Positions 1 through 61,847 of a stretch of 61,847 bases of DNA are shown here, in pieces. Source of the stretch: a virus. Within the stretch, counting starts at the first letter, position 1. The number at the start of each line of letters is the position of its first letter. Made by a program: the position numbers and the translations under genes. The stretch lies in IMG/VR virus record IMGVR_UViG_3300033153_001680, positions 1 to 61,847 of that record. One strand, 5' to 3'. The notes below the pieces were generated by a model. That model did no database searches, had not been told where the DNA came from, and saw only the letters and a list, made by a program, of their open reading frames with translations.

Positions 1-85
1 CCTCAGTTGCTTCTTTAATAGTAAACTCTTTCTTGGACCATTTGTTGTCGTGCTGGTCTACCCAGTGTAGATCTGTTTCCTTCAT
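1..85 (-). CDS. Cys-X-X repeat protein, N-terminal part (runs off the left edge)
   Basis: The ATG at 83-85 opens with [16 protein letters not shown] and runs off the left edge. A ribosome site (CAGGAGAAC) lies just upstream. The same 82 bases end the window at 61766-61847, where the frame continues into an array with Cys at every third residue, so this is most likely the start of that gene on a circular map. The segment is the shared WVD-type domain of this phage's Cys-X-X family. The Cys array of the copy at 141-463 is in the same frame as this start with no stop between, because the stop found at the equivalent place near 60519 is a GGA codon here. Function unknown. Confidence 0.6.
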   Translation of the reverse strand, partial: MKETDLHWVDQHDNKWSKKEFTIKEATE

Positions 86-552
86 GATTCTGTTCTCCTG
101 TTGAATTAGTTTGGGTACTCCTTTTTCTTTCCCTCTGCGTTTGGTGCAGTCATGGCATATACGGCAGTAGTGGCAGTCGGTGCAGTTGGTGCAGATATGG
201 CAGTTGGTGCAGATACGGCAGTTGGCACAGTTGGTGCAGTCGGCACAGTTGGTGCAGTCGGTGCAGATACGGCAGTTGGTGCAGTAGTGGCAGTCGGTGC
301 AGTTGGTGCAGATATGGCAGTTGGTGCAGATACGGCAGTAGTGGCAGTCGGTGCAGTCGGTGCAGTTGGTGCAGAAGTGGCAGTTGGTGCAGTAGTGGCA
401 GTTGGTGCAGTAGTGGCAGTTGGTGCAGTTGGCGCAGTTGGTGCAGTTGGTGCAGTCAACTAGGGACTCACTAGCCTCAGTTGCTTCTTTAATAGTAAAC
501 TCTTTCTTGGACCATTTGTTGTCGTGCTGGTCTACCCAGTGTAGATCTTCAT
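86..552 (-). pseudogene. Degenerate Cys-X-X repeat gene copy
   Basis: This copy has the usual parts: a ribosome site, an ATG at 550-552, the WVD-domain sequence (about 464-545) and a Cys-X-X array (about 146-454). Compared with the intact leader, 7 bases are missing right after ATGAAG. The ATG therefore reads MKIYTG and stops, while the domain and array are in another frame without an ATG, GTG or TTG start. At its 3' end the array frame does not stop but runs in frame into the next gene copy (start at 85). I read this as a decayed or recombined copy, though an assembly error in the repeats is possible. Confidence 0.6.
146..454 (-). repeat. 9-bp tandem repeat array (Cys-X-X coding)
   Basis: Imperfect tandem repeats of a 9-bp unit whose + strand form is GTTGGTGCA, with variants such as GTAGTGGCA and ATACGGCAG. 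Read on the - strand in the family frame they encode Cys-Thr-Asn, Cys-His-Tyr, Cys-Arg-Ile and similar triplets. Because the unit is a multiple of three without stops, the other frames also stay open and give meaningless Thr-Ala-Pro or Val-Gly-Ala runs. Confidence 0.9.
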
Positions 553-594
553 GATTCTGTTCTCCTGTTGAATTAGTTTGGATATGCAGTGGAA

Positions 595-810
595 TTAGCT
601 TCTTGAACCCCTACGGCCTGTCATGGCGCGAAGAGAGAAGAAGGTGTAGGGGTCTTCGTAGTTTGTGACTTCAGGATACTCTATGATCATAATAATACTC
701 ATAGCTAGGGTTCTTGGTTTTTTTTTTTTTTCTCCCCCGTAACCAGGGGTCGCTTGTCCTTGGATGATGTATGACTCATGGTGGCCGGAGGCGGTGCCCA
801 CTACCCACAA
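595..810 (-). pseudogene. Fragment related to the 59905-60357 gene
   Basis: The open frame contains GTASGHHESYIIQGQATP, matching GTASGHHESYSVQGQATP in the protein encoded at 59905-60357, with a close DNA match at 750-800. After this segment the sequences diverge into a 14-base T run (718-731 on +) and an unrelated low-quality frame. On the other side it is joined to the end of a different small gene (801-872). There is no good start codon. It is best seen as a recombination remnant of the right-end gene block rather than a working gene. Confidence 0.55.
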
Positions 811-872
811 TCAAGCCACTCATATTCTATTCCACAGCATCCAGTGATAGGCCAGCCTTTAAACAGTTCCAT
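801..872 (-). CDS. Truncated small protein, 23 residues
   Basis: The ATG at 872 gives a 23-residue peptide beginning MELFKGWPITGCC and ending at 801. Its second half, CGIEYEWLDC, recurs in the frame at 60342-60467, where it continues with RVVGNATAEVQ. At the present locus one base is missing after the TGT codon compared with the right-end copy, so a stop follows at once. The original gene was therefore probably about 50 residues, with its 5' part kept here and its 3' part kept near 60400. An AGGAGG lies about 25 bases upstream of the ATG. Product uncertain. Confidence 0.35.
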   Translation of the reverse strand: MELFKGWPITGCCGIEYEWLDCG

Positions 873-974
873 GCTCAGCTCGTTGTCCTCGTAGAGCCTC
901 CTTGTCAGTATCTACGGGTCATGCAGCACTTTGGACCGCTAGGGCAAAGGTTCCAAGAGCTATGCATATCCCGC

Positions 975-1274
975 TCATAAGTCTTCTCCTTGGTCGTTAG
1001 GTGCCCACTCTTGAGCACTGGGGTACTCCGTCCTATGGCGTGTCGTCTTATGGGGTAGCCTCTGGTAACTTGGGTTACAGGTGCGGCATACCCCATTATC
1101 GGTTAAAACTCCACAGTCTTTACAATGGGGGATGTCCTCAATGTTGTGTATGCCCATTAACCGAAGTGCCCTCCTTAGTACTCTCTTGGATGGGTGCAGC
1201 ACATGTTGTGCATTGGGGACGCTGCTTAACTCCTGGTTGTCCAATATAACTACTGTACTAATCTGCTTGCTCAT
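975..1274 (-). CDS. Small protein with zinc-ribbon-like Cys pairs
   Basis: A 99-residue protein beginning MSKQISTVVILDNQEL. The start at 1274 follows the stop of the preceding gene by two bases, with GAGAT as a weak ribosome site. Residues around 50-66 hold two Cys pairs, CKDC and CRTC, about ten residues apart, the spacing of a small zinc ribbon. This suggests a metal-bound nucleic-acid or protein contact, but the family is not recognised. It belongs to a run of very small - strand genes (975-2029) that looks like an early accessory cluster. Confidence 0.6.
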   Translation of the reverse strand: MSKQISTVVILDNQELSSVPNAQHVLHPSKRVLRRALRLMGIHNIEDIPHCKDCGVLTDNGVCRTCNPSYQRLPHKTTRHRTEYPSAQEWAPNDQGEDL

Positions 1275-1276
1275 GG

Positions 1277-1456
1277 TTATATCTCGTCGTTAAAGTAAAA
1301 CAGAGGGCCGTTGCCTGAGTAGATAACTGTTTCGTCTTCGTCATTGAGGTTAGCTGTAAACCTGCAATAGGGGTTTTCAGAGTCGCACCCTAAGCTCTTT
1401 ACCTTGTGAAGGTCCATCAGTTCTTTAAGGTCTTCCATAAAAGTGTTGCTCTTCAT
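1277..1456 (-). CDS. Small acidic hypothetical protein, 59 residues
   Basis: An ATG at 1456 is preceded by AAGGAGTACAAT, a strong ribosome site, and opens a 59-residue frame beginning MKSNTFMEDLKELMDLHK and ending YFNDEI. The protein is acidic, has two Cys (GCDSENPYC) and no membrane segment. It overlaps the 3' end of the preceding membrane-protein gene by 32 bases and ends two bases before the next start, a typical translationally coupled phage arrangement. The family is not recognised. Confidence 0.6.
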   Translation of the reverse strand: MKSNTFMEDLKELMDLHKVKSLGCDSENPYCRFTANLNDEDETVIYSGNGPLFYFNDEI

Positions 1457-1556
1457 ATTGTACTCCTTGGATTACTGGTCCCGGATCAACTGGACAACAG
1501 ATTATAGCAGCCATTGATAATGCGACTAGTACCACAAGTATTAACCACCCGTTCAT
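1425..1556 (-). CDS. Small membrane protein, 43 residues
   Basis: The ATG at 1556 follows AGAGGACAAGC and gives a 43-residue protein. It starts MNGWLILVVLVALSMAAIICC: one N-terminal hydrophobic segment (residues 4-20) ending in two Cys, then a short polar tail. This could be a simple single-pass protein or a lipoprotein-like peptide; the residues before the Cys do not form a clean lipobox. It overlaps the next gene in another frame. It could be a small lysis or membrane-modifying protein, but nothing here proves it. Confidence 0.5.
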   Translation of the reverse strand: MNGWLILVVLVALSMAAIICCPVDPGPVIQGVQYEEQHFYGRP

Positions 1557-1621
1557 GTGCTTGTCCTCTGGTTTAAATGATAGTTGGCTGGCTCATCAGC
1601 GAACAGGTACCGCCTGCTCGG

Positions 1622-1648
1622 ATACTGCGGACGCATTGTCCGCAGTAT
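1622..1648 (-). terminator. Perfect 11-bp hairpin after the 1655-2029 gene
   Basis: ATACTGCGGAC and GTCCGCAGTAT are exact inverted copies around a 5-base loop (GCATT), starting 7 bases beyond the stop of the 1655-2029 gene. There is no T run after it on the - strand, so it may act as a transcript-stabilising or weak termination structure rather than a classic terminator. Confidence 0.55.
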
Positions 1649-1654
1649 ACTGGA

Positions 1655-2029
1655 TCAGCAGTCTTGCGCAAGGAACCCGCAGTCCATTCTTATCAGGGAG
1701 GTTTCCGATTGTAGCCACTCGAAAAAAGTACCCTCTTGTTCGGAGCTCAAGTCATCGTTGGCACCTGCAAGCTCATCAGCTTCGTCTGGATCAATGCCCA
1801 CGTCCTCAAAAGAAAGGCCTCTGTCCTCTAGGTACCCAAGAATGGAGCTGTATTCTGTCCATTCGCAAGAAATAGCGCAAACGTCCAGCTCGGTTTCTTC
1901 TCCAATCTCATCTTCTAAGCACTCTAAGTACTCAAAGAGAGCAGTAAGAGCGTCACGGGAGAAGTTATCTTTGTACTGCGAAAGAGAGAAAGCTGAAATG
2001 AAATCATTTACTAATACTGTGGTTTTCAT
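1655..2029 (-). CDS. Conserved small phage protein (DFISAF type)
   Basis: A 124-residue acidic protein starting MKTTVLVNDFISAF at 2029, with AGAGGACC as ribosome site; an upstream in-frame start lacks one. The pattern FSxxALxxLFxYLEcLEDEIGEETELDVCAISCE resembles a hypothetical protein common in phages of Proteobacteria, as far as I remember; its role is not established. The C-terminal part (LGYLEDRGLSFEDVG) looks helical. It lies in the small-gene early cluster and is followed by a hairpin at 1622-1648. Confidence is high that it is a gene and low on any function. Confidence 0.75.
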   Translation of the reverse strand: MKTTVLVNDFISAFSLSQYKDNFSRDALTALFEYLECLEDEIGEETELDVCAISCEWTEYSSILGYLEDRGLSFEDVGIDPDEADELAGANDDLSSEQEGTFFEWLQSETSLIRMDCGFLAQDC

Positions 2030-2162
2030 AGTGGTCCTCTTTGATAGTGTAGGTTCTGCACTTCCCATCGGGATGCGCTTGACTTGTTAATGTAGCTTCT
2101 TGTCCTAATGCCAACCTTGCGTACCAGTCGGCATCGTTTATGCCAAGTGTGAGTCCCCTGTC
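2004..2162 (-). pseudogene. Open frame without a start, probably a 3' gene remnant
   Basis: Between the Cys-rich gene and the 1655-2029 gene, one frame reads GINDADWYARLALGQEA and later GKCRTYTIKEDHYEN before stopping at 2004. It looks like real protein (mixed composition, few rare codons) but has no ATG, GTG or TTG start; an in-frame TAA at 2163-2165 closes it upstream. It may be the tail of a gene whose 5' end was replaced when the Cys-rich gene was inserted. It overlaps the start of the next gene by 26 bases. Confidence 0.3.
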
Positions 2163-2722
2163 TTAATAACCAGGGGACACGACTCGCTGAGTCTGCTGCC
2201 CTTGCCTGCACAGTCGGTGCAGTGCCAACAGCCGGTGCAGTCGGTGCAGTCGGTGCAGTGCCAACAGCCGGTGCAGTCGGTGCAGTCGGTGCAGTGCCAA
2301 CAGCCGGTGCAGCCGGTGCAGTCGGTGCAGTCGGCGCAGCCTTGGCAGCCTTGGCAGCCTTGGCAGTCGGCGCAGCCTTGGCAGCCTTGGCAGCCTTGGC
2401 AGCCTTGGCAGTTGGTGCAGTTGGTGCAGTTGGTGCAGTTGGTGCAGTTGGTGCAGTTGGTGCAGTCACGGCAGATATGGCAGCCGGTGCAGTCATGGCA
2501 TATACGGCAGTTGGCGCAGATACGGCAGTAGTGGCAGTTGGTGCAGTCATGGCAGCCGGTGCAGTCGGTGCAGTCGGTGCAGTACCAGCAGTTGGTGCAG
2601 TTGGTACAGTTGGTGCAGTAGACTAGGGACTCACTAGCCTCGGTTGCTTCTTCAGTATTAAACCTTTTCTTGTCCCACTTATTGCCGTTCTGGTCTACCC
2701 AGTGTAGCTCTGTTTCCTTCAC
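2138..2722 (-). CDS. Cys-X-X tripeptide-repeat protein, intact copy
   Basis: A 194-residue protein starting with GTG at 2722 behind AAGGAGAAC. Residues 1-35 form a small domain (ETELHWVDQNGNKW then [13 protein letters not shown]). Residues 36-173 are about 46 consecutive Cys-X-X triplets, mainly [18 protein letters not shown] and CWH, and a short tail follows (KGSRLSESC). A Cys at every third residue could bind many metal ions, or stack as a Cys ladder in a regular helix or solenoid; both are inference. I recall Cys-every-third repeats in other phage proteins, some under misleading names, but cannot check here. This is the only copy with start, domain, array and stop all in one frame. Confidence 0.75.
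   Translation of the reverse strand: MKETELHWVDQNGNKWDKKRFNTEEATEASESLVYCTNCTNCTNCWYCTDCTDCTGCHDCTNCHYCRICANCRICHDCTGCHICRDCTNCTNCTNCTNCTNCTNCQGCQGCQGCQGCADCQGCQGCQGCADCTDCTGCTGCWHCTDCTDCTGCWHCTDCTDCTGCWHCTDCAGKGSRLSESCPLVIKTGDSHLA
2204..2617 (-). repeat. 9-bp tandem array in the intact Cys-X-X gene
   Basis: About 46 units of 9 bp. Sub-blocks are duplicated as longer units: a 36-bp block around GTGCCAACAGCCGGTGCAG is repeated three times at the 3' end (2218-2320), and CTTGGCAGC units cluster at 2340-2405. Such higher-order copies indicate growth by slippage or unequal recombination. Confidence 0.9.
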
Positions 2723-2819
2723 GATACTGTTCTCCTTTGATAGGTTTTCTCCCTTGTAACCAGGGGAGAGCCGGAGTTCTACTGAACCCGGTTATACGAG
2801 GTAAACTTCACACGATTTC

Positions 2820-2864
2820 AGTGTTTCGTAACACTTTAGTAATTTCAGTGGGTTACAATTTCAA
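2820..2864 (-). promoter_or_regulatory. Candidate promoter with an operator-like palindrome
   Basis: On the - strand TTGAAA (2859-2864) is followed after 17 bases by TACTAA (2836-2841), a fair sigma70 pattern. Directly downstream lies AGTGTT-TCGT-AACACT (2820-2835), a 6-bp palindrome at the expected transcription start, and ATTTCAGTG occurs twice nearby. This would drive the intact Cys-X-X gene and the small genes behind it. The -10 match is weak. Confidence 0.35.
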
Positions 2865-2997
2865 TGCTTATGTTAATAAATCTAATATGTTAATAGGACT
2901 ATGTTGTTTTTACGTTGTTATTAACTCGTCACTCTTTGGGGACTCATGGCGGGGACTCTTCGGGCTCTTTTGGCCGGTGGTTCACAGAGTTAAGTGA

Positions 2998-3157
2998 TCC
3001 ACTGAAGAGTATCCGCTAAAAACCCTATACTGTGTATATTTATTTCCTCTCTTTTTCTCTCTTTTTCTCTCTTTTTCCTCATCCTCTATATAAAGTTAGG
3101 CTATCCTAACAAAAAAGAACCTTCTTATATACTATTTACTCTTTACTCTTCAGTGGA
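2998..3157. repeat. 14-bp inverted repeat flanking an AT-rich pyrimidine tract
   Basis: TCCACTGAAGAGTA (2998-3011) and its exact inverse TACTCTTCAGTGGA (3144-3157) enclose 132 bases. Inside are three direct copies of CTCTCTTTTT (3047-3076), a GTTAGG-CTAT-CCTAAC hairpin and several TATATA stretches. There is no convincing gene here. The layout of an easily melted tract between inverted arms would suit a replication origin or a promoter-control region; this is inference only. Confidence 0.6.
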
Positions 3158-3449
3158 CCAGTAAACCAGCGGATCAGGGGTCAAACCTCAAAGAGAGTAC
3201 AAGCCAAGAGTCTCCAACGAGCCTGAGAGTTTCCCCTGGTTATTTGTCAAAGAAATCAGCAACATCCGTAAACCACTGAATTACTTAATAAATCAGGATG
3301 TTGCTGAAATCATGAAAGTATCAAATTATGTGGCAGTACGAAGTATCAATTCTGCCTAGTACAAAGTGGCGACGTACCTGCCACAAAATTTGCTATTTAC
3401 CTGCACACTGTGGTACTTTTATACCACAGCGTAGGACAATTCGAACGTA
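3158..3449. other. Non-coding stretch with three inverted repeats
   Basis: I see no gene. Inverted repeats present: TCAGCAACATCC (3256-3267) with GGATGTTGCTGA (3296-3307); TGTGGCAG (3329-3336) with CTGCCACA (3378-3385); and a short hairpin CTGTGGTA/TACCACAG (3408-3429) just after the stop of the 3450-3902 gene, a likely 3'-end structure. One copy of the octamer CCCTGGTT is at 3234. Confidence 0.55.
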
Positions 3450-3902
3450 CTAGTAAATGCACTGCGGGGTCTGCTGTGCAAGCCTACTGGCCCTCTTTTT
3501 AGTGAGAAATCCGAAGGCCTGTAGGTTGTTTATCAAGTGGTAATTTGTTTCAAACACCATGTCCATACCACACCCCGACACTTTTACATTCCCGACTTTG
3601 TTGAGAGGCGAGCCCGAGAATGCACCAAATAAGTCATTGTAGTCATTATACTGAAACCTGCTGGCATGCTTAGACGGCTTTTCACAGGCTCTAAAGCTCA
3701 TGGTTCGAGTCATACCGGATCTTGAAACACTGTGGACAACACATAATACTCTCCCCTGGTCCAGTGCTTTTATGTACTGCTTTGCCTTTGTTTCCAGAGA
3801 GCTTACATACCCCTGGATACCTTCATCACTCTTTGAGTAGTATGAAGGCATCTTAATCTTACCTGAAATCAGTTGTTCTGCGATACGGTCATGGCGTGTC
3901 AT
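3450..3902 (-). CDS. Conserved phage protein with VSRSGMTRT motif
   Basis: A 150-residue protein, start 3902 behind AAAAGGAGAAAC. It holds VLCVVHSVSRSGMTRTMSFRA near residue 55 and VSGCGMDMVFETNYHLINNL near residue 110. These two blocks characterise a small protein family I recall from many phage genomes, without known function. It is transcribed from its own promoter (3936-3964), which has a near-identical twin before the next gene upstream, so it is probably an early gene. A hairpin at 3408-3429 follows it. Confidence 0.75.
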   Translation of the reverse strand: MTRHDRIAEQLISGKIKMPSYYSKSDEGIQGYVSSLETKAKQYIKALDQGRVLCVVHSVSRSGMTRTMSFRACEKPSKHASRFQYNDYNDLFGAFSGSPLNKVGNVKVSGCGMDMVFETNYHLINNLQAFGFLTKKRASRLAQQTPQCIY

Positions 3903-3935
3903 GTGTTTCTCCTTTTAGTGTCTATCTTATACCCT

Positions 3936-3964
3936 ATAGTACTAAACTCTGTTCCTCTTGTCAA
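3936..3964 (-). promoter_or_regulatory. Sigma70-type promoter, copy 1
   Basis: On the - strand TTGACA (3959-3964) is a perfect -35 box, with a 17-base spacer and TACTAT (3936-3941) as -10. It sits about 35 bases upstream of the start at 3902. The surrounding roughly 60 bases are nearly identical to the copy at 4243-4271. Confidence 0.75.
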
Positions 3965-3992
3965 GTACTAATCTTACTTCTTTACTACTGGA

Positions 3993-4208
3993 TCAGTGCT
4001 CGTCTTTCTGGCCGTTATACTTAGTAGCTTCAGAGTTAAAAAGCAAATCTGTACAGAATGTGCAGTTCGCACAGTATGCGTAGTTGTAGCACTCTCCGCA
4101 GTTAAATAGGGCTTTACTCTGTTTTTCAGCCTCTTCCTTAGTATACAAGTCCATGCTCCCGCTGTTGTTTCTACCATCAAACCGCACTTTACCAGCACTC
4201 TGAATCAT
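3993..4208 (-). CDS. Short Cys-X-X family member, 71 residues
   Basis: The start at 4208 (MIQSAGKVRFDGRNN) is chosen because GGGAGAAATATC precedes it and because the longer frame to 4271 would run into the promoter. The protein has a small domain (VRFDGRNNSGSMDLYTKEEA), then a short Cys run, CGECYNYAYCANCTFC, in which most Cys are three residues apart, and a polar tail. It looks like a divergent, short relative of the 2138-2722 protein with a mini-array. This supports the idea that the domain-plus-Cys-array design is a family trait rather than random repeat expansion. Function unknown. Confidence 0.65.
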   Translation of the reverse strand: MIQSAGKVRFDGRNNSGSMDLYTKEEAEKQSKALFNCGECYNYAYCANCTFCTDLLFNSEATKYNGQKDEH

Positions 4209-4242
4209 GATATTTCTCCCTTTAGTGTTTATCTTATACTCT

Positions 4243-4271
4243 ATAGTACTAAACTCTGTTCCTCTTGTCAA
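4243..4271 (-). promoter_or_regulatory. Sigma70-type promoter, copy 2
   Basis: TTGACA (4266-4271 on the - strand), 17-base spacer, TACTAT (4243-4248). It is the same as the promoter at 3936-3964, including the spacer and the leader up to the ribosome site. It drives the 3993-4208 gene. Confidence 0.75.
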
Positions 4272-4590
4272 GTACTACTCTTGCTTTCTTTTACTCTTTA
4301 CTACTGGATTGGTACTCATTCATTCTTTCTACTCCTTATAATGCATAGACCATGCCAGTTAGTACTAATACAATTACCTAGTAATACTGCGTACTTACGA
4401 GACCTGAGTACAAGTGGTTCACTGTTGACGTACAAATAGCTGTACCGAATACCCCTAACCATCTGTTAATACTACTAATCCAGTTAACTATACCCGTACA
4501 AAATACTATACTGTGGAAAATTGATGGGGTGTGGGGGTATGGGCTGGCCCACTGGTGCGGGTATGTGGAAACCCTACTCTCACAGCAGAT

Positions 4591-4711
4591 CAGTGAATCA
4601 GATGACACAAATTTTGTAACCACAGTGAATCAGATGACACAAATTTTGTAACCACAGTGAATCAGATGACACAAATTTTGTAACCACAGTGAATCAGATG
4701 ACACGTAACCC
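4591..4711. repeat. 32-bp iterons in the divergent control region
   Basis: Three exact tandem copies of a 32-bp unit (4591-4622, 4623-4654, 4655-4686) and a fourth lacking 9 bases (4687-4711). Each full unit contains ACAAA-T-TTTGT, an odd palindrome, and GAATCAGATGACAC. A related half-site, CACAAAAATTTG, follows near 4725. They lie about 70-190 bases upstream of the strong rightward promoter. Iterons of this kind bind a replication initiator or a transcription factor; which one applies is not known. Confidence 0.85.
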
Positions 4712-4776
4712 TCTTACGCTAAGGCACAAAAATTTGGGGTAAGTACCCGTGGAGGAAATTTAAGCATTATTTTTGT

Positions 4777-4805
4777 TTGAAAAATACCTTCAGTACGTGT
4801 ATAAT
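4777..4805 (+). promoter_or_regulatory. Consensus sigma70 promoter for the rightward operon
   Basis: TTGAAA (4777-4782), spacer of exactly 17 bases, TATAAT (4800-4805). It is the best promoter seen in the window, 37 bases upstream of the first gene of the morphogenesis series and downstream of the iterons. The phage encodes no recognisable RNA polymerase, so host polymerase probably transcribes the structural genes from here. Confidence 0.85.
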
Positions 4806-4842
4806 AAAAACTAAAGAAACTTTAACCTAAAAGAGTAGCTCC

Positions 4843-5265
4843 ATGAATGAAGGAATCCTAAAACTACAGTACGAAATCCTCGGGGTCTCTTTTGCCGAAA
4901 TGGCCTCTGGAGAAGAGTATTCTCCAGAGTTCCTTAAAGGCATCGCCAAGCAGCAGGAGTGGAAAAGAAAATTCGAACCCCTGAGCTTGACTGAAGAGGA
5001 TTCAGATGTCTTCTTAGAGGACTCTAAGAAAAGACTCCAGATTTTCGAGACCTCAAAAGAACTGTACCTCGCCGGAAAGTACTCTATCCTAGAGGCGAGC
5101 GTTATCCAGAAAGCAATCCTGTCAGCCGAACGCGATGACATCTCAGTCAACGAACTGAAGACCCTCTCCTCCATGCTGACCTCGTTAAAAGGGCCTCCTA
5201 AGTCCAGTGCAGCCCTTGAGGACGGAGCTCCCCTGGTTGTGGTTAAGGACTATAGGGGCTCATGA
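4843..5265 (+). CDS. Possible small terminase subunit
   Basis: A 140-residue protein, first gene of the rightward operon. It is largely helical in appearance (MNEGILKLQYEILGVSFAEM; SILEASVIQKAILSAERDD), without Cys or membrane segments. Position, size and the large terminase gene a little downstream make a DNA-recognising small terminase subunit the most likely role, but no diagnostic motif is visible and two other genes lie between. The start is the only reasonable ATG; the ribosome site is weak (AGAGTAG). The stop overlaps the next start (ATGA). Confidence 0.4.
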   Translation: MNEGILKLQYEILGVSFAEMASGEEYSPEFLKGIAKQQEWKRKFEPLSLTEEDSDVFLEDSKKRLQIFETSKELYLAGKYSILEASVIQKAILSAERDDISVNELKTLSSMLTSLKGPPKSSAALEDGAPLVVVKDYRGS

Positions 5266-5675
5266 AAAAGCTGATACTGCTGGTATGCCTCTGCTCCCTG
5301 ATAACCGGATGCTCTCTAATGGAGAAGTCTGAGACAGCTCGTTGGGATGCTTACAGAGAGGCACAGCATGCGAGCATCGTCGCTAAGTCTCTAGTTGTTA
5401 AGCAGAGGGAGGAGACTAAACGAGAGTGGTTGAGGACTCAAGTGGAGGTCCTGGAGAACCCTTTGGCGGACTCTTCTGCCGCTGCTATATTTATGGCTGT
5501 TCGAGTCGCTGAGATGTTTAGTCCCGAAGCCCGCGCAGCAGAAGCTTTCATGAATCATCAGACCGAGATTCCTACAGGGGTCCTGAAGGAGACTCTTCAG
5601 GAACTCCGGGGTTTTGCGCCTGCTGTGCTTACCGGATGGGCCGTAGGTCAGGTCTTTAAAAAGGCAGATGAGTAG
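5262..5675 (+). CDS. Lipoprotein; possible outer-membrane spanin
   Basis: A 137-residue protein with a bacterial lipoprotein signal: MKKLILLVCLCSLITGC, with LITGC as lipobox and Cys17 as the lipidated residue. The mature part is helical and charged. It starts on the stop of the previous gene. With the next gene (N-terminal membrane anchor plus coiled coil) it could form an outer/inner membrane spanin pair that disrupts the outer membrane at lysis. Known spanin genes are usually ordered inner then outer, and this mature part is longer than most Rz1 proteins, so the assignment is tentative. The lipoprotein call itself is strong. Confidence 0.7.
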   Translation: MKKLILLVCLCSLITGCSLMEKSETARWDAYREAQHASIVAKSLVVKQREETKREWLRTQVEVLENPLADSSAAAIFMAVRVAEMFSPEARAAEAFMNHQTEIPTGVLKETLQELRGFAPAVLTGWAVGQVFKKADE

Positions 5676-5708
5676 TCTCAGGGAACTGTCAAATCCAAAG
5701 GTACCTTA

Positions 5709-6092
5709 ATGAGTGTGCTTGAACGCTTGATAGGAGCTTTACTGACTCCTAACATATTAACATATATCATAACTTCCTATGTGGGAGTTGTCATGTTTTT
5801 CCTGAAGTCCTTCGACAAGAGGATCAGAGCTTTAGAAAAAGGAAAAGTTGATACCGAGGATCTTGTGAGTGTTCGGGAACTCATGCAGCAGATGATCAAA
5901 ACTCAAGATAAACGTGCTGACCGAATAGAGGATCTTCTACAAAAATTAGCCTCCTGGGAACCTAGCCCTACTGAGCCTGACATCTCGTCCCTGGAGTTGT
6001 CCAAAGTGTCCAATGTAGTAGAGACTTTGGCAAAAGAAGTAGATAAGTCGAACCGCCTTCTGGAAAACCACCTCTCTAAGTATGAAGTTTGA
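5709..6092 (+). CDS. Single-pass membrane protein with coiled coil; possible inner-membrane spanin
   Basis: A 127-residue protein. Residues about 12-32 (NILTYIITSYVGVVMFFL) form a membrane segment, and the rest is a charged helical region with heptad-like hydrophobics (FDKRIRALEKGKVDTEDLVS; VVETLAKEVDKSNRLLENHL). This is the shape of an inner-membrane spanin or of a class of small phage membrane proteins found near lysis genes. It lies between the lipoprotein gene and terL and overlaps the terL start by 11 bases. No holin or endolysin is recognisable next to it. Confidence 0.6.
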   Translation: MSVLERLIGALLTPNILTYIITSYVGVVMFFLKSFDKRIRALEKGKVDTEDLVSVRELMQQMIKTQDKRADRIEDLLQKLASWEPSPTEPDISSLELSKVSNVVETLAKEVDKSNRLLENHLSKYEV

Positions 6093-7551
6093 GATCCACA
6101 CTAAAGCTCAGGGTCCTGTACTGGAAGAATTCAGGCGTTGCAGGGCTCGACGAAAGTTCATTATGGGTCCCTTGGGTTCCGCTAAGACTCATGAAGCCTG
6201 TCAGTGTGTCTTTGAGCTTATGCGCGAGCAAGAACCCTTTAGGGGTGTTCGTCGTACTCGGTGGTTTGCAATCAGGAACACGTACTCTGATTTGCACACC
6301 ACTACAATAAAGGATTGGATAGAGCTGTATGGAGACCTTGGGAGGTATAAAGGCGGCGGAGCAGAACCTCCTTGCCACTACCTAAGATTCAGGCTGGAAG
6401 ATAGGACTTATGTAGAGTCAGAGCTAATCTTCCTTGCCCTGGATAGGCCTGCTTCGGTACGAAGACTCAAGAGTACCCAGGTAACTGGAGTTTGGCTTAA
6501 TGAAACTTGTGAACTCGATAAGGCAGTAATAGATGAAGCGGACCTCAGAACCGGAAGATTCCCCCCTCCCTGGGAAGGCGGTGCCACTTGGCACGGAATG
6601 CTTGGTGATACGAACGCCCCCGACGAGGACTCTTGGTACCACTACCTTGCGGAGGAAGTTAAGCCAGCAGGGTGGAAGTTCTTTAAACAGCTCGGAGGGG
6701 TCTTGCGTGAAATGCGAACGCTGCCGGATGGCCGGGTTGAGTGGACCGGCGGATGGGTACCAAACCCCGAAGCCGAGAACTTGCGAAACTTGCCCGAAGG
6801 CTACTACGAAGATGGGATGCAAGGAAAGTCCGACCAGTGGATCGCCGTGAGACTCGCAAACGAGTATGGGGCGTTTCATACAGGTAAAGCTGTCTATGAG
6901 CACCAGTGGAACCGAAACCTCCATATAGACGAGGACGTTGAGTTTATAGAGGGCCTCCCTATAATAGTGGGGATGGATTTTGGCCTGACCCCCTCAGCCA
7001 TCATAGGTCAAGTCACTCCCAGGGGCCGACTTCAGATCTTGGACGAGATCCTTGCCTTTGGCATGGGGATAAACCAGTTCGCTACGTCACTCCTTATCCC
7101 CCTGGTTAAGAACAAATATAGTAGAGCTTCAGATGTTATCTACATAGGGGACCCCGCTGGAAATCAGCGAGCCCAAACGGACGAGATGACGGTTTTTAAG
7201 GAACTGAGTTCTCTGGGCATCGACGCAGAACCGGCTAATACTAATGACGTGGACGTAAGGTGGGAAGCGGTAAGATGGTTTCTTCAGCAACTGCGGGATG
7301 GTAAGGCGGCTTTCGCTGTTCATCCAAGATGTAGAACCGTTATCAAGGGTTTTGATAGTGGTTACCAATTTAAGAGACTTGAAGTATCGGGTGCCGAACC
7401 TAAATATAGTGGTCGAGCCGAAAAGAATAAGTACTCTCATCCGCATGATGCTCTTCAGTATTTAGCTATGTACTTAAAAGGAGACGACGGGGGTATGTCA
7501 GATCAACCATTAGACAACAAGGCAGTTTCTGAAGAGACTCTGTGGGCGTAA
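6082..7551 (+). CDS. terL: Terminase large subunit
   Basis: A 489-residue packaging motor. Its ATPase drives DNA into the procapsid and its nuclease cuts the DNA. The P-loop variant GPLGSAKT is at residues 29-36, and VTGVWLNETCEL near 135 is the Walker B region with the catalytic Glu. The RNase H-like nuclease half begins around residue 293 (IVGMDFGLTPSAI), with YIGDPAG near 350 and a late HPHDALQYLAMYL that places a third acidic residue. The length is normal for P22-like and related phages. The start overlaps the previous gene. Whether packaging is headful cannot be told from the sequence, but the apparent circular permutation would fit. Confidence 0.9.
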   Translation: MKFEIHTKAQGPVLEEFRRCRARRKFIMGPLGSAKTHEACQCVFELMREQEPFRGVRRTRWFAIRNTYSDLHTTTIKDWIELYGDLGRYKGGGAEPPCHYLRFRLEDRTYVESELIFLALDRPASVRRLKSTQVTGVWLNETCELDKAVIDEADLRTGRFPPPWEGGATWHGMLGDTNAPDEDSWYHYLAEEVKPAGWKFFKQLGGVLREMRTLPDGRVEWTGGWVPNPEAENLRNLPEGYYEDGMQGKSDQWIAVRLANEYGAFHTGKAVYEHQWNRNLHIDEDVEFIEGLPIIVGMDFGLTPSAIIGQVTPRGRLQILDEILAFGMGINQFATSLLIPLVKNKYSRASDVIYIGDPAGNQRAQTDEMTVFKELSSLGIDAEPANTNDVDVRWEAVRWFLQQLRDGKAAFAVHPRCRTVIKGFDSGYQFKRLEVSGAEPKYSGRAEKNKYSHPHDALQYLAMYLKGDDGGMSDQPLDNKAVSEETLWA

Positions 7552-7553
7552 AT

Positions 7554-9671
7554 ATGAGAGGATTAGTTAAGCACTCAGGGAACCAAAAAGGGACCAAGAT
7601 TGATGTTACTCAGCTACTCGCATGGGTGGCAGAGTCCCACACTTCTCATAGGGACTGGCGAGCAGAGAGCTGGGAGGACTATGAGTTTCGAGACGGTGTA
7701 CAGTGGCCCCACTCTGCCAAGGAGATGCTGAAGGACAAACGGATAAAGCCTATAACAGCTAACCGGATTTTCCCTATAGTAAACTTCATTCATGGTTGGT
7801 TCATCAACAACCAGAGGGACGTAATAGCTAAGGGCCGTACTAAGCAGGATAACGACCTTGCTCAGTTCATGTCTGAGGCTCTAATGTGTGTAAGGGACCA
7901 GAATAACGGGGCCAAGAAGATAGCAGATGCAGTTTTGGACCAAATTATAACCGGGTTTGGCTGCATGAAGGTAGGGGTTAGCCCTGATCCTAGAAAGGAG
8001 TCTGTTTCTCTGGACTACGTACCCTGGCACAATGTGTGGTGGGACCCTTACTCAGATCCATTTATGGACGAGCAGAACTGCCGGTTCGTTTTCACTTCAT
8101 CTTGGAAAGACCTTGACACTCTGTGCGACTTTTTCCCCAAGTGTGCCAACGATCTACAGGAGCAGTTTAGCTACCTGAGCGGGGTAGGAAATGGGGACTT
8201 GCCCATCATGCATGACGACGAGTCCACTCTTATCGAAGAAGTTCAGCGCATGATGGGCCAACCTGGGTATTGGACCAACTCAGACAGGCGAAGAGTCAGA
8301 CCCGTGGAGATGTGGTACAGTGTTACTGAAGAGGTTCTATTTGCTAAAGGGAAAAATGGCCGTGCTTACGAACTGGAGGCATATAACGAGGTTGATCAAC
8401 TAGCTATTATCAGGGAGTCTACTGAGATATTAACAGCTAGAGTGAAGAAACTTCGAGTAAGCCTGTTTTTAGGGGACTACGTTATCTATGATATGCCTTC
8501 TCCTATGCCTTTCACTGGGTATCCTTATGTTCCCTTCGTGGGGTATACTGATCGGTTTAGCAGGCCCTTTGGAGCACCTCGGCAGATAAAAGAGCAGAAT
8601 ATGGAACTCAACAAGAGGCGTTCTTATGCCCTTGCCCGGATAAACGACCGGAGAACCTTCATTGAGAAAAAAGCTGTCGAGGACCCCCACAGGACTCACG
8701 CAGAGGCGAATAAGCTCGATGGGCTGATTGTGGTTGGCGAACACAAAATAGATCGGGTGAAGATCCAGGAGCTGGGTGACTTGGCTTCCGCTCAACTTGC
8801 ATTCGCGGAGCACAGTGAAAGGGAGATTCAGGAGATCTCCGGGGCCGGGAATGAGTCAATGGGGTATCAGACTGCGGTTCAGTCGGGGCTGGCCCTCGAT
8901 AAGAAACAAGCCAGTCAGTCCACTGTTTTAGCGAGCCTATTGGAGAATGCTTACACAGCGGTCCAGGAATTGGGTAAAAAGATGTCCGTGCTCGTGCAGG
9001 ACAACTGGACAACTGAAAAAGCTCTCAGAGTGACCGACAAGATGTCTGGGGTAGAAGCTTTTGTTGCCCTCAATCAAGAAGTGCTTGGCGAAACTGGAGA
9101 AGTAATTGAGGTTCGGAACGATATAACTCAAGCTTCTTTCGACATTGTGTTGGCATCTACCGAGATGACTGATACAATGAGAGAGAAGAACATGGATCTG
9201 ATCTTCAGCTCTTTGAACAAAGCCCCGGCTGAAGCAATCGGGCCTCTACTCAGTCTTGGCCTTGAATTGTCAGACATACCTGAGAAGGGGAGCTGGTTGA
9301 AACAAATTCAGGCCGCTACAGGCGCAGGTGCTGTTGACGAGAACCTTTCTAAAGCCGAACAAGGTGAGATCGACCGGGCGAATGCCCAGAAGGTCCAGCA
9401 GCGGCAAGAGGAAGGATATGTTCTTGAAGTCCAGACTGCTCAGGCAGAAAACCAGAAAACCGAGGCCGAAACTGGAAAGCTTCGCGCTGAAGCCATTGCG
9501 TTGTTAAAAGAGGCTGATGCTCAGAAACAGAAAGTGGACCAGGAGGGTTTTAAGATTGGCCAGGAATCAACTGAGCCTCTACCCGACATAACTCCAGGGA
9601 TCGCCAAACCCCTGAATAAAGCTCGGATGAAGGGCTTTATCAAAAAGCTCACGGAGGATGAGGTAAGGTGA
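7554..9671 (+). CDS. Portal protein
   Basis: A 705-residue protein following terL directly, the size of P22-type portals (around 725). The N-terminal part carries WEDYEFRDGVQW and FIHGWFINNQRDV, patterns of P22-like portal families. The middle has the wing/stem-like RRSYALARINDRRTF, and the C-terminal 120 residues form an Ala/Gln/Glu-rich helix, expected for a portal barrel. It forms the dodecameric ring through which DNA passes. I start at the ATG at 7554; a GTG at 7542 is an alternative, and neither has a strong ribosome site. Its TGA overlaps the next GTG. Confidence 0.85.
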   Translation: MRGLVKHSGNQKGTKIDVTQLLAWVAESHTSHRDWRAESWEDYEFRDGVQWPHSAKEMLKDKRIKPITANRIFPIVNFIHGWFINNQRDVIAKGRTKQDNDLAQFMSEALMCVRDQNNGAKKIADAVLDQIITGFGCMKVGVSPDPRKESVSLDYVPWHNVWWDPYSDPFMDEQNCRFVFTSSWKDLDTLCDFFPKCANDLQEQFSYLSGVGNGDLPIMHDDESTLIEEVQRMMGQPGYWTNSDRRRVRPVEMWYSVTEEVLFAKGKNGRAYELEAYNEVDQLAIIRESTEILTARVKKLRVSLFLGDYVIYDMPSPMPFTGYPYVPFVGYTDRFSRPFGAPRQIKEQNMELNKRRSYALARINDRRTFIEKKAVEDPHRTHAEANKLDGLIVVGEHKIDRVKIQELGDLASAQLAFAEHSEREIQEISGAGNESMGYQTAVQSGLALDKKQASQSTVLASLLENAYTAVQELGKKMSVLVQDNWTTEKALRVTDKMSGVEAFVALNQEVLGETGEVIEVRNDITQASFDIVLASTEMTDTMREKNMDLIFSSLNKAPAEAIGPLLSLGLELSDIPEKGSWLKQIQAATGAGAVDENLSKAEQGEIDRANAQKVQQRQEEGYVLEVQTAQAENQKTEAETGKLRAEAIALLKEADAQKQKVDQEGFKIGQESTEPLPDITPGIAKPLNKARMKGFIKKLTEDEVR

Positions 9672-9892
9672 GAAAAAGTGATGAAGCATACAGTAAGCAA
9701 AAGCTGAAAAAGGTACTATCTGAGCAACGAAGAGCACCCGATGGGAAGAACTTCAGGTTCTGGAACATGAGGACCAACACTGATTCTGACAATAAATACA
9801 ATGAGGGCTTTTCCCATATAAACTGGAACATTCGTCCAAGTGACGTAAAACATCGTCCAAGTGACGTAAAACGTTCAACCTCGTCCAAGTGA
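9668..9892 (+). CDS. Small basic protein ending in the hairpin repeats
   Basis: A GTG start at 9668 overlaps the portal stop (GTGA) behind GAGGTAAGG, a good ribosome site, giving 74 residues rich in Lys, Arg and Asp. The last 22 residues (RPSDVKHRPSDVK) are simply the translation of the DNA repeats starting at 9832, so the gene either grew into the repeats or the repeats were seeded in its 3' end. No family recognised. It could be a minor head protein or a translational-coupling spacer before the scaffold gene. Confidence 0.5.
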   Translation: MRKSDEAYSKQKLKKVLSEQRRAPDGKNFRFWNMRTNTDSDNKYNEGFSHINWNIRPSDVKHRPSDVKRSTSSK

Positions 9893-9955
9893 CGTAAAAT
9901 TTGTATTCGTCTGAACGACGTAAAACGCTTAAACTTCGTCCAAGAGACGTAAAAC
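9832..9955 (+). repeat. Five hairpin repeats between portal and scaffold
   Basis: Five copies of TCGTCCAAGTGACGTAAAAC-like units start at 9832, 9853, 9881, 9907 and 9936, spaced 21-29 bases. In every copy CGTC and GACG are conserved and can pair around a 5-base loop, followed by TAAAA. The loops vary (CAAGT three times, TGAAC, CAAGA) while the stem stays fixed. This is the pattern expected for a structure-dependent or dyad-dependent binding site. It could be an RNA target of a translational regulator of scaffold and capsid synthesis, or an operator. Confidence 0.8.
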
Positions 9956-9977
9956 ACTACAAAGGAACTAAAGAACG

Positions 9978-11177
9978 ATGGAAGACTCAGCTACTACTTC
10001 AGCCCCAGAAGGCGAATCTACTGACGCGGGTATGGAATTTGACCCAGGTATTTTCGGCCTAGATGGTGTATCAGATGCAGACTTAGGGGGGCCTGAAGCC
10101 GACCCGAAGGACGACTCCACCGAGGATGACTCTGTTAAGGATGATTCCACCGAGGATGACTCTGTTAAGGATGGTTCCACCGAGGATGACTCTGTTAAGG
10201 ATGATTCCACCGAGGATGACTCTGTTAAGGACGATTCCACCGAGGATGACTCTGTTAAGGATGATTCCACCAAAGACGACTCCACCAAGGATGACTCTGT
10301 TAAGGATGATTCCACCAAGGACGACTCTACCAAGGAAGACCCTAAGAAGTCCTCAGTACCCGAAGGGCACGTCCCTTTAGCAGCCCTGCATCAAGCTCGT
10401 GGGGAAATAACTCGGCTGAAGGGAGAGCTATCTGCTGTTAGGGCTCAGAAGTCGGAGCCCCAGTCTGAGCGTCTTGTTACGGCTAAGGAGTCCGAGGAGT
10501 TTAAGGACTTCTCTGTGGTAACAAAAGCAAAGCTGGCCGAGAGGTTTGAGGACGACCCAGTAGGAGCTGCGGAGTACACTGATAAACTCGGAAAGTACTA
10601 CGACTTCAAGAACCGGGAGAGTCGGCAGAAGACTCTTGATGAGCAGTCCGCTAAGGACCAGGAAGCTCATGAAGCAGCTTTAGTCGAAGAGTACGACAGG
10701 GCTTCTGGTGAGATGGAAGAAGTGCTACCAGGGTTGTTCAGTAACGATGAAGTCCAAGAGGGCATCACCACTTTTGCAGAAAGCCTTGGGTTCGGTGAGA
10801 ATCTGTTCTTTTTAACAAATCCTACAACTCAAGTGATCCTTCCGGGAGGGGACACTCCGGTACCGTTAGGAGCCCGAGCGGCTGCGATGCTCCGTACCCT
10901 GGTTACTGCTCGAACAAAGTTAACCGAGTCTAAACCCGTTGACACTAAAGCTCTGGAAACAAAGATCCGAGTTGAAGTTGAAAAAGAAATAAGAGGTGAG
11001 CTGGAAAAAGAGTACCTCGCTAAAGTAAAGGCCCATGCACGGGGGGACAAGTACACATCGTTAGATGATGTGCCAACCGCTGATGCTGATCGGGCGCTTT
11101 CTGGCAAGGTTTTATCTGAAAACGACATTAGTCGTTTGTCTCCAGCAGCCCTGGAAGAATATCTTAAAGGAAACTAA
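9978..11177 (+). CDS. Scaffold (procapsid assembly) protein
   Basis: A 399-residue very acidic protein between portal and capsid genes, the normal place for a scaffold. The N-terminal third is disordered with a 10-residue Asp/Ser/Thr repeat (KDDSTEDDSV, about residues 43-120). Then comes a coiled coil (LHQARGEITRLKGELSAVRAQ) and a helical C-terminal half with Lys/Glu-rich stretches, typical of the part that binds coat protein. Function is inferred from position, charge and coiled coil, not from a sequence match. RBS AAGGAACTAAAG precedes the ATG. Confidence 0.75.
   Translation: MEDSATTSAPEGESTDAGMEFDPGIFGLDGVSDADLGGPEADPKDDSTEDDSVKDDSTEDDSVKDGSTEDDSVKDDSTEDDSVKDDSTEDDSVKDDSTKDDSTKDDSVKDDSTKDDSTKEDPKKSSVPEGHVPLAALHQARGEITRLKGELSAVRAQKSEPQSERLVTAKESEEFKDFSVVTKAKLAERFEDDPVGAAEYTDKLGKYYDFKNRESRQKTLDEQSAKDQEAHEAALVEEYDRASGEMEEVLPGLFSNDEVQEGITTFAESLGFGENLFFLTNPTTQVILPGGDTPVPLGARAAAMLRTLVTARTKLTESKPVDTKALETKIRVEVEKEIRGELEKEYLAKVKAHARGDKYTSLDDVPTADADRALSGKVLSENDISRLSPAALEEYLKGN
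10108..10340 (+). repeat. 30-bp tandem repeat in the scaffold gene
   Basis: About seven copies of a 30-bp unit containing GATTCCACCGAGGATGACTC, translated as KDDSTEDDSV. Copies differ by a few bases and the last ones replace Glu by Lys. It is an in-frame length polymorphism candidate. Confidence 0.85.
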
Positions 11178-11189
11178 TAGAGGTACATT

Positions 11190-12278
11190 ATGGCTGCTAC
11201 AGAATTTGCGTTGAATGACCCCCTGGCGGTCCAACGTTGGAGTACGTCTCTTGCTGTTGAGGCGATGAAGGCTCAGTATTTTGCTAAGTTTATCGGCATG
11301 GGACCTGAGAGCCTGTTGGTACTAAAGAATGACCTTCACAAAGCTGCTGGTGAGAAAGTGACTATGGGTCTCCGTATGAAGCTTCAGCACGCGGGTATTG
11401 AGGGAGACGCGGCTATCGAAGGCCATGCAACTGGCGAGGAGGCTTTGAACTTTTTCAACGATTTCTTGTTCATCGACCAGTTACGTAAGAGTACAAAGTC
11501 AAAAGGCCGCATGTCAGAACAGCGAGTTCCCTACAACTTGCGAAAAGTGGGCCGGGATGCTCTGGCAGAATGGTGGGCTGAAGAAATGGACGAAGAGATT
11601 TTCTTCTACCTGTCTGGAGCCCGAGGGGCTGTAACCGCAGGCTACCACAACCCTGATACCTGGACAGGGAGGGCTAATAATGCGCTAACTGCCCCAGATG
11701 CAGCTCACATCCTGTATGGTGGAGATGCAACTGGTAAGGCTGACATGGATGCTGCGGACACCATTGCTCTCCTGGATATTGAGAGACTCGCAGCAAAAGC
11801 AAAGCTGACTGATCCAATGATGCAGCCGTTCAACATTGGTGGTAAGAAGAAGTTCGTTTTCCTGATGCACACTGTTCAGGCTTTCCAGCTACGGACTTCT
11901 AATACAACTAATGACTGGCTCAGTATACACAAGGCCACTGATCGTGGACCGTCTGCAAAAATGTACTCTGGGTCTCTCGGCGAGTACGCTGACGTTATTA
12001 TGCACGAACACCGGAATGTCGTACAATTTGATGACTATGGGGCGGGTTCTAACATGCCTGCGGCTCGGGCTCTGTTTATGGGTGCTCAAGCTGGTCTGGT
12101 TGCTTACGGACAGGAGTCGTCTTCCCAGCGGTACACCTGGAATGAGGAAAAAGACGACCGTGGCAATGCTTTAGCTATTACTGCGGGGTCCATCTTCGGT
12201 GTGAAGAAATCCCGGTACGACTCCAAGGATTTCTCTGTTATGGCTTATGACTCGTATTGTCCTCTGACCATCACTTAA
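11190..12278 (+). CDS. Major capsid protein, N4-gp56 family
   Basis: A 362-residue protein. The stretch RVPYNLRKVGRDALAEWWAEEMDEEIFFYLSGARG and the opening EFALNDPLAVQRWSTSL are typical of the N4-gp56 (DUF4043) major capsid family with the HK97 fold, though here slightly short. It is the main shell protein. Sequence after residue 300 (SSSQRYTWNEEKDDRGNAL) also fits the family. It follows the scaffold by 12 bases and is followed by a strong hairpin at 12286-12315, the usual arrangement for the most highly made protein. RBS AGAGGTAC. Confidence 0.88.
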   Translation: MAATEFALNDPLAVQRWSTSLAVEAMKAQYFAKFIGMGPESLLVLKNDLHKAAGEKVTMGLRMKLQHAGIEGDAAIEGHATGEEALNFFNDFLFIDQLRKSTKSKGRMSEQRVPYNLRKVGRDALAEWWAEEMDEEIFFYLSGARGAVTAGYHNPDTWTGRANNALTAPDAAHILYGGDATGKADMDAADTIALLDIERLAAKAKLTDPMMQPFNIGGKKKFVFLMHTVQAFQLRTSNTTNDWLSIHKATDRGPSAKMYSGSLGEYADVIMHEHRNVVQFDDYGAGSNMPAARALFMGAQAGLVAYGQESSSQRYTWNEEKDDRGNALAITAGSIFGVKKSRYDSKDFSVMAYDSYCPLTIT

Positions 12279-12285
12279 TTTTAAT

Positions 12286-12315
12286 GAACTATGCAGCTTT
12301 ACAGCTGCATAGTTC
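12286..12315 (+). terminator. Perfect 13-bp hairpin after the capsid gene
   Basis: GAACTATGCAGCT and AGCTGCATAGTTC pair exactly around TTAC, 8 bases past the capsid stop. A T run is missing, so it is probably a partial terminator or an RNA stabiliser that raises capsid output relative to downstream tail genes. Confidence 0.7.
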
Positions 12316-12330
12316 TACTAAAGGTGAACT

Positions 12331-12561
12331 ATGTACCTCTTATACACTGGTAAGCGAGCTAAAGCTCTGACAGCGTACAACCCCAAGAGCCTGAAAGACG
12401 GCCCCTATGATTTTTCAGATGGCCCTTGTAAAGTGACTGACCGGGACTTCCGTATCTTGATTCATGAGAATCCTAATGGAATGGTAGTCGTAGAGAAGCC
12501 ACCTGTGAAGCCTCCTGTGAAGCCTCCTGTGAAGAAACCAGCCTCCACAGTTGCAAAATAA
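12331..12561 (+). CDS. Small protein with Pro-Pro-Val-Lys tail
   Basis: A 76-residue protein between capsid and adaptor, beginning MYLLYTGKRAKAL and ending in a basic Pro-rich tail of PPVK units (about residues 57-69). Its position just after the capsid suggests a minor head or decoration protein, but no family is recognised. AAAGGTGAACT precedes the ATG, right after the capsid hairpin. The tail repeats are three near-identical 12-base units and could vary in number. Confidence 0.6.
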   Translation: MYLLYTGKRAKALTAYNPKSLKDGPYDFSDGPCKVTDRDFRILIHENPNGMVVVEKPPVKPPVKPPVKKPASTVAK

Positions 12562-12570
12562 GGGCAATTT

Positions 12571-13230
12571 ATGGCTACTTTAGAAGAACTCCGAACAAGG
12601 GTTTCTGAGAACCTCCAGGACACCAACAGGATTTCGGACGATCTTATCGACCGGACTATAAATGAGGGTCTTGCCTTCTGTGCTCGGAAAGTTAGGCTCC
12701 CTGCGCTTGAGTCCGAGGGAGTTGTAACCACACTGGTAGGGGCGTATAAGGTAGCTATCCCCCCTGGTTGGCAGTATCAGCGAGGGCTGTACGCAGTAGA
12801 GGTATCTGGCGAGGACCCCATAGACGTTGCATCCTCTGTGGCTATGCTACGGATGGCGTACCCTGAGTTCGGAACGGAGGAGCCCAAAGGCAGTGTAGTG
12901 GTTGCTACTATTGCTGGGGGTATGTTGCTGTATCACGGAGTTCCTGACGATCCAGTGGAGCTGTTATGTCGTTTCTACCGAATTCCTACGAAGCTCCAGA
13001 AGGACTCGGATACTCCAGAGGGCGTTCCTGAAGAACTTCTGGGGATTCTACTGGAGAGTTATGCGCTGTTCAGGTTGTACCCTCTGATTGAGAACGGCCT
13101 GGAGGGTCCTCAAGCCAACACATTGTACTTTAAGACTTTGTTTGATGAGTACTTGAATGACTTGGACTCTTATATTTCGGAGGGCCAGTCTTCTCCTGAA
13201 CCCATACGAGATGATTCATGGAAACTGTAA
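12571..13230 (+). CDS. Head-to-tail adaptor protein
   Basis: A 219-residue protein opening MATLEELRTRVSENLQDTNRISDDLIDRTINEGL, the pattern of podoviral/siphoviral adaptor proteins that dock under the portal (P22 gp4-like and SU10-like adaptors). The middle beta-rich part (GGMLLYHGVPDDPVELLCRFYRIP) and the final helix that ends in a Tyr/Leu-rich segment also fit. It would join portal and tail tube or nozzle. It comes directly after the small post-capsid gene, and its stop overlaps the next start by 13 bases. Confidence 0.7.
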   Translation: MATLEELRTRVSENLQDTNRISDDLIDRTINEGLAFCARKVRLPALESEGVVTTLVGAYKVAIPPGWQYQRGLYAVEVSGEDPIDVASSVAMLRMAYPEFGTEEPKGSVVVATIAGGMLLYHGVPDDPVELLCRFYRIPTKLQKDSDTPEGVPEELLGILLESYALFRLYPLIENGLEGPQANTLYFKTLFDEYLNDLDSYISEGQSSPEPIRDDSWKL

Positions 13231-14123
13231 GAATTCTCACGTCTTCTAAAGGGCTTAACACGAAGCTGCAAAAGACTCGTGTGGCCTACGACAAGTCTGG
13301 GACCACAGAACTCACTAAAGCAGTGAACGTTTCTCATGATTATACAGGGAGAGTCAGCAGGAGGTCGGGTTACAATTACCAGGTAGAAGGAGACTTCCAC
13401 AGTGTTTTTTGTGACGAAGGCGACTGCTTTTTGGGACGTGGACTAGATTTATTTAAGCTGAACAACGATCTTTCCATTACTGGAGTACGTGGTAGCTTAT
13501 CAGGTAACCGAATAGGGTTCTGCCAGATAGGACGAGAAACTTACTACGCTAATGGGCACCAGAACGGTGTCATACGAAACGGGCAGTCGTACCCCTGGCC
13601 TGTAGGCGAATATCTAGGACCGGAGACTTCGAGGTCTTTTTCGAGTGCTCCCGCTGGGACCCACTTAGCCTACTACAATGGGTACCTGTGCATCTCCGTG
13701 GGTAACGTACTGTATTTTAGCGAACCTTGGGCACCTGGATTGTTTAACATGTCTAAGATGTTCGTACAGTTCTCCTCTGAGGTACTGTTAGTTAAGCCAG
13801 TGGTCTCGGGAATCTTCGTGTCAGACTCAGAGGATACGTGGTTTCTGCATGGGCCTACTCCGAGCGACTTCGTTCAAAAGAAGGTCCTAAGCTACCCTGC
13901 CCTGGAGTGGTCTGATGCTATAGACTACGTGGAGAGCTTGGACATAGGGCTTGAGATTCCTGGGCTATGCGCTATGTGGGGGTCCAGATACGGCGCGGTT
14001 CTAGGGCTACCCGATGGAACAGCCATTAACAGGTCCATTAACAAAGTAAAGTACCCTAAAATAGGCTCTCAGGGCTCTGGGTTACTGAAGGACCAAACTT
14101 TTATTTTTAATACCTTCTTCTAG
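13218..14123 (+). CDS. Tail nozzle-like protein
   Basis: A 301-residue beta-rich protein. The opening (GLNTKLQKTRVAYD then NVSHDYTGRVSRRSGYN) and blocks such as GTHLAYYNGYLCISVGNVLYFSEPWAPGLFN resemble the beta-propeller-type nozzle or P22 gp10-like tail accessory proteins, including the recurrent LYFSEPWxPGLF. It is expected to sit below the adaptor ring and to plug or extend the tail. The assignment rests on motif memory and gene order. Confidence 0.6.
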   Translation: METVRILTSSKGLNTKLQKTRVAYDKSGTTELTKAVNVSHDYTGRVSRRSGYNYQVEGDFHSVFCDEGDCFLGRGLDLFKLNNDLSITGVRGSLSGNRIGFCQIGRETYYANGHQNGVIRNGQSYPWPVGEYLGPETSRSFSSAPAGTHLAYYNGYLCISVGNVLYFSEPWAPGLFNMSKMFVQFSSEVLLVKPVVSGIFVSDSEDTWFLHGPTPSDFVQKKVLSYPALEWSDAIDYVESLDIGLEIPGLCAMWGSRYGAVLGLPDGTAINRSINKVKYPKIGSQGSGLLKDQTFIFNTFF

Positions 14124-14133
14124 GAGAACAGAT

Positions 14134-14862
14134 ATGGCATTAAGACTTTCAACAGGTCTCAGAGACGAGCTGTTTGACCGTAAGGCAGAGCCGGTAGTAG
14201 TTGAGGTAGCAATAGCTACGGTTAGTTTCGAGATAGGCTCCGGACCTAACGGAGGGGATAAGATACTTGATTCGGGCAATGGTCTTGCCGAAGCTATCAG
14301 AAAAGGGAAACTCCTGGTGTACGGGTCTGCATCAAATAATGGGGTTTTCGACGTTAAGTCAGTAGCTACAGACGGGTCGTATATAGAGGTAGCGTCAGGG
14401 TCTCTCGCAGTAGAGGCTATTGGAGCAACTGTAACTATTATGGCAGCGCACGGGGGCTCTTGGAGCGACCTGCTAAGAAACGGAGTTTTTCGAATTTTTC
14501 CAGGCACCCAGCCGTCCTCTGCGAATGATACCGAGGGGACTTCTCATCTAGTAGAGGTATCAATAAACTCTCTAGCTTTTTCAGTGGGGGGCACTAATGG
14601 CATTAACTGCAACGACAGTTCTGGCGGAACTCTGACAAAAGCTGCTGACGAAGTATGGTCGGGCCTTGGGGTAGCTGACGGAACTGCTGGCTGGTTCCGA
14701 TGGTACGATAAGGACCGAACAACTGGGGCGAGTACTACCGCAGTACGCCTGGACGGAGCTATAGCTCAGTCGGGTTCGCAGTTTAACATGTCCAATACAG
14801 CGATTACTACAGGTGGGACTGTGACCATTGACAGTTTAGCAGCTACTTTGCCCACACTGTAA
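14134..14862 (+). CDS. Hypothetical virion protein, beta-rich
   Basis: A 242-residue protein with a strong ribosome site (AGGAGAACAG). It opens MALRLSTGLRDELFDRKAEP and is Gly/Ser/Thr-rich afterwards, with many short beta stretches (GTVTIDSLAATLPTL at the end). It probably belongs to the tail or shell surface; DUF-type phage proteins with this opening are known to me only vaguely. The stop is followed one base later by the next ATG. Confidence 0.6.
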   Translation: MALRLSTGLRDELFDRKAEPVVVEVAIATVSFEIGSGPNGGDKILDSGNGLAEAIRKGKLLVYGSASNNGVFDVKSVATDGSYIEVASGSLAVEAIGATVTIMAAHGGSWSDLLRNGVFRIFPGTQPSSANDTEGTSHLVEVSINSLAFSVGGTNGINCNDSSGGTLTKAADEVWSGLGVADGTAGWFRWYDKDRTTGASTTAVRLDGAIAQSGSQFNMSNTAITTGGTVTIDSLAATLPTL

Positions 14863-14863
14863 C

Positions 14864-15373
14864 ATGGCTTCGTACACCTGTTATCTTAGGAGCCTAATCA
14901 TAGACTCGGAGAGCGTAGACAACCCCTCCCTGGTTAGGATTAATCCCGGCAAGCCTAGCGACCGTCCGGGGGACGTACTTATCCCTAATGACACTTGCCT
15001 AGTGTGGGACAAGTATAACAGGTTTTATTTTTACAAGCTGAAATCAGGCGACGTAGCCTCCTCGTTGCCTGATCTAGTGAGGGTGAGCAGTTCTCTGTAC
15101 TGGGAGATAGTGTCCGTTTCAGGCACCATGGGGCTTCAGACAGAACAGGTCTCAATTGTGTCTCTTGGTGCGGGATCAGATACTCTTATAACGCACCCTC
15201 CCCACGACATTTCCCGGAGTGACGCTCCCTCAGTTCAAGTTATCCATGAGGGCAGGGTAAAAACTTCAGGCCTAAAGATTTCGGTAGTGACTAACACCCA
15301 GCTTAGAGTTACTTCTCTGGGAGAAGCTCTCCTGGATCTAAAAATAAATATACACTTTTCGCCTGTGCCATGA
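14864..15373 (+). CDS. Hypothetical virion protein
   Basis: A 169-residue protein (MASYTCYLRSLIIDSESVDN). It is beta-rich in composition, with no signal or membrane segment. It is coupled to both neighbours: one base after the previous stop, and overlapping the next start by ATGA. Co-translation with the tail series suggests a small tail-tip or fiber-attachment subunit. No motif allows a firmer call. Confidence 0.6.
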   Translation: MASYTCYLRSLIIDSESVDNPSLVRINPGKPSDRPGDVLIPNDTCLVWDKYNRFYFYKLKSGDVASSLPDLVRVSSSLYWEIVSVSGTMGLQTEQVSIVSLGAGSDTLITHPPHDISRSDAPSVQVIHEGRVKTSGLKISVVTNTQLRVTSLGEALLDLKINIHFSPVP

Positions 15374-17580
15374 CCTGTAACGGAATACCTAGGGGGCCTG
15401 TACTCCCCGTTTCTCAGATGACCTGGTGCGGTAGTGCCTGTGGTTCCGAGGGTCTCAGGTATTCAAATCAGGGGGTAGCTGGGATGAACGGGTGGCTCAC
15501 TGATGAGTCTTACCCCAATGAGAGGGTATTCTCGTCATCCATCGCAATGACTTCTTTTTATGGTACTTGTGACCCTCCAGTCGATGGGTTTGTTCAGTCA
15601 TACGACCCTGAAGATGGAGAGCCCACCAACTTCAGCCTCTATACCTTTGGGTACGGGGAGGAGTACCTGCTTGAAGGGGGCATGTTGCTGTCCTCTGAGA
15701 TATCCTTCCAGAGTTCCAGTTCATACGATTTAGACACTTTATTGGATCATTATAAATTAGTAGGCCCAAAAAATCTAGTGTACTATGGGGTCACGGGTCC
15801 CGCTGAATACGTTTTCAACTTTGACACCAGCACTATAGGGGACTGGGACACTGAACCTGAATTGCTGTGGACTACGGATTCTTCTTATGTAATAAAGGAT
15901 GTTGGGGATGACGTAGAGTTTACGGATATCACTTTAGGAGACCGGTTATCAGAGCATCTACTATATACTCTCGGTACTGCTGACCTGAATGCCTCGGTGC
16001 TCGCAATAGTCGAGATAGACGATACGCACTTAGCAATGGCTAGGTTAGTTGAGAATGGCGCGAGTTATACCGTGTATTTAGACGTATTAGAGTACAACTT
16101 TTCTACCAGCTCTCTCGACACCGTAAACTCTTACCTAGCGTGGTCAGACGAGCCCAGGCCTCTGGAACATGTATTCAGCTCAAATAGGGTGGTGTTTATA
16201 CCCACCTGGGGGGCTAATGGGACTCTGTATATGAGTCACCCCGGCCACACCAGCACAAAAACTGAAGAAGGGATGCTGGTTCCATATACCTGGGACGGCG
16301 TTGACGCTTTTACGGTTGGAACTCCCATTGAGTCAGGAATACGAAAAGGGCACATGGGAAGTTGTATCGGGTGGGACGGAACTACCGATAGACTGGTGTA
16401 CGGCATCGAAGACGACGAGATCGCTACTAGGAACTCTGCGGGCGTTAGTGGTCCAACTTATGTTGGTGCTAGGGACTCGCTACTTGGGAACACTTTTGCT
16501 ACTGGGGACGGGTACACTATAGCTTGGGACTCTGATGTATCTGGTCCTAAACTACTAAGGCTTAACGTTTCCTCCTGGTCTCTGGTATACAGCTTTGGGT
16601 GGTCCTATAACTGCGATAGCGTGCTGTACTCTGGGGTGTTCCATCCTCTAGGGGTGTCAGGTGTTAGGGCTCCAAGGATGTCGGGTAGAACGTCTACGGG
16701 TGGCAACCTCATCACTGTATGGAAACAGGCGGATGAGACCCTTGGGTACTCCTCTGGTTTTAAGGCTCACCATGCTTGGGGCAAGTCCGCCAGGACTTAT
16801 GACTACAATACCGGGTGGTATATTAACTACGTAAGGTACGGGACTCTGTCACCCAACTGGGGGCTTTTTGAGACCCGCACCATTGCGGACACTCTAACGC
16901 CTCTACCGAAGTTCTCCAGCTCCGTGAATTTCTGTATGTATGACGGGTCTAATGAAGCTGTAGTCCACATACTCACTTCTTCAGATGAGCTGAGAAGATT
17001 CTACAATGTCACTAATTTTGGTACTACTCTAGGCCCCCATACTCAAATAGGTAGTCACTATGTAAAAGTGGCATTTAACTTGGAGGAGTTTACTGATATA
17101 TTAACTGGCCTTATAGGGTTTGAGTCGTTCAATGAGTCAGTGGAGAAAAGGTCTGTAAAGTACTTTCTGCAACTAGATAGTGATCCGCTGTTCTACGTTA
17201 CTTCTGCCGGAGGGTTAGTGGGGTACGCTAGCATAGAAGATGCTAAAGCGAATGCAGAGCTAGCTACGTTATATGGTAGCAGAGTGCCTGCTATAGATGT
17301 ATCTTTAGTTCAAACGCTATATACCTACGTGCTGTTGGTAAAAGAGTTCTCTACTTCGTACCCTTTGTTGCCTCCTAAGTCCTCGTACTGTAAGGTGGAA
17401 GTGACTGGTCCAGGTTTGTCTGAACCAGTTGTTTTGATGCACTTTGAGGGAGAGCCTATTGAGCGTCCCCAAAGAACTACTGCTGGGGTTCTTTCAGTTG
17501 AATCAGACCCCCTTATGTTGACTACTGGAACTAAGATGGTAGTCTCAGGTACTGAAACACGAACTTTATTTGGGCCATGA
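15370..17580 (+). CDS. Large tail protein, propeller-like repeats
   Basis: A 736-residue protein with a Cys-rich opening (TCNGIPRGPVLPVSQMTWCGSACG) and long beta-strand stretches with recurrent Gly-Trp/Gly-Asp turns (for example VFIPTWGANGTLYMSH, GRTSTGGNLITVWKQ), the look of a beta-propeller. Its C-terminal 90 residues carry a separate beta domain. It pairs with the next protein, which has similar size and composition. Probably part of the tail, perhaps a receptor-contacting or glycan-binding component. Overlaps both neighbours by ATGA. Confidence 0.55.
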   Translation: MTCNGIPRGPVLPVSQMTWCGSACGSEGLRYSNQGVAGMNGWLTDESYPNERVFSSSIAMTSFYGTCDPPVDGFVQSYDPEDGEPTNFSLYTFGYGEEYLLEGGMLLSSEISFQSSSSYDLDTLLDHYKLVGPKNLVYYGVTGPAEYVFNFDTSTIGDWDTEPELLWTTDSSYVIKDVGDDVEFTDITLGDRLSEHLLYTLGTADLNASVLAIVEIDDTHLAMARLVENGASYTVYLDVLEYNFSTSSLDTVNSYLAWSDEPRPLEHVFSSNRVVFIPTWGANGTLYMSHPGHTSTKTEEGMLVPYTWDGVDAFTVGTPIESGIRKGHMGSCIGWDGTTDRLVYGIEDDEIATRNSAGVSGPTYVGARDSLLGNTFATGDGYTIAWDSDVSGPKLLRLNVSSWSLVYSFGWSYNCDSVLYSGVFHPLGVSGVRAPRMSGRTSTGGNLITVWKQADETLGYSSGFKAHHAWGKSARTYDYNTGWYINYVRYGTLSPNWGLFETRTIADTLTPLPKFSSSVNFCMYDGSNEAVVHILTSSDELRRFYNVTNFGTTLGPHTQIGSHYVKVAFNLEEFTDILTGLIGFESFNESVEKRSVKYFLQLDSDPLFYVTSAGGLVGYASIEDAKANAELATLYGSRVPAIDVSLVQTLYTYVLLVKEFSTSYPLLPPKSSYCKVEVTGPGLSEPVVLMHFEGEPIERPQRTTAGVLSVESDPLMLTTGTKMVVSGTETRTLFGP

Positions 17581-19526
17581 ATCTTCTACTAAGCGGGAAT
17601 AATACTAAGGGAGCCCTTGAGTCAGAGGTATCCTTCGAAGAGGGCTCAAAGATACTCTGCGAGCCTGGAGACGGATTTTGTAGTGCTCGACTCTTAGAGC
17701 AGGTTATCAGCAGTGCAAGAGTTGATGGGTTTTTCGCAGACACCTTCGATACCAAGAACTCTCCAGCGTTTGGGGCAGGAGAGTTTGCGCTACGCGTCCA
17801 CCCAGGGATGACTTACGCTCTCGCAGAAGCTGAAAATGTAGCTTTGGGGGACCACTTTGACATCCCCCACATAAGTGATCCAGAAGGGAAGAGGTACACC
17901 GAGGTATGGGTATCCTACTACCCGTCTATTCAAGCGTACCCAGAGGTCCTAGCGAGCGACTCGAATACCCTGGTTACGTCCGAGAGAGTTACTATAAAGC
18001 CTAAGATCTATCCAGAGCTTATACAGAGCTTACCTAACCCTGTGGGCATAGGAGCATTATTGAATTTCGCCTATGAAGGGATAAAAATGGTGGGGGGTGG
18101 TAGCACTGTGATACTGTACAACACTCTGGCAGTAGTAGTGTATGAGTGGAACGGGTCAGGCTACACTCATACGCTTATTCACGGAAACAAGGGTTTTGTT
18201 GTTCATGCTAGTGTTGAAGGGATTGAAGTCATAGTCACTTATAATGAAGGAGGTGATGATAAAATAGACTTCTATTCTAAGAGTCCTTCATGGAGCCTGT
18301 ACAGAACTGAACTTTGGAGCTACATAAGCAGGGACGTGCTGCTGTATGGGGCCTACATCTTGGTCGGGGGTGCCGTAGAAGACGGACTAGCTCTCTTGAA
18401 GAGCGATTTAAGCGTCTTCTATGAGGCCGATAATCCCAGCTATTCTGAGACCATCCCCACACTATATTCAAAGTACCCTGCGGAGACTAGGAGAGTGGTG
18501 GGGATAGACCATGTTGCTATTTCAGTCCTTGGGGGTCCCTTCAGGCAGAGACTGGCTTACACAGAATTTGATCATAATTCTGCTGAGTTAAAACTCTACG
18601 GGGGTTCAAGTGCGGAAGGCTACGAACCATACCTACCCGAGGGAGAGCACCATACTTTTTTCACAGGGTATATCATACTGAGGCACCCCTACGGAATTGG
18701 GGCCGATGAGGGTTTTCTAATTCTTACCTCTCATGATGAAATATTCCCATACGACTACCTAGATGGCGAGTACTCCGCGAGTCAAGCTCTTACAAGTTAC
18801 AGTAGCACCAACTCTTATGTTATGGACGAGTTCTTGGTAAACTTTAATAGCCAAGTGTTCTATGCGTCAGGCCCCGAAGAGCTAATCCCTTTATACACTT
18901 TCAACTTCTCCGTTCATAAGGTTTTCTCCGGGGTGTTCTTCCCTGTTAAGTACCCTTATTACTTTTTAAGCGAGGGGGACGACATAGTTAAACTAGTAGA
19001 GGTCGTAAAAACTCACTACGACGAGGTACCTGATGCGGAGTTTACCCTCAAGTACACCTCAGAAGCGGACATAGATGAAGTTACGGGGTTCTCAGTCCCT
19101 GCTCAGGCTTCAGGGGCTGCGTCTTTATGGCTAATCTCCAAGGACAACCTCAGTTTCTATACCTGGAGTGGTGCCTCCTGGGACCCTGAGAACGATGTTG
19201 CTAACGGGTGCGTTTTACAGAGCTTTATTGACGGGTGCAACTCAGGGTTCCCCCTGGGTGCGGGGCTGACTGAAGTATATGTGAAGGTGCTTATGTCTTC
19301 ATCCGAGCGAGACAGTACGCCAGAGTTTCCCTATCTCGAAACGGTGATGAGCATGTCCACTTTTGGGAGTCCCGATGTTGCTTTTTTGTGCGACGACTCC
19401 CATGTCAGTATAGAGCATCTAGGGGACGGTGTTACAAGGGTCACTTCAAAAATGTCCGAAGAGGTAGTGTTGTCAGCTCAAGTTTGCATACTAGCTCCCC
19501 CTTACAACGAAGACTTCGATGGCTAA
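17577..19526 (+). CDS. Large tail protein
   Basis: A 649-residue protein, beta-rich with many Tyr/Gly (LYGAYILVGGAVEDGLALLK; TGYIILRHPYGIGADEGFLIL). The N-terminal 150 residues (SFEEGSKILCEPGDGFCSARL, then FGAGEFALRVHPGMTYAL) look like an attachment module, and the rest like a propeller. It follows the 736-residue protein with an ATGA overlap and overlaps the next gene by 8 bases. Function is inferred from gene order only. Confidence 0.55.
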   Translation: MNLLLSGNNTKGALESEVSFEEGSKILCEPGDGFCSARLLEQVISSARVDGFFADTFDTKNSPAFGAGEFALRVHPGMTYALAEAENVALGDHFDIPHISDPEGKRYTEVWVSYYPSIQAYPEVLASDSNTLVTSERVTIKPKIYPELIQSLPNPVGIGALLNFAYEGIKMVGGGSTVILYNTLAVVVYEWNGSGYTHTLIHGNKGFVVHASVEGIEVIVTYNEGGDDKIDFYSKSPSWSLYRTELWSYISRDVLLYGAYILVGGAVEDGLALLKSDLSVFYEADNPSYSETIPTLYSKYPAETRRVVGIDHVAISVLGGPFRQRLAYTEFDHNSAELKLYGGSSAEGYEPYLPEGEHHTFFTGYIILRHPYGIGADEGFLILTSHDEIFPYDYLDGEYSASQALTSYSSTNSYVMDEFLVNFNSQVFYASGPEELIPLYTFNFSVHKVFSGVFFPVKYPYYFLSEGDDIVKLVEVVKTHYDEVPDAEFTLKYTSEADIDEVTGFSVPAQASGAASLWLISKDNLSFYTWSGASWDPENDVANGCVLQSFIDGCNSGFPLGAGLTEVYVKVLMSSSERDSTPEFPYLETVMSMSTFGSPDVAFLCDDSHVSIEHLGDGVTRVTSKMSEEVVLSAQVCILAPPYNEDFDG

Positions 19527-20673
19527 CGTCAAGTTCACTAATACTCCGTCCGGTGAGTGGGCAGATTTTACAAGTCCTACTTCCACATGGGTTTGGGATA
19601 CTACGGGAGTTGAACCTGATGAGCTGGATATCGTTCTGGAGTATGTCTCCTTAGATGCTACAGTGTTCTCAGGAAAGACCGGGAACCATTTTGAGATTGA
19701 TCTGGAGTTTGCGGAGCTTGAGGGGTTTTCTGGGGGGCTCTTAGGCCTCAACCTGGAGCTGGTCGAGCTGACAGGGGTCGTAGAGTTAGTTCCAAACGCT
19801 GTGGTTTTTCAGCTAGAGCTTGTAGACTTAGTTATTACTGGGATCTCCGGGCTGATTAACAGCGATATAGATATCAGCCTAGAGCATGTAGAACTTAACC
19901 TTTTTCCAGGGGCCTCCTTAGACCTGGAGCTTGAACCAGTTATATTTACGGGGACCATTAGTATGGGAATGAACTTAGTACTGGAGTATGCAGAGCTAGA
20001 GATGTACAGTGCTTTCGGAGCTTCAATAGACCTAAGCACTAAAGAAGTAGTCATCCAGATGGTGGGTACAGCTTCGTACAACACCCTTGACCTGTCTACC
20101 CAGAGGATTCTGCTAGAGGCTCACAGAGGAGGCCAAGTTAATTTAGACCTCCTGAAGGTTCAGTTGGCTTCAGGAATTGGTAATTCTATAAGGGCCTCCC
20201 TGGATATCAAAGTACAGTTTCCGGTTGTGTCAGGGTCATCAGGAGCACAGGTTTCCCTAGGCCTGCAAAGCCTACAAATGTCTCTGCAAGGTTCCAATGA
20301 AACAGTAGCCCACTTGGATCTGACCTTGGGTAAGGTTGGTTTAATTCTCCAGGGGGGCTCCGAAATATCTGGGAGCTTGGACTTGTCCCTGAGAAAAGCC
20401 AGTCTGGAAGTGCTGGGGGGCTCCCGAGGACCTGAAGAGCAAGGTCTAATTTTGCTGCTGGAGGAAGCTCTTCTGGAATCGACAGGCAGTGCTTGGATTA
20501 ATTCAGGACTGGAGTTCTCGCTAAGGCCCTTAGAGGTGTACATAGAAGGGTACTTGGTCCCAAAGGGGGACCTACAGTTTGATACTCGGTACATTTTCTT
20601 AGAAGGAAGACTACTGAATAGTGTAGACGGCTCAGGTGAATGCTCATACGAAGACTTAGAATTTGAGAGGTGA
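19519..20673 (+). CDS. Regular beta-repeat tail protein
   Basis: A 384-residue protein. After about 30 residues it consists of some 14 degenerate repeats of about 20-25 residues with the pattern Leu-Asp-Leu-x-Leu-x-x-Val-x-Leu then a Gly-rich turn (LDLSLRKASLEVLGGS; LDLTLGKVGLILQGGS). Strict alternation of hydrophobic and Asp/Glu/Ser residues predicts stacked beta strands, such as a solenoid or an elongated beta sheet. It would make a rod or fiber element in the tail. Almost no Cys or aromatic residues occur in the repeats. I do not recognise the family. Confidence 0.6.
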   Translation: MANVKFTNTPSGEWADFTSPTSTWVWDTTGVEPDELDIVLEYVSLDATVFSGKTGNHFEIDLEFAELEGFSGGLLGLNLELVELTGVVELVPNAVVFQLELVDLVITGISGLINSDIDISLEHVELNLFPGASLDLELEPVIFTGTISMGMNLVLEYAELEMYSAFGASIDLSTKEVVIQMVGTASYNTLDLSTQRILLEAHRGGQVNLDLLKVQLASGIGNSIRASLDIKVQFPVVSGSSGAQVSLGLQSLQMSLQGSNETVAHLDLTLGKVGLILQGGSEISGSLDLSLRKASLEVLGGSRGPEEQGLILLLEEALLESTGSAWINSGLEFSLRPLEVYIEGYLVPKGDLQFDTRYIFLEGRLLNSVDGSGECSYEDLEFER

Positions 20674-20676
20674 TAA

Positions 20677-21141
20677 ATGAAGTGCATAACCACTGAAATA
20701 GAGCTAATAGGAGGGAGGCTGAGTCAGTTTAACGGCTACACTTTTAACTCTATGGCACGATTTGGGGACCGTTATATTGGGGCCAGTGGTGCCGGATTAG
20801 CAGTACTAGGTGGGGACTCTGATGATGGGGGTGCTATAGAGTCCGTGTTTCATGTAGCAACCACTGATTTTGGTATCCAGTCTAATAAGTCAGTTTTTGC
20901 TGTTTATCTGGGGGTGGAGTCTGATGGGGACTTAGAACTGGTTGTGGCCGTCGATGAAACTGACCCTGTGGAAATAGAGGTCTCTATTGCTGACGGGGGG
21001 TTCCAAAGAAAACGGGTCCGGGTCCCTGGGAATCTAGTAGGCAGGTACTGGACTATTGGAGTGTCAAACCCAGGAGGGGGGTACTTCGCAGTAGAGAGTA
21101 TCGAAGCCCTAGTAAAAGTCATGCACAGCAGCCATGTTTGA
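20677..21141 (+). CDS. Small tail protein
   Basis: A 154-residue protein (MKCITTEIELIGGRLSQFNGYTFNSMARFGDRY). It is beta-rich, with a jelly-roll-like alternation and an ending FAVESIEALVKVM. Similar short proteins precede fiber genes in several podoviruses, as far as I recall. It starts three bases after the previous stop with GAGAGGTGATAA as ribosome site and overlaps the next ATG by 8 bases. Confidence 0.5.
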   Translation: MKCITTEIELIGGRLSQFNGYTFNSMARFGDRYIGASGAGLAVLGGDSDDGGAIESVFHVATTDFGIQSNKSVFAVYLGVESDGDLELVVAVDETDPVEIEVSIADGGFQRKRVRVPGNLVGRYWTIGVSNPGGGYFAVESIEALVKVMHSSHV

Positions 21142-22009
21142 GCTACCTACCAGAATAACTATGGTTGACTACGTGGGGGTTCCTACGATCAATGCTGCGT
21201 CTTTCCACGACCGAGCTATATCTGAGCTAGAAGTTCTCCGTAACCAGATGAAATTCAACAATTTAAAGCAATACCAAAGGAACATAAGTACCGCTGACAA
21301 TGTTCAAATAAAATGCCATATTTCCTTTGGGTCCGCTCATGCAGTAATTGTAATAGGCGGGGAGAGCGACGTTACAATAGACGAGTACGCCTGCTTTTGC
21401 TGTGCTTACGAGATTCTAGCTGGAAGGCTGATGGACATCTCTGATGAGACTTATGGGGACGACGAGTCCTACAGGGCTGAGATAAAAGTGTGCCAGAAGA
21501 CCGGTACCGGAGTACCAAAATTGATAAAGACCACTGAAGTTAGGAAATCCGCAGGAATCACGAACGAGACAATAACGAGCCTAAAGGACATTGAGTTCTA
21601 CATATCTGATACCTTCGTTAACGTACCTTTCACTGACAGGTACCCCCACAAAGTAGGGGGGCTGGTCCTCATTCTTGCTATGCCCTTAGTAGACTTCCGA
21701 CCTGACCCAGATGAAGTATTCATGTATGGGGGAACCTATACCCGAAAAGCAGGGTCTTGGTCTCCGGAAGTTAATAAGCGGAGGGTAGTTAACAGGTCCT
21801 ATGAAGACCCCCTGGACACCCTAAATACTCTTGCGCCGATCACTCAGAAGTACCTGGAGTCTACAGGGCACACGAATGTACTAACTTTAGACTCAGATCT
21901 GTGGGACGAAGAAGCTGAAGACGTTGCAGGGGACCTGAAGTTCTGCCCTTTTAGGGTCCTCCCCATCCTACTTGACTCTTGCTTCACGGGGTACAAATAT
22001 GGCAACTGA
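21134..22009 (+). CDS. Hypothetical tail protein
   Basis: A 291-residue protein (MFELPTRITMVDYVGVPTINAASFHDRAI). It is mixed alpha/beta with Cys at CFCC (about residue 87), and PFTDRYPHKVGGLVLILAMPLVDFRPDPDEV late in the chain. It lies between the small tail protein and the CAP-domain protein and overlaps the latter by 11 bases. I do not recognise the family. The coupling suggests it is assembled with its neighbours in the tail. Confidence 0.5.
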   Translation: MFELPTRITMVDYVGVPTINAASFHDRAISELEVLRNQMKFNNLKQYQRNISTADNVQIKCHISFGSAHAVIVIGGESDVTIDEYACFCCAYEILAGRLMDISDETYGDDESYRAEIKVCQKTGTGVPKLIKTTEVRKSAGITNETITSLKDIEFYISDTFVNVPFTDRYPHKVGGLVLILAMPLVDFRPDPDEVFMYGGTYTRKAGSWSPEVNKRRVVNRSYEDPLDTLNTLAPITQKYLESTGHTNVLTLDSDLWDEEAEDVAGDLKFCPFRVLPILLDSCFTGYKYGN

Positions 22010-23102
22010 CTTAGAACTGTTCTACTTAGAGATGTTTAACAGTGCTCGGAGTGACCCCCCTGGTTATGCAGCTTCTCTGGGTATTGATCTAAATGAGGGT
22101 CTCTCAGAGGGGACGTTGTCCTCTGAACCAAGGCAACCTTTAAAGCTTAACAGCGATTTAGTTACCCTAGCCACGGGTCATTCCCAGGACATGCTAGATA
22201 ATGACTTCATGGGCCATGACTCTCCTACAACGGGGTCTACTAGAGACAGATTTGATGCGTCCCCCTACATTTACGCATTGTATGGAGAAAACTTGGCCTT
22301 GGTACCCTCTAGTGCTGTAGTAGACCCGTTCGTTGCGGCACAGTTTATGTTTGAGGGCCTATTCGTAGACGCTGGAGTAGCTGGGAGGGGACACCGGAAA
22401 AATATCGTTACGGGGGGTTTTTCTGAGATAGGGTTTGGTCACCTTATAGGAGAGTGGCAGGGGTACACTGACTCTCATATACTGACTCAGAACTTTGGGC
22501 ACCGCGTGATAGGTACTCGGGGGGTAGTTGGAGTTGTATTTAGCGACTCTAATTCGGGTGGTACTTTTGATATTGGTGAAGGTATGTCCGCTATAGACGT
22601 GGCTTTTATCCAGGGGGGTACCGATAAATACCTAGCTACTACGGATTCCAATGGGTACTTTGAAGCAAATATCCTTCCAGGGCCATACACTGTTGAAGCT
22701 CGCACTCCGAGCCATTATAGCACTTTGGAGATCGACGTACTCCATGAAAATATCAGAGTGCTACTATTTTGGGACGCTGTAGTGACTGAGGCTCCAACGG
22801 GAACTTTTGTCTCGGACGTTGACAAAGTACTAGCAAACGCCGCGAACTCCTCTATACAGTCCCTTAATCCAACTAACGTGGTCCAGGGGCTGAGGGACAC
22901 TTACACAATAACTTGGGCCGTCCAGAATGCCACGTTTGTGAGTTTAGATGGCACTCCTGTGAGTCCTAGTGGCAGTAAAACAATTGGAACTGGTGGCCCC
23001 TCAGATCACATACTAACCGCTTATGGTCCCGCAGGGAGTCTTGAAAAAACTATATCTATAGGTGCAATTATCTTCGTGCCCTTTACTACTGAGGACATCT
23101 AG
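21999..23102 (+). CDS. CAP/SCP-domain protein with Ig-like C-terminus
   Basis: A 367-residue protein, start at the ATG 21999. Residues 5-170 form a CAP domain (SCP-like, bacterial YkwD type): MFNSARSDPPGYAASLG, LATGHSQDMLDNDFMGHDS (His), YGENLAL (Glu), GHRKNIV and HILTQNFGHR are its landmark blocks. A Gly/Asp-rich linker (FSDSNSGGTFDIGEG) resembling a carboxypeptidase-regulatory or SdrD-type fold follows, and the end is Ig-like. CAP proteins in bacteria act outside the cell on surfaces or polymers. In a phage tail operon it may be a virion-associated adhesin or wall-acting factor. Confidence 0.75.
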   Translation: MATDLELFYLEMFNSARSDPPGYAASLGIDLNEGLSEGTLSSEPRQPLKLNSDLVTLATGHSQDMLDNDFMGHDSPTTGSTRDRFDASPYIYALYGENLALVPSSAVVDPFVAAQFMFEGLFVDAGVAGRGHRKNIVTGGFSEIGFGHLIGEWQGYTDSHILTQNFGHRVIGTRGVVGVVFSDSNSGGTFDIGEGMSAIDVAFIQGGTDKYLATTDSNGYFEANILPGPYTVEARTPSHYSTLEIDVLHENIRVLLFWDAVVTEAPTGTFVSDVDKVLANAANSSIQSLNPTNVVQGLRDTYTITWAVQNATFVSLDGTPVSPSGSKTIGTGGPSDHILTAYGPAGSLEKTISIGAIIFVPFTTEDI

Positions 23103-23103
23103 C

Positions 23104-25482
23104 ATGGCAGATGAAAATTTAACGTTATTCGGTGGGCACCCTCTATTTGGCCCTTCAAATATCAGATCCTACGGGGTACTCAAACCTCGGGGTCTTTTTG
23201 TCAGGGTAGCCTTTGTACTAAGGGTATCAGTTCGTTCAAGGGAGTTAGATATACGGTTTCTTGACGGGGACACCAGAAAGACAGACGTATACCGGGCGGA
23301 GGTACTGTTTGGAGTAGACCAGTCAACTCCAAATCCTGGCAACCCTGAAGCGGAGTTTATAGAAGACGTTGTCACTCCCTCTGCGGCTGTTGTAGCCAAA
23401 GGGGACCGAGTAGCCGTTATGGTGGATGGTACAAGGATTTACGTAGTTTCGAGACTCGATACTTTTTTATACCCTAACTCTAACAGAGCAGCTGTGTACC
23501 CAGGGAGAATCCTCGTAGACGCTATGTCTACTTTTTTAGTTGGTGCTATCCTTGACCCAAATGGGGGCTACAGTTATGCAGAGTTCATGGACCCCTCGAC
23601 AGGTGTTCTGACTAGAGTCGAGTCAGAGGACACTGACAAAGTCACTAATCGTATTTCCTACAGGCTGTTCCACCAGTTAGCAGGGTGCCATCTCCAGAAT
23701 CTTAATAGAATACACGTAAACGATGGGGGCCACCCTTACGAAAGAGGTGGGGGAGGTCCTATACCCACTCAGCCTGTCTACCTTGCAGGGACCATACGCC
23801 ACGGAAACACTGTCAACTACTTGCCTTACGTAGTAGACCTCCCCTTTGGGGCCACAGACTACTCTGGGGACTTGTCAGCATACTCGGGTATACAGAGTAA
23901 AGTTGAGGAAGCTTCATGCCACCCTGGTGCAGCTAGTACTTTACGCAATTGGTACAAAGGCGCAACCTATTTATGGTTTGAGGACGAAGAGCCTGAGTGG
24001 GTACTTATGATATCAGTATACCCCTCCTGGGACTTATGTAAGTACATCAAGTTTACAGAAGTGCCTGTACACGGTTGGGCTGAGAACGCTGCTAATGATA
24101 GTGACGACCCCACGTTAGGGGGCGACAGAAGTGACTACGTAGAATACCGGAGATACGAGGACCTTGTAAGGGAGGTACACAGCCTGGAGCGGTGGTGGAT
24201 AGACTGGGGTGTCGCGGGAAGTAGCGTACTATACAGTGAGTCTATGCACCGGGCCTTATGTATACCTGCTATAAAAACAGGGAGGAATGAGTACCAGTTT
24301 GTTGTACATGATGGGTATGGGTACTCTGACGGATCAGAAATCCTCTTTGGATTTAATGAGCAAAAGTTGCTATACGGAAAAGTTGTTAGGACTGTTCGGG
24401 ACGAGGGGCTGGCTTCAAATGGATCGCCCTACGAGTACAGTATTACATACGACGACCCTCTTGGGGCTAATACTAAGGTAGAGTTATGGTACGACCTTGA
24501 CTACAGGTACTACAAAGATGGGTCAAGTACCTGGGAGTCCCAGCATACCACTCCTGAGACTGAAGACAGGGTCTGGGTCATCTACACGGACGGGAGAAAT
24601 AATCTTCTGAAGAAGATATTCATAGACTACTATTGTGACGGCGAGTATGGCTCTTACCCCTGGGACTCCAACTACTGGGACGAAGATGTATCCGAAGTAG
24701 ACGCATATGACAACCAGATGAAGGAGTATATCTACTGGAATAGCACCACCTCCCTGGTTGCCACTTACGATTTTAGATTTCAGTATACAGGTAGTGAGTT
24801 TATCATCAATCAGTCTATACCAGTCTTCCACTATGCGAATATAGAAGAAGGGCTGTTCATCATAGAACTGATAGACATGTACTTGAAAGGCCCCCTGGGT
24901 ATAGGAGGCCCTTTAACTGAAGGCACCAGGAGTCGTACTTTTATTGTCTGGTACCAGGGAACATCTTACACTCTATTTAAAGTGGACATCCCCTACAGGT
25001 TGACACCTCCTGTAGACGAGTTCCCTAACATGTTTAATTTTTGGCCTTGGATCATCGACGTTCTCACCCCCCAGAAGCCAGAAACCCCAACTTATGATGT
25101 GACTCTGTCGGATATAACTATTTCGTATTTGTCCTCGTTTGCGGATTATTATGTTGCGCCTATCGATCCGTACACTTTTTCAGCCGTGTCCTACCCCACG
25201 ATACGAGGGGACGTTTCGTCAGCTCTGTTCGTAGGGTCCTTTAACCCCGAAGTAGAAGACCTGAGTTCTGACTATATCCAGGTTTTCATTGACCCTAACA
25301 GCAAGTCCTGGGGTGTGACTGTTAAGAATATACTTGAGATAAAGGACGACAGGCAAATAACTTTTCCTGATGGCGGGGGGTCCACAGTTGATTGGCCTCA
25401 TGGCATGAACTCTCTTTTTAAAGTTGGCGGAAGCTCTCCGACTTTTAGCAAACCTAGCGCAAGCAGAACTTATTCAATGTAG
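23104..25482 (+). CDS. Large tail protein, 792 residues
   Basis: Starts at the ATG 23104 (MADENLTLFGGHPLFGPSNI) behind GAGGACATC; a longer frame upstream overlaps the CAP gene and lacks a ribosome site. It is Tyr/Asp/Trp-rich with long beta stretches (EWVLMISVYPSWDLCKYIKF; YGSYPWDSNYWDEDVSEVDAY). The composition resembles the 736- and 649-residue proteins, so these three may be diverged tail-surface proteins. No catalytic motif seen. It ends 10 bases before the next start. Confidence 0.5.
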   Translation: MADENLTLFGGHPLFGPSNIRSYGVLKPRGLFVRVAFVLRVSVRSRELDIRFLDGDTRKTDVYRAEVLFGVDQSTPNPGNPEAEFIEDVVTPSAAVVAKGDRVAVMVDGTRIYVVSRLDTFLYPNSNRAAVYPGRILVDAMSTFLVGAILDPNGGYSYAEFMDPSTGVLTRVESEDTDKVTNRISYRLFHQLAGCHLQNLNRIHVNDGGHPYERGGGGPIPTQPVYLAGTIRHGNTVNYLPYVVDLPFGATDYSGDLSAYSGIQSKVEEASCHPGAASTLRNWYKGATYLWFEDEEPEWVLMISVYPSWDLCKYIKFTEVPVHGWAENAANDSDDPTLGGDRSDYVEYRRYEDLVREVHSLERWWIDWGVAGSSVLYSESMHRALCIPAIKTGRNEYQFVVHDGYGYSDGSEILFGFNEQKLLYGKVVRTVRDEGLASNGSPYEYSITYDDPLGANTKVELWYDLDYRYYKDGSSTWESQHTTPETEDRVWVIYTDGRNNLLKKIFIDYYCDGEYGSYPWDSNYWDEDVSEVDAYDNQMKEYIYWNSTTSLVATYDFRFQYTGSEFIINQSIPVFHYANIEEGLFIIELIDMYLKGPLGIGGPLTEGTRSRTFIVWYQGTSYTLFKVDIPYRLTPPVDEFPNMFNFWPWIIDVLTPQKPETPTYDVTLSDITISYLSSFADYYVAPIDPYTFSAVSYPTIRGDVSSALFVGSFNPEVEDLSSDYIQVFIDPNSKSWGVTVKNILEIKDDRQITFPDGGGSTVDWPHGMNSLFKVGGSSPTFSKPSASRTYSM

Positions 25483-25492
25483 GAGGAACATT

Positions 25493-27475
25493 ATGGGATG
25501 GGAAAGTATTAACGGGATCACCCAGGGGGAGCCTAACAACGATGATGCTTGGGTACGGATACCGGATCAAACAACGTACATAGGGTCTCCCTGGAGCCTT
25601 GTATCAGAGAGGTTTGATAAAACTGCGGAACTCGCGGAAAACTCCTACAACTCAGCAGTTTTGTATGTTGAGAAAATGGAGGACTTGTTGTTGGGCTTGC
25701 AGGAATACGAGACCCCCAAAATCGAGGTAGAGTTCCCTGAAATAGACCATATTGAGGTACTCGCTAGACCCGGACTTGCTGACCTTGACCTGGGGTCCCT
25801 CCGGTGGCCTGAAAACACCGCAATTACTCCATCTCTCGACGATTTACCCGCAGTTCCAGGGGTAGAGATTCCTTCGGGGGCTCTAATCCCCCCTGAGTAT
25901 CTTGACATCGACGCACCTGATCTGCGTGACAGGGAAGCCCCTCAAACACCTGTTATCAGGGACTCCGAGATCCCTCCTGAACCAGATTATGTGGTCCCGG
26001 AGCCCCCGGTGCTGAAGGATGTAAAGTATCCCGATGAACTCCTTATAACGATTCCTGAATTTGACTCGGAGCTGGGGGATATCGACTTAGACGGTATACC
26101 CCTCCCCGACGACTTTTCTTGGGAAGAGTCCCCATACAACTCAGAAATCTGGAACACTTTTCTGACTACAGTGCGGGACAATATCATTGAGGGGGGGACC
26201 GGATTGTCCCCCGAAGTTGAGCAAGCTATTTATGATCGGGCTCTCCGTCGCCAGGACACTGCTAACGATCAGGCGTTCCAGGAAGCCGAAAAGTACTTTG
26301 CTTCTCGGGGATTCCCCTTGCCTCCAGGTGCTATGGCGAGTAGAATAAATGAGATAACTACAGAAATCCTAAAAGTGAAAACTGATGTTAATGAGCAGGT
26401 GCTGGTTTCTCAAGCAGAGCTGGCACAGAAAAACACTCATTTTATGCTTGAAATGGGGTGGAAAGCGGAAACAATTCTGAGGGACTTCCACAATGCCCGA
26501 GAAAATAGGCTCTTAGAAGCTTCTCGCACAGTCGTACAGATGTCTGTCGAAGTCATGAAAGCCCACCTGGGCCAAAGGTCCCTCTTAATAGAAGTGTTCA
26601 GGTCAGAGGTTGTGGCGTACTCCGAAGAAGTACGAGCGATCTTAGCCAGGGTAGATGTCTACAAGGCCGAGATTGAGGCTCTTAGGGTTACAGCGGACCT
26701 GCAAAATACTGAAGTAGCTTTGTATGAGGCCCAGATAAGAGCCTTGGACACAATTTCCAAGTTCCACAACTCCAGGCTCCAGGGAGTAGAAATACTCCAG
26801 CGGGTAGAGGGCCTCAAGATAGAGGTGTTTAAGGCTGAAACAGCAGCATTTGAGGCATCCCTGGCTGCTGATAAAAACCAAGTGGACATCTACTCTGCTA
26901 AAACTGATGCAGAGAGAATTAAGGCAGTAACCTATGGGGAGCAAGTTAAAGCACGTACTGCGGAAATAGGCGCAAAGAAGATTGAACTAGATGTTCAAGT
27001 TGCAGAGCTTAACGCTGTAATCCAGAAGAACAATGCTGAACTCAACAGGTACCAGCTAGAGCTAACAGCCTACGGTACTCAAGTAGACGCAGTTGCAAAG
27101 GAGTCAGGGATTACTGTAGAAGCATACAAAGCTGAAGTATCCGCATACATAGCCGAAAACTCTGTCAAGAACTCTGTAGTAGAAGTCCAGCTCAAAGAGG
27201 CAGATATGCGTATCCAGGAGGCCCGGATGAACCTGGAAAAAGCTCTTGCGGAGGTAAAAGCTGAAGTCGATACCTACACTTCTATAAAAGGACTACAAAT
27301 GGAGGGGACCAAAGGAATTATGGATGTGTCTTCTCAGTTAACAGCGTCTGCGTTAACTGCGGTTCATGCCAGTGCCAACTACGGGTACAATGGTAGTTCT
27401 AGTATTAGTCACGGATTTAACTATGGTGCTCAGATATCTGAGTCCCACAGTATCCCCCACGACCCTCCGCAATAA
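25493..27475 (+). CDS. Coiled-coil virion protein
   Basis: A 660-residue protein whose start (MGWESINGITQGEPNN) follows AGGAGGAACATT, the best ribosome site in the operon. Residues 100-220 are Pro/Asp/Glu-rich and extended. From about 290 to 620 it is a continuous Ala/Glu/Lys/Val helix (VEVQLKEADMRIQEARMNLEKALAEVKAEVD), predicted to form a long coiled coil. Such proteins form tail rods, tail needles or ejected shafts. The final 30 residues are Gly/Ser/His-rich. Likely structural; exact place unknown. Confidence 0.6.
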   Translation: MGWESINGITQGEPNNDDAWVRIPDQTTYIGSPWSLVSERFDKTAELAENSYNSAVLYVEKMEDLLLGLQEYETPKIEVEFPEIDHIEVLARPGLADLDLGSLRWPENTAITPSLDDLPAVPGVEIPSGALIPPEYLDIDAPDLRDREAPQTPVIRDSEIPPEPDYVVPEPPVLKDVKYPDELLITIPEFDSELGDIDLDGIPLPDDFSWEESPYNSEIWNTFLTTVRDNIIEGGTGLSPEVEQAIYDRALRRQDTANDQAFQEAEKYFASRGFPLPPGAMASRINEITTEILKVKTDVNEQVLVSQAELAQKNTHFMLEMGWKAETILRDFHNARENRLLEASRTVVQMSVEVMKAHLGQRSLLIEVFRSEVVAYSEEVRAILARVDVYKAEIEALRVTADLQNTEVALYEAQIRALDTISKFHNSRLQGVEILQRVEGLKIEVFKAETAAFEASLAADKNQVDIYSAKTDAERIKAVTYGEQVKARTAEIGAKKIELDVQVAELNAVIQKNNAELNRYQLELTAYGTQVDAVAKESGITVEAYKAEVSAYIAENSVKNSVVEVQLKEADMRIQEARMNLEKALAEVKAEVDTYTSIKGLQMEGTKGIMDVSSQLTASALTAVHASANYGYNGSSSISHGFNYGAQISESHSIPHDPPQ

Positions 27476-27484
27476 GAGAAACTT

Positions 27485-28369
27485 ATGGCACTTGACGAAC
27501 TGAAGAGACGGAAAACAGTAAGCCGAATAGGTAATACCCAGGTCACTGAGTACTCAGGAGTCCCCAAAAAAGGTATTGCGCCCCAGATGAATCTGGCTCC
27601 CATAAATCCTTACAAGGTGACTAAAGCTAAGAAGAGTACTCCTAAACGGGTCATGCCCCCAGTGGCAGAACCCGAGTACTTTACTAAGGAAAACTCGGGA
27701 GGCATGGGGTGGCAGGAGCGTATAGCTCGTAATAAGGACTTGGCTTCAAATTACCGGACTGCTCTTACTACTCAGACTCAGAGTAATGTGGCTGGTACTA
27801 CTGCGGGTTCCGCCGCCAACGTAGCAGCCCTACGGAACACAGGAAATCTTGCAGTCCGGGGGCTGCAAGAAGAGGGGCTTGGAGGTCGTCAAGCTACTCA
27901 ACAAGCTCACGAAGCTTCTTTGCAGCAGCAGCGAATCGGTGCTCAACAGGAGGCTGTGAAAGCGGGCCAGAGTTTTCAAGAGTCCCAAGCAGGGACTCAG
28001 AGAGACTTTCAGCTTGGCAGGGACGAGGCTAATAGGGAAGCGGGTCTTGTTAGCGGCAGGGAACGTGATGCTCTTGGGCTGCTTAAAAGCGGAGCCCTCA
28101 CCGACGAATCACAGTTCAGCAACTACGCCACTTTTGGGCCTCAAGGCATAAGGGGCCTAAATATCCCGTCTGGAGGGAAGCAAAAGTCCTATAAGTATGT
28201 TCCTCCTGTAGTCAAGACTGACTTGAGGGGCGAATCTAACGTGGTAGTACCCCCAGGAACTTTTGACCCTTCTACAGGTACTACGAAATACGATGTTAAG
28301 GACCTCCCTACTGGAGACCTCGATAAGATGATTCAGGCTTTACTCAAGCGTAAAACTGAAAAAGAGTGA
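27485..28369 (+). CDS. Possible ejection (internal virion) protein
   Basis: A 294-residue protein just before the giant virion protein. Basic N-terminus (MALDELKRRKTVSRIG; KVTKAKKSTPKRV), then an Ala/Gln-rich helical middle (GGRQATQQAHEASLQQQRIGAQQEAVKAGQ). The Gln/Ala-rich helix and position next to a huge virion protein are reminiscent of internal or ejection proteins of podoviruses, which enter the host with the DNA. There is no sequence proof. The next gene starts 12 bases after its stop. Confidence 0.5.
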   Translation: MALDELKRRKTVSRIGNTQVTEYSGVPKKGIAPQMNLAPINPYKVTKAKKSTPKRVMPPVAEPEYFTKENSGGMGWQERIARNKDLASNYRTALTTQTQSNVAGTTAGSAANVAALRNTGNLAVRGLQEEGLGGRQATQQAHEASLQQQRIGAQQEAVKAGQSFQESQAGTQRDFQLGRDEANREAGLVSGRERDALGLLKSGALTDESQFSNYATFGPQGIRGLNIPSGGKQKSYKYVPPVVKTDLRGESNVVVPPGTFDPSTGTTKYDVKDLPTGDLDKMIQALLKRKTEKE

Positions 28370-28381
28370 CACGGATTCCTT

Positions 28382-31300
28382 ATGACCCTCCTACAAGACT
28401 TACTTGATGAAAAAGATCGCAGGGCATCTGCTGAAGCTCCTGTGGAGCAGCCTAAAACTGGCCCCCGTGACTACAGTATACCTAGGGTGGCTGGCGACAG
28501 GTTTAAGACAGGTGTTGCTCAGGGGGTGAAGTCTGTTGGCACCGGAATACAAGCGGTAGGTACTTCGCTACAACACCCTGATACCGTGCTGACTACACAG
28601 GAGTATGTGGAGAAGCACTCTGGTGTCCCCGCTTACGGAGGGTCTCCGAATTTGCAGGCTGCACGTTCTGCGCTCAGGCGGAAATCTCCTACTCGTGAGC
28701 AGTCCCCCCAAGCCCTCAAGAGCCCTTTTCCTGCTTCTGGAGATGGTCCAGTGTCCGTTCTGACTGGAGATCCCCTAGAACCGAAGATCTTCGAGACCCG
28801 GAGACTCCGAAAAGACGAGATGCTGCCAGTGCAGAAGTTTGTGTCTGGGAAAGTAGCTCCTGTAGTAAAGGGACTTGGAGAACCTATAACAGAGTACGCA
28901 GACAAAGTTATAGAAGATAACCCCCAGTGGAGACTGCCCGAACACTTGCGAGGCCGTGGAGTCTTGGAGTCCATGTCCGCTGACGACCTCAGCTTCAGGG
29001 ATAAGGCAACTATGCTAATAGGGGGCATCGCTCAGAACACTCCCCAAGTGGTCGCTTCTATGGGCCTCCCCCTGGCTGGTGGTCTTGTTGCAGGCCCCCC
29101 TGGTCTTGTTGCTGGAGTGGCTGCGAGTGCAGGAGGAAATTTTCTCAACATGAGCGGAGAAGTCTATGAAGAGCTGAAACGAGCCCACCCCCTGATGCCT
29201 GAAGAGGACTTGGCGAATGTTGCTCTCGCTCATGGGACTCTATCTGCTGCACTGGAATTTATACCCCAAGCCTCCTTGATAACTAAAATTCCAGGGTTGA
29301 AAAAGGCTTTTCAACGCGGAGCACTAAAGGAACTTGCGGCTAGACCGTCTTTAGCGAAGGGTTTCGTCTCGGGCATAGCTACTCAGGGAGCTACTGAGGG
29401 GATAACAGAAGCTCTGCAAACAGTATCTGCCAACATAGCGAAACGAGTTTTTGACGAAAACCAGGGGTTGCTGGAAGGCGTTGACGAGGCTACTTTTATG
29501 GGGGTCATCATGGGGTCCCTCACTGGAGGCGTAGTTTCTATGGGGTCCCACCCTTCAGCAGTTCGGCAGTACAACTTGGAGAAGGTAGGAGAGATGAGCG
29601 TGTCTGAGCTGTCCTCCCTGGTTAATGATCCAAGTAAGCTTGCAGAGCAGGGTGTCTCTAGGGCTGAGGCTATTAGTACTCTCCGTCAAGCAAAAGCTAT
29701 TGAGCGGTACGAGAGATCAAAAGGAACACCCCCTAGTGCTCCAAAAGACGAAAAAGCCCTCTTAGAAAAGGATACAAGCGAACGGAAACTGGCTGTACAG
29801 ACTCTAAGAGATGCTAACCTACCCGATTCTCAGTTAGAATCACTGAAGGGTTCCCCTGATCAACTGGAGCAGTACGGCTTAAATCCCCAGGACATAACGA
29901 GTATCCAGGGGGAGCGATCTGATGAGCAGAGCTTTGTTACCAACTTCTCAGCTACTTTAGATTCAGCTCCTAGCGAGGCGATACGAAAGGGAATGTTAAG
30001 CACTCTTCAGGGAGAGTATTACTCTAAGCTGACGGAGCAGGCTGCTGTCCCTGAAGAAGCGGTTGTTTCACCAGAACAGGCTGCTGTCCCTGAAGAAGCG
30101 GTTGTTTCACCAGAACAGGCTGCTGTCCCTGAAGAAGCGGTTGTTTCACCAGAAGAAGCGGTTGTTTCACCAGAACAGGCTGCTGTCCCTGAAGAAGCGG
30201 TTGTTTCACCAGAACAGGCTGCTGCCCCTGAAGAAGCGGTTGTTTCACCAGAACAGGCTGCTGCCCCCAAGAAAATAAAAGTCAACACGTTCAGTAAGGG
30301 CCATGAACAAACGGCAAAAGTCATGGAATCCTGGCTTAAAGAGTTCTCTCCTCGCGAGGGAGTCAGTATTTCAGTAATCTCAAGAGATGATGCGGCTAAA
30401 GGTGAACTTTCTTCTGTATATAAGTCGTTGCCCCCTGAAGTACAGAAAAGGCTTGGAGGCGCGAAGACTAAAAAAGCCCTAAGTAACAAGAGAGTCCGGG
30501 GTCTAATGGCTAAGTTGAAGACAGAAACAGGTGGTAAGCACTATATGATAGTGGCTGACCCGATTCAGCACACTGGATCTGTAAAGGACGTACAGAACGT
30601 ATCAACTTATGCTCATGAAGTAGGACACATTATAGACAAAGAGTACTTGAGGTCCGCGCCAATAAACCTCCAGGCTGAAGTTATTAAGAGTTACAAGGCC
30701 TGGAGAAAAGCGGTTGAACCCTCTTTAGCTAAACGGAGTACCCTGAGAAAAGAGCGAAAAGTATTTGCTCACATATTTGACCGCCCGGATTTGGAAACAC
30801 AGTTCAAGAAAGACTCTAAGGTTCCAACAGGGAAGACTACTGAAGACTACGTTTCCTCATTTGATGAATGGTTTGCCGATCAAGTGGCAAAGTCATTAAC
30901 TACTTCTGAAAAACCTATTGGGGCTATTGAAGAGTTTTTTAAGAACGTGGCTGAATCTCTCAGGTCGATGCTGGAGCGAATCACGGGAACTCAGTTTATG
31001 CCTGACCCTGTAGTAAGGGACTTTGTTCTCGGAGGAGACTTGTTCATCAAGAGGTACTCCGACAACCTTATGGCTCAGGACAAAAACTCCGAGTTTTCAA
31101 GAACGCTACGGGAAAACCTGAAGAACGCTTCAGAAGACTCTGACCTACTAGAGTATGACCCCTCAGACCCCGACGTGAGTGAAATACTACAAGACTTGTT
31201 TCAGAAACCTCCTAACAAAGCTGATGCAGAGGCTACGTACAATCAAGATTTCGCTGATGCACCTGAGTCCTTAGATAAAGCTAATGAGCCAGAGCTTCGC

Positions 31301-34159
31301 AGGCACACTGAAAGACTGGAGAAGGCAAAGATTAAAGAGTACGAAAGGACTAAGAATACCCAGGAGGTGGGTAAAGTAGAGCTTCTGGTGTCATCCCCTG
31401 AGTACTACTTTACGCAGGACTCTACTACACACCTGATACAGAAGATTGCTTCTGATAAAGCAAGTAAAGCCCATATGTGGAGGCACGACGTTCAGGGTGA
31501 CCTCGTGCCTGTTATATCTAGCATAAAGAAGGCGGACCCCCAGGCCTACACAAAAGGGAAGAGATACCTGATAAACTCGGATGTTAAGGGTGAGGGCTTT
31601 ACTACTATGGAAGTTTCAGATGGGTGGCTGGTACTAAACCCTAAAGGCGAAGTAGTATCGAGAACAACAACAGAAAAAGAAGCAGTGTATGGTCCAAAAG
31701 GGTCCATTGAACTAGAGGGTGCGAGGCTTAAAGACTTAGGGTACTCTCCCAACGCTGTAGACTTAGTAAAGGAGTCTAGGCTTCTGACCAACCGAGCCTT
31801 TGACCTGCATATAGAGGACATGCGTCAGCAGGTAAAAGATGCGAAGGATCGGGGGTACAACCCTCCAATGGCTAACACCGAAGAAGGAAAGATCTCCCTG
31901 GCTCAAGCCATAATCCAGATGGGTGACTTGAGGGGGTCATACTTTCCCAGGGTCCGAGAAAACAAGGGATACGTGCTACGTGCTAAAAGCGACAAAGCCT
32001 ACAATGTGCTTGAGACTTTTGAGGCGTATGTCCCAGGAAATGTAAAGGACCCTCAATCCCTTCGGAGAACAAAGCGTTCTTTTAACGCAAAAACTCCGCT
32101 AGGGAAAAGGGTCAGGGAACTCGAATCTCAAGGGTATACTGACATCTCTATCGAGCCTTCTAGGAACCTGTCAAGGCATATATATGATACTCAAGGGCTT
32201 ATAGCATCTATGGATTCCCTGCTAAGTGCAGCAGAGGAGAGTACCAAGTCTACTAGCGACACTGACGCAAAGCTACTAGAGGAAGCTCACGCCAACATTA
32301 CGTACCAAGTCGCGGACCTGTTCAAAATAAAGGGCAACTTGGGAAGCCGAAAGCAGAGAGTCTCAGAGGTTTGGAAGGGATACGAGGAGGACCCCCTGGT
32401 TGCGTTAACAGAGTATTCCCGACGAGTAGCGACTAGTGCAGCAATGCGTGATACTGCTCGAAGAATGCTACTAGTTTTTACTGGCAGGGAGGTGTCTTGG
32501 GAGTCCTTTCAAGAAGAGAACCCTGGTGCAGCTTATAGCGAATACATGAAGAGTGTCCGAGATAAAGCAGTGGACCCGGTACACCAGAAAGAGCTTTATG
32601 GTGCAACTAGGGACTATATGTCTTACATCCTTTCACCAAAGACAGCAGTAGACGCAGCCGTCAGCAAGCTTCAAGCGTTAGCTATTATGAAGTATTTAGG
32701 GTTCCGGGTATCCTCAGCGGCTGCTAACATGACCAACTTAGGTATAGCAGTCCCTGCCACTATATCAGCGCATTCGGGGGTCGGAATTAGGGAGTCATGG
32801 AAAAGAGTACTCAGTGCATCAGGGAAGTACTCCTTGTACAGGCTCAATCAGTTGGAGAACTCTTCGATTATTCCTGAAGCAGTAAAAAAGAAGATCCAGT
32901 CTTCCGCAGACACTGTTCTAACTGAGCAGGACAGGGGGATATTCGACGAGATAAGTAGAAGAGGGTGGGACGAAGAAAACTTCAGTAGGGAAGCCCAAGA
33001 AGTGCTACAGAGTAATACCTCCAGGTATTTTGAAAACACTCTGGAAGTAATGATGTATGCTTTTGGAGCCACTGAAAAAGCGAACAGAGCTGTGACTATC
33101 TTTGCTGCATACAAGGCGCACGAGAAAGCAGCAAAAAAGAATAACAAACCCAGTAATCCTGAATTATTCTATGCGCTGTCTCATCACACTAGCAACCGAG
33201 CACACGGACAGTACGGAGAGGCAGCTAAACCCTGGTTGATCCAGAAACACCGAATTCTCAACCTCCCCTACACCTTTAAAAAGTTCCAGCACAACTTTCT
33301 ACTGAACCTCCATGAAATCGGAGTTAAAGGCTACCAACAGGGGAAAGGGTTTGATGCCGCTAAGAACATTGCATACCTGCTCCTAGCACCTGCCATAGTC
33401 GCGGGTGCAGGGGCATCCCTGGTTTCTCAAGTATCTTTTGGCATGTTGAGTGCGCTCACAGGATCTGACGATGCTGAAGAGGATTTTTATAAGTGGGTGG
33501 ATGATACCTTTGGTGAAGGCGATATGACAAGTCGAGCAGCCAGACATGGGTTGGGGGGTCTGGCGGGGGTAAGCTTGAAAGGTACTCTGGCCTTTGATAA
33601 CCCTCTCCCCGCTAACATCAGTGAACTAGCAGGTGCTGGGGGGAGTGTTGTAACCGACCTCTGGGACTCTGCAATACATGTATCTCAGGGAGAACTCTTG
33701 AGGGGAACTGAGAAAGCCCTCCCCTCTTCGATTGGAGCTTTCTTTAAGGCTTACCGGGAAACTACTGAGGGAGTAACTGATAAAAACTTGTCCCCTAGAT
33801 TCTACGGAACCGAGCCGATAAAAGCAAATTTGAGTGAAGCGATAACCAGGGGGTTTGGGTTTAGCCCCTCCCGTTTAGCTACTATAAGTGAGAAACAGTG
33901 GTCCGAAACTAAAGTGGTTAGAGAGTATGCTAAAGAACGTACCCGCATTAAGAGAAACATCCATAAGATGTTGAGTGCGGACATGAAATCAAAAGAGGCC
34001 TGGGCCAGCGTCCTCCAGGAAGTCAGAGAGTACAACGTTCGAGCTAACGAGGTGTTTGACAGATACCACTTACCCTTCATAAACGATGTTTGGATACGTG
34101 GTGCCATTAGGTCGTACTACACCCCCAGTAAAACAGAACGCTTACGGAGGGTGGAATAG
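28382..34159 (+). CDS. Giant virion protein with metalloprotease-like motif
   Basis: A 1925-residue protein, the largest in the window. A Gly/Ala-rich hydrophobic segment is at about 220-258 (LPLAGGLVAGPPGLVAGVAA). A 13-residue Ala/Val/Pro/Glu repeat follows at about 553-628. HEVGHIIDKE near residue 744 is an HExxH zinc-protease motif, and EWFADQVAKSL further on could supply the third ligand. Long helical regions continue to a second hydrophobic segment near 1660-1690. This is the size and style of multi-domain podoviral ejection proteins that form a conduit or open the envelope. Protease activity is not proven. Confidence 0.75.
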   Translation: MTLLQDLLDEKDRRASAEAPVEQPKTGPRDYSIPRVAGDRFKTGVAQGVKSVGTGIQAVGTSLQHPDTVLTTQEYVEKHSGVPAYGGSPNLQAARSALRRKSPTREQSPQALKSPFPASGDGPVSVLTGDPLEPKIFETRRLRKDEMLPVQKFVSGKVAPVVKGLGEPITEYADKVIEDNPQWRLPEHLRGRGVLESMSADDLSFRDKATMLIGGIAQNTPQVVASMGLPLAGGLVAGPPGLVAGVAASAGGNFLNMSGEVYEELKRAHPLMPEEDLANVALAHGTLSAALEFIPQASLITKIPGLKKAFQRGALKELAARPSLAKGFVSGIATQGATEGITEALQTVSANIAKRVFDENQGLLEGVDEATFMGVIMGSLTGGVVSMGSHPSAVRQYNLEKVGEMSVSELSSLVNDPSKLAEQGVSRAEAISTLRQAKAIERYERSKGTPPSAPKDEKALLEKDTSERKLAVQTLRDANLPDSQLESLKGSPDQLEQYGLNPQDITSIQGERSDEQSFVTNFSATLDSAPSEAIRKGMLSTLQGEYYSKLTEQAAVPEEAVVSPEQAAVPEEAVVSPEQAAVPEEAVVSPEEAVVSPEQAAVPEEAVVSPEQAAAPEEAVVSPEQAAAPKKIKVNTFSKGHEQTAKVMESWLKEFSPREGVSISVISRDDAAKGELSSVYKSLPPEVQKRLGGAKTKKALSNKRVRGLMAKLKTETGGKHYMIVADPIQHTGSVKDVQNVSTYAHEVGHIIDKEYLRSAPINLQAEVIKSYKAWRKAVEPSLAKRSTLRKERKVFAHIFDRPDLETQFKKDSKVPTGKTTEDYVSSFDEWFADQVAKSLTTSEKPIGAIEEFFKNVAESLRSMLERITGTQFMPDPVVRDFVLGGDLFIKRYSDNLMAQDKNSEFSRTLRENLKNASEDSDLLEYDPSDPDVSEILQDLFQKPPNKADAEATYNQDFADAPESLDKANEPELRRHTERLEKAKIKEYERTKNTQEVGKVELLVSSPEYYFTQDSTTHLIQKIASDKASKAHMWRHDVQGDLVPVISSIKKADPQAYTKGKRYLINSDVKGEGFTTMEVSDGWLVLNPKGEVVSRTTTEKEAVYGPKGSIELEGARLKDLGYSPNAVDLVKESRLLTNRAFDLHIEDMRQQVKDAKDRGYNPPMANTEEGKISLAQAIIQMGDLRGSYFPRVRENKGYVLRAKSDKAYNVLETFEAYVPGNVKDPQSLRRTKRSFNAKTPLGKRVRELESQGYTDISIEPSRNLSRHIYDTQGLIASMDSLLSAAEESTKSTSDTDAKLLEEAHANITYQVADLFKIKGNLGSRKQRVSEVWKGYEEDPLVALTEYSRRVATSAAMRDTARRMLLVFTGREVSWESFQEENPGAAYSEYMKSVRDKAVDPVHQKELYGATRDYMSYILSPKTAVDAAVSKLQALAIMKYLGFRVSSAAANMTNLGIAVPATISAHSGVGIRESWKRVLSASGKYSLYRLNQLENSSIIPEAVKKKIQSSADTVLTEQDRGIFDEISRRGWDEENFSREAQEVLQSNTSRYFENTLEVMMYAFGATEKANRAVTIFAAYKAHEKAAKKNNKPSNPELFYALSHHTSNRAHGQYGEAAKPWLIQKHRILNLPYTFKKFQHNFLLNLHEIGVKGYQQGKGFDAAKNIAYLLLAPAIVAGAGASLVSQVSFGMLSALTGSDDAEEDFYKWVDDTFGEGDMTSRAARHGLGGLAGVSLKGTLAFDNPLPANISELAGAGGSVVTDLWDSAIHVSQGELLRGTEKALPSSIGAFFKAYRETTEGVTDKNLSPRFYGTEPIKANLSEAITRGFGFSPSRLATISEKQWSETKVVREYAKERTRIKRNIHKMLSADMKSKEAWASVLQEVREYNVRANEVFDRYHLPFINDVWIRGAIRSYYTPSKTERLRRVE
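30038..30267 (+). repeat. 39-bp tandem repeat inside the giant virion gene
   Basis: About six near-identical 39-bp units encoding 13 residues (AAVPEEAVVSPEQ), with one shorter unit. Sequence identity is nearly complete, so the expansion is recent. It lies just before the protease-like domain and probably acts as a flexible linker. Confidence 0.9.
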
Positions 34160-35770
34160 ATGTCTTTGACGCTGACTTTTGACGGAGTTGTGGTTACTAA
34201 CGCAGAGTCTGAGACCAATTGGGACAGCTCAGGGCTGCTAGGCCCTGAGCTGTTTACTGATGTGTTAGAAGTCCAGGGCTCCTCTTGCGTGGGTTTTATG
34301 GGACGTAGGGCGAGTGGATATGCAGTATACCAAAGCCCTGTTTCCTATGATTTCACTACGACATACGAGGGGGCTCATGTATTTATGTGGGTCCTGACAC
34401 CTATGCCTAATGCTATGTCTAGTGAAATAGGGGAGGGAGTGTTCCTCATAGTGGGGTCCAGTACGTCAGATTATGTTAAATTCCAGGTAGGGTCGGGAGA
34501 TGAGGTATTTAATTTATCTAGGGGGTTCAAACGTTTTATTCTTGACCCTACTTTAACTCCCACAGAGGTCGTAGGCACTCCTGATTTTAGCGCGATTTCG
34601 GTTTTTGGTGTGTGGTGTGATATATCGGACTCGACCATGTACTTAGAGGAGATAGTATTCTTTGATAGCATATCCATAGGATATGGTCTACGGGTTACTG
34701 GAACGTCCTCCAATTTCTGGAGTGATGTAGAAGCTGCTAACAAAGGACCTGTTAACAACCACGGGATACTGCAAGAGTTTGAGGGAGTGTTTTACTTATA
34801 CGCTCCCCTACATATAGGGAGCCTTGGAGCCCTTGATACAACTGTCAGCGATCAGAGTAAAATTGTGAAGTTAGTGTCCCAACGGTATTATACAGGCAGT
34901 GCTTGGGTTGACATGTTAGCAGATGGGTTCTTGGGGATTACCATTGATGACGGTGGTGCCTCTGGAGGCACCACTAGTTTTACAGACGGAGTACAACTAG
35001 AACCGGGAGTGGGGGCATTAGGGTCTCATATTGAGGGGTCCGATGTCCGTGATTCGTTTTTTGAGGCTTCCCTAGAGAACGTAAGCAGTCAGATTGAGCT
35101 AAAAGGCACAGCTGTTTACCATTTTTCAGGGGTGGTATCATTACCCAGTGCGTCAGCGTCTCTAAAAGCCTGCTCTGCCACTTTTCACGGCTGTGCTAAA
35201 GTAACCCTTGGCTCGGCATTCTTAAGGAACGTCCTTTTCTGTGAAACTGTGTCACCAGACGCTGCTCTTCTGTGGAACCCTTTGTTAGACATAGAGGATT
35301 GCACGTTTTCAGCTAACACCACAGGCAGTGCTATTGAGATGCCTGAGAATACAGGCAATCCCTACGAGTACGACAATTTAAAGTTTGTAGGGAACACTTA
35401 TGACGTGTACAACTCGTCAGGGGGCACTGTAGAGGTAGACCTGAAAAACGGTGCTAATGCGGCATCCTCAACTGGAGACACTGTAGTATTCAACAACCCT
35501 GTAGTACTGCACATCACGGGAAGCGTGTCGCTTCTTGGTGCTGAAGTGAGGATATATGACTTAGACAGCGCAGAAGTGGGGAACTTAGGCACTGAATTAG
35601 CCGGTGTCGAGACGAACCCCAACACCTTTTTTGATTACTCTGGAGCCGAGGGCAACTTAATATGGATTCAGATACTAAAAACAGGGTATTTAGAGATTGG
35701 GGTAGAGTATACCATACCAGCTCAAGACACAAGTATACCAATACAGTTACGCATTGACAAAAATCTTTAA
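34160..35770 (+). CDS. Tail fiber-like protein, beta-helix type
   Basis: A 536-residue protein directly abutting the giant virion gene. It is beta-rich throughout (SLTLTFDGVVVTNAESETNW; CKVTLGSAFLRNVLF). Residues about 310-440 have short strand-turn repeats as in parallel beta-helices (SFFEASLENVSSQIELKGTA; CSATFHGCAKVTLGSAF), and the C-terminus is a compact beta domain with VEYTIPAQDTSIPIQLRI. Probably a fiber or tailspike-like protein. No hydrolase motif is visible. The next gene's ribosome site overlaps its stop. Confidence 0.55.
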   Translation: MSLTLTFDGVVVTNAESETNWDSSGLLGPELFTDVLEVQGSSCVGFMGRRASGYAVYQSPVSYDFTTTYEGAHVFMWVLTPMPNAMSSEIGEGVFLIVGSSTSDYVKFQVGSGDEVFNLSRGFKRFILDPTLTPTEVVGTPDFSAISVFGVWCDISDSTMYLEEIVFFDSISIGYGLRVTGTSSNFWSDVEAANKGPVNNHGILQEFEGVFYLYAPLHIGSLGALDTTVSDQSKIVKLVSQRYYTGSAWVDMLADGFLGITIDDGGASGGTTSFTDGVQLEPGVGALGSHIEGSDVRDSFFEASLENVSSQIELKGTAVYHFSGVVSLPSASASLKACSATFHGCAKVTLGSAFLRNVLFCETVSPDAALLWNPLLDIEDCTFSANTTGSAIEMPENTGNPYEYDNLKFVGNTYDVYNSSGGTVEVDLKNGANAASSTGDTVVFNNPVVLHITGSVSLLGAEVRIYDLDSAEVGNLGTELAGVETNPNTFFDYSGAEGNLIWIQILKTGYLEIGVEYTIPAQDTSIPIQLRIDKNL

Positions 35771-35782
35771 CCAGGGGAACCT

Positions 35783-37306
35783 ATGCTCATTGACCACACT
35801 AACTATGACCAGTACTTAAAGCAGTCCACGCAGGGTAGGTCAGGAGTACCTGACGGAAATGTCTTCTTTGACACTGCTACAGACACCATAGAACTTATTG
35901 GAGTGGACGAACTCGCTATATTCGACCACACTTCTATGGGTGGGGGAGCAACCGATCCAAATCAGTTAACAAACTTTGATGGTATCACTCTTAGGGCGTT
36001 ATATCTTTTTGAGAACCAAGAGAGAAGTGCCGACGAGAACCTCCGAAAGCATAAGAGGGGCACCGATGGTGTCTATAAGTTCACGGGGGCGTATAACTTC
36101 GTTAACGGGGTGAAACTCAACAACGCTGGTACCGACAGGCTGAAGATCAGACAGTCCGGTTGGATTGAGTATGCAGCGAACGGGGATGGTCGCACCGAGA
36201 TTGACCGGATTTATCATGGTGTGAACTCCTTGATCGACCTCCAGCCGGCTTCGGCACCGTATTACACCCTGGTTGCAGACACACTTGAAGCAACTCTACA
36301 AGCAGCTACCTGGGCAACATTTGATCGAGCTGGGGACGTGGATGAAGCTATTCAGGTTTTTGGCTCGACTTCTTTCGGTGATACCGGAGCGACTGACTTT
36401 GACTACACCTCTATGATTCTGGTACTGAGGGCCAGAACCTGGGGTTACACGCATGATGAAACCACTTCAGTTTTAAGCCAGATTCCAGAGTTTTCAGGGT
36501 TTAAGGCAGGGTATGGTTTTGGTGACGTAGAGCCCCACGAAGATGCCTACAATTTGGCAGACGTATATGGGGGATCCCAAGTTTCACCCTGGACCGGGAT
36601 GTCCTTAGAAAAACTGGTGGCCCCTCAGACTGAAACAGGGTTCCTCGAAGCGGACGGTGACTTTACCTGGGTACTCCACAACACCGCAGCGGGGTCCGTG
36701 GCAGAGTGCGAAGCGTTTCTTGAAGCTCTCGCCATGCAGGATGGGGACATCGACGATGGTGCAGGGACGTATAGCGGGCATCATGGTAGAGTGTGGATAC
36801 ACCGGAATGACGATGGATTAGTAGAAACTCAGTCTATTGAGGGGGAGGGCTTGTTTATTGAGGGCCTCTCGACCTCAGAGAAACAGAACATCGTTTTCGC
36901 TGATGATGCTGGAGACTTGAAGCATTATCCTTTCTATCCAGAGGTGAAAATCCTAGTTGGGCTATGGGCTAAAGCGGATGCCAATGCTTGGTACCACCTG
37001 TTCTATACAGATGGCGCAGGCGCAGAGGACTTTGATACAGCAACAGCAGTAACGGTGAATGACTCTAGCAGCACCCCAGTGAAAGGACTGTGCAGTACAG
37101 CTGACGCGGAAGGGTACATCAGCTTTCCTTACGACTACGACGCAAACACTCAAGCGGGTCTTCCTGCTGCAACCGATAAAGACGTAGTAGTGGAAGTGGA
37201 GAGCTACGGACCAGGGAGTGTAACCCCTGAGATCACGTTCTTCACTCTAACTCGTTCAAGCATTGTTAATGCAACTTGTTCGCCTACCCTTGACCTGAAC
37301 GTATAG
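35783..37306 (+). CDS. Structural protein, possibly fiber or decoration
   Basis: A 507-residue protein (MLIDHTNYDQYLKQSTQGRSGVPDGNVFFD). It is mixed beta and helix, with several Gly/Asp/Thr-rich loops and a WTGMSLEKL block. Similar proteins next to fiber genes are described in N4-like and related phages as far as I remember, but without a settled role. It is preceded by AGGGGAACCT, created at the previous stop codon, and ends just before a GTG-start gene. Confidence 0.5.
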   Translation: MLIDHTNYDQYLKQSTQGRSGVPDGNVFFDTATDTIELIGVDELAIFDHTSMGGGATDPNQLTNFDGITLRALYLFENQERSADENLRKHKRGTDGVYKFTGAYNFVNGVKLNNAGTDRLKIRQSGWIEYAANGDGRTEIDRIYHGVNSLIDLQPASAPYYTLVADTLEATLQAATWATFDRAGDVDEAIQVFGSTSFGDTGATDFDYTSMILVLRARTWGYTHDETTSVLSQIPEFSGFKAGYGFGDVEPHEDAYNLADVYGGSQVSPWTGMSLEKLVAPQTETGFLEADGDFTWVLHNTAAGSVAECEAFLEALAMQDGDIDDGAGTYSGHHGRVWIHRNDDGLVETQSIEGEGLFIEGLSTSEKQNIVFADDAGDLKHYPFYPEVKILVGLWAKADANAWYHLFYTDGAGAEDFDTATAVTVNDSSSTPVKGLCSTADAEGYISFPYDYDANTQAGLPAATDKDVVVEVESYGPGSVTPEITFFTLTRSSIVNATCSPTLDLNV

Positions 37307-37307
37307 A

Positions 37308-37829
37308 GTGAGCCTTGAGTCCCCCGTCATTGCATACATAGATGGGTCCACCAGACGTATACACCTTAAATGCGGGCTGTATACGTTTGACTGGATCACT
37401 GATATCTATGCGGAGTACAAGTATTTAAGGAGTACCATTGAGTCTCTGCGTAACTGGTACCCTTTTATGCAAGCTCGTGGGGGCGAGTTAAAAGAGAACG
37501 GCGTGTGCAGGAACTGTTATCTAGTGCTGCTCCAAGGCACTCGGGTAGTACCTTGTGATGAGCCCGTTAACCTAACCGCTGTGGGTGAGATCCTCACTGA
37601 CGAAGTGGACGACCAGTACCCTTTTGACTTAACAGGTCTACTGGACCCTCCTACAATCACTCTGTATAACCCGTGTGCTCAAGCAATCCTTAATTGCGTA
37701 ACAAGTGTTGAAGTTATGAAGGAAGATATCGAAATAGAGGTCGAAGAGACTCCCGTTGAAGCTGAACTCGACGACTCAGCACCGGGGGTAGAAGTTATAG
37801 ACAACCAAGTGGACATAGAGGTGAAATGA
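37308..37829 (+). CDS. Hypothetical structural protein
   Basis: A 173-residue protein with a GTG start one base after the previous stop. It opens MSLESPVIAYIDGSTRRIHLKCG and has several Cys (NGVCRNCYLVLLQG, TLYNPCAQAILNCV). The C-terminal 40 residues are highly acidic. It resembles small proteins paired with the 507-residue type in other phages, perhaps a capping or attachment subunit. Its stop overlaps the next ATG. Confidence 0.5.
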   Translation: MSLESPVIAYIDGSTRRIHLKCGLYTFDWITDIYAEYKYLRSTIESLRNWYPFMQARGGELKENGVCRNCYLVLLQGTRVVPCDEPVNLTAVGEILTDEVDDQYPFDLTGLLDPPTITLYNPCAQAILNCVTSVEVMKEDIEIEVEETPVEAELDDSAPGVEVIDNQVDIEVK

Positions 37830-38176
37830 TGTCATCAGAAATACGCATCGTTCGGGGGGACACTGAGCCTCTAGTACTACAGTTTTGGTCGGACCGAAAA
37901 TCAGGTATAAAATATAACCTCTCGGATGTCACTTCTGCGACTCTCACTGTGGACCCCGAGAAAGGACCCGTGGACGCTACCAACAACCTATTCACTTTAG
38001 CCGGGGTTATATCAGACCCCAGCTCAGGGTTAATCTCATTTAGCCCTACAGAAATCCATGTTGACCTGCCTCCCGCGACTTACTACTACGATGTTCAGTT
38101 TATAAAGGTAGGGGGTTTTAAGAAGACTCCCATTATTGATAAATTCGTAGTAACTCAGGATATCAACAAGTCATGA
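37826..38176 (+). CDS. Small beta-domain tail protein
   Basis: A 116-residue protein (IRIVRGDTEPLVLQFW, then NLSDVTSATLTV and TYYYDVQFIKVGG). The RGDT-x6-F opening, Asp-Leu-Thr turn and final Tyr-Tyr-Tyr-Asp-Val strand are the pattern of BppU-like N-terminal baseplate/fiber-attachment domains. It would anchor or decorate a fiber. It overlaps both neighbours by 4 bases. Confidence 0.6.
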   Translation: MMSSEIRIVRGDTEPLVLQFWSDRKSGIKYNLSDVTSATLTVDPEKGPVDATNNLFTLAGVISDPSSGLISFSPTEIHVDLPPATYYYDVQFIKVGGFKKTPIIDKFVVTQDINKS

Positions 38177-38406
38177 GTGCTAGAGACTATAAGAAAGAGT
38201 ACCGAGAGTATCAGGGTCTGTTGAGCCAGAAGAAGAGACGTGCAGGGCGTAACGCTGCTCGACGGATAATGGCGAAACAAGGCCTAGTCAAGAAGGGGGA
38301 CTCTAAGGACGTACACCACAAGGACCATGACCCCCTACATAACGCTCAGAGTAACTTAGCTGCTCTGAGTAAAACTGCTAACCGGGGTAAGCACAGACTC
38401 CGCTAA
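38173..38406 (+). CDS. HNH-like small protein
   Basis: A 77-residue basic protein (MSARDYKKEYREYQGL). DVHHKDHDPLHNAQSNLAALSKTANR is the core of an HNH-like fold: paired His, the Asn-Leu strand and a final helix. Such short HNH-like proteins are common in phages, often near packaging genes, and may assist terminase, but the compact form may lack nuclease activity. It overlaps the previous gene by 4 bases. Confidence 0.7.
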   Translation: MSARDYKKEYREYQGLLSQKKRRAGRNAARRIMAKQGLVKKGDSKDVHHKDHDPLHNAQSNLAALSKTANRGKHRLR

Positions 38407-38420
38407 ACGAGGATGCATGT

Positions 38421-39104
38421 ATGTTTCCAGATGACACTAAGTTAAATTCTTTCTTTGAAGGCCAAGAGGACTTATTCGAGACCTTTCGAAAAGTAGTAGT
38501 GGCGGCTCGGTCTGCCACTGAGTGGGGAACTGTTATAGCTTCCTACTGGATATCGAAATTAGTACTTCCACTAATACCTGGAGGGTGGGCCAAGGATAAC
38601 TTTATTGAGCTGTTCACAGTCACTGTAGGCCTATTGTTCATAGCGTATTTTAAAAGAGCTATGAGGTTTAGAGTTAACCGGTGGGGTGGCAGGATGATAG
38701 TGTGTGGAAACCCCTCTGGTCGTCCTCCTCACTATGAGTACATACTGCGGCGAACCCGGCCTAGATTTCTACTGTTCCCTATAAGCCACTGTGTGGGGGC
38801 CTGGACTTTTACTATTGGTAAGCTGTCCCCCGGTACGGGTGGGGTAAATATTACTGAGAAAACCACGGTGTACATGAAAAACACTGATGAATGCCGGTGG
38901 GAACTGGGGGGATACGGAGCTGAAAAACTGGAGGACGAAGCTAGAGCACTCTTTGTTCGATACTACGAGCACCTGGGTGATAAGGTGGTCGGTGCGATGA
39001 CTCAAGGTGAGAAAGATAAACTCGAAACTATGAAAGCCGCTATTACTTGTGGATTGGACACAGGCTGTACTCCGTATGAGAACTTCTCTCCTACCTCCTC
39101 CTGA
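38421..39104 (+). CDS. Membrane protein at the end of the rightward operon
   Basis: A 227-residue protein with two hydrophobic segments at about 37-54 (VIASYWISKLVLPLIPGGW) and 60-80 (FIELFTVTVGLLFIAYF), followed by a large soluble Cys-containing domain. Gene position at the end of the structural series could suit a lysis or envelope role, but it is longer than typical holins and no lysis motif is visible. The start follows GAGGATGC. The 13-bp hairpin at 39111 lies directly beyond the stop. Confidence 0.5.
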   Translation: MFPDDTKLNSFFEGQEDLFETFRKVVVAARSATEWGTVIASYWISKLVLPLIPGGWAKDNFIELFTVTVGLLFIAYFKRAMRFRVNRWGGRMIVCGNPSGRPPHYEYILRRTRPRFLLFPISHCVGAWTFTIGKLSPGTGGVNITEKTTVYMKNTDECRWELGGYGAEKLEDEARALFVRYYEHLGDKVVGAMTQGEKDKLETMKAAITCGLDTGCTPYENFSPTSS

Positions 39105-39110
39105 TTGTAA

Positions 39111-39138
39111 GACCAGTGGCTCAAGTGAGCCACTGGTC
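39111..39138. terminator. Hairpin between the converging operons
   Basis: GACCAGTGGCTCA and TGAGCCACTGGTC pair perfectly (13 bp) around AG. It lies between the end of the rightward operon (39104) and the end of the leftward one (39150), the expected place for a bidirectional stop. Neither side has a clear T run. Confidence 0.75.
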
Positions 39139-39149
39139 GCCTGCTAGAG

Positions 39150-40727
39150 TTACTCTTCTGTGTATATCACACACTCAGTGGTCAACAGCATCCCTGCTAC
39201 TGATGCTGCGTTAGACACTGCTGCTTTAGTCACTTTAACCGGGTCCACAATTTCGGTGGCACTCACGTCTTCCAGTTCCCCGGTTTGAGCATTGTACACC
39301 GAGTTACCACAGTCCTGAAGAACTCTCTCCACTACGACGGCTCCTTCTACTCCAGAGTTTACTGCTATCTGGCACAGTGGTGCAGACAGAGACCCCTGCA
39401 ATAGCTTATACCCTAAGTGCTCATCAGAAGTTTCCCAGCATAAGCCCCCATGCATTTTAGCTGCACACCCTAGGAGAGCTGTGCCTCCTCCGGGAACCAC
39501 TCCTTCCTCAACGGCTGATCGTGTGGCGTTCAGAGCATCATCCATCCGGTCTTTCAGCTCACCAAGCTCCACCTCGGTCTGAGCCCCCACCTGGATAGAC
39601 ACAACGCCCCCCAGGAGCCTCGCCAGACGCTTTTGCAGCCACTCCCTGTCAACATCCATCGTCGCTTCGCTGAGGGCTTTTCGGATAACCTCAGACCTTT
39701 GAGCAACCTCTTTTTTGCTGCTGCTGTTGTCGTTTGTCAGGGTCATTGAATCTTTGGTCACAACGACTTTACTCACAGACCCAAGAACGCCCCAAGAGAT
39801 ATCTTTAACTCCATCTCAGGCACTGTGGCTCAGTACCCGCCCACCTACTATACTGGACAAATCCCTCAGTACTTCCAGCATCCGTTCCCCGAAATATGGA
39901 GCATTAACCGCCACTGTTTGTACCTTTCCCTGAATCATGTTTACCACCATTCCGGTTATGGCATCACCGTCAACATCCTCAGCGATAACCAGGAGGGGGA
40001 CACCTCCTTCAGACGCATCAGACAGCAGGTCTTGTATGTCCTGAAACCTTGAGATCTTAAAGTCACACATCAGGACTTTAGCATTCTTCAGCTCAGTCAC
40101 CATGTTCTCCCGGTCAGTGGAGAAGTAAGGAGATATGTACCCGTTATCAAAGTGGAGGCCCTTAAAGACTTCTAAGTACGATTTTCCGGTGTGAGAAGTT
40201 CCTACGTTGATGACTCCGTCAGCTCCGGCCTCCTTCATGGCCTCTGCGATCAGCATTCCTGTGGGTATGTCATTGTTCGACGCTATGGAGGCTATTTGCG
40301 CCACCTCTTCAATGCTGGAGACCGGGGATGCCATGTCAGTCAAGAGGTCCAGTACCTCGCTCAGAGCTGCGTCGATGCCCCGTTTCAGCTCAGTGGGGTT
40401 AGCTCCGGCGGTTACCAGCTTTACCCCCTGGTTATAGATCGTGTTAGCCAGAACCGTTGAAGTAGTAGTCCCGTCGCCCACAAGAGCAGAGGTGTTCGAA
40501 GCTGCGCCTCTTAAAACTTTGACTCCCAGGTTCTCTATGGGGTCAGGCAAGTGGACCTCTTTAGCAACCGATACACCATCCTTTGTTATAGTCACCCCTT
40601 GGGCTCTATCCAGGAGAACATTTCTCCCACAGGGTCCCAGGGTCGCTGACACTGCTTTTGTCAGTAGGTTAGCCCCGGCCTTCAGGGACTGGCGAGCTTC
40701 GTTTCCGAATTTGATAGTAGTGTTCAT
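39150..40727 (-). pseudogene. groEL: GroEL-like chaperonin gene with one in-frame TGA
   Basis: One continuous frame of 526 codons from 40727, interrupted once by TGA at 39816-39818. The first part (303 residues) has chaperonin blocks LTKAVSATLGPCGRNVLLD, GDGTTTSTVLAN and AGANPTELKRGIDAA; the second has DALNATRSAVEEGVVPGGG near its middle. Aligned by eye with E. coli GroEL the TGA falls exactly on a Gly without any gap, so a single GGA-to-TGA change explains it. The full product would be a 525-residue folding chamber subunit; the truncated one lacks the rest of the apical domain and the C-terminal equatorial part. No groES-like gene is visible. It could be a real nonsense mutation, a sequencing error or read-through. 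Confidence 0.8.
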
Positions 40728-40734
40728 TGTTTTC

Positions 40735-40875
40735 CTATAGTTCTAGTTTTAGTTCTATTTGGGACACTCGGTCTTCTAATGAGGGCTCATCTTTGGGGTA
40801 TAGCAGATGGACTAACAAGCAGACCACAAGGATTAACATCAGGTTCGTGAGAGTATCTATTATAGCATCTTTCAT
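40735..40875 (-). CDS. Small membrane protein, 46 residues
   Basis: Encoded between groEL and the MazG gene; start at 40875 behind AGGAGTTCTGATT. MKDAIIDTLTNLMLILVVCL leads into one membrane segment (about residues 9-25), and a charged coiled tail (EPSLEDRVSQIELKLEL) follows. The design, one membrane anchor plus a short heptad tail, resembles small phage membrane proteins of lysis or superinfection-exclusion type. The groEL ribosome site overlaps its stop. Confidence 0.6.
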   Translation of the reverse strand: MKDAIIDTLTNLMLILVVCLLVHLLYPKDEPSLEDRVSQIELKLEL

Positions 40876-40877
40876 AA

Positions 40878-41216
40878 TCAGAACTCCTTTCCACCATGCT
40901 TGTATTGGCGAGTGCGGTTATATTCGATTTTAGCTACTATAGCCTGAGCTAAAGGTAGCTGTTTCTGTTCAGCGTAGTCTAAGATCCTTATGACTACATC
41001 TGCCAGTTCCTCTGATACGTGGTCAACTTCTGGCACCTTCACAGACTGAGGGTTCCCGTGTCTCAGAGCTTCGAGGGCCTCTGATAGCTCAGAGTGCATC
41101 AAGGCAATAATGGTTCCGTCTTCTGGTGGGTTCTCCCACCAACCTTTTGAAACTGCTATTGCGTGTACGTACTTCTGGACCTTCGGTAGTACATCTAACA
41201 GTGCTTTTGAATTCAT
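40878..41216 (-). CDS. MazG-like nucleotide pyrophosphohydrolase
   Basis: A 112-residue protein of the all-alpha NTP pyrophosphohydrolase (MazG) type. HSELSEALEALRHG and EELADVVIRILDYAEQ give the two acidic helices (ExxE and ExxD) that bind Mg and cleave NTPs to NMP and diphosphate. Phage MazG proteins are thought to clean unusual or excess nucleotides or alter ppGpp levels; the exact substrate is unknown. It fits the nearby thymidylate genes. It starts 15 bases after another tiny membrane-protein gene. Confidence 0.8.
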   Translation of the reverse strand: MNSKALLDVLPKVQKYVHAIAVSKGWWENPPEDGTIIALMHSELSEALEALRHGNPQSVKVPEVDHVSEELADVVIRILDYAEQKQLPLAQAIVAKIEYNRTRQYKHGGKEF

Positions 41217-41230
41217 TGTTTTCCCCTGGA

Positions 41231-41338
41231 TTATATTAATGAGAGTACCTTACCGACAACAAGCAGCGGGGGCAGAATCCCGATGACGATGTGGAAAGCG
41301 AGATACATAATGACTAAGATATCTACAAGGGGGTTCAT
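41231..41338 (-). CDS. Tiny membrane peptide, 35 residues
   Basis: The ATG at 41338 follows AAGGAAATT and opens MNPLVDILVIMYLAFHIVIG and a second hydrophobic run (LPPLLVVGKVLSLI). It is nearly all hydrophobic, one or two membrane segments. It sits between thyX and MazG. A good ribosome site and stop placement support a gene; function unknown, perhaps related to the peptide at 40735-40875. Confidence 0.5.
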   Translation of the reverse strand: MNPLVDILVIMYLAFHIVIGILPPLLVVGKVLSLI

Positions 41339-41345
41339 AATTTCC

Positions 41346-42290
41346 TTATAGAGTTTGATCGAACACTAAAGGCCACTGAGCCTTGAACTTCTCATGCAGT
41401 GGCACCATAACTTCTCTCATGGACGGGTCGGCGTGTTTAGAACATCTCAGGCTAAACATGTGGTCCCAGACCCCCAGAGGAGCGTTCACCAGAAGCTCAG
41501 TTTTACAGGAGTTCGGCAAGACTGCTCTTGCGACCTGTGGAGCAGCTCCGTCGCCGAGCATCGTCAGGTAGATCTCCTCTGCGGTACTCATCGCTGCCTC
41601 CCAGTCCCTGAAGGAACTCTGGGCTATACCAGAGGGCTCGACAAAAGTGACTTCACCCCCGAACTTACCAGACCCGTAGTTGCAGTACCTTTGTGACTCC
41701 TGTAAAAATGAAGCTGTTCTGTGGCGTACTAGCTGATGTGATGTTGCGCGGTCTACTGTAAACTTGACGAGTGCGTAGACATGTCCTTTGTAGAACTCTG
41801 CTGCACTGACACCTCTTATGCTCTCGGCATAACAGAGAGAGTCCTCCCCCAGTACTCTTGGAAAGCTGGGAGCTGTAGGCTCGGCCAAGTTACTAAAAAC
41901 GTTTGGAGCTAGTTTGTATAAGTGCCGATTTAGGGCATTGACTCCTAGGAACCCTTTACCCCTATTAAACTCAAGAAAAGCCCTTACGTTTCCAGTGAGT
42001 ATCAGCTCATATCCCCCTTCGCTGATGTCGCTTTGAATATACCCACTGGCTAGGATGGGGTACAAAGGCCCAGGATCTCCTCTCATGTCCAAGACCACTG
42101 AAATAACACCCATCTCCAGTACTGAAGTGTGTCCCCTTTTAATGACATTCTTGATAAACTTCTCAGAAGACCCCTCAGTAATTTGGTCTTCGCTCTTGTA
42201 GCATATACGCCCACAGCGTTCTATATGCTGCTCCAGTGAATCTGTTTTACTCGGGGTGATAATCTCTGCGCTTGCTGGTATAATTTTCAC
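41346..42290 (-). CDS. thyX: Flavin-dependent thymidylate synthase
   Basis: A 314-residue ThyX: makes dTMP from dUMP with methylene-tetrahydrofolate and FAD/NADPH. The signature RHRTASFLQESQRY (RHR-x7-S) is at about residue 190, and the C-terminal active-site stretch RAVLPNSCKTELLVNAPL near 258 fits. An Arg-rich block (WDHMFSLRCSKHADPSMREVM) completes the substrate site. Slightly longer than usual (about 220-300). With tmk and MazG it forms a dTMP-supply group beside replication genes. Confidence 0.92.
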   Translation of the reverse strand: MKIIPASAEIITPSKTDSLEQHIERCGRICYKSEDQITEGSSEKFIKNVIKRGHTSVLEMGVISVVLDMRGDPGPLYPILASGYIQSDISEGGYELILTGNVRAFLEFNRGKGFLGVNALNRHLYKLAPNVFSNLAEPTAPSFPRVLGEDSLCYAESIRGVSAAEFYKGHVYALVKFTVDRATSHQLVRHRTASFLQESQRYCNYGSGKFGGEVTFVEPSGIAQSSFRDWEAAMSTAEEIYLTMLGDGAAPQVARAVLPNSCKTELLVNAPLGVWDHMFSLRCSKHADPSMREVMVPLHEKFKAQWPLVFDQTL

Positions 42291-42298
42291 AGCCTACC

Positions 42299-43677
42299 TC
42301 AGTGTTTGTCTTTAAGATACGTTAACAACTCGTTCATTCCTCTGTACTTCCTCTGGATAGCTCGGTACACCTTAGTATCAATAGTGCCCTTCGCCACCAA
42401 GTGATGTACTACTACAGCTTTTCGTTGACCACTTCTATGGAGCCTAGCGTTGAACTGTGCGTACTGCTCATAGCTCCAGGTTAGCCCAAACCACAGCACC
42501 ACGTTAGATCCGTCCTGTAAGTTCACTCCATGAGATATACTCGCAGGGTGGCACAGTAGCAGGGGTATTTTTCCTGCATTCCAGTCCCTTATATGCTTAG
42601 TAGCCTCCTTCTTACTAACTCCACCAGCTATAACAGGAGCATTGGGAAACTTCTTCTGGATCATAGCCAGTTCAAACCGGAACTGAATGGCACAGAGCAC
42701 TCCAGAGCTAGAGGACTCTACTACGCTCTCTAGTGCTTTCAGTTTCTCATCGTGGATTGGTATCACCCTCCTTTTATCTGATGGTAGGTCAGCATCCTCG
42801 TTGTCATATACAGCACCTTGGACGAACTGACGAAGCTTCATTGACAGCGACATGATAGAGAAGGCCTCCACTGAATCGGTGTCACTAAGCTCAGTGAAAA
42901 ACTCTTTCTCAAGCTCCTTATACTGAGCCATTGTCTTTGGGGGTAAGTTAATCTCCACAGTTTCGTACATTATGGGGGGTAGGGACAAGTGGTCCTTTGC
43001 GTCAAGTCGGTACGTTATATCACTTATAGCTTCATAGATCTTCTTATCGCTTCCGTTGCGGATGTCCCAAACAAACCCCCGGTTATCCCTCTGGATAAAG
43101 TATTCGTGCCTGAACTTCGTAATACCTTTCCCGAGCCTCTTTCCTCCGTCCAACACGAAGTACTGAGACCACAGGTCCATCAGAGAGTTGGGGGCGGGAG
43201 TCCCACTTAATATAATCCTCCATTTGGATAGCGCAGGGACCAAGTGTTTCAGGATCTTAAATCTCTTGGTCCCCGGAGCTTTAACCATAGACCCCTCGTC
43301 CAGTATTAGCCCTTGGAAGGGGAGCTTTTTATGTTCCTTATAATACACTTTAAGAGCGTCAAACAACCAGGGGAGGCCCTCAAAATTCACTATGTACAGG
43401 TCCTTTTTAGCCTCCAGAGCCTGTTGCTTATCCTTCCCGTGTAGGACAGAGTACGTTAAGGGTAGATCCCACTTAGCTATTTCATCGGGCCAAGTGGTGT
43501 GGACGGTCATCAGTGGGGCCAACACCAGTATGCCTTTTACCCCCTTGTCTCTGCGCAGCACTTCAGTGGCCCAGGTAAGAGCTATCAAGGTCTTACCCAG
43601 GCCCATATCTACAGCAGAGTACGAAGACGGGTTGTCCAAGTGGAACTGAACTGCTTTTTCTTGGTACTCTCGGAGGC

Positions 43678-43681
<4 letters not shown>
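42299..43681 (-). CDS. SNF2-type DNA helicase/translocase
   Basis: A 460-residue superfamily 2 ATPase. Motif I is DMGLGKT near residue 25, motif II is LDEGS (a variant DExx box) near 128, motif III is ILSGTPAPNS. The C-terminal RecA-like half ends with the arginine finger region, NARLHRSGQRKAVVVHHLVAKGTID. This is the SNF2-like helicase often linked with VRR-NUC and polymerase genes in phages, thought to act in replication or recombination. It overlaps the 3' end of the tmk gene by 4 bases. Confidence 0.9.
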
Positions 43682-44720
<1,039 letters not shown>

Positions 44721-44750
44721 TAGCTCACCGTTGTAAGTTCGTTCTTGCGT

Positions 44751-45965
44751 TTACCACACCTCTAAAGGGTTCCCCGATTTGTCCCACCTGTGCCTGTGGA
44801 GCTTTACGTCTCTACTGTGGTTGTACCGAGGGTGCCTCAATGACCCCTCGGGTGTTTCCTCGTGAAACATAATCTCCATTATCTCATCCAACCACAGGTC
44901 CCGATTTTCCCAGATATGGTTTCTAATGTGGTCAGAAAACCCTCCAACTTGTACTTCCACTCCATTTGAACGTTTCGCTACTACACTGCCAAGTGTCCCG
45001 GAGAACTTCCCTTCACCCTCCAAAAATCCTATGATAGTGACTTCTTCAGGGTCCACTGCTTTAAGCTTCATCCAGGAGAAAGTCCTCTTAGCCTCGTAGG
45101 GAGCATTCGGAGCCTTTACTACCAGTCCTTCGTACCCTGCATCAAGAGCCTTGGCAAAGTTCCTCTGGACATGCTCATCATTGAGTACTGTAACGTGCTT
45201 CAGCAGTTGCACAGAGCTGGGCCAGAACTGTGCCTCAGTAGCGAGGATGTCAAAGTACCGACCGGTAAACGCCATGTTACCTAAGTTGGCACAGTCGAAT
45301 ACATGGAACTCTGCTTCTGGCGTAACCCCAGTGCTTCTGATCTTACCCGACGACTCATAGAAAGACAACCCTGGTATAAGCAGCTCTCCCTCTAGTTCAT
45401 AGTGACTGTCAAGCTGACTAGTTATGTGGTCCAGGCCCTTAAACTTCCGGCCTCCGCTGGAGTACAGTGACCCATCTCGGAACATCCCTCGGAGACCATC
45501 TAACTTCAGGGACATGAAGCTGTTGGGGACCAGCCTTTTGCTTTCATATGGTTTAGCCCTCATGAAAGCAAATACTGGGATCAACCCTGGGAACACCTGG
45601 TTGATCGACACTGCCCCCAGTCCAAGAGTGAGATTTTTATTCAGCACCCCACAGAAGATCTTGGCCTCCTCGGGGTGTAGGTCGTGCCCAAAAGCCTTCA
45701 GGACGGAGAGCTGAGATTTTCCTGTGATCTCGCGGCTGTTCGAAGCTTCTAACAAGATCTTCAGGTTCACTCGGTAATTTGAGAGAGTCTCCGCCCCAGA
45801 CCCTTTTACATAGAACTTCCTTACGTAGAAAGGCATCGTCTTGTCACAGGACCACCGGATTAGATCCCGAGTGAACTCATCTGCTTCTTTCAGTGCTCTT
45901 TGTTTAGCCTTTATGCCCCGAGCGGACGAGACTTTCCTCAACACACTTTTGTACGTTGATCTCAC
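44751..45965 (-). CDS. ATP-dependent DNA ligase
   Basis: A 404-residue nick-sealing ligase. The adenylation site KLDGLRG (Lys as nucleotide acceptor) is near residue 152, ELEGELLIPG is motif III, YEGLVVKAP motif IV, and WMKLK motif V, with a final OB-type domain (GVEVQVGGFSDHIRN). It is of the T7-like short ATP ligase type. The start is GTG at 45965 behind GGGAGATCGACC, overlapping the end of the VRR-NUC gene by 62 bases in another frame. Confidence 0.9.
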   Translation of the reverse strand: MRSTYKSVLRKVSSARGIKAKQRALKEADEFTRDLIRWSCDKTMPFYVRKFYVKGSGAETLSNYRVNLKILLEASNSREITGKSQLSVLKAFGHDLHPEEAKIFCGVLNKNLTLGLGAVSINQVFPGLIPVFAFMRAKPYESKRLVPNSFMSLKLDGLRGMFRDGSLYSSGGRKFKGLDHITSQLDSHYELEGELLIPGLSFYESSGKIRSTGVTPEAEFHVFDCANLGNMAFTGRYFDILATEAQFWPSSVQLLKHVTVLNDEHVQRNFAKALDAGYEGLVVKAPNAPYEAKRTFSWMKLKAVDPEEVTIIGFLEGEGKFSGTLGSVVAKRSNGVEVQVGGFSDHIRNHIWENRDLWLDEIMEIMFHEETPEGSLRHPRYNHSRDVKLHRHRWDKSGNPLEVW

Positions 45966-46284
45966 GGTCGATCTCCCTATAAGTAGATATAAACTCGTTA
46001 ACTTTGTTAGTGGTATCCAGGACCACTACTGCCTGACCCCGGTCCCTCATTCGTTGGTGCTCTCGTTGCTGAGGGCTACTGGGCTTCTTGCCCTCAGACT
46101 TTAACTCTGCGAATACTACTAGGCCATGTGGAAACTCACACACCCTGTCAGGCTTCCCTACACTACTGGGGCATTCCCACTTATCTGCTTTACCCCCGAT
46201 AGACTTCATCTTGTCTCGCAGGTGCCTCTCGACTTTCTTCTCACTTTCCCCGGTGTTCCGGGGGTTACCAAGTCCTTTGAGCAT
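45904..46284 (-). CDS. VRR-NUC domain nuclease
   Basis: A 126-residue protein of the VRR-NUC branch of PD-(D/E)XK nucleases. EKKVERHLRDKMKSIGG opens the fold, GKPDRVCEF gives the catalytic Asp, and FAELKSEGKKPSSPQQREHQRM gives the E-x-K pair and the helix after it. This fold cleaves branched or structured DNA and is typical beside SNF2 helicase and polymerase genes in phages. Its 3' end overlaps the ligase start, and its start abuts the stop of the next gene upstream. Confidence 0.85.
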   Translation of the reverse strand: MLKGLGNPRNTGESEKKVERHLRDKMKSIGGKADKWECPSSVGKPDRVCEFPHGLVVFAELKSEGKKPSSPQQREHQRMRDRGQAVVVLDTTNKVNEFISTYREIDREINVQKCVEESLVRSGHKG

Positions 46285-46748
46285 TAGGGAGTACCTGTAA
46301 GAATGTTGTTCAGGGGTATCCCAAGTCTCTCGGCCCTTACCCGTTTCACTTTCTCCACTAGGGCGACTTTCTTCAGTCTATTCAGGACATCGTCTGCTGT
46401 GTGGCCGTCATACTCGTACTTAGCTCTAGGGAGTTCAGGGCAATCAAACAACTCCCAGTCACTCATATTATAATGGTTAGACACTTGACCACTTGGAAGT
46501 ACCGCTACTACTATGAACCAGCCTCCTCCAAAGCACACCTCGCCCTCATAGTGTCTCTCTGACTTGTGTACATCGTACTTACCCATCCGAGCCCATTCAT
46601 TGAACAAGCAGGCGTTGTACATCTTTCGGAACTCATAGAGTTCTTTAAAAGTGTGGCACCCGTCGTCTATCTTACCTACACCACCAACAAGGCTAGACAG
46701 AGCTTTTCTAAGGACATCTTCCAGTAGGCGTTTTAATTTATTTTTCAT
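46284..46748 (-). CDS. Conserved phage protein with DGxHT motif
   Basis: A 154-residue protein. The blocks DGCHTFKELYEFRKMYNACLFN, GGGWFIVVAV and YEYDGHTADDVLNRL identify a family of small phage proteins I have seen repeatedly without assigned function. Position between the polymerase/helper genes and VRR-NUC implies a replication or nucleotide-related role. The start overlaps the end of the preceding gene by 11 bases. Confidence 0.65.
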   Translation of the reverse strand: MKNKLKRLLEDVLRKALSSLVGGVGKIDDGCHTFKELYEFRKMYNACLFNEWARMGKYDVHKSERHYEGEVCFGGGWFIVVAVLPSGQVSNHYNMSDWELFDCPELPRAKYEYDGHTADDVLNRLKKVALVEKVKRVRAERLGIPLNNILTGTP

Positions 46749-46998
46749 AACTCAAGCCTCCCAGCTCTTTTTGTTCCCTTTTCACTCTCAGAGTATTGTA
46801 CTTTGCGTGAACTCGGTACAGTAGCTGAGTTCCCTTGTTCTGCAAGTGCAACTCCTTTAAAAGCCAGAGGAGTTCTTCTTCAGTGAGGTCAGCTTTGTAG
46901 ATGCCCCTCTGGATATCTTTCACACTGCGCCCAACTAATATCTTCACTCTTAACGAGTCAGTAGTAATCCTCTTGAATACTGATGGTTCTGTTATCAT
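46738..46998 (-). CDS. Small protein after the polymerase gene
   Basis: An 86-residue basic protein (MITEPSVFKRITTDSLRVKI), overlapping the polymerase stop by 4 bases and the next gene by 11, so it is translated with them. Helical (LTEEELLWLLKELHLQNKG), no motifs. Possibly a polymerase accessory factor, but only position supports that. Confidence 0.55.
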   Translation of the reverse strand: MITEPSVFKRITTDSLRVKILVGRSVKDIQRGIYKADLTEEELLWLLKELHLQNKGTQLLYRVHAKYNTLRVKREQKELGGLSYEK

Positions 46999-49460
46999 TT
47001 CTTGTACCTCTTGCTTATGTATCCTTTAGCCTCAACTGGCAGACCTGGAACAAAGTCAACGTCACATAAGGCAGAGTTGAACTTCTCCAGAGAGCTTCCC
47101 GTAGCATCCTCATCGGACATCAGCCCAATAGCTTCATCATGAACAGTGCCTATGAGGGTAACTTCAGGCATACGCTCCCTAACATTGATCAGCCCACGCC
47201 CCATGATTTCTCGGGCTAAACCCTGGACTGCATTTTCAGTGATGCGACCAGGGATCAGTGGAACTCTCGTCCATTTTCGAGTTAGAGGGTTCACCCCCAT
47301 GTGGACCACTGTAGCCACCTTCCACATACGCTTGAACTTAGGTCTTGCTCGGCCCTCTACTGAAGGAGAGCAACAGTATATACTTTTTCCTGAAGGAAGC
47401 CTCATTGCTCGGTCCTCTACTGAAGGAGAGCAATAGTATATACTTTTTCCTGAAGGAAGTCTCATTGCTAACCAGGAGACTCCGTTCACCTTAGCTGTTC
47501 CGAAGGTTATGCTGCCAAAGGTCTGTCTGTCCCCCGAGATTACCGCCCGAATAGCAGCTTTCTTCAGCCCTTTCCAGCACTGGGCCACTTTATAATATTT
47601 CTCTCTGTATGCACCTACCGCTTTTTTCGCCTCCTTTTCCGTAAGGTATATACCAAAGTTCTTAGCAGAAGTCTGGAATGTTTCTGCACCCATGCCGAAG
47701 CCACAGCCAAGAACAATGACTTTTCCCACACTCCTCTGACGGATTGACTCAGGGTCCTCAGCATCATATCCGTCCTTGATATCCTTGTAGGACCGGTTAA
47801 ACTTAGATGAAGCCATATCGATGTACTGGTCAAAGCCTTCTCGAAAGCCCTGGAGGGTCTCCTCATCACCAGCAACCCAGGCCAGTACCCGGTTCTCTAT
47901 GGAGCTGTAGTCAGATACAATAAGCTTCTGGCCTTCAGGAGCTTTGATTACAGACCTCAAGAGGGACTTTGAAACTCCTATAGGGTCTTCCATCGGGGAC
48001 TGTTCCACAAACTCCAGGATATCCTCCTCTGGTTGCTTAGACTGAGCCCTGGGGAAATTCTGGGGCTGCACCCCCCTTCCTGCCCACCGTCCCGTACCCG
48101 CTCCGTGGTAACACAGAGAGTCATGAACCCTGTGGTCCTCAGCTTTTCCAGGAACCCTGTAGTCAGCCATCTTCCGGTATTTTGCGGTAGATGATTTTCC
48201 GAGCTTCTGACACAGGGTCAGCACTTCTTCAACAACTTTGGGCAGCTTGACTTCGGGATCGTTAAGGAGATCCTGTATGTAGGCTCCCTGGCAACTCTGA
48301 ATAGGGAACCCCTGAGTGTCGCAAAAGTCTTTTATCCGGGCGTACTGGAACGGTGAGGTAACGTGTGCTTTTTTATTAGCCCTCTTGTGTAAGTCGTACA
48401 CCGTTTGATTACATGACTTCAGGCTCTTCTTAACCAGCTTCTTGATCTTTGCCATTTCGGATGTACTATCACCCAGGGGGGTTCCAAGGAGCATTGCCAT
48501 CACTTCACGGTACAGCGTAGGACTGAATAGGGTCTTAGTTGACGCGGGGCTGTCCTCGTAGATGTCTTCCAGGGACCTTGCCCCCTCTTCAAGTACCTCA
48601 TGTATGTCAGTAATCCTGATAAGATCTTTTCCTTCAACGGGTTCCCTATAGTCACTGACAAGGCGCGATACTTTTTCCAGAGATTCATCCCGATACATCT
48701 CCAGTCTTCTGCGGAGGTCTCCCGAGTCTTTAGCAGCTCTTTTCGTTATCCGGGACAACTCTTTTTTACCTTCGTCCAGGGCCAGCTCAATTCTACTGAG
48801 TATAGAAGTTACCTCTAGCTCATCAATAGGCAACCCCTCGTGGTTCATTTGAGCAGTTATCTTCCAGATCTCGTGCTCCACTGGAATAAGCTCTTGTCGG
48901 GGCAGCTTCTGGACTACTGATCTCATAGCAGCTACGTCTATAAGGCAGTACTCTTTCAGCTCCTCATAAACTACTTTATACTCCTCTGAGAACATGTCTG
49001 GCTTCTGGTGCCCTACGAGCTGCCTGCCGTGCTTAACAGGCTGAGGAGTACAGCACTTCTTAATCAGCCTTGCACCAGCAGACTTCTGTACTGGTGCTCC
49101 CAGGGCTTCGCCTGCGCCCCCCAGAGAAGCCGGGAGAGAGAAGGTCATGCACAGGGCCATAGAGTCCACTACCTGATCCCAGACAATCTCAGGCCACCCA
49201 AAGGCTTCGACACACAGCATGTTCCACACCCTCATGTCAAACGCTGCGTTGTGAGCGTACACCTTCCCCCCACTGGATACGTGGTCAAGAACTCCCCAGG
49301 TCAGGTTTTGACCTTGCTCCCACATCTGTACTGGTCCGTCCCAAAAAGCATAGGCCATGCATATAGGTTCAGTGGACCCGTCCTGTAAGTACCTCATGGA
49401 GCCATGCTTCTTTATTTCTACTTCACTGTATGTCTCAAAGTCAATAAACAGTGCTTTCAT
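46995..49460 (-). CDS. Family A DNA polymerase with 3'-5' exonuclease
   Basis: An 821-residue replicative polymerase of the phage family A type. Exonuclease motifs: IDFETYSE (Exo I, residues about 6-13), AHNAAFDMRVW (Exo II), and CLIDVAAM (Exo III). Polymerase motifs: SDYSSIENRVLAW (A), RSVGKVIVLGCGFGMG (B, carrying the Arg and Lys), and VHDEAIG (C). No 5'-nuclease domain, as usual for this group. Near the C-terminus a 20-residue stretch (AMRLPSGKSIYYCSPSVEDR) is duplicated in tandem, described separately. ATG at 49460 behind GAGGACACC. Confidence 0.9.
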   Translation of the reverse strand: MKALFIDFETYSEVEIKKHGSMRYLQDGSTEPICMAYAFWDGPVQMWEQGQNLTWGVLDHVSSGGKVYAHNAAFDMRVWNMLCVEAFGWPEIVWDQVVDSMALCMTFSLPASLGGAGEALGAPVQKSAGARLIKKCCTPQPVKHGRQLVGHQKPDMFSEEYKVVYEELKEYCLIDVAAMRSVVQKLPRQELIPVEHEIWKITAQMNHEGLPIDELEVTSILSRIELALDEGKKELSRITKRAAKDSGDLRRRLEMYRDESLEKVSRLVSDYREPVEGKDLIRITDIHEVLEEGARSLEDIYEDSPASTKTLFSPTLYREVMAMLLGTPLGDSTSEMAKIKKLVKKSLKSCNQTVYDLHKRANKKAHVTSPFQYARIKDFCDTQGFPIQSCQGAYIQDLLNDPEVKLPKVVEEVLTLCQKLGKSSTAKYRKMADYRVPGKAEDHRVHDSLCYHGAGTGRWAGRGVQPQNFPRAQSKQPEEDILEFVEQSPMEDPIGVSKSLLRSVIKAPEGQKLIVSDYSSIENRVLAWVAGDEETLQGFREGFDQYIDMASSKFNRSYKDIKDGYDAEDPESIRQRSVGKVIVLGCGFGMGAETFQTSAKNFGIYLTEKEAKKAVGAYREKYYKVAQCWKGLKKAAIRAVISGDRQTFGSITFGTAKVNGVSWLAMRLPSGKSIYYCSPSVEDRAMRLPSGKSIYCCSPSVEGRARPKFKRMWKVATVVHMGVNPLTRKWTRVPLIPGRITENAVQGLAREIMGRGLINVRERMPEVTLIGTVHDEAIGLMSDEDATGSSLEKFNSALCDVDFVPGLPVEAKGYISKRYKK
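47348..47467 (-). repeat. 60-bp tandem duplication in the polymerase gene
   Basis: Bases 47348-47407 and 47408-47467 match at 57 of 60 positions. The duplication is in frame and adds 20 residues (second copy AMRLPSGKSIYCCSPSVEGR) between polymerase motifs B and C. The high identity makes it recent. Confidence 0.9.
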
Positions 49461-49498
49461 GGTGTCCTCATGTTATCAGGTTTTATCTGGGTTGTACT

Positions 49499-49942
49499 TT
49501 AGCCGCACTTTAGCTGCTTGATGAATTCTTTATGCCAGTCCCGCAGCTGTTTTTCAGTTGGCCCTGGAACTCCGCATTTAGTGCAAGGGGTATAGTCTAC
49601 CGGATGCCCCAGGCACCCACAGTCACCCCCAGAACAACACCTAACAGGTGTTAATCCTACACCTCCACAAGAGGGACATAGACTGTAGTCAAAGGGCGCA
49701 AACATCATAGCTCGCATAAACTCGCAAGCATCCATCTTCTCAATTTTTCCGCAGTCCAAGAACCTTATCAGTTCGACTTCTACATTTTCTACTGTCCCGT
49801 CACTTCTTTCAATGATCGCCGTTGAATAATTGCCTGGGCCAGTCTCAAACTCTTCGTACTTAGTACCCCAGGTGTGAAAGAGGGCTTCACCATCCCCAAC
49901 TTTACCACCTTTTATATATTTGTATACCCACACTTTTCTCAT
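49499..49942 (-). CDS. Conserved phage protein with Cys-rich zinc module
   Basis: A 147-residue protein, start at 49942 (MRKVWVYKYIKGGKVGDGEA) behind AGGAAAGAAC. The N-terminal half (FHTWGTKYEEFETGPGNYSTAIIE) matches a small phage domain I recall without function. The C-terminal half has CPSCGG, CCSGGDCGCLG and CTKCG, a treble Cys module likely to bind zinc. It lies between polymerase and SSB genes, downstream of a strong terminator, so it may have its own promoter. Confidence 0.65.
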   Translation of the reverse strand: MRKVWVYKYIKGGKVGDGEALFHTWGTKYEEFETGPGNYSTAIIERSDGTVENVEVELIRFLDCGKIEKMDACEFMRAMMFAPFDYSLCPSCGGVGLTPVRCCSGGDCGCLGHPVDYTPCTKCGVPGPTEKQLRDWHKEFIKQLKCG

Positions 49943-49985
49943 GTTCTTTCCTAGGTGTTCCAAAATTTGTGACCCTATTGGCCTG

Positions 49986-50011
49986 AAAAAGGCTGGTATC
50001 TACTACCAGCC
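49986..50011 (-). terminator. Rho-independent terminator after the SSB gene
   Basis: On the - strand GGCTGGTA-GTAGA-TACCAGCC is followed directly by TTTTT: a perfect 8-bp stem with a U tract. It stops or tapers transcription after the abundant single-strand-binding protein gene, before the 49942 gene. Confidence 0.85.
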
Positions 50012-50035
50012 CGTCTATTTGCGCTTCGTGTGCGC

Positions 50036-50057
50036 GAGACCTATTACTATAGGTCTC
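50036..50057 (-). other. 9-bp hairpin in the SSB 3' region
   Basis: GAGACCTAT and ATAGGTCTC pair perfectly around TACT, 52-73 bases beyond the SSB stop; a shorter GC-rich hairpin lies at 50021-50035 and the terminator follows. It may protect the messenger end or be a processing site. No gene is seen in 49943-50108. Confidence 0.6.
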
Positions 50058-50108
50058 CTGTGATTTTGTACTGCAAAGCTAACGATGCTCCCTGGTTCTT
50101 AGCAGGGT

Positions 50109-50690
50109 TTATAGAAGTTCTCCGTCTGACAGTTCGTCAGATTCGGTGTTTGCATCAACAAGATCCGCAAACGCAGTTTCAGCACTTACCCGACCATCCA
50201 GTCGTTCTCCCTCTTTGGCAAAGCACACGTTGTTCAGAGCCGCAGCGATACCGTTAGAAACTCCGGCGTAGGCATAGAAATTCACATCCAACCGGACATA
50301 GCAGCCTGAGTAGATATCTTCAGGGTCTACTGGGACAACTCGGGTGCCTTCAATTTTCACTGTTCCAGGCTGCTGGCCTTCCTGAGCGTAGGCGTTGAAA
50401 AAGTAGTGGCCCTTAAACTCTGGTCCCTTACGGCCCCCCTCCTCCACTTGCTCATCATCGCCATCTCGAAGAATCGTCTTCAAGTTCTTCGGGATAATTC
50501 CTTTCCACTTTTTCTCTTTGCCTTTTTCCTTGGCAGCGTTGATCTGAGCATTGATGTAATCAAGCGCGACCGTGTCCTCTTTTGATACCATTGCGCAGAT
50601 TGAGTACTTCTTATCTCCACCGGCACTGATGGCTTTCGGATCTGACAGGTTAACAAAACTTGCTCTTACGGGTACAGGTATAACAGGCAT
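50109..50690 (-). CDS. Single-stranded DNA-binding protein (DUF2815 type)
   Basis: A 193-residue protein. MPVIPVPVRASFVNLSDPKA, KKWKGIIPKNLKTILRDGD and YSGCYVRLDVNFYAYAG are the blocks of the DUF2815/T7 gp2.5-like SSB group with an OB fold. The C-terminus is an acidic tail ending in Glu-Leu-Leu, as required in SSBs to contact polymerase and helicase. It coats single-stranded DNA in replication. It is flanked by a terminator downstream and a hairpin upstream, so expression is likely tuned separately. Confidence 0.88.
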   Translation of the reverse strand: MPVIPVPVRASFVNLSDPKAISAGGDKKYSICAMVSKEDTVALDYINAQINAAKEKGKEKKWKGIIPKNLKTILRDGDDEQVEEGGRKGPEFKGHYFFNAYAQEGQQPGTVKIEGTRVVPVDPEDIYSGCYVRLDVNFYAYAGVSNGIAAALNNVCFAKEGERLDGRVSAETAFADLVDANTESDELSDGELL

Positions 50691-50743
50691 AATTTTTCCT
50701 TGTTCAGGTTATCGTACATTCAAGGTACTCAGTCCCTCCCGAT

Positions 50744-50771
50744 GAGTGTGCCTCTGCGACAAGGCACACTC
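50744..50771 (-). other. 10-bp hairpin upstream of the SSB gene
   Basis: GAGTGTGCCT and AGGCACACTC pair around an 8-base loop in the 178-base gap between the 50869-51624 gene and the SSB start. It has no T run. It may separate SSB translation from the upstream gene or be a processing signal. The rest of the gap holds no gene I can support. Confidence 0.6.
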
Positions 50772-50868
50772 ACCAAGAGCTATGAGATCTCTAACAGCTC
50801 CACTGAAACTCTTTTCACCGGGGTGCTAAAAGGAGGAGAAACACACACCCCGGATCAAGAGTAGCTTT

Positions 50869-51624
50869 CTACAGGAGGTCTTCTCCTTCATCACAGGAGT
50901 CGTCCTCAGTCTGGCCTTCATCAGACGGGCATTCATCACAGGAGTCGTCCTGACCATCATCAGGCTCAGGCAAAGCCGAAGCTCTCTGACCCAGCCACTT
51001 GATATCGACTTCCAGGACAACTGCCATAGCTTCCGCACGTTTCTGCTGGTCCAGAAGATCCTCATCTTCTGGGTCAGTCTGTAAGCGGTCCACTACATCA
51101 GCAGCACGTTGGCGTTGGGTTTCCAGTTGCACCTCTTTACGCTGAAGAGTAGCCGCAGTAGCGTTAGCCTGCTCTTGAGGAGTACGCTTAGAAGACGACT
51201 TACGAGTAGTTCGCTGGGCAGCTTCCCAAGCCTCACGCTCTTCAGCGGTACACAGCTTCAGATGCTTCTCTTCACCGTCATAGATGAACCACTCACCCAT
51301 CATGGAAAGGTTAGCCATGTAAGATGAGATGGCCTCAGCTTTAATACCAAGTGCAGCAGCAATCTCTTCCTTAGTATAGCAACCAGCTAAACTGAAAATC
51401 CGGGTCTGCCATACTCGACTTCCCATTGGCTGGGCTACCTGCACTCCAGTAACGGAACCTTCGGACACCATCTGCATAAACTCATCTTTCCGGCCCCGAA
51501 GAGCAGTAGCCATTTTTTCATGGTACTCAAACAGCGTCTTTCGGTCAGCAGGTTTACGGGCACGGTGCGGGATTCGTTCTGTAGGGTCGATTTCAAAGAA
51601 GTTGTACATTAGATTTGCAGACAT
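50869..51624 (-). CDS. Possible DNA-binding protein with acidic tail
   Basis: A 251-residue protein. EEIAAALGIKAEAISSYMANLSMMGEWFI near residue 95 looks like a winged-helix or HTH unit; a helical middle (Gln/Glu-rich) and an acidic C-terminal tail with repeated DDSCDE follow, like the tails that recruit replication partners. It lies between SSB and the DUF2800 nuclease gene, so it may act in recombination or replication. Not a family I can name. RBS weak (AAAGGTAACAAA). Confidence 0.55.
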   Translation of the reverse strand: MSANLMYNFFEIDPTERIPHRARKPADRKTLFEYHEKMATALRGRKDEFMQMVSEGSVTGVQVAQPMGSRVWQTRIFSLAGCYTKEEIAAALGIKAEAISSYMANLSMMGEWFIYDGEEKHLKLCTAEEREAWEAAQRTTRKSSSKRTPQEQANATAATLQRKEVQLETQRQRAADVVDRLQTDPEDEDLLDQQKRAEAMAVVLEVDIKWLGQRASALPEPDDGQDDSCDECPSDEGQTEDDSCDEGEDLL

Positions 51625-51688
51625 TTTGTTACCTTTGTTGAATTAGTATTCTTTGTATGCTTATATGATACATCAAGTGGAGAAGAAG

Positions 51689-52951
51689 TCAACTACAAAA
51701 CTCAGAAAAAGCTTCTTCAGGTGAGTTTATTTCAGCCTCTTCTCGTTTGTCTGATTCATTAACCAGGGAGAGCCCGCTTGACTTCTTCATAACTAGCCCT
51801 TTGAAGTCAGGGCTACGAGATACTAGCTTACCTACCTTCTTCTCCATTTGAGCCACTGAGAGCAGCTTGGGGGCCACATACATGTCCTTCAAGCTGACAA
51901 AGTTGTGGTCCGTCAGAAAGGCTGCGACTTCTGCGTTAGCCTTTTTCCAGCTCCTCCTGGCTATTTTCTTAACGAGCTTCTTACCGGGCACCTTCTCGCC
52001 TTTCATAGCTTGTGCATACAGATGCTCGTCTATGTCCTTCTTGTACTTTACAAGGCCCCCTATGGTCTGAGATATGATAGTGAGTTCCTTCAGGCCCACC
52101 GCCTCCATAGGGTTGTCCTCGGCGATATGAGCAAACACATCGAGAGCGTCCTGCTGCTTCTGTCCATGCCGCGCCTTGCATCCTGCTTTGCCCTTACACC
52201 ACCGACAAGCTTCAACAGAGGGGCTGAAGGTGGGGTTCTCCGAAGTCGCATCAATCAGAGCAGGTATGAGCGTTTCTGAGACCCAGGTGTACAGCTCAGA
52301 GTCCGTATACTTGGTGGTGTCGAGATCGTCGCTTAACCGGGGTTGGCCTATACAGGCTTCTATTTTACAAGGATTGGAGCCGGGAGTCGAATACCCTAAC
52401 GACAGGGCCAGCACAAGTGAGTAGGCCTTCAGCTGATCTGTCTCTGACGACACTCTCACCCCTTTTCCGAACTTCCAGTCATTACATAAGATACTACCTG
52501 ATGCCGTAAAGGATACCCCGTAGTCCAGAGTACCCCGGACTTCAGACAGTAGCACTCTAATTGCGCTGCCACTCGAATGAGGGAACATCTTATCCAGGAT
52601 GCCCTCGCTGATAACGTCCCCAACAAAGTTCTCTAGCGAACCCTTCACCTCTACAAACGTCTGAACACTGTCCCCAGAGAACCTGTTGACCTGCGTAAAA
52701 GCCCAATCCAAGCAGGTCTGAACTGCATCAGTTTGCTCCTGGTCCAGTTGGTACTGTTTAATCTCTGTTTGAGTGACTTTGTACTCCCCGCGGCGCAAGA
52801 TAGTTTCAGTAACCTTGTGCAGCATGGTACCTTCTTCAGCGTACTTCGAGGTATTGTCCTCTACGCCTTTGCTCAGTTGGTAACTTCCAGGGCACTTGAT
52901 TATCCGGGGAAGTTGGGACGGTGAGAATTCTGCGTGTTTGTCATTACTCAT
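51689..52951 (-). CDS. DUF2800/Cas4-like PD-(D/E)XK nuclease
   Basis: A 420-residue protein. FSPSQLPRIIKCPGSYQLSKG and YAEEGTMLHKVTE form the N-terminal Cys-containing block. GTLDYGVS, CNDWKFGKGVRV and DQLKAYSLVLALSLG carry the D-x(n)-D/E-x-K and QxxxY-like motifs of RecB/Cas4-type nucleases, and CRWCKGKAGCKAR is the late Cys cluster that, with an early Cys, often binds an iron-sulfur centre. It is usually found beside DUF2815 SSB in phages, as here. Likely a recombination exonuclease. Confidence 0.8.
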   Translation of the reverse strand: MSNDKHAEFSPSQLPRIIKCPGSYQLSKGVEDNTSKYAEEGTMLHKVTETILRRGEYKVTQTEIKQYQLDQEQTDAVQTCLDWAFTQVNRFSGDSVQTFVEVKGSLENFVGDVISEGILDKMFPHSSGSAIRVLLSEVRGTLDYGVSFTASGSILCNDWKFGKGVRVSSETDQLKAYSLVLALSLGYSTPGSNPCKIEACIGQPRLSDDLDTTKYTDSELYTWVSETLIPALIDATSENPTFSPSVEACRWCKGKAGCKARHGQKQQDALDVFAHIAEDNPMEAVGLKELTIISQTIGGLVKYKKDIDEHLYAQAMKGEKVPGKKLVKKIARRSWKKANAEVAAFLTDHNFVSLKDMYVAPKLLSVAQMEKKVGKLVSRSPDFKGLVMKKSSGLSLVNESDKREEAEINSPEEAFSEFCS

Positions 52952-53021
52952 GTTGTCTCCTTTTAGTTTAACTGTGCTAGTGTATGTCGTCTATACTCTC
53001 TTCCTCTGGCACTTCTTCTTC

Positions 53022-53303
53022 TTACTCGTCCTTTAGTTTCTCAAGATACCAGTCACCTACCCACGCATACCCTAAGTCAAAGTGAAAGTGCCTCACCAAC
53101 TCCGGGAACTGCTTGAAGTCCCTGTATTTTCTGTTATCAGGAGTGCCAAAGCCCAAGAAGGTTCTCAAGAATCGACCGCTACAGAAGCAGCAGACAGAGT
53201 ATCCTCCCTTTAGTAGTAGATACGGAACGCCCCTCCTAGAGATCTTCAAGTCTCCCCCTATATACTCCTGTACTCTTTCGAGCATACGAGATGCTTTGCT
53301 CAT
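53022..53303 (-). CDS. Hypothetical small protein
   Basis: A 93-residue protein starting MSKASRMLERVQEYIGGDL at 53303 (AAGGAATGTG upstream). It has a beta-hairpin type middle (VPYLLLKGGYSVCCFCSGRF) with Cys-Cys-x-Cys and a Trp/Tyr-rich end. Likely a small DNA metabolism accessory, on position only. An uncertain Cys-rich frame precedes it. Confidence 0.6.
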   Translation of the reverse strand: MSKASRMLERVQEYIGGDLKISRRGVPYLLLKGGYSVCCFCSGRFLRTFLGFGTPDNRKYRDFKQFPELVRHFHFDLGYAWVGDWYLEKLKDE

Positions 53304-53304
53304 G

Positions 53305-53468
53305 TTATTCACATTCCTTGGGACAGAGTGTCCCACATATGTTAGTGGTGCTCTCGGGGTGCCTACATCCTCGGCGGTCCTCAGGGCGGGAGTCTAACTC
53401 CTCCCTGGTTGCGTCAGTCCACTCTTCGACTAAGTGTATGCACTCTTTATCGAATTCTTTCTCGCTCC
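53305..53468 (-). other. Possible small Cys-rich gene with no usual start
   Basis: In the 165 bases between the primase gene and the previous entry, one frame reads EKEFDKECIHLVEEWTDATR, then DSRPEDRRGCRHPESTT and NICGTLCPKECE before a stop at 53305. Composition and the Cys/His pattern look like a real zinc-binding phage peptide. No ATG, GTG or TTG start exists; AAGGAG lies at its beginning, suggesting an ATA or other rare start, or a remnant. Confidence 0.3.
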
Positions 53469-55868
53469 TTATGTTAACCCTTTTAGTTCCATTTCCATTT
53501 CTAGTATACGCCGCTTCAGTACGTCCTCACGACTTTCTGTAGGGGCCTCGTCAAGAAACCCTTCATCAGGGATACTGTCTTGATCCACCCTCAGAGGAGG
53601 CATGTAGTAGTACACTAGGGGCCTTACCCCTGTTCCCCTCTTAGGCTCACGTCCAGAGACTTGTTTAGACCAGACATGTACTGAGTGTTTCAGTTCTGTA
53701 AAAGCCTTGGAGTTCACTACCATGCTATCGTACCCAAGGATAATTCGGATGTCCTTGAGCACCATAGGTCTCCAGTCCCCGGTTAGGCTGGCCTTTTCCA
53801 CATCAAAAGCGTAGTATAGTTTCTCTGCTACTGCTTCAGACCCTACTGTTAAAGCAGAGTTATTGATCTCGTCTCTTGCTTGTATTACTGGTAAGTCTTC
53901 AGGGGACTCTTTATCGAACCACCACCTCTCCCCCGACTCATATATACTATACAACTGGCCCCACAGTTGGTCAATACTAATCTTGTGTCCATGCAAGATT
54001 TTTTCTACGTGTATTAATTCATACCGACGGTTTCCAGTTAGATCCCGAAGAAATGTGGTCTTGTTAGCTGAACCCGCAAAAACAGTTCTTCGTGAAACCT
54101 TAGTAGCACTCTCTCCATAAGGGAGTACTACCCTGTCCATAGTCCTGTCCAGGAACTCCTTAAACTCTGAGCTTCCGCGTTTAGAAAAATACGTGTCAAC
54201 CTCGTTAAGGTTGCATATCAGCATCCCTGACAGCTCCATTGTGAGCTTAACGTCATCTGATCGAAAGCTCCCGAAGTTCAGTCTTTTACTGGCGCAGTGC
54301 TCTTGTAAGTCCTTTGGGAATAAGGACTCAATCCATTTGGTTTTACCCACATCTTGAGGGCCAACGAACACCAGAACTCTGTTCAGCCTTACAGGCCTGC
54401 TCGAATCATGACATGCCGCTGCCACAACCTGAATTAGCCACCGCCTTATAAAGTGGTTGTACGCTACCTCCTTATAGTGTTGATGAGATGTAGGGGGGAA
54501 CAGAGTGTCATAAAGTGTGGTTAAGCGATCCTCGCCATCCCAGTTCTCTCCGCATTCTTCAAAGTACTCCTTAATAGGGTTGGTGATCCTTGTTTTGCAT
54601 TGAGCGGACAAGAACTTTTTGACCTTCCCACTACCAAAAGCAGACGGAGGGAAACCCATAGTTAATAAGTCGGTGATTATGTACTCACTTATTTCCGAGA
54701 GGGTTAAGCCATAGCCCTCTGCTAAGTTCTCCATCCGCCATCGACGGAGGACTTTCGCAGGTACTTCTACTTTGGGCTCCTTGGTTATCTCATTATAGTA
54801 ACAACTGAACCCGTAGAACTCAAGATATGTGGTAAAGTTATTGATGGTCCCCAAGTGGGTTCCCTTAGCATTAACGTCAGGAAACTTCGGGCGTTGAGCG
54901 TTCACCAGTTTTATAATGACTCCCACAGTGACAGGAGTGCTTGTGTCTTTAAAGCCCAACCATTTTTGCTCACACACAGTCTTGTCGTACTTCGGACCCT
55001 GCTTTGACCACTCATCCCAGACCAGAAAACCCTCAATGCTCCCTTTAAAATTGTGGTGAAGGGCTTGCCCAACCATTAACCAGGGGGAGTATGCCTCATC
55101 TTTTCCACTGTGATCCAGTATGACTTGCTCGCCGCTCATCAGCCTGCTAAAGGTATCCTCCTTTAGCGAGGTAACTGGTACTTGCCTGAGTAGGTCACGT
55201 GCCTTTGTTACTGATAAGGGCTGGTACTTAGGAACCTCTGACACAGAAGACTCGAATATCTCTGCGTCGGTCTTGACTCTCTGGGGGAAAAAGTCCTTCA
55301 GGATTTCCTGAAGATCCTCCATAGTGTACTCAGTTATGCTCGCGGGCGATCCTTCACGGAGTATACCCGTTACCGTTACATAGCCGACAGACACGAAGAG
55401 GTCTCTACCGCTGTCAGTAAGTTGCAGCGATCTTCCGAAACACTTTTCCAGTTTACTCTTGTCAAGGCACTTCAGTAAAACATGGCACCCTGAACCAGAG
55501 GGAGACACCTCAGTGTAGGAGTTAAGGAGCTTAACCAACTCCTCATTCTCCTCTGTTGGTTCGTCAATGTCCACACACAGGTACGAGTGGGACAGGTCAT
55601 AGCGGATACCAAAACCTGTATTTGGTACGTCTCCTGATATCTCTTCAACTTCAGTAAACGTCAAGAGTTCATCTCGTTTACTCCAGCCGTTATCAACAGG
55701 AGGCTTGATTATTTTGTACTCTAGTCCTCTCTTTAAGGGTTTAGGTTGCCAAAGGAGCCAGTGGGGAAAGTCATCTCCGGTCAGTTCTTCGGGGACTCCT
55801 CCGGGTTGGGTTTCAGATAAGCTTGCGTATGCATTCGGAAGTTCTTGCTCAGTGAAAAGTTTTTTCAT
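53469..55868 (-). CDS. Primase-helicase (AEP primase plus VapE-like ATPase)
   Basis: Start taken at the ATG 55868 (MKKLFTEQELPNAYASLSE); a GTG nine bases upstream is the alternative, and neither has a good ribosome site. Residues about 110-170 hold LCVDIDEP and SPSGSGCHVLL, the metal and His motifs of an archaeo-eukaryotic-type primase-polymerase domain. The C-terminal half is a VapE/SF3-like ATPase: FVGPQDVGKTKWIESLF (P-loop, near 490) and MLICNLNEVDTY (Walker B). It primes and unwinds at the fork. The total of 799 residues is typical for fused primase-helicases. Confidence 0.85.
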   Translation of the reverse strand: MKKLFTEQELPNAYASLSETQPGGVPEELTGDDFPHWLLWQPKPLKRGLEYKIIKPPVDNGWSKRDELLTFTEVEEISGDVPNTGFGIRYDLSHSYLCVDIDEPTEENEELVKLLNSYTEVSPSGSGCHVLLKCLDKSKLEKCFGRSLQLTDSGRDLFVSVGYVTVTGILREGSPASITEYTMEDLQEILKDFFPQRVKTDAEIFESSVSEVPKYQPLSVTKARDLLRQVPVTSLKEDTFSRLMSGEQVILDHSGKDEAYSPWLMVGQALHHNFKGSIEGFLVWDEWSKQGPKYDKTVCEQKWLGFKDTSTPVTVGVIIKLVNAQRPKFPDVNAKGTHLGTINNFTTYLEFYGFSCYYNEITKEPKVEVPAKVLRRWRMENLAEGYGLTLSEISEYIITDLLTMGFPPSAFGSGKVKKFLSAQCKTRITNPIKEYFEECGENWDGEDRLTTLYDTLFPPTSHQHYKEVAYNHFIRRWLIQVVAAACHDSSRPVRLNRVLVFVGPQDVGKTKWIESLFPKDLQEHCASKRLNFGSFRSDDVKLTMELSGMLICNLNEVDTYFSKRGSSEFKEFLDRTMDRVVLPYGESATKVSRRTVFAGSANKTTFLRDLTGNRRYELIHVEKILHGHKISIDQLWGQLYSIYESGERWWFDKESPEDLPVIQARDEINNSALTVGSEAVAEKLYYAFDVEKASLTGDWRPMVLKDIRIILGYDSMVVNSKAFTELKHSVHVWSKQVSGREPKRGTGVRPLVYYYMPPLRVDQDSIPDEGFLDEAPTESREDVLKRRILEMEMELKGLT

Positions 55869-55970
55869 GTTTAACACAAATAGGCTAAGGTTACTGAAGG
55901 AAGGCTAACTACAAGATATCATGAACTTGAGTACTTTGCAAAGCCTTCCTGACATGCCTCATGTATCAAG

Positions 55971-56624
55971 TCACTCCCATATGATATGTGCGTAAGGAGC
56001 CTTTTTAACTGCCTCCCTGTAGGTCACCCCTGATCCAGTGATCTTAAGAATATTCAAGGAGTCCATTCGAGGAAGCTCTATTAGACCCTCATTCCCCCGG
56101 ATATCCAAGGATTTAAGATAGTATGAAGGTGCCCCTAGGGAGTTTATAGAACAGCTCATCAGTACGGCCTTAGCACAGTACTCAAGGTTCCCTAGATCTG
56201 CGAAGTCTATCTTGTTACCTGTTAAGTCTACAGAGTGTACTGCTCCGGGGGCTCTTGGTACTGCGGTAATGCCATTGTAAGACAGGTCCACAGTCCAGGG
56301 GGACAGGTTTTCAGGCAAGTCCTCGCCAAACATGCTACAATTACTCGCAATCAAGTGGAGTACGTTAAGATTTGGTATATCAGTCAGGGCCTTGTTTCCG
56401 CTGACGTTCAGCGCATTTAAAGAATACAAGGGCTTCAGACTCTTTAAGCTCTCGTCAGTAAGGAGGTTATCAGACAAATCCAAGTGGTGAATTTTAGGAA
56501 GGTCCTTTAACCAGGGGGGAATCTCCCGCAGACTCATACTGGATAAGTCCACGTACCCGCTGCTTACTAGCTCTAAATTGTTGTACCTTGAGCCAAAATG
56601 CTCACCTAATTTATTTATATTCAT
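55971..56624 (-). CDS. Leucine-rich-repeat protein
   Basis: A 217-residue protein with about eight leucine-rich repeats of 20-24 residues: LPKIHHLDLSDNLLTDESLK, LYSLNALNVSGNKALTDIP, TVDLSYNGITAVP, VHSVDLTGNKIDF, YLKSLDIRGNEGLIELP. The repeat consensus LxxLxLSxNxL predicts a curved solenoid that binds a protein partner. LRR proteins are more usual in bacterial effectors and eukaryotes than in phage replication operons, so acquisition by transfer and a host-targeting role are plausible but unproven. ATG at 56624 behind AACAGGAGAAGTAACC. Confidence 0.8.
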   Translation of the reverse strand: MNINKLGEHFGSRYNNLELVSSGYVDLSSMSLREIPPWLKDLPKIHHLDLSDNLLTDESLKSLKPLYSLNALNVSGNKALTDIPNLNVLHLIASNCSMFGEDLPENLSPWTVDLSYNGITAVPRAPGAVHSVDLTGNKIDFADLGNLEYCAKAVLMSCSINSLGAPSYYLKSLDIRGNEGLIELPRMDSLNILKITGSGVTYREAVKKAPYAHIIWE

Positions 56625-56709
56625 GGTTACTTCTCCTGTTAATTTTGCTTTGTGTGGTATCCACTGCTTTGCTCGTAGGTTGTTCGTAGCGTAGTTTATT
56701 TAGCTTCAT
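56613..56709 (-). other. Duplicated leader with a 32-codon open frame
   Basis: The sequence around the LRR start (GGTTACTTCTCCTGTTAATT and flanks, about 40 bases) is repeated 85 bases upstream at 56702-56750, again with ribosome site and ATG (56709). This second start opens a 32-residue frame, MKLNKLRYEQPTSK, whose first residues mimic the LRR protein's MNINKL, and which ends inside the true LRR start region. It is probably a leftover of a partial duplication rather than a working gene; it could also act as a translation-coupling leader. Confidence 0.5.
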
Positions 56710-56723
56710 GGTTACTTCTCCTG

Positions 56724-58085
56724 TTAATTTTGCTTTGTGCCCTTCTGCCACTTATACAGTCTTCTCGCGGACTCCTTGACAGAAGACCACAGGCCTTTAA
56801 TTCTTACCGTTGCTTTCGTGATGCGCTGGTACATTGGGCTAAGTTCTTCCACTAGTTGCCAGACATCAATATCAGCTACAAAATCAGTGAACGGGTTCGC
56901 CCTCTCGTACCAGTGGTGCATTAGATCTTCAGGGGCCTTTACTAAGCTCTTCCTCCCTTTAGGATACTCGGTCTGTATGTAGGTAAAGTGGGAAACCGCT
57001 TCATTGACACACAGTAAGACAGTTAACTTGTGGTCTTTGAACTGCTTCAGAAACTCTATTACCCACCAAACCAGCTCTAGCTGGTACACTGTGTATGATA
57101 AGCCACATTGGTTGGAGAGTGCTAGCGTGACTCGGACTCTGACTATGCGTGCTTGTATCTCATCACAAGACTTTGTAGTCTTATGGCAGTTACTGATCCA
57201 CTGGCTTACCCAGTGTTGCCAGGGAGTGTAAGTACATACGCTTCTAGCTGCCGAAGCTACTTTGTTTATCACCCCAAGCTTGAACATGAACTTCTCTTGC
57301 GCAGGTATTCGGGGGCACAGATCAATCATAGTCAGGAACACTGTGGTGTTGTCAGCTCGACTCAGCAGAACCCAAGCCTCTTTATGGGACGTTATACCGT
57401 TTTCACGGTACCAGTCGTGCAGTGTACGGCAGTCCGCTGACTCTCTGTGGTTGTCCCACTCACGAAGCTCTTGAAGCAGTTCAACAGTTTCCCCCTTTTT
57501 TACAACGAGGCATCTCCGAGACTCGACATCTCTGAAATACGGGGGCTCAGGACGAGGGAGAATGGGTTCTCTCAGCCCTGGGCATAAGTCGCTGAAAAAC
57601 TCAGAGCCGGAGGGGGGCAGGGGGTCTTCCCACCCCCCTCCGGCTCTGGACAGCTCTTCTGAGTCAGTGAAGCAGTGTGAAGCGGGGTTACCCAAATACG
57701 GGAGACAGGTGGACCGGAAGAGCCGAGTATCTTCGAAAACAAAGGCTCGGTATATGGAGTCTGCATCATTAAAGTCACACTCAGCAGCTTTGGGTGCGAA
57801 ACTCAGCAGCTTAGTGTACGCATACTTTCGACAGTCCCTCAGAGTGTCAAGGCGAGCATAGTCATAGGTCAAGCCCTGGAACCTCATTCGAAGATTCCAG
57901 AAGGTCCTTGAGCCTTCGGGGACTCTGGTAAACCTAAGCTCCCAGTCCCCCAGTTGCTCAATGTAGCCGTTACAGTTATCCTCTCGGTTAGCGTCTCCGA
58001 GCCCCACCATAGAGGAAGCAGTGAGTTTTTCAATGAGGTCTTTAAGCCTGTCTTTCTCAGGTTTGGGGATACAGTAGTTTTTCAT
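56724..58085 (-). CDS. Hypothetical protein, 453 residues
   Basis: A 453-residue protein (MKNYCIPKPEKDRLKDLIEKL), ATG at 58085 with AAGGAGAACAAC. Mixed helical, many Cys and Arg/Lys/Trp residues (LWSSVKESARRLYKWQKGTK at the end). It has no motif I know. It overlaps the RNA-ligase gene by 4 bases and sits in the accessory end of the leftward operon. Bases 57602-57648 inside it form a very strong hairpin. Confidence 0.6.
   Translation of the reverse strand: MKNYCIPKPEKDRLKDLIEKLTASSMVGLGDANREDNCNGYIEQLGDWELRFTRVPEGSRTFWNLRMRFQGLTYDYARLDTLRDCRKYAYTKLLSFAPKAAECDFNDADSIYRAFVFEDTRLFRSTCLPYLGNPASHCFTDSEELSRAGGGWEDPLPPSGSEFFSDLCPGLREPILPRPEPPYFRDVESRRCLVVKKGETVELLQELREWDNHRESADCRTLHDWYRENGITSHKEAWVLLSRADNTTVFLTMIDLCPRIPAQEKFMFKLGVINKVASAARSVCTYTPWQHWVSQWISNCHKTTKSCDEIQARIVRVRVTLALSNQCGLSYTVYQLELVWWVIEFLKQFKDHKLTVLLCVNEAVSHFTYIQTEYPKGRKSLVKAPEDLMHHWYERANPFTDFVADIDVWQLVEELSPMYQRITKATVRIKGLWSSVKESARRLYKWQKGTKQN
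57602..57648. other. 16-bp perfect inverted repeat inside a coding region
   Basis: CAGAGCCGGAGGGGGG and CCCCCCTCCGGCTCTG are exact complements around 15 bases, inside the 56724-58085 gene. It encodes SRAGGGWEDPLPPSGSE on the - strand. A GC-rich 16-bp stem of this quality is unexpected in coding DNA; it may control transcription or be an inserted palindromic element. Confidence 0.7.
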
Positions 58086-58573
58086 GTTGTTCTCCTTAAG
58101 TTGAAATCCTGTTTCTTGATCTTAGCTTTACGTCCATCAGGGTGGTGAAAAACAATTCCTTCAATGTCTTTGCCCTTTAACCAGTCTTTCAGCCCTTCCA
58201 GGTCTCTAGGACAATCAGGGTTCTTTTGTATTTTTGGTCCACACAACTCATAAGTTCCGTTAGGCTGGCCTTCAAAGGCGTCCCTGTGGTACTTGTCCTC
58301 GGTGTTAGCACAGTCAACGGGCACCCAGCCTACCCGCTTCCCTGTATTAGTATCAAACTGCTCTTCCACAAACTCAGCAGGAGTCCTCCTCCCACGTTTA
58401 ACTTCACGCCTCTTCCACAACTTTTGGTTAAACACCTTGCAGCATGTCCCGTCGTACTTTCGAGTAGTTACGCCTCCACCATTAAAAACCCAAGCACAGT
58501 CAGAGTGAGGCTTGTCAAGGAGTGTTCTCATGTTTTTGGGGTCTCGTACAAATATTGTAGGTATCTTCTTCAT
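58082..58573 (-). CDS. RLIG1-like (DUF5565) RNA ligase
   Basis: A 163-residue nucleotidyltransferase. TRKYDGTCCKV near residue 37 is the KxDG adenylation motif, GTYELCGPKIQKNP motif III, EGIVFHHPDGRKAKIKKQDF joins motif IV (EGIV) and motif V (KIKK). This fits the DUF5565 family to which human RLIG1 (C12orf29) belongs; such proteins join RNA ends through an adenylated Lys. In a phage it may repair RNAs cut by host defence. Compact size is normal for phage members. RBS GAAGTAAC is weak. Confidence 0.8.
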   Translation of the reverse strand: MKKIPTIFVRDPKNMRTLLDKPHSDCAWVFNGGGVTTRKYDGTCCKVFNQKLWKRREVKRGRRTPAEFVEEQFDTNTGKRVGWVPVDCANTEDKYHRDAFEGQPNGTYELCGPKIQKNPDCPRDLEGLKDWLKGKDIEGIVFHHPDGRKAKIKKQDFNLRRTT

Positions 58574-58592
58574 GTTACTTCTCTGTTGAAGT

Positions 58593-58934
58593 TTATAGCC
58601 CTAACAGTCTCTTAGCACATGCGACAGAGCATACTTGGTAATTGCCACAGGGTATCACGTAGTCCTCATGTACGGAGTCGCCACAGTGTTCGCACTCGAA
58701 GTACCCGTCGAAATCCTCGTATTCTCCCTGACCCTTTGAAGCAAACTGTTTAGCTGTGGGGTCTAGGATAGATCCATCAGGTCTTTTGCACCACCAGTGC
58801 TGTTCTTTTCTGTTCGTTATAGGGCACCAGTACCAACCACGTACCAGAGTTAACGTAGCGTCTGCTTTCACAGCGGCTTCAGCCATTTCTTTACACTTCC
58901 CTCTATACTTCGAATAGTCGCTTTGAGTTTCCAT
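58593..58934 (-). CDS. Phage protein with a C-terminal zinc module
   Basis: Start taken at 58934 (METQSDYSKYRGKCKEMAEA); the frame extends to an ATG at 58976, adding only residues from a short DNA repeat. GWYWCPITNRKEQHWWCKRPDGSILDPTAKQF is a known small-protein pattern (a transglutaminase-like HxW...DPTxxQF core), and CEHCGD plus CSVACAKR give a zinc module at the end. The amidase-like core may modify protein or peptide, but the catalytic Cys is not obvious. It overlaps or abuts the next gene upstream. Confidence 0.6.
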   Translation of the reverse strand: METQSDYSKYRGKCKEMAEAAVKADATLTLVRGWYWCPITNRKEQHWWCKRPDGSILDPTAKQFASKGQGEYEDFDGYFECEHCGDSVHEDYVIPCGNYQVCSVACAKRLLGL

Positions 58935-58938
58935 AATG

Positions 58939-59409
58939 CTAGTAGGTGTTTGGGTTCGTGTTTGGGTTCGTTCCATAGGTGTTGTACCAAGTTACAAGGT
59001 CGAGTAGAGTGTCAAAAGTTCTACCCACCCGCCAGCAGTTAGCATAAATGTAAACTGTATAGCTCTGTTCAACTCGGTCAGTGAGAACTTGTTGATGATA
59101 GAGGATTCGAGCCACGAATTTCTCTCCTATGTAGATAGGCATCCGAACAGTAAAGCTCGTGTCCGCGCAGTCAAGGAGAGCAGGACTGTTTTCAGAGAAT
59201 TTCTTTATCCCTCTGGTTACATCTTCAGGGAACAAGAACCCCGCATGTCTGGCTGTGTCCTTCTGGCAACCTTTAAGAGACAGCAGGGCGCCAGGAGTAA
59301 TCTGCAAATACTTTGCGCTTAAGTTAGAGTTCAGTAGCTGAACGGGCACACTGTCTCTGACGAGCAAACGATAGTGGTGGTACAGTTCATCTGCATTCTT
59401 GAAAAACAT
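58939..59409 (-). CDS. Hypothetical protein with Asn-Pro-Asn tail
   Basis: A 156-residue protein starting MFFKNADELYHHYRLLVRDS at 59409, behind AAAAGGAGTTAAT. Globular, no known motif; the last 11 residues (GTNPNTNPNTY) come from the 12-base DNA repeat that also spills into the next gene. It has a possible promoter at 59441-59469. Confidence 0.6.
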   Translation of the reverse strand: MFFKNADELYHHYRLLVRDSVPVQLLNSNLSAKYLQITPGALLSLKGCQKDTARHAGFLFPEDVTRGIKKFSENSPALLDCADTSFTVRMPIYIGEKFVARILYHQQVLTDRVEQSYTVYIYANCWRVGRTFDTLLDLVTWYNTYGTNPNTNPNTY

Positions 59410-59440
59410 ATTAACTCCTTTTGTTGTTGGCTTCAGTACC

Positions 59441-59469
59441 ACTGTAACACATGGTCCAGAGGATTACAA
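59441..59469 (-). promoter_or_regulatory. Weak sigma70-like promoter
   Basis: TTGTAA (59464-59469, - strand), 17-base spacer, TACAGT (59441-59446), in the 67-base gap before the 59409 start. Four of six matches in each box. It may drive the leftward operon from the 58939-59409 gene onward, but it is not decisive. Confidence 0.3.
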
Positions 59470-59476
59470 GTAAAAG

Positions 59477-59884
59477 CTACTCTTTATTGACAGTGTTCCG
59501 GTACCCTGTACAGCTATGCATTAGAGCTTCACGGTAAGTGTACTCCTCTCGAAGCATCTGGTTCCTGTTTTCGTCTACCCAGTATCTGCCTACATGCCGA
59601 AGGCTACCGTCGAGGGACAAAACAAGACGATAGTACTCACACCTGCATTCTTTAAGAGTCCTTGCGCTTACTTCATGGTTCTGTACAGAGCCATTAAGCA
59701 TAAAACGCCCGACTAGCCCTTTCCAACCGGTGGATGTCTTGACATACTCTGAGGCCCATGACCCGGTATCCTCTACATGCCCGTACCGGGACTTCCTCAA
59801 CCCCCTCATGCATCCTATAGATCCAGACTCCAGTTTCTCTTTCGCCTGTGCTATCTGGTATTCTCGGGTAATTGCTAACTTCAT
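59477..59884 (-). CDS. WVD-domain paralog 1
   Basis: A 135-residue protein, ATG at 59884 behind AGGAGATCAGC. The N-terminal part is Lys/Glu-rich. Residues 55-100 (STGWKGLVGRFMLNGSVQNH, then SARTLKECRCEYYRL) match the 59905-60357 protein, and residues about 95-125 (LRHVGRYWVDENRNQMLREE, then YTYREAL) are the WVD-type domain found N-terminally in the Cys-X-X proteins. So it is a sister of the next gene and carries the same module at its C-terminus. Role unknown. Confidence 0.65.
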   Translation of the reverse strand: MKLAITREYQIAQAKEKLESGSIGCMRGLRKSRYGHVEDTGSWASEYVKTSTGWKGLVGRFMLNGSVQNHEVSARTLKECRCEYYRLVLSLDGSLRHVGRYWVDENRNQMLREEYTYREALMHSCTGYRNTVNKE

Positions 59885-59904
59885 GCTGATCTCCTATGTA
59901 AAGG

Positions 59905-60357
59905 TTAAGCAAATGTATCTCTGGACTCTAGTGCTTTGGAATACGAGTACTCGTCCCTGTCCCACCGGTTCTGATTTTCATCAACCCAGCACTCCCCGAC
60001 CTTCTTCAAGGTTCCTACCTTGTTCAGTATATCCTGGTAGCACACCCACCGGCCCTTTAAGAGGCTCGAAGCACTGAAGCACTGATGGTACGGCTTGTTG
60101 TCAACTTGTCCACTGATGCGGCAATCCCAGCCGGAGCCGTTGCGTTCGTAGGTTAGTATCCAGGGGGTCGCTTGTCCTTGGACGCTATATGACTCATGGT
60201 GGCCGGAGGCGGTGCCCCGGTATGTAATCCCCACGTTACCATAGTCTGCTCGTATTAGAGGGGCAGACCATCCGAGCAAAGACATGCTACCCTCAACACT
60301 ACCAGAGGTGAAAGTGTCTACGTACTGAGCAAGCGATGCTTCTATGTAGCTGTGCAT
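59905..60357 (-). CDS. WVD-domain paralog 2
   Basis: A 150-residue protein, ATG at 60357 behind GGAGAAGAAAC. Residues 45-65 hold GTASGHHESYSVQGQATP, repeated in the remnant at 595-810; the C-terminus holds LKKVGECWVDENQNRWDRDE and YSYSKAL, the WVD-type domain. The middle (GWDCRISGQVDNKPYHQC, SASSLLKGRWVCYQDIL) aligns with the 59477-59884 protein. The pair, together with the Cys-X-X copies, shows a module moving between contexts. The DNA-level signature in all of them is the ctacccagtg-like stretch around WVD. Confidence 0.65.
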   Translation of the reverse strand: MHSYIEASLAQYVDTFTSGSVEGSMSLLGWSAPLIRADYGNVGITYRGTASGHHESYSVQGQATPWILTYERNGSGWDCRISGQVDNKPYHQCFSASSLLKGRWVCYQDILNKVGTLKKVGECWVDENQNRWDRDEYSYSKALESRDTFA

Positions 60358-60467
60358 GTTTCTTCTCCATAATAATTACAACTAAAGTTTGCGCCTAACT
60401 GAACCTCCGCTGTTGCGTTACCCACTACCCTACAATCAAGCCACTCATACTCTATTCCACAATTCAC
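60342..60467 (-). other. Open frame related to the 801-872 gene
   Basis: From a GTG at 60467 a 41-residue frame reads VNCGIEYEWLDCRVVGNATA and ends at 60342. CGIEYEWLDC is shared with the 23-residue frame at 801-872, which keeps the original 5' part. No good ribosome site. It overlaps the next start by 16 bases. Remnant or short gene; remnant favoured. Confidence 0.35.
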
Positions 60468-60518
60468 TAGGGGAGCAATAAAACGTAGCTACGGAGTACT
60501 TTGAATTAGTTTGGATAT

Positions 60519-61085
60519 TCATTTTTCTTCCCCTCTGCGTTTGGTGCAGCCGGTGCAGTCGGTGCAGTTGGTGCAGTTGGTGCAGTCACAGCAGTTGGCG
60601 CAGTCACGGCAGTAGTGGCAGTCGGTGCAGTCATGGCATATACGGCAGTTGGTGCAGTCACGGCAGTCATGGCAGTTGGTGCAGTCATGGCATATACGGC
60701 AGTTGGCGCAGATACGGCAGTTGGCGCAGATACGGCAGTTGGTGCAGTAGTGGCAGTTGGTGCAGTAGTGGCAGTTGGTGCAGTAGGGGCAGTTGGCGCA
60801 GTTGGTGCAGTTGGCGCAGTTGGTGCAGTCACGGCAGTCATGGCAGTTGGTGCAGTCATGGCAGTTGGTGCAGTTGGCGCAGTTGGTGCAGTTGGTGCAG
60901 TTGGTGCAGTAGTGGCAGTTGGTGCAGTTGGTGCAGTTGGTGCAGTTGGTGCAGTTGGTGCAGTTGGTGCAGTTGGTGCAGTTGGTGCAGTCAACTAGGG
61001 ACTCACTAGCCTCAGTTGCTTCTTTAATAGTAAACTCTTTCTTGGACCATTTGTTGTCGTGCTGGTCTACCCAGTGTAGATCCTC
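60519..61085 (-). pseudogene. Cys-X-X gene copy C, fused in an odd frame
   Basis: The WVD domain sequence ([16 protein letters not shown], 61001-61085) and its array (60546-60989, stop at 60519 after CTKRRGEEK) are in one frame. Upstream there is no start of its own: the domain is joined to the array of copy B in a frame where that array reads Thr-Ala-Pro, back to an ATG at 61427. Compared with complete leaders, the bases between start codon and GATCTAC are replaced by array sequence. Either recombination between arrays removed the start, or the assembly is wrong here. Confidence 0.5.
60546..60989 (-). repeat. 9-bp tandem array of copy C
   Basis: About 49 units of the 9-bp repeat, with CTN blocks (60860-60989) and mixed CHD, CRI, CAN, CHY triplets to the left. 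Long stretches match arrays A, B and 1, so short reads could not place them uniquely. Confidence 0.9.
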
Positions 61086-61523
61086 TGCGTTTGGTGCAGT
61101 TGGTGCAGTTGGTGCAGTCACGGCAGTAGTGGCAGTCGGTGCAGTCACGGCATATACGGCAGTTGGTGCAGTCACGGCAGTCAGGGCAGTTGGTGCAGTC
61201 ATGGCAGTTGGTGCAGTCATGGCATATACGGCAGTTGGCGCAGATACGGCAGTTGGTGCAGTAGTGGCAGTTGGTGCAGTAGTGGCAGTTGGTGCAGTAG
61301 TGGCAGTTGGTGCAGTTGGCGCAGTTGGTGCAGTTGGTGCAGTTGGTGCAGTAGTGGCAGTTGGTGCAGTTGGTGCAGTTGGTGCAGTTGGTGCAGTTGG
61401 TGCAGTTGGCGCAGTAGTGGCAGTCAACTAGGGACTCACTAGCCTCAGTTGCTTCTTTAATAGTAAACTCTTTCTTGGACCATTTGTTGTCGTGCTGGTC
61501 TACCCAGTGTAGATCTGTTTCCT
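61024..61523 (-). pseudogene. Cys-X-X gene copy B, without its own start
   Basis: Leader ([15 protein letters not shown], 61430-61523) and array (61096-61422) are in frame. Instead of a start codon the leader is preceded by a TGC ACC array unit, so it reads CT-KETDLHWVDQ: an array-to-domain fusion. At its other end the array frame runs out of frame through leader C and stops at 61024. If the single missing base near 61552 in array A were restored, copies A and B would form one longer protein with two WVD domains and two arrays. Confidence 0.5.
61096..61422 (-). repeat. 9-bp tandem array of copy B
   Basis: About 36 units of the 9-bp repeat, same unit types as the other arrays, continuous in the Cys frame from leader B. 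Confidence 0.9.
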
Positions 61524-61527
61524 TGGT

Positions 61528-61745
61528 GCAGTAGTGGCAGTTGGTGCAGTAGGGCAGTTGGCGCAGTTGGTGCAGTTGGCGCAGTTGGTGCAGCCGGTGC
61601 AGTAGTGGCAGTTGGTGCAGTAGTGGCAGTTGGTGCAGTTGGCGCAGTTGGTGCAGTAGTGGCAGTTGGTGCAGCCGGTGCAGTAGTGGCAGTTGGTGCA
61701 GTAGTGGCAGTTGGTGCAGTCGGTGCAGTTGGTGCAGTAGTGGCA
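61528..61745 (-). repeat. 9-bp tandem array of copy A
   Basis: About 24 units of the 9-bp repeat, with one 8-base unit near 61552 that breaks the frame. Confidence 0.9.
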
Positions 61746-61765
61746 GTCAACTAGGGACTCACTAG

Positions 61766-61847
61766 CCTCAGTTGCTTCTTTAATAGTAAACTCTTTCTTG
61801 GACCATTTGTTGTCGTGCTGGTCTACCCAGTGTAGATCTGTTTCCTT
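61766..61847. repeat. 82-base terminal direct repeat of the window
   Basis: Bases 61766-61847 equal bases 1-82 exactly. This suggests a circularly closing assembly. The same sequence with small changes is also inside the window (about 476-549, 61009-61082 and 61440-61523), so the overlap could also be a repeat-induced join. Confidence 0.9.

What the first reader, a model, noticed from the sequence alone, without database searches (positions are those of the whole stretch)
2138..2722. Protein with Cys at every third residue for about 46 repeats
The intact gene encodes a 35-residue domain followed by roughly 46 Cys-X-X triplets with restricted X choices (TN, TD, TG, QG, HD, RI, HY, WH). Cys content of about a quarter of the chain in a cytosolic phage protein is extreme. 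It suggests metal clustering, a Cys-ladder solenoid or redox-triggered assembly. The sequence shows the array directly; the function is inference.
Basis: partly seen in the sequence, partly recalled or inferred. Interest (0 to 1): 0.85.

Follow-up and report, generated by a model that had tools for sequence, protein, structure and literature searches.

The report
Phage protein with cysteine-cored rod
A phage gene really does encode a small domain followed by 46 consecutive Cys-x-x triplets.

Summary
ORF 2138-2722(-) has a Shine-Dalgarno and a GTG start. It encodes a 35-residue N-cap, 46/46 Cys-x-x triplets (47 Cys in 194 residues) and a short tail. Markov-simulated windows reach runs of 2-4.

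Related phages support translation of this frame. The closest relative found (83% TerL identity) has an intact array at the syntenic place. In 114 arrays from 82 loci the amino acids are kept while Cys, Thr, Asn and Asp codons vary. The family is phrog_15341, unknown function; weak "insect antifreeze" labels exist, but the TCT ice motif is absent.

Best reading: a beta-solenoid rod with about four triplets (12 residues) per coil and Cys in the core. Support: core replacements are mostly Ser, Leu, Gly, Ala, never His, Asp or Glu; X2 is 69% Asn/Asp/Gly; aromatic/His residues correlate only at 12 residues; C-caps of relatives also sit on pentapeptide and hexapeptide-like solenoids. AlphaFold2 agrees but is known to over-predict solenoids.

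Promoter-like sites and gene order suggest early expression. My guess is a cytosolic interaction rod acting on a host target; target and thiol state are unknown. Metal storage or a redox role is not excluded. Interest 0.55.

The parts
2138..2722 (-). Cys-triplet array gene, 194 aa, GTG start
   Evidence: phrog_15341 E=1.1e-31
2618..2722 (-). 35-residue N-cap (first residues read [35 protein letters not shown]), predicted beta-hairpin plus helix
   Evidence: conserved in 16 aligned N-caps: N14, W16, A26, L33, C36 invariant; AF2 pLDDT 88-94 over residues 1-30
2210..2617 (-). 46 consecutive Cys-x-x triplets; includes 3.4 copies of a 36-nt unit (CTDCTDCTGCWH) at 2211-2331
2138..2209 (-). C-terminal tail and stop, no recognised domain
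   Evidence: AF2 pLDDT below 50 from residue 173
2731..2738 (-). Shine-Dalgarno AAAGGAGA, 8 nt before the GTG
   Evidence: read
3993..4208 (-). short relative with a similar N-cap and a few Cys-x-x triplets
   Evidence: phrog_15341 E=2.4e-6
4243..4271 (-). promoter-like site TTGACA-17-TACTAT heading the leftward gene block; segment 4241-4306 is 83% identical in relative L314
3936..3964 (-). second copy of the same promoter-like site, before the 150-aa gene
3450..3902 (-). conserved neighbour gene, 150 aa; same neighbour in L314 (1225-1674, minus)
106..557 (-). paralog: array plus N-cap; 7-nt deletion just after its ATG puts the array out of frame with the start
1..85 (-). N-cap start of a paralog that runs on at 61847 if the ends are joined (82-bp end overlap)
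61500..61847 (-). remainder of that paralog: N-cap and array, frame lost in mid-array
61084..61527 (-). paralog N-cap plus array, fused to the preceding array, no own start
60519..61082 (-). paralog N-cap plus long array ending CTKRRGEEK, no own start codon

Best explanation
The gene encodes a leaderless, presumably cytosolic, capped beta-solenoid rod. The 35-residue N-cap (hairpin plus helix) starts the rod. Each C-x-x triplet makes one short side, with Cys pointing inward, X1 (Thr, Ser, Lys, Ile, Arg) in the wall, and X2 (Asn, Asp, Gly) at the corner. About four triplets (12 residues) make one coil, so 46 triplets give about 11 coils. The packed thiols replace the usual hydrophobic core. The rod lengthens and shortens by duplication of 9- and 36-nt units. 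It is probably made early, and I infer that it works as a rigid interaction or decoy surface against a host factor, by analogy with pentapeptide-repeat rods. Shown: array, frame, family, core tolerance, shared caps in relatives. Inferred: fold, coil length, early expression, function.
For: (1) Coding: in 114 arrays Cys (TGC/TGT), Thr (all four codons), Asn and Asp are kept while codons differ between phages. The frame is joined to a conserved N-cap. The relative with 83% TerL identity has an intact array at the syntenic place. (2) Core: of 3060 triplet cores 70 are not Cys: Ser 33, Leu 16, Gly 9, Ala 3; Arg 1 and Tyr 2 although those are the single-transition neighbours of TGY; His/Asp/Glu 0. 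(3) X2 is 69% Asn/Asp/Gly; X1 is 49% Thr/Ser and 6% Asn/Asp/Gly. (4) Aromatic/His pairs are enriched at 4 triplets, ratio 1.42, z 3.8, in arrays with little self-repeat; no other lag from 1 to 10 stands out. (5) C-caps of relatives sit on other solenoids: GSRN..CGCF cap on VxGxA repeats in Bacillus, Ruminococcus, Chryseobacterium and Bacteroides phages..IGCQ..W..FSDE.. cap on pentapeptide repeats in Caulobacter, Acinetobacter and Rheinheimera phages and on VxGxA repeats in a Vibrio phage. (6) AF2: array pLDDT mostly 80-91 after its first 30 residues, bridge at every third residue. (7) Insect antifreeze protein, the nearest solved match by repeat sequence (phmmer), has a 12-residue coil with side chains in at 2, 5, 8 and 11, that is every third (PMC8038014).
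Against: [quoted passage not shown] The 12-residue signal is modest and could partly reflect old 36-nt duplications. The window protein itself has no C-cap domain. I know of no solved structure with a cysteine at every inward position of a solenoid in a reducing compartment. There are no expression data and no known target.
Confidence: 0.5

Rival explanations
1. A metallothionein-like metal store: the Cys-x-x-Cys array binds many Zn, Cu or Fe ions, taking metal from host or defence enzymes, or supplying phage enzymes. It could do so within a solenoid or fold only around metal.
For: CxxC is the commonest metal-binding spacing (general knowledge); 47 thiols in 194 residues in a leaderless protein; Cys kept at about 98% of core positions.
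Against: Core replacements are Ser/Leu/Gly/Ala, never His, Asp or Glu; rods of the same architecture lack a Cys core altogether. Pfam finds no metal-binding family for the window protein.
Confidence: 0.2
2. A redox-responsive rod or polymer: thiols stay reduced in the cell and form intra- or intermolecular disulfides on oxidation or lysis.
For: Insect antifreeze proteins of similar coil type have disulfides across the coil and need oxidation to fold (PMC8038014).
Against: No signal peptide is visible in the charged N-terminus; no data on redox state; Ser/Leu replacements often come singly, which would leave an unpaired Cys.
Confidence: 0.12
3. A fibrous or disordered low-complexity protein (polyproline II bundle or unfolded chain); AF2's solenoid is an artefact.
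For: Three- to four-residue repeats are classed as fibrous (class II), and AF2 over-predicts solenoids (PMC11795689). The second model is poor (pLDDT 64).
Against: Only 7 Pro among all X positions and no Gly-x-x register; strong positional preferences, inward-type substitutions, a conserved N-cap and the cap swap with known solenoid repeats.
Confidence: 0.12
4. A repeat with a DNA-level role (recombination or packaging), or an assembly artefact; the protein frame is incidental.
For: The array is made of 9- and 36-nt units; contig ends fall in related repeats with an 82-bp overlap; other frames are open too.
Against: Different phages use different codons for the same residues; start, Shine-Dalgarno and N-cap belong to this frame; unrelated phages keep it; unique flanks on both sides of 2138-2722.
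Confidence: 0.04
5. An ice-binding (insect-type antifreeze) protein, as some phage annotations say.
For: Weak PF02420 matches and 'insect antifreeze protein' labels in Vibrio and Campylobacter phages.
Against: The ice-binding Thr-Cys-Thr motif occurs once in 2832 positions; PF02420 scores are below its cut-off.
Confidence: 0.02

Closest known systems
phrog_15341 (PHROGs v4, unknown function) with Campylobacter firehammervirus, Vibrio 1.238 and Flavobacterium FL-1 relatives
   Same: Same kind of array and, for the Campylobacter phages, the same N-cap
   Different: No function described; the window array is longer than the Campylobacter ones; FL-1's gene is annotated in a wrong frame
Insect (Tenebrio/Dorcus) antifreeze protein, PF02420
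   Same: Every third residue inward, 12-residue coil, Cys-rich core (for the phage protein inferred)
   Different: Two Cys per coil there, four here; TCT ice face absent here; secreted there, leaderless here; no homology shown
Phage pentapeptide-repeat proteins with the IGCQ..W..FSDE C-cap (Caulobacter RapA, Rheinheimera Barba, Acinetobacter)
   Same: N-terminal segment, solenoid array, same C-cap as relative L284
   Different: Repeat is A[DN]LxG, five residues, no Cys core; the window protein lacks this cap
Phage hexapeptide-like VxGxA solenoid proteins ('putative acyltransferase', 'LpxD-like' labels)
   Same: GSRN..CGCF C-cap shared with relatives L025, L027, L078, L116
   Different: Six-residue repeat; the window protein lacks this cap
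Metallothioneins
   Same: Small, very Cys-rich, CxxC spacing
   Different: No metal data; perfect three-residue periodicity over 46 units; core tolerates Leu/Ser/Gly/Ala

Membership tests
phrog_15341 | match to the profile | tested here: met
   E=1.1e-31, 111 bits; short relative 2.4e-6
phrog_15341 | Cys at every third residue after an N-terminal domain in members from other phages | tested here: met
   114 arrays in 82 loci, mean 97.9% Cys at core
Insect antifreeze protein (PF02420) | profile score above the curated cut-off | tested here: not met
   no hit for the window gene; 15.2 and 13.4 bits against 36.5 in a paralog segment and L025
Insect antifreeze protein (PF02420) | TCT ice-binding motif in each coil | tested here: not met
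   1 of 2832 positions
Insect antifreeze protein (PF02420) | 12-residue coil, every third residue inward | tested here: inconclusive
   statistical period of four triplets, z 3.8; no structure
Insect antifreeze protein (PF02420) | disulfides across the coil | not testable with these tools
   needs biochemistry
Pentapeptide repeat proteins | five-residue A[DN]LxG repeat | tested here: not met
   three-residue period throughout; no Pfam hit
Capped phage solenoid proteins (pentapeptide and VxGxA type) | shared C-terminal cap domain | tested here: not met
   present in relatives L025, L027, L284, but the window protein ends in a short tail without it
Metallothionein | stoichiometric metal-thiolate binding | not testable with these tools
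   needs ICP-MS
Metallothionein | metal-ligand substitutions (His/Asp/Glu) at Cys positions (expected, not strictly required) | tested here: not met
   0 of 70 replacements

The most novel reading that the evidence does not exclude
A new beta-solenoid class whose whole core is a ladder of free or metal-loaded thiols, evolved in phages by replacing the rod of capped solenoid proteins, and working as a metal-thiolate or redox-active wire or sponge inside the infected cell.
Probability: 0.12. Interest if true: 0.85.

Novelty: new variant of a known kind. Interest (0 to 1): 0.55.

Why it matters
If the solenoid reading holds, phages use a three-residue repeat with an all-cysteine core as a third interchangeable rod beside pentapeptide and hexapeptide-like repeats. 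That would add a solenoid class, give a test of how thiol cores stay folded in a reducing cytosol, and point to a shared, unstudied role of capped solenoid proteins in phage infection. It also corrects 'insect antifreeze' labels and a wrong-frame annotation, and shows that gene callers can miss these genes.

Tried and rejected
Pfam and NCBIfam scans gave nothing usable. The PDB sequence hit to a 'spindlefibril/axialfibril' (8zxl) is compositional: the aligned stretches are one residue long with negative scores; a paper search for it found nothing relevant. Foldseek against the PDB gave only weak right-handed beta-helices; the best BFVD hits (ChoanoV1, Campylobacter IBB35, poxvirus proteins) have rmsd above 10. 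The second AF2 model (L027, with C-cap) was poor, pLDDT 64. The TGY pattern scans mostly hit other repeats read out of frame: 34 of 118 viral and 3 of 117 genome loci were real. Positions of non-Cys core residues show no clear period. N-cap types A5 and A6 could not be shown to be homologous. A search of the phylum of L198 failed on the handle. Paper searches found no description of such arrays in phages, but only open-licence papers are held.

Full report
What is there. The window is a 61,847-bp virus record. The ORF at 2138-2722 on the minus strand begins with GTG after AAAGGAGA and codes for 194 residues: a 35-residue leader domain, 46 unbroken Cys-x-x triplets beginning at residue 36, and a short tail. 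Cys is 47 of 194. First-order Markov copies of the window give in-phase Cys runs of 2-4. The repeat is built from 9-nt units, with 3.4 nearly perfect copies of a 36-nt unit at one end.

Neighbouring copies. Both contig ends carry related N-cap plus array copies, and the ends share 82 bp inside that repeat. Joined, they give one more copy with a proper ATG. The end copies are damaged: one has a 7-nt deletion after its ATG, two have lost their starts, one loses frame in mid-array. Since the contig ends lie in the repeat, some of this may be assembly error, so I rest nothing on the end copies. A short relative lies at 3993-4208.

Is the frame used? Open frames are cheap here, as the repeat lacks stops in most frames, and in Flavobacterium phage FL-1 the annotators chose a wrong frame: the Cys frame there carries a full N-terminal domain in frame with the array. 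Three lines favour the Cys frame. The start signal and conserved N-cap belong to it. Across 114 arrays the residues are kept but codons differ from phage to phage: Cys TGC/TGT, Thr by all four codons, Asn AAC/AAT, Asp GAC/GAT. And the closest relative found, a 23.7-kb contig with 83% identical TerL, has an intact 26-triplet array (25 Cys) at the same place on the same strand, beside the same 150-aa neighbour.

How widespread. tblastn, peptide-pattern and TGY-pattern scans gave 114 arrays in 82 loci, nearly all viral; overlapping loci of one contig count apart. Named members are Campylobacter firehammerviruses, a Vibrio schitovirus and Flavobacterium FL-1. The family corresponds to phrog_15341, function unknown. 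N-caps fall in several types; two (WVD-NxN-KW and WITD-NGNR) are homologous by profile comparison (E 1.4e-8), another is not shown to be.

What the array is. The triplet positions behave differently. The Cys position is replaced in 70 of 3060 cases, mostly by Ser, Leu, Gly, Ala. Arg and Tyr, the products of the two single transitions in TGY that change the residue, occur once and twice; His, Asp and Glu never. That fits a tightly packed inside rather than metal ligation. X1 is Thr/Ser in half of cases; X2 is Asn, Asp or Gly in 69%, residues that favour tight turns. In 54 arrays with little self-repetition, aromatic or His residues recur at a distance of four triplets (70 pairs against 49 expected, z 3.8) and at no other distance up to ten. 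Twelve residues per coil with every third residue inward is the geometry of beetle antifreeze protein, described as in at positions 2, 5, 8 and 11 (PMC8038014). Here all four inward places would be Cys. This is a likeness of geometry; the antifreeze TCT motif is absent (1 of 2832), so the 'insect antifreeze' labels in phage records should not be taken as function.

The strongest argument for a solenoid is modular. The C-terminal domain of relatives L025, L027, L078 and L116 (GSRN..YW..VQVxCGCFxGxLxxF) also ends phage proteins whose rod is a VxGxA repeat, some annotated as hexapeptide-repeat transferases. The C-terminal domain of L284 (..IGCQxHxxxxWxxFSDE..) also ends pentapeptide-repeat proteins of Caulobacter, Acinetobacter and Rheinheimera phages and a VxGxA protein of a Vibrio phage. 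One kind of end domain thus sits on three kinds of repeat, two of which belong to known solenoid repeat classes. The window protein has no such C-cap, so for it the argument is by family. The neighbour of the relative's array gene is a seven-residue GDCSDLR-type repeat protein, and locus L023 has a pentapeptide gene nearby.

Structure prediction. AF2 on the window protein with 16 relatives gives pLDDT 77 overall, mostly 80-91 over residues 70-160, with a bridge residue at every third position (X1) and a hairpin-helix N-cap. A model of L027 is poor. [quoted passage not shown]

When and what for. The minus-strand block that holds the gene starts after two TTGACA-17-TACTAT sites (4271, 3964; 12 promoter-like sites in the region against 7.0 expected). 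The segment 4241-4306 is conserved at 83% in the relative, where by reading I see three tandem copies. The block runs divergently from the terminase-portal genes and, if the ends are joined, on toward DNA polymerase and other minus-strand genes, which suggests early expression (inference). In named phages the relatives also lie among small genes or replication and nucleotide genes, although one Campylobacter copy sits next to the portal gene. From this and from the likeness to pentapeptide rods I infer a cytosolic interaction rod. No target is known and I put this functional step at about one in three.

Verdict. It is known as an unannotated family, and new as a proposed all-cysteine-core member of the phage capped solenoids.

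Noticed in passing
window 39150-40727 (-): A phage GroEL-like chaperonin gene (PF00118 in both halves) is split by a premature in-frame stop between the two ORFs.
   Followed up: partly
window 47345-47469: A 60-bp tandem duplication adds 20 residues (MRLPSGKSIYYCSPSVEDRA) inside the family A DNA polymerase gene 46995-49460.
   Followed up: no
window 55971-56624 (-): A phage-encoded leucine-rich repeat protein of 217 aa (LRR_4 E=4e-8), another repeat-solenoid gene on the same strand as the Cys array.
   Followed up: partly
window 4591-4704: 3.6 perfect 32-bp direct repeats (CAGTGAATCAGATGACACAAATTTTGTAACCA) in the intergenic region between the leftward and rightward gene blocks; the relative has ACAAATTTTGTAAC elements there too. 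Possible origin or control region.
   Followed up: no
L277:2987-3331 (Flavobacterium phage FL-1, KY421186.2 26567-26911): The annotated CDS APZ82901.1 (APVAPI repeat) is a wrong frame of a Cys-triplet gene; the WHTC..HCRAGW-type domain that follows is split by a frameshift.
   Followed up: yes
L016:4788-5408: Reversed order: a WHxC..HC.AGW-type domain at the N-terminus and the Cys array at the C-terminus; elsewhere that domain follows the array.
   Followed up: no
L314:1-300 (-): Directly downstream of the relative's Cys-array gene lies a gene with seven-residue GDCSDLR repeats, cut by the contig end.
   Followed up: no
L312:907-1689 (Vibrio phage 1.034, MG592418.1): DNA of a VxGxA repeat protein gene is annotated as holding CRISPR spacers; it is probably just the coding repeat.
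   Followed up: partly
window 2930-3010 and L314:880-1160: Repeated ACTCTTCG/CGAAGAGT motifs in the long non-coding gap upstream of the array gene in both phages.
   Followed up: no

Follow-up and report, generated by a model that had tools for sequence, protein, structure and literature searches.

The window analysed here is the whole stretch of 61,847 nucleotides given as IMG/VR virus record IMGVR_UViG_3300033153_001680 (positions 1-61,847), from an environmental phage. The record carries an exact 82-base direct terminal repeat (1-82 = 61766-61847), and because of this repeat the 61.8-kb sequence is probably a complete or circular genome. A groEL gene lies on the minus strand, which the initial annotation had left unstated, running from an ATG at 40727 down to 39150, with 526 codons including the final stop in the translation of the window. 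A single in-frame TGA is found in it at codon 304 (39818-39816), and two ORFs are called in the same frame, 40727-39816 (303 aa) and 39776-39150 (208 aa, with a GTG start). The features of the locus are as follows.

39150..40727, minus strand: frame of a group I chaperonin (GroEL-like) with one interruption (from ORFs, translation, profiles and structure model).
39816..39818, minus strand: in-frame TGA, codon 304 (from translation and homologue alignment).
39819..40727, minus strand: upstream part, 303 sense codons, which we take to hold the opening portions of the equatorial and intermediate domains and most of the apical domain (from ORFs, profiles and model, with domain limits as we assume them).
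39150..39815, minus strand: downstream part, 221 sense codons plus the final stop, with the remaining apical, intermediate and equatorial domains (from translation, profiles and codon score).
39774..39776, minus strand: GTG, codon 318, the first start-like codon past the TGA, a possible but unconvincing re-initiation site.
40733..40736, minus strand: AGGA, likely ribosome-binding site, 5 bases upstream of the groEL start.
39111..39138, no strand: 28-base palindrome (inverted self-match, 93%) between the groEL end and the end of the convergent tail-side operon.

The predicted ribosome duplex at the groEL start has an energy of -4.2 kcal/mol, next to a median of -3.9 over 52 genes. The palindrome at 39111-39138 is perhaps a two-way terminator; it is absent from the terminator listing. 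A nucleotide-metabolism cluster is located directly upstream of groEL (40878-44169) and encodes a MazG-like protein (below cut-off), ThyX, a helicase and a thymidylate-kinase-like protein; the ThyX has 314 aa and was matched in two stretches. The initial annotation had seen no groES partner, and profile PF00166 likewise gave no match in the window while detecting its target in 11 of the 14 control genomes, so that no encoded partner was found for this groEL. Host GroES could serve the phage protein, and other phage GroELs without an adjoining groES exist.

Both halves of the gene score above the PF00118 cut-off of 34.3 bits (117.8 bits upstream and 86.9 bits downstream of the TGA) and their ORFs share one frame, which bears out the initial view of a frame open on both sides. 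With NF009487, the NCBI GroEL model, the halves match the consecutive positions 1-302 and 311-522; either half alone stays under the full-length cut-off of 352 bits, and the frame with the TGA read through reaches 574.7 bits. The read-through frame is also above the cut-offs of NF000592, NF009489 and NF009488, and below that of NF010704 (1041). Since it scores 563.5 bits with TIGR02348, the GroEL equivalog, against a cut-off of 582.1, we file the gene only as a divergent group I chaperonin and not as a certified functional equivalent of GroEL. The motif GDGTTT (84-89) and residues D50, D397 and D495, which we take to serve in ATP binding, are identical in all eight rows of the alignment. The protein aligns over nearly its full length with the listed homologues at 38-46% identity, and the alignment with seven GroELs of the phage collection passes the TGA with no insertion or deletion there. 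A frameshift was considered as well and is not needed, as the downstream homology continues in the same frame without any indel at the TGA.

A structure model of the read-through chain was calculated by AlphaFold2 from a 28-row alignment, with the TGA entered as W. Its mean pLDDT is 85.5, and among PDB entries it matches a GroEL chain best, with Z 48.3 over 523 residues, so the chain is predicted to adopt the complete fold of a GroEL subunit. The TGA falls in an unstructured stretch (301-306) of this model and within its least confident ten-residue block (58), presumably inside the apical domain according to the domain limits. With translation ended at the TGA, the 303-residue product would be missing the last part of the apical domain together with one half of both the intermediate and the equatorial domain, and should not assemble. 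The truncated apical-domain product that had been listed among the possibilities is thus disfavoured, as the break lies within that domain itself. Nor would the 208 C-terminal residues beginning at the GTG form a domain.

It is very improbable, in our estimate, that the chaperonin is made in two pieces, one of the first 303 residues and one of the last 208, begun at GTG 39776, which would then assemble. The GTG lies just 14 codons past the TGA and its upstream duplex of -5.3 kcal/mol is slightly better than that of the groEL start. However, it is followed by 19 other in-frame start-like codons, several with stronger duplexes down to -9.3, and the background has a median of -3.0 with a quarter of the sites below -4.9. 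The break also falls inside the apical domain of the model and presumably not at a domain border. A separate C-terminal gene was rejected on similar grounds, since the start after the TGA does not stand out.

A total of 87 homologues were collected, of which 82 are non-redundant. The column of the TGA is Gly in 79 of these 82, with N, T and D once each, as expected from the Gly position that had first been assigned to it; the raw pairwise tblastn alignments have Gly 75 times out of 87, next to five gaps, two each of N and L, and a single T, D and W. Cys was found in none of the 82. A Gly column invites the thought of the Gracilibacteria/SR1 code, in which TGA is read as Gly, and the draft genomes with head-protein relatives of this phage include Desulfobacterota, a group rich in selenoproteins. 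Sense recoding would make the codon selenocysteine, or place it in a host or phage code in which TGA means Gly or Trp.

The use of TGA in the rest of the record speaks against such recoding. It terminates 22 of the 56 other called genes (groEL left out) and 11 of the 24 genes whose 3' end agrees with the ORF end of a relative, in keeping with the early remark that TGA is a normal stop elsewhere. We also scanned 216 sense-frame alignments with relatives (10,932 codons), which cover 32 of the 56 other called genes, the remaining 24 having no homologues. No stop was crossed inside any of the 32 genes. Whole sense-frame alignments were kept, including stretches past the gene ends, and the three crossed stops (14837, 41348 and 52993) are all located at gene borders, one being a gene's own end and two preceding starts. 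As a positive control, the groEL TGA was crossed by all 87 GroEL queries. From the absence of crossed stops, together with this control, we conclude that errors are not widespread in the record and that it is not recoded; neither the stop usage nor the alignments are those of a TGA-recoded phage. ARAGORN found no tRNA gene in the record. The RNA fold around the TGA is unremarkable (z -1.16, with 26 of 200 shuffles as stable) in a test of general folding and not of a SECIS model, and by this fold and the lack of Cys among the homologues nothing of the SECIS type was seen. An alternative code and selenocysteine were therefore rejected on stop usage, relatives' alignments, tRNA genes and folding; general recoding was held unlikely from the beginning, and we now consider any sense recoding of this TGA extremely improbable.

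Several other features of the record were noted. The gene at 21972-23102 in the structural region encodes a CAP/SCP-like domain with weak SdrD_B and carboxypeptidase-regulatory-like repeats. This gene and its neighbour at 23062-25482 are spanned by one relative ORF in the related contig G001; the boundary at 23100-23106 reads TAG, one base, ATG, and because this is an ordinary gene boundary with the relative being fused, it was not scored as a lesion here. A single ORF of 1925 codons occupies 28382-34159 in the late operon, and a leucine-rich-repeat protein is encoded at 55971-56624 amid replication genes.

Conservation was compared on the two sides of the TGA. At columns conserved to at least 95%, groEL keeps 45 of 51 before the TGA and 34 of 39 after it; the counts are 61 of 79 and 40 of 55 at 90%, 33 of 34 and 25 of 28 at 98%, and 26 of 27 and 19 of 21 at 100%. 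The downstream half is thus slightly lower at 90, 98 and 100%, in small numbers that would fit either decay or chance. Mean identity to the 87 homologues is 43.5% before the TGA and 40.5% after it. The codon-usage scores, trained on 18 other genes, are 0.195 and 0.190, each half scoring above its five other frames, and the synonymous scores of 0.065 and 0.046 are inside the range of the 18 other phage genes.

The gene is also highly diverged. In a quick tree of 92 chaperonin rows, which took in the added L184-L187 and left out the partial L188, groEL has the longest end branch (1.3 changes per column against a median of 0.23) and no supported sister, the position of so long a row being unsure. 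The frame is otherwise open throughout this branch, and for this reason the TGA is most simply recent. At the 95% columns, groEL keeps 88% before and 87% after the TGA, against a leave-one-out mean of about 98%. As this puts it among the most divergent rows at conserved columns, some relaxation prior to the TGA is possible.

The initial annotation had described both halves as still under selection. The conservation on both sides supports this for the past only, because a copy drifting freely for up to about 1.5-8% could look alike. By our calculation 2.5% of the substitutions in groEL create a stop, and a copy free to drift would with 95% probability have acquired a further lesion by the time it reached 1.5-8% neutral divergence, a rough bound that assumes 0-0.1 indels per substitution and is void if read-through maintained selection.

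Similar conservation on both sides would also be expected from long-standing read-through. In such a case the TGA would be decoded rarely, probably as Trp through a near-cognate tRNA-Trp, yielding small amounts of the full-length chaperonin, and act as a throttle on expression. The near equality of downstream and upstream conservation agrees with this, as does the residue itself, which sits in a loop and is not strictly fixed (N, T or D in 3 of 82). The suppressed read-through put forward at first retains some room on these grounds, yet the site itself offers no sign of it: the base that follows is G, a context shared with eight of the 22 called genes that end in TGA elsewhere in the record, the structure around the TGA is within chance, and a phage tRNA gene was not found. 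In addition, none of the 87 homologue alignments, a set biased towards the best matches, holds an in-frame stop, and a chaperonin is required in quantity. UGA read-through is reported in PMC9481147 at about 12% in E. coli and 0.04-0.08% in two Pseudomonas species. PMC7918605 describes bacterial genes that are under purifying selection in spite of an in-frame stop, and also presents most such events as short-lived. Taken together, we regard leaky read-through as quite unlikely. Should the TGA be real and kept, leaky UGA decoding would throttle a chaperonin that has no groES of its own, and the amount of protein would report the level of UGA read-through in the host; this is a long shot.

A nonsense mutation of recent date and an error in the consensus are the simplest explanations of the stop; both had been among the options named at the outset and are the ones now favoured. 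With moderate confidence we prefer the first, by which a phage groEL once functional and under selection gained a nonsense substitution very recently. This preference comes from the single lesion in 526 codons, with no indel at it and with downstream homology in the same frame; from the similar conservation, identity and codon scores on both sides; and from the complete GroEL model with the TGA in an unstructured, low-confidence stretch. Under a recent nonsense substitution, purifying selection would have preserved the whole length of a functional, much diverged group I chaperonin in the phage until very recently. One codon of an apical loop would then have become TGA, for which a single substitution is the simplest account, and translation would end at residue 303. 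Because a subunit needs both halves of the equatorial and intermediate domains, the truncated product would be non-functional, and the phage would then depend on the host chaperonin, with the TGA allele as a transient loss-of-function variant. The intact protein would act in the manner of GroEL with host GroES, or without a lid as described for phage EL.

A consensus or sequencing error, with a sense codon in the population and an intact gene, is less probable than not and yet has to be taken seriously. Just one codon is hit in an otherwise open frame, and the virus record is known here from its consensus alone. As no close copy was found in viral_contigs to support the base, the lesion may not exist. 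Errors that happen to create a stop are rare, however, in line with the small share of stop-making substitutions calculated above. The lack of crossed stops in the 32 other genes speaks for a good consensus, and says nothing on the TGA base itself.

Close relatives were sought in two collections. In viral_contigs, a protein search by six exact 8-residue patterns, which could miss a moderately diverged copy, gave seven stretches, none of them a relative; a search with the 8-row alignment gave at least 594 relatives among 600 stretches, and a degenerate DNA pattern across the TGA with the first stop base open had no match. In the phage collection, groEL had no match at the DNA level and 279 records with protein matches. 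The relatives available for a test of functional read-through were all at most 46% identical (best 80 of the viral_contigs relatives) or below 60% (phage collection). The sole DNA-level similarity of the region 36000-43000 to the phage collection is at 38228-38322, about 95 bases in an HNH-like gene with 74-75% identity to Klebsiella phage Klyazma and Salinivibrio phage CW02. One record named as a phage, CAKLQH020000021.1 ('Acinetobacter phage MD-2021a', L050), contains groS-groL amid genes usual for a chromosome, dgkA among them, and appears to be a bacterial contig.

By head protein the nearest phage (L037, on contig G001) is 87% identical and is represented by a 23.7-kb piece of the structural region; queries with the polymerase and ThyX found nothing. 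GroEL was searched for in 16 of the 43 records related by head protein or helicase (all nine from the head protein and seven of the 34 from the helicase) with no match, in a search run without its own positive control, several of the records being short. Two more, L182 and L183, had no match either, with the known GroEL holder L069 positive as control. GroEL was thus found in none of 18 related virus records, several of them short. Possibly the phage acquired the gene as an accessory, although absence from such fragments shows little.

Head-protein relatives were also found at 42 loci in bacterial assemblies, first in Syntrophobacterales and Desulfobacterales drafts (57-60% identity) and, after these Desulfobacterota drafts, in many Burkholderiales and others. 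A host in the Desulfobacterota is our guess from these matches. Of six bacterial assemblies with such relatives, a GroEL was matched in five (one of them partially) at 40-44% identity, and no internal stop was seen in these five.

If the stop is real, a phage has been caught losing or throttling a chaperonin whose frame survived a long divergence. If it is an error, the record holds a phage GroEL of a new, deep-branching lineage, in a phage of medium size with no groES. Neither reading alters a general concept. A narrow search of the literature on bacteriophage GroEL with an in-frame stop codon brought up no precedent, judged by the listings of the papers. A likeness exists with the genes of PMC7918605, which share a single stop in an otherwise conserved gene; those cases are based on related genomes and dN/dS, whereas no close relative was found for the present one.

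GroEL genes are known from other viruses, among them 36 marine genomes of one Bacteroidetes-phage group and 20 genomes of archaeal-virus clades, as reported in PMC5332604. With phage and bacterial GroELs (NF009487 and PF00118; Bacteroides phage DAC16, Flavobacterium phage immuto_3-5A) the window gene shares the near full-length alignment, the fold and the residues of the ATP site; it differs from them in its end branch, the longest of 92, and in its in-frame TGA. The immuto phage has groES beside groEL, whereas none was found in the window. The chaperonins of phages EL and AR9 have been studied structurally, and that of EL, an evolutionarily distant GroEL homologue, is reported not to interact with E. 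coli GroES (PMC7185714 and PMC9598537). The likeness to EL and AR9 is that of a phage-encoded chaperonin, and in the window it has no groES of its own. As far as descriptions alone allow a comparison, EL and AR9 are giant phages (PMC9598537) and the window gene belongs to a 62-kb genome, and the identity of the window protein to bacterial GroEL is about 44%, whereas EL is described as a distant homologue. Phage GroELs are already known, and what is new here is a divergent lineage with one apparent lesion.

What the first reader, a model, noticed from the sequence alone, without database searches (positions are those of the whole stretch)
59477..60357. One small WVD-type domain used in different contexts
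The motif W-V-D-x-x-x-N-x-W with a downstream E/F-Y/F-T-x-x-E-A segment begins the Cys-X-X proteins but ends the two proteins at 59477-59884 and 59905-60357; a weaker form starts the 3993-4208 protein. The same module placed N- or C-terminally next to different partners suggests a functional adapter, perhaps a targeting signal.
Basis: partly seen in the sequence, partly recalled or inferred. Interest (0 to 1): 0.7.

Follow-up and report, generated by a model that had tools for sequence, protein, structure and literature searches.

The report
Phage solenoid cap reused C-terminally
A 35-residue protein piece that elsewhere always starts cysteine-repeat phage proteins, probably as the cap of their coil, also ends two unrelated-looking proteins of this phage; it is a real shared domain, but there is no sign that it is a widely mobile adapter.

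Summary
A module profile built from 40 sequences of other genomes, with no window sequence, finds every copy in the window: five Cys-X-X ORFs, the 3993-4271 ORF (E 3.4e-8), P150 at 59905-60357 (7.6e-9) and P135 at 59477-59884 (7.7e-5). The next of 1311 ORFs is at 0.45. P135 alone is weaker and leans on its paralogue P150.

The adapter reading is only partly supported. Of 141 WVDxNxNxW matches in 139 loci from two collections, 27 pass the profile; 26 lie directly before a Cys-X-X run and one is cut off. The other 114 have no Cys-X-X run and score as chance. No C-terminal copy was found outside this window.

My reading: the module is a beta-hairpin plus helix that caps the N-terminus of a narrow Cys-X-X beta-solenoid (AlphaFold2; best PDB profile match Tenebrio antifreeze protein). 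P150 and P135 carry it because a Cys-X-X gene start became fused to an upstream gene and the repeats were lost. In P150 the match begins at the start-codon position (a TTG) and ends just before the first Cys would come.

The function of the retained cap is inferred; docking to another protein is my guess.

The parts
59905..60357 (-). P150, 150 aa; module at its C-terminus
   Evidence: ORF; profile E 7.6e-9
59908..60009 (-). C-terminal WVD module of P150 (residues 117-150); starts at a TTG codon at the position of the family's start codon, ends two residues before the first Cys position
   Evidence: profile alignment, hhalign 34 columns, probability 96.4, E 1.3e-9, codons
60014..60021 (-). aaggtagg, Shine-Dalgarno-like, four bases before that TTG
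   Evidence: sequence; resemblance only, not tested
60010..60174 (-). P150 residues 62-116: predicted three strands and a long helix, weakly like PUR/PC4/Whirly folds
   Evidence: pLDDT about 40-70
59477..59884 (-). P135, 135 aa, paralogue of P150 with the module at its C-terminus
   Evidence: profile E 7.7e-5
59480..59602 (-). C-terminal WVD module of P135 (residues 95-135)
2138..2722 (-). Cys-X-X gene with GTG start, 194 aa, module at residues 1-36 then the Cys-X-X run; the protein modelled
452..550 (-). module of a Cys-X-X ORF; the ORF reads in frame through its repeats into the next module at 2-85
   Evidence: two domain hits in ORF 2-610
2..85 (-). module with ATG and AGGAG, cut by the contig end
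61743..61838 (-). module at the other contig end, followed by Cys-X-X
61420..61515 (-). module followed by Cys-X-X, no clean start codon
60987..61085 (-). module followed by Cys-X-X, no clean start codon
3993..4271 (-). ORF with a diverged module (about 4098-4178) and a short irregular Cys run
   Evidence: profile E 3.4e-8, phrog_15341 E 4.3e-6

Best explanation
The WVD module is a small fold (two-strand beta-hairpin around W-V-D-x-N-x-N-x-W, then the helix of T-x-E-E-A) that forms the N-terminal cap of a narrow beta-solenoid made of Cys-X-X units; its conserved S and L stand in the same three-residue register as the cysteines that follow. In P150 and P135 the same cap sits at the C-terminus. 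This most likely came about when the start of a Cys-X-X gene was fused in frame to the gene upstream and the repeat part was lost; the fused gene was then duplicated, and the cap was kept because it does something, most likely binding another protein. Shown: the homology of the copies, the fixed position before Cys-X-X elsewhere, the exact extent of the module in P150, the absence of repeats in both proteins. Inferred: the solenoid and cap fold (model only), the fusion route, the duplication order. Guess: protein docking as the present function.
For: Profile without window sequences finds all copies; reciprocal retrieval. 26 of 27 profile-passing matches elsewhere are directly followed by Cys-X-X, the other is cut off; 0 of 114 failing matches have it. 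Nearly invariant A26, S30, L33 and invariant C36, C39 in 24 aligned proteins: S30-L33-C36-C39 are three residues apart. AlphaFold2 on the 194-aa window protein: strands 7-9 and 15-17, helix 23-32, mean pLDDT 83-94 per ten-residue block over residues 1-40, then one bridge residue every three residues. Family profile against PDB sequences: best hit Tenebrio antifreeze protein 1ezg, E 2.6e-4. X2 of the triplet is D, N or G in 74% of 893 triplets of 41 runs, and identity is raised at a lag of four triplets, 12 residues (z 3.4 for X2). P150's match runs from the start-codon position, a TTG, to F149, two residues before where Cys would come. In the same window ORF 2-610 reads in frame from one Cys-X-X gene into the next gene's ATG and module, which is the kind of read-through the fusion needs. 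9 of 15 shared module residues of P150 and P135 use different codons, so the protein was kept while the DNA diverged. The P150 module alone is predicted with pLDDT about 91 in an otherwise poor model.
Against: Four of the five models of the Cys-X-X protein have mean pLDDT 53-55 against 72.6 for the best; repeats are easily mispredicted. The antifreeze match is driven by Cys spacing and low complexity; other hits are CXXC zinc fingers at E 0.14 and worse, and Foldseek's matches are at E 1.3e-3 or worse and name pentapeptide and other beta-helices, not antifreeze protein. The lag-four signal is the best of 36 tests and recent DNA duplications can mimic it. P150 lacks S30 and L33 (R and F), so its cap no longer has the solenoid register. 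Similarity of P150 and P135 before the module is weak (175 of 5000 shuffles reach it), so two separate fusions are not excluded. P135 has CTT, not a start codon, at the same place. The P150 model used an alignment whose other module rows are the family's caps, so its good module score is not independent.
Confidence: 0.55

Rival explanations
1. Mobile adapter or targeting domain: the module brings different partners to one place, and its position does not matter.
For: It is N-terminal in some and C-terminal in two proteins of one phage, and keeps its core in both places.
Against: Outside the window every profile-passing copy found is N-terminal, with Cys-X-X directly behind it in 26 of 27. A tblastn of the P150 module against 50,697 phage records gave 5 matches, best E 7. 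P150 and P135 are paralogues, so only one C-terminal event is on show.
Confidence: 0.12
2. Leader-like element: Cys-X-X is the modified core of a peptide natural product, as proposed for the Cys-Xaa-Xaa bacteriocin of Bacillus, and the module is the leader that a modifying enzyme reads.
For: A conserved N-terminal part of about 35 residues followed by a hypervariable Cys-X-X run, as in PMC2674419 (read, first of two parts).
Against: No match to the maturation families TIGR03604 and TIGR03605 in this record (they could be in the host, and TIGR03603 was not searched); no NCBIfam precursor match among 8 proteins. Runs of up to 52 triplets and a folded domain behind the run in 13 family members are unlike a short precursor. 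It does not explain C-terminal copies.
Confidence: 0.08
3. Decay: P150 and P135 are by-products of recombination in an unstable repeat region and have no function; the module at their ends is a remnant.
For: The region is rearranged: copies lacking a clean start, DNA of 739-836 found split over 60156-60217 and 60415-60461, contig ends inside the repeat. No relatives of either protein in phages, in viral contigs or beside the RNA ligase of 22 relatives.
Against: Both are open over 135 and 150 codons with good starts and close spacing, and their modules stay alike as protein while 9 of 15 shared residues use other codons.
Confidence: 0.2
4. Internal start: the TTG at 60009 in P150, behind aaggtagg, makes a free 34-residue cap as well as the fusion.
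For: Sequence only.
Against: P135 has CTT there; the Shine-Dalgarno likeness was not tested against chance.
Confidence: 0.05

Closest known systems
PHROG 15341 (phage proteins of unknown function)
   Same: Same module and Cys-X-X run; window ORF 2138-2722 E 1.1e-31, 60519-61073 E 1.6e-28 and the 3993 ORF E 4.3e-6; Campylobacter phage CP220 and CP21 proteins have the same build
   Different: P150 and P135 did not hit it at E up to 1 and lack the Cys-X-X run
Tenebrio molitor antifreeze (thermal hysteresis) protein, PDB 1ezg
   Same: Best PDB profile hit (E 2.6e-4); recalled from knowledge, not from a call: 12-residue coil with inward residues every third position and Cys bridges
   Different: No module; its Thr-Cys-Thr ice-binding face (recalled) is absent: Thr is 6% of X1 and not among the ten commonest X2
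Heterocycloanthracin-type Cys-Xaa-Xaa bacteriocin precursor (PMC2674419)
   Same: N-terminal conserved part and Cys-X-X run
   Different: Leader not similar by NCBIfam; two of its three maturation families absent from this record
PUR / PC4 / Whirly nucleic-acid-binding folds
   Same: Predicted strands and helix of P150 before the module; top rows of Foldseek and VIA-align 2 (Z 6.1, rmsd 3.5, 64 aligned, 5fgo)
   Different: Z below 8, low model confidence, no sequence match in PDB

Membership tests
PHROG 15341 WVD/Cys-X-X family | N-terminal WVD module matching the profile | tested here: met
   Window Cys-X-X ORFs and the 3993 ORF; for P150/P135 the module is met but C-terminal
PHROG 15341 WVD/Cys-X-X family | Cys-X-X run directly behind the module | tested here: met
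   Met for the five Cys-X-X ORFs; the 3993 ORF has only a short irregular run
PHROG 15341 family, for P150 and P135 | Cys-X-X run directly behind the module | tested here: not met
   P150 stops two residues before the Cys position, P135 has no run
Tenebrio antifreeze-type beta-solenoid | 12 residues per turn, inward residue every third | tested here: inconclusive
   Period-3 bridges in the model, lag-12 signal z 3.4, no coordinates to measure
Tenebrio antifreeze protein | Thr-Cys-Thr ice-binding face (recalled) | tested here: not met
   Triplet composition
Heterocycloanthracin-type precursor | Cyclodehydratase, dehydrogenase and scaffold protein in the genome | tested here: inconclusive
   TIGR03604 and TIGR03605 absent from the phage record; TIGR03603 not searched, host unknown
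PUR/PC4/Whirly fold, P150 N-part | Antiparallel sheet plus long helix | tested here: inconclusive
   Low-confidence model, Z 6.1

The most novel reading that the evidence does not exclude
Probability: 0.1. Interest if true: 0.65.

Novelty: new variant of a known kind. Interest (0 to 1): 0.4.

Why it matters
The Cys-X-X family is catalogued (PHROG 15341) but has no described function or structure in what I could search. Reading its conserved first 35 residues as the cap of a Cys-lined solenoid gives a concrete, testable model, and P150 offers the cap as a small piece free of the repeats, which could be made and studied alone. If caps bind solenoids, these phages have a modular way of attaching domains to a cysteine rod.

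Tried and rejected
Searches that found nothing: P150 and P135 by tblastn in phages; whole-protein pattern scans of viral contigs; a made-up 53-residue consensus query; Pfam (P150 none; P135 only PF22144 at E 0.022, below cut-off; the Cys-X-X segment 60519-61073 only Plasmodium_HRP PF05403 at 3.8e-7, below its cut-off, taken as low-complexity), NCBIfam, PADLOC, PDB sequences for P150. The VGxxWVDEN pattern in viral contigs gave 16 loci, none with a module-like continuation. Five of 14 hits of the first WVD pattern are tail or other large proteins, taken as chance. Neighbour synteny through the RNA ligase: 22 loci, no relative of P150, P135, P167 or P127 and no module (best E 0.66). Idea that the N-part of P150 is the family's CGCF domain moved forward: not supported (hhalign probability 0.4; profile gave no hit to P150 at E up to 10). 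Neighbours of the Cys-X-X genes in other phages: helicase in two of the six loci sampled, a methyltransferase in one, otherwise unknown; no constant partner (10 chosen proteins). Papers: eight searches brought up no description of this phage family; one paper was read in part (PMC2674419, first of two parts), the others seen as listings only. VIA-align 2 does not list antifreeze protein for the Cys-X-X model; it lists autotransporter beta-helices (4q1q, Z 10.6) first.

Full report
What was checked. The two ORFs named in the finding lie on the minus strand at 59905-60357 (P150) and 59477-59884 (P135) and end with the WVD segment. A regular-expression scan of six frames finds the motif at seven places, six at Cys-X-X ORFs or their cut copies and one in P150; P135 misses the last W of the motif.

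Are the copies related? I built a profile of the module from other genomes only. With 20 sequences it finds, among 1006 window ORFs, five Cys-X-X ORFs (E 2.9e-17 to 6.9e-11), the 3993-4271 ORF (9.2e-9), P150 (2.5e-6) and P135 (0.0033); the next ORF is at 0.15. With 40 sequences, still without window sequences, P150 is at 7.6e-9, P135 at 7.7e-5, the 3993 ORF at 3.4e-8 and the next of 1311 ORFs at 0.45. Profiles from P150 and P135 find the five Cys-X-X ORFs in turn, but not the 3993 ORF. Keeping only the core motif and shuffling the rest, 0 of 2000 (P150) and 22 of 2000 (P135) reach the real score. hhalign of the P150/P135 pair against the 40 modules gives probability 96.4 and E 1.3e-9 over 34 columns.

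Where else is the module? A 27-base pattern for W-V-D-x-N-x-N-x-W (with a purine-rich fourth codon) was run over genome contigs (103 stretches) and viral contigs (36 stretches). Of 141 matches in 139 loci, 27 pass the profile at E < 1e-5; 26 of these have a Cys-X-X run right behind the module, and one (L025) is cut off. The remaining 114 have none. Seven of the 27 are in genome contigs. A second scan over 44,894 ORFs of all loci held at that point found no module without Cys-X-X below E 0.0018 other than L025; the list was limited to E up to 5. Campylobacter phages CP220 and CP21 carry proteins of the same build, and a Helicobacter prophage a short one. These scans need an exact core and cannot see strongly diverged copies.

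What the module is. In an alignment of 24 family proteins W8, D10, N14, C36, C39 and the following Cys are invariant and A26, S30 and L33 nearly so. S30, L33, C36 and C39 are three apart, as if the end of the module were already in the register of the repeat. AlphaFold2 on window 2141-2722 gives a hairpin (7-9, 15-17), a helix (23-32) and then one bridge residue every three residues; the best of five models has mean pLDDT 72.6, the other four 53-55. The family profile's best PDB sequence is the Tenebrio antifreeze protein (E 2.6e-4). In 893 triplets of 41 runs the residue before Cys is D, N or G in 74%, and identity is raised at a distance of four triplets (z 3.4, best of 36 tests). Together this points to a narrow beta-solenoid of perhaps 12 residues per turn with the module as N-terminal cap. 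Foldseek's hits are general beta-helices at E 1.3e-3 or worse, so the exact type is not shown.

P150 and P135. They are paralogues (E 4e-12). Most of this comes from the module; the part before it is only weakly similar (175 of 5000 shuffles reach it), although it lines up without a shift next to the module. In P150 the similarity begins at a leucine, codon TTG, where the family has its start codon, with aaggtagg four bases before, and ends at F149-A150, two residues before the first Cys position. The 15 residues that the two modules share in 29 use different codons in 9 cases. AlphaFold2 models the P150 module well (pLDDT about 91) and the rest poorly; residues 67-114 come out as three strands and a helix, and the nearest solved folds are PUR, PC4 and Whirly domains at Z 6.1 and less, which is a lead and no more.

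How it came about. The module is the first part of genes that lie head to tail in this window. In ORF 2-610 one Cys-X-X gene reads in frame, without a stop, into the ATG and module of the next. The same read-through from another gene, followed by loss of the repeats, would give exactly the build of P150. The region is unstable: the module DNA is present in identical 82-base copies, one of which forms both contig ends, and several copies lack a clean start. P150 and P135 have no relatives in 50,697 phage records, none in the viral contigs by short-pattern search and none beside 22 related RNA-ligase genes. Position: they are first in the minus-strand block that goes on with an RNA ligase, primase/helicase, exonuclease and DNA polymerase, which suggests early genes (inference).

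Verdict. Real shared module, mostly N-terminal cap of a catalogued but undescribed family; the C-terminal use is a local variant that I explain by gene fusion. The adapter or targeting idea is not excluded for P150 and P135 themselves but has no support elsewhere.

Noticed in passing
60506-60994 and 61457-61750 (-): The 9-base repeat that encodes Cys-X-X is also open in a second frame that reads Ala-Pro-Thr; some copies change between the two frames.
   Followed up: no
1-82, 61443-61524, 61766-61847: The contig ends share 82 bases that are the module DNA itself and occur a third time inside, so the apparent circular overlap may only be where the assembly broke in a repeat.
   Followed up: partly
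739-836 against 60156-60217 and 60415-60461: A stretch of 98 bases is present in one piece near the left end and split by about 198 bases inside and before the P150 gene.
   Followed up: partly
58082-58573 (-): The RNA ligase aligns over 176-185 columns with 12 listed relatives although only 163 aa long, so about 18 residues are missing.
   Followed up: no
4591-4704; 10107-10340; 30035-30273: Tandem repeats: 32 bases x 3.6 exact, 30 bases x 5.9-7.8, and 39 bases x 3 in the 1925-aa ORF.
   Followed up: no
57602-57648 (-): Strong terminator-like hairpin of 20 pairs inside the 453-aa ORF 56724-58085.
   Followed up: no
L015, L122, L259, L273 and others: A domain with GSR...CGCF behind the Cys-X-X run (phrog_20532, phrog_7964) is shared by many family members and phrog_7964 has it at the end of a longer profile.
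   Followed up: partly
L063, L038, L059, L099: Other Cys-X-X proteins end in a different shared domain (W-H-x-C-E-x-x-H-C-R-A-G-W).
   Followed up: no
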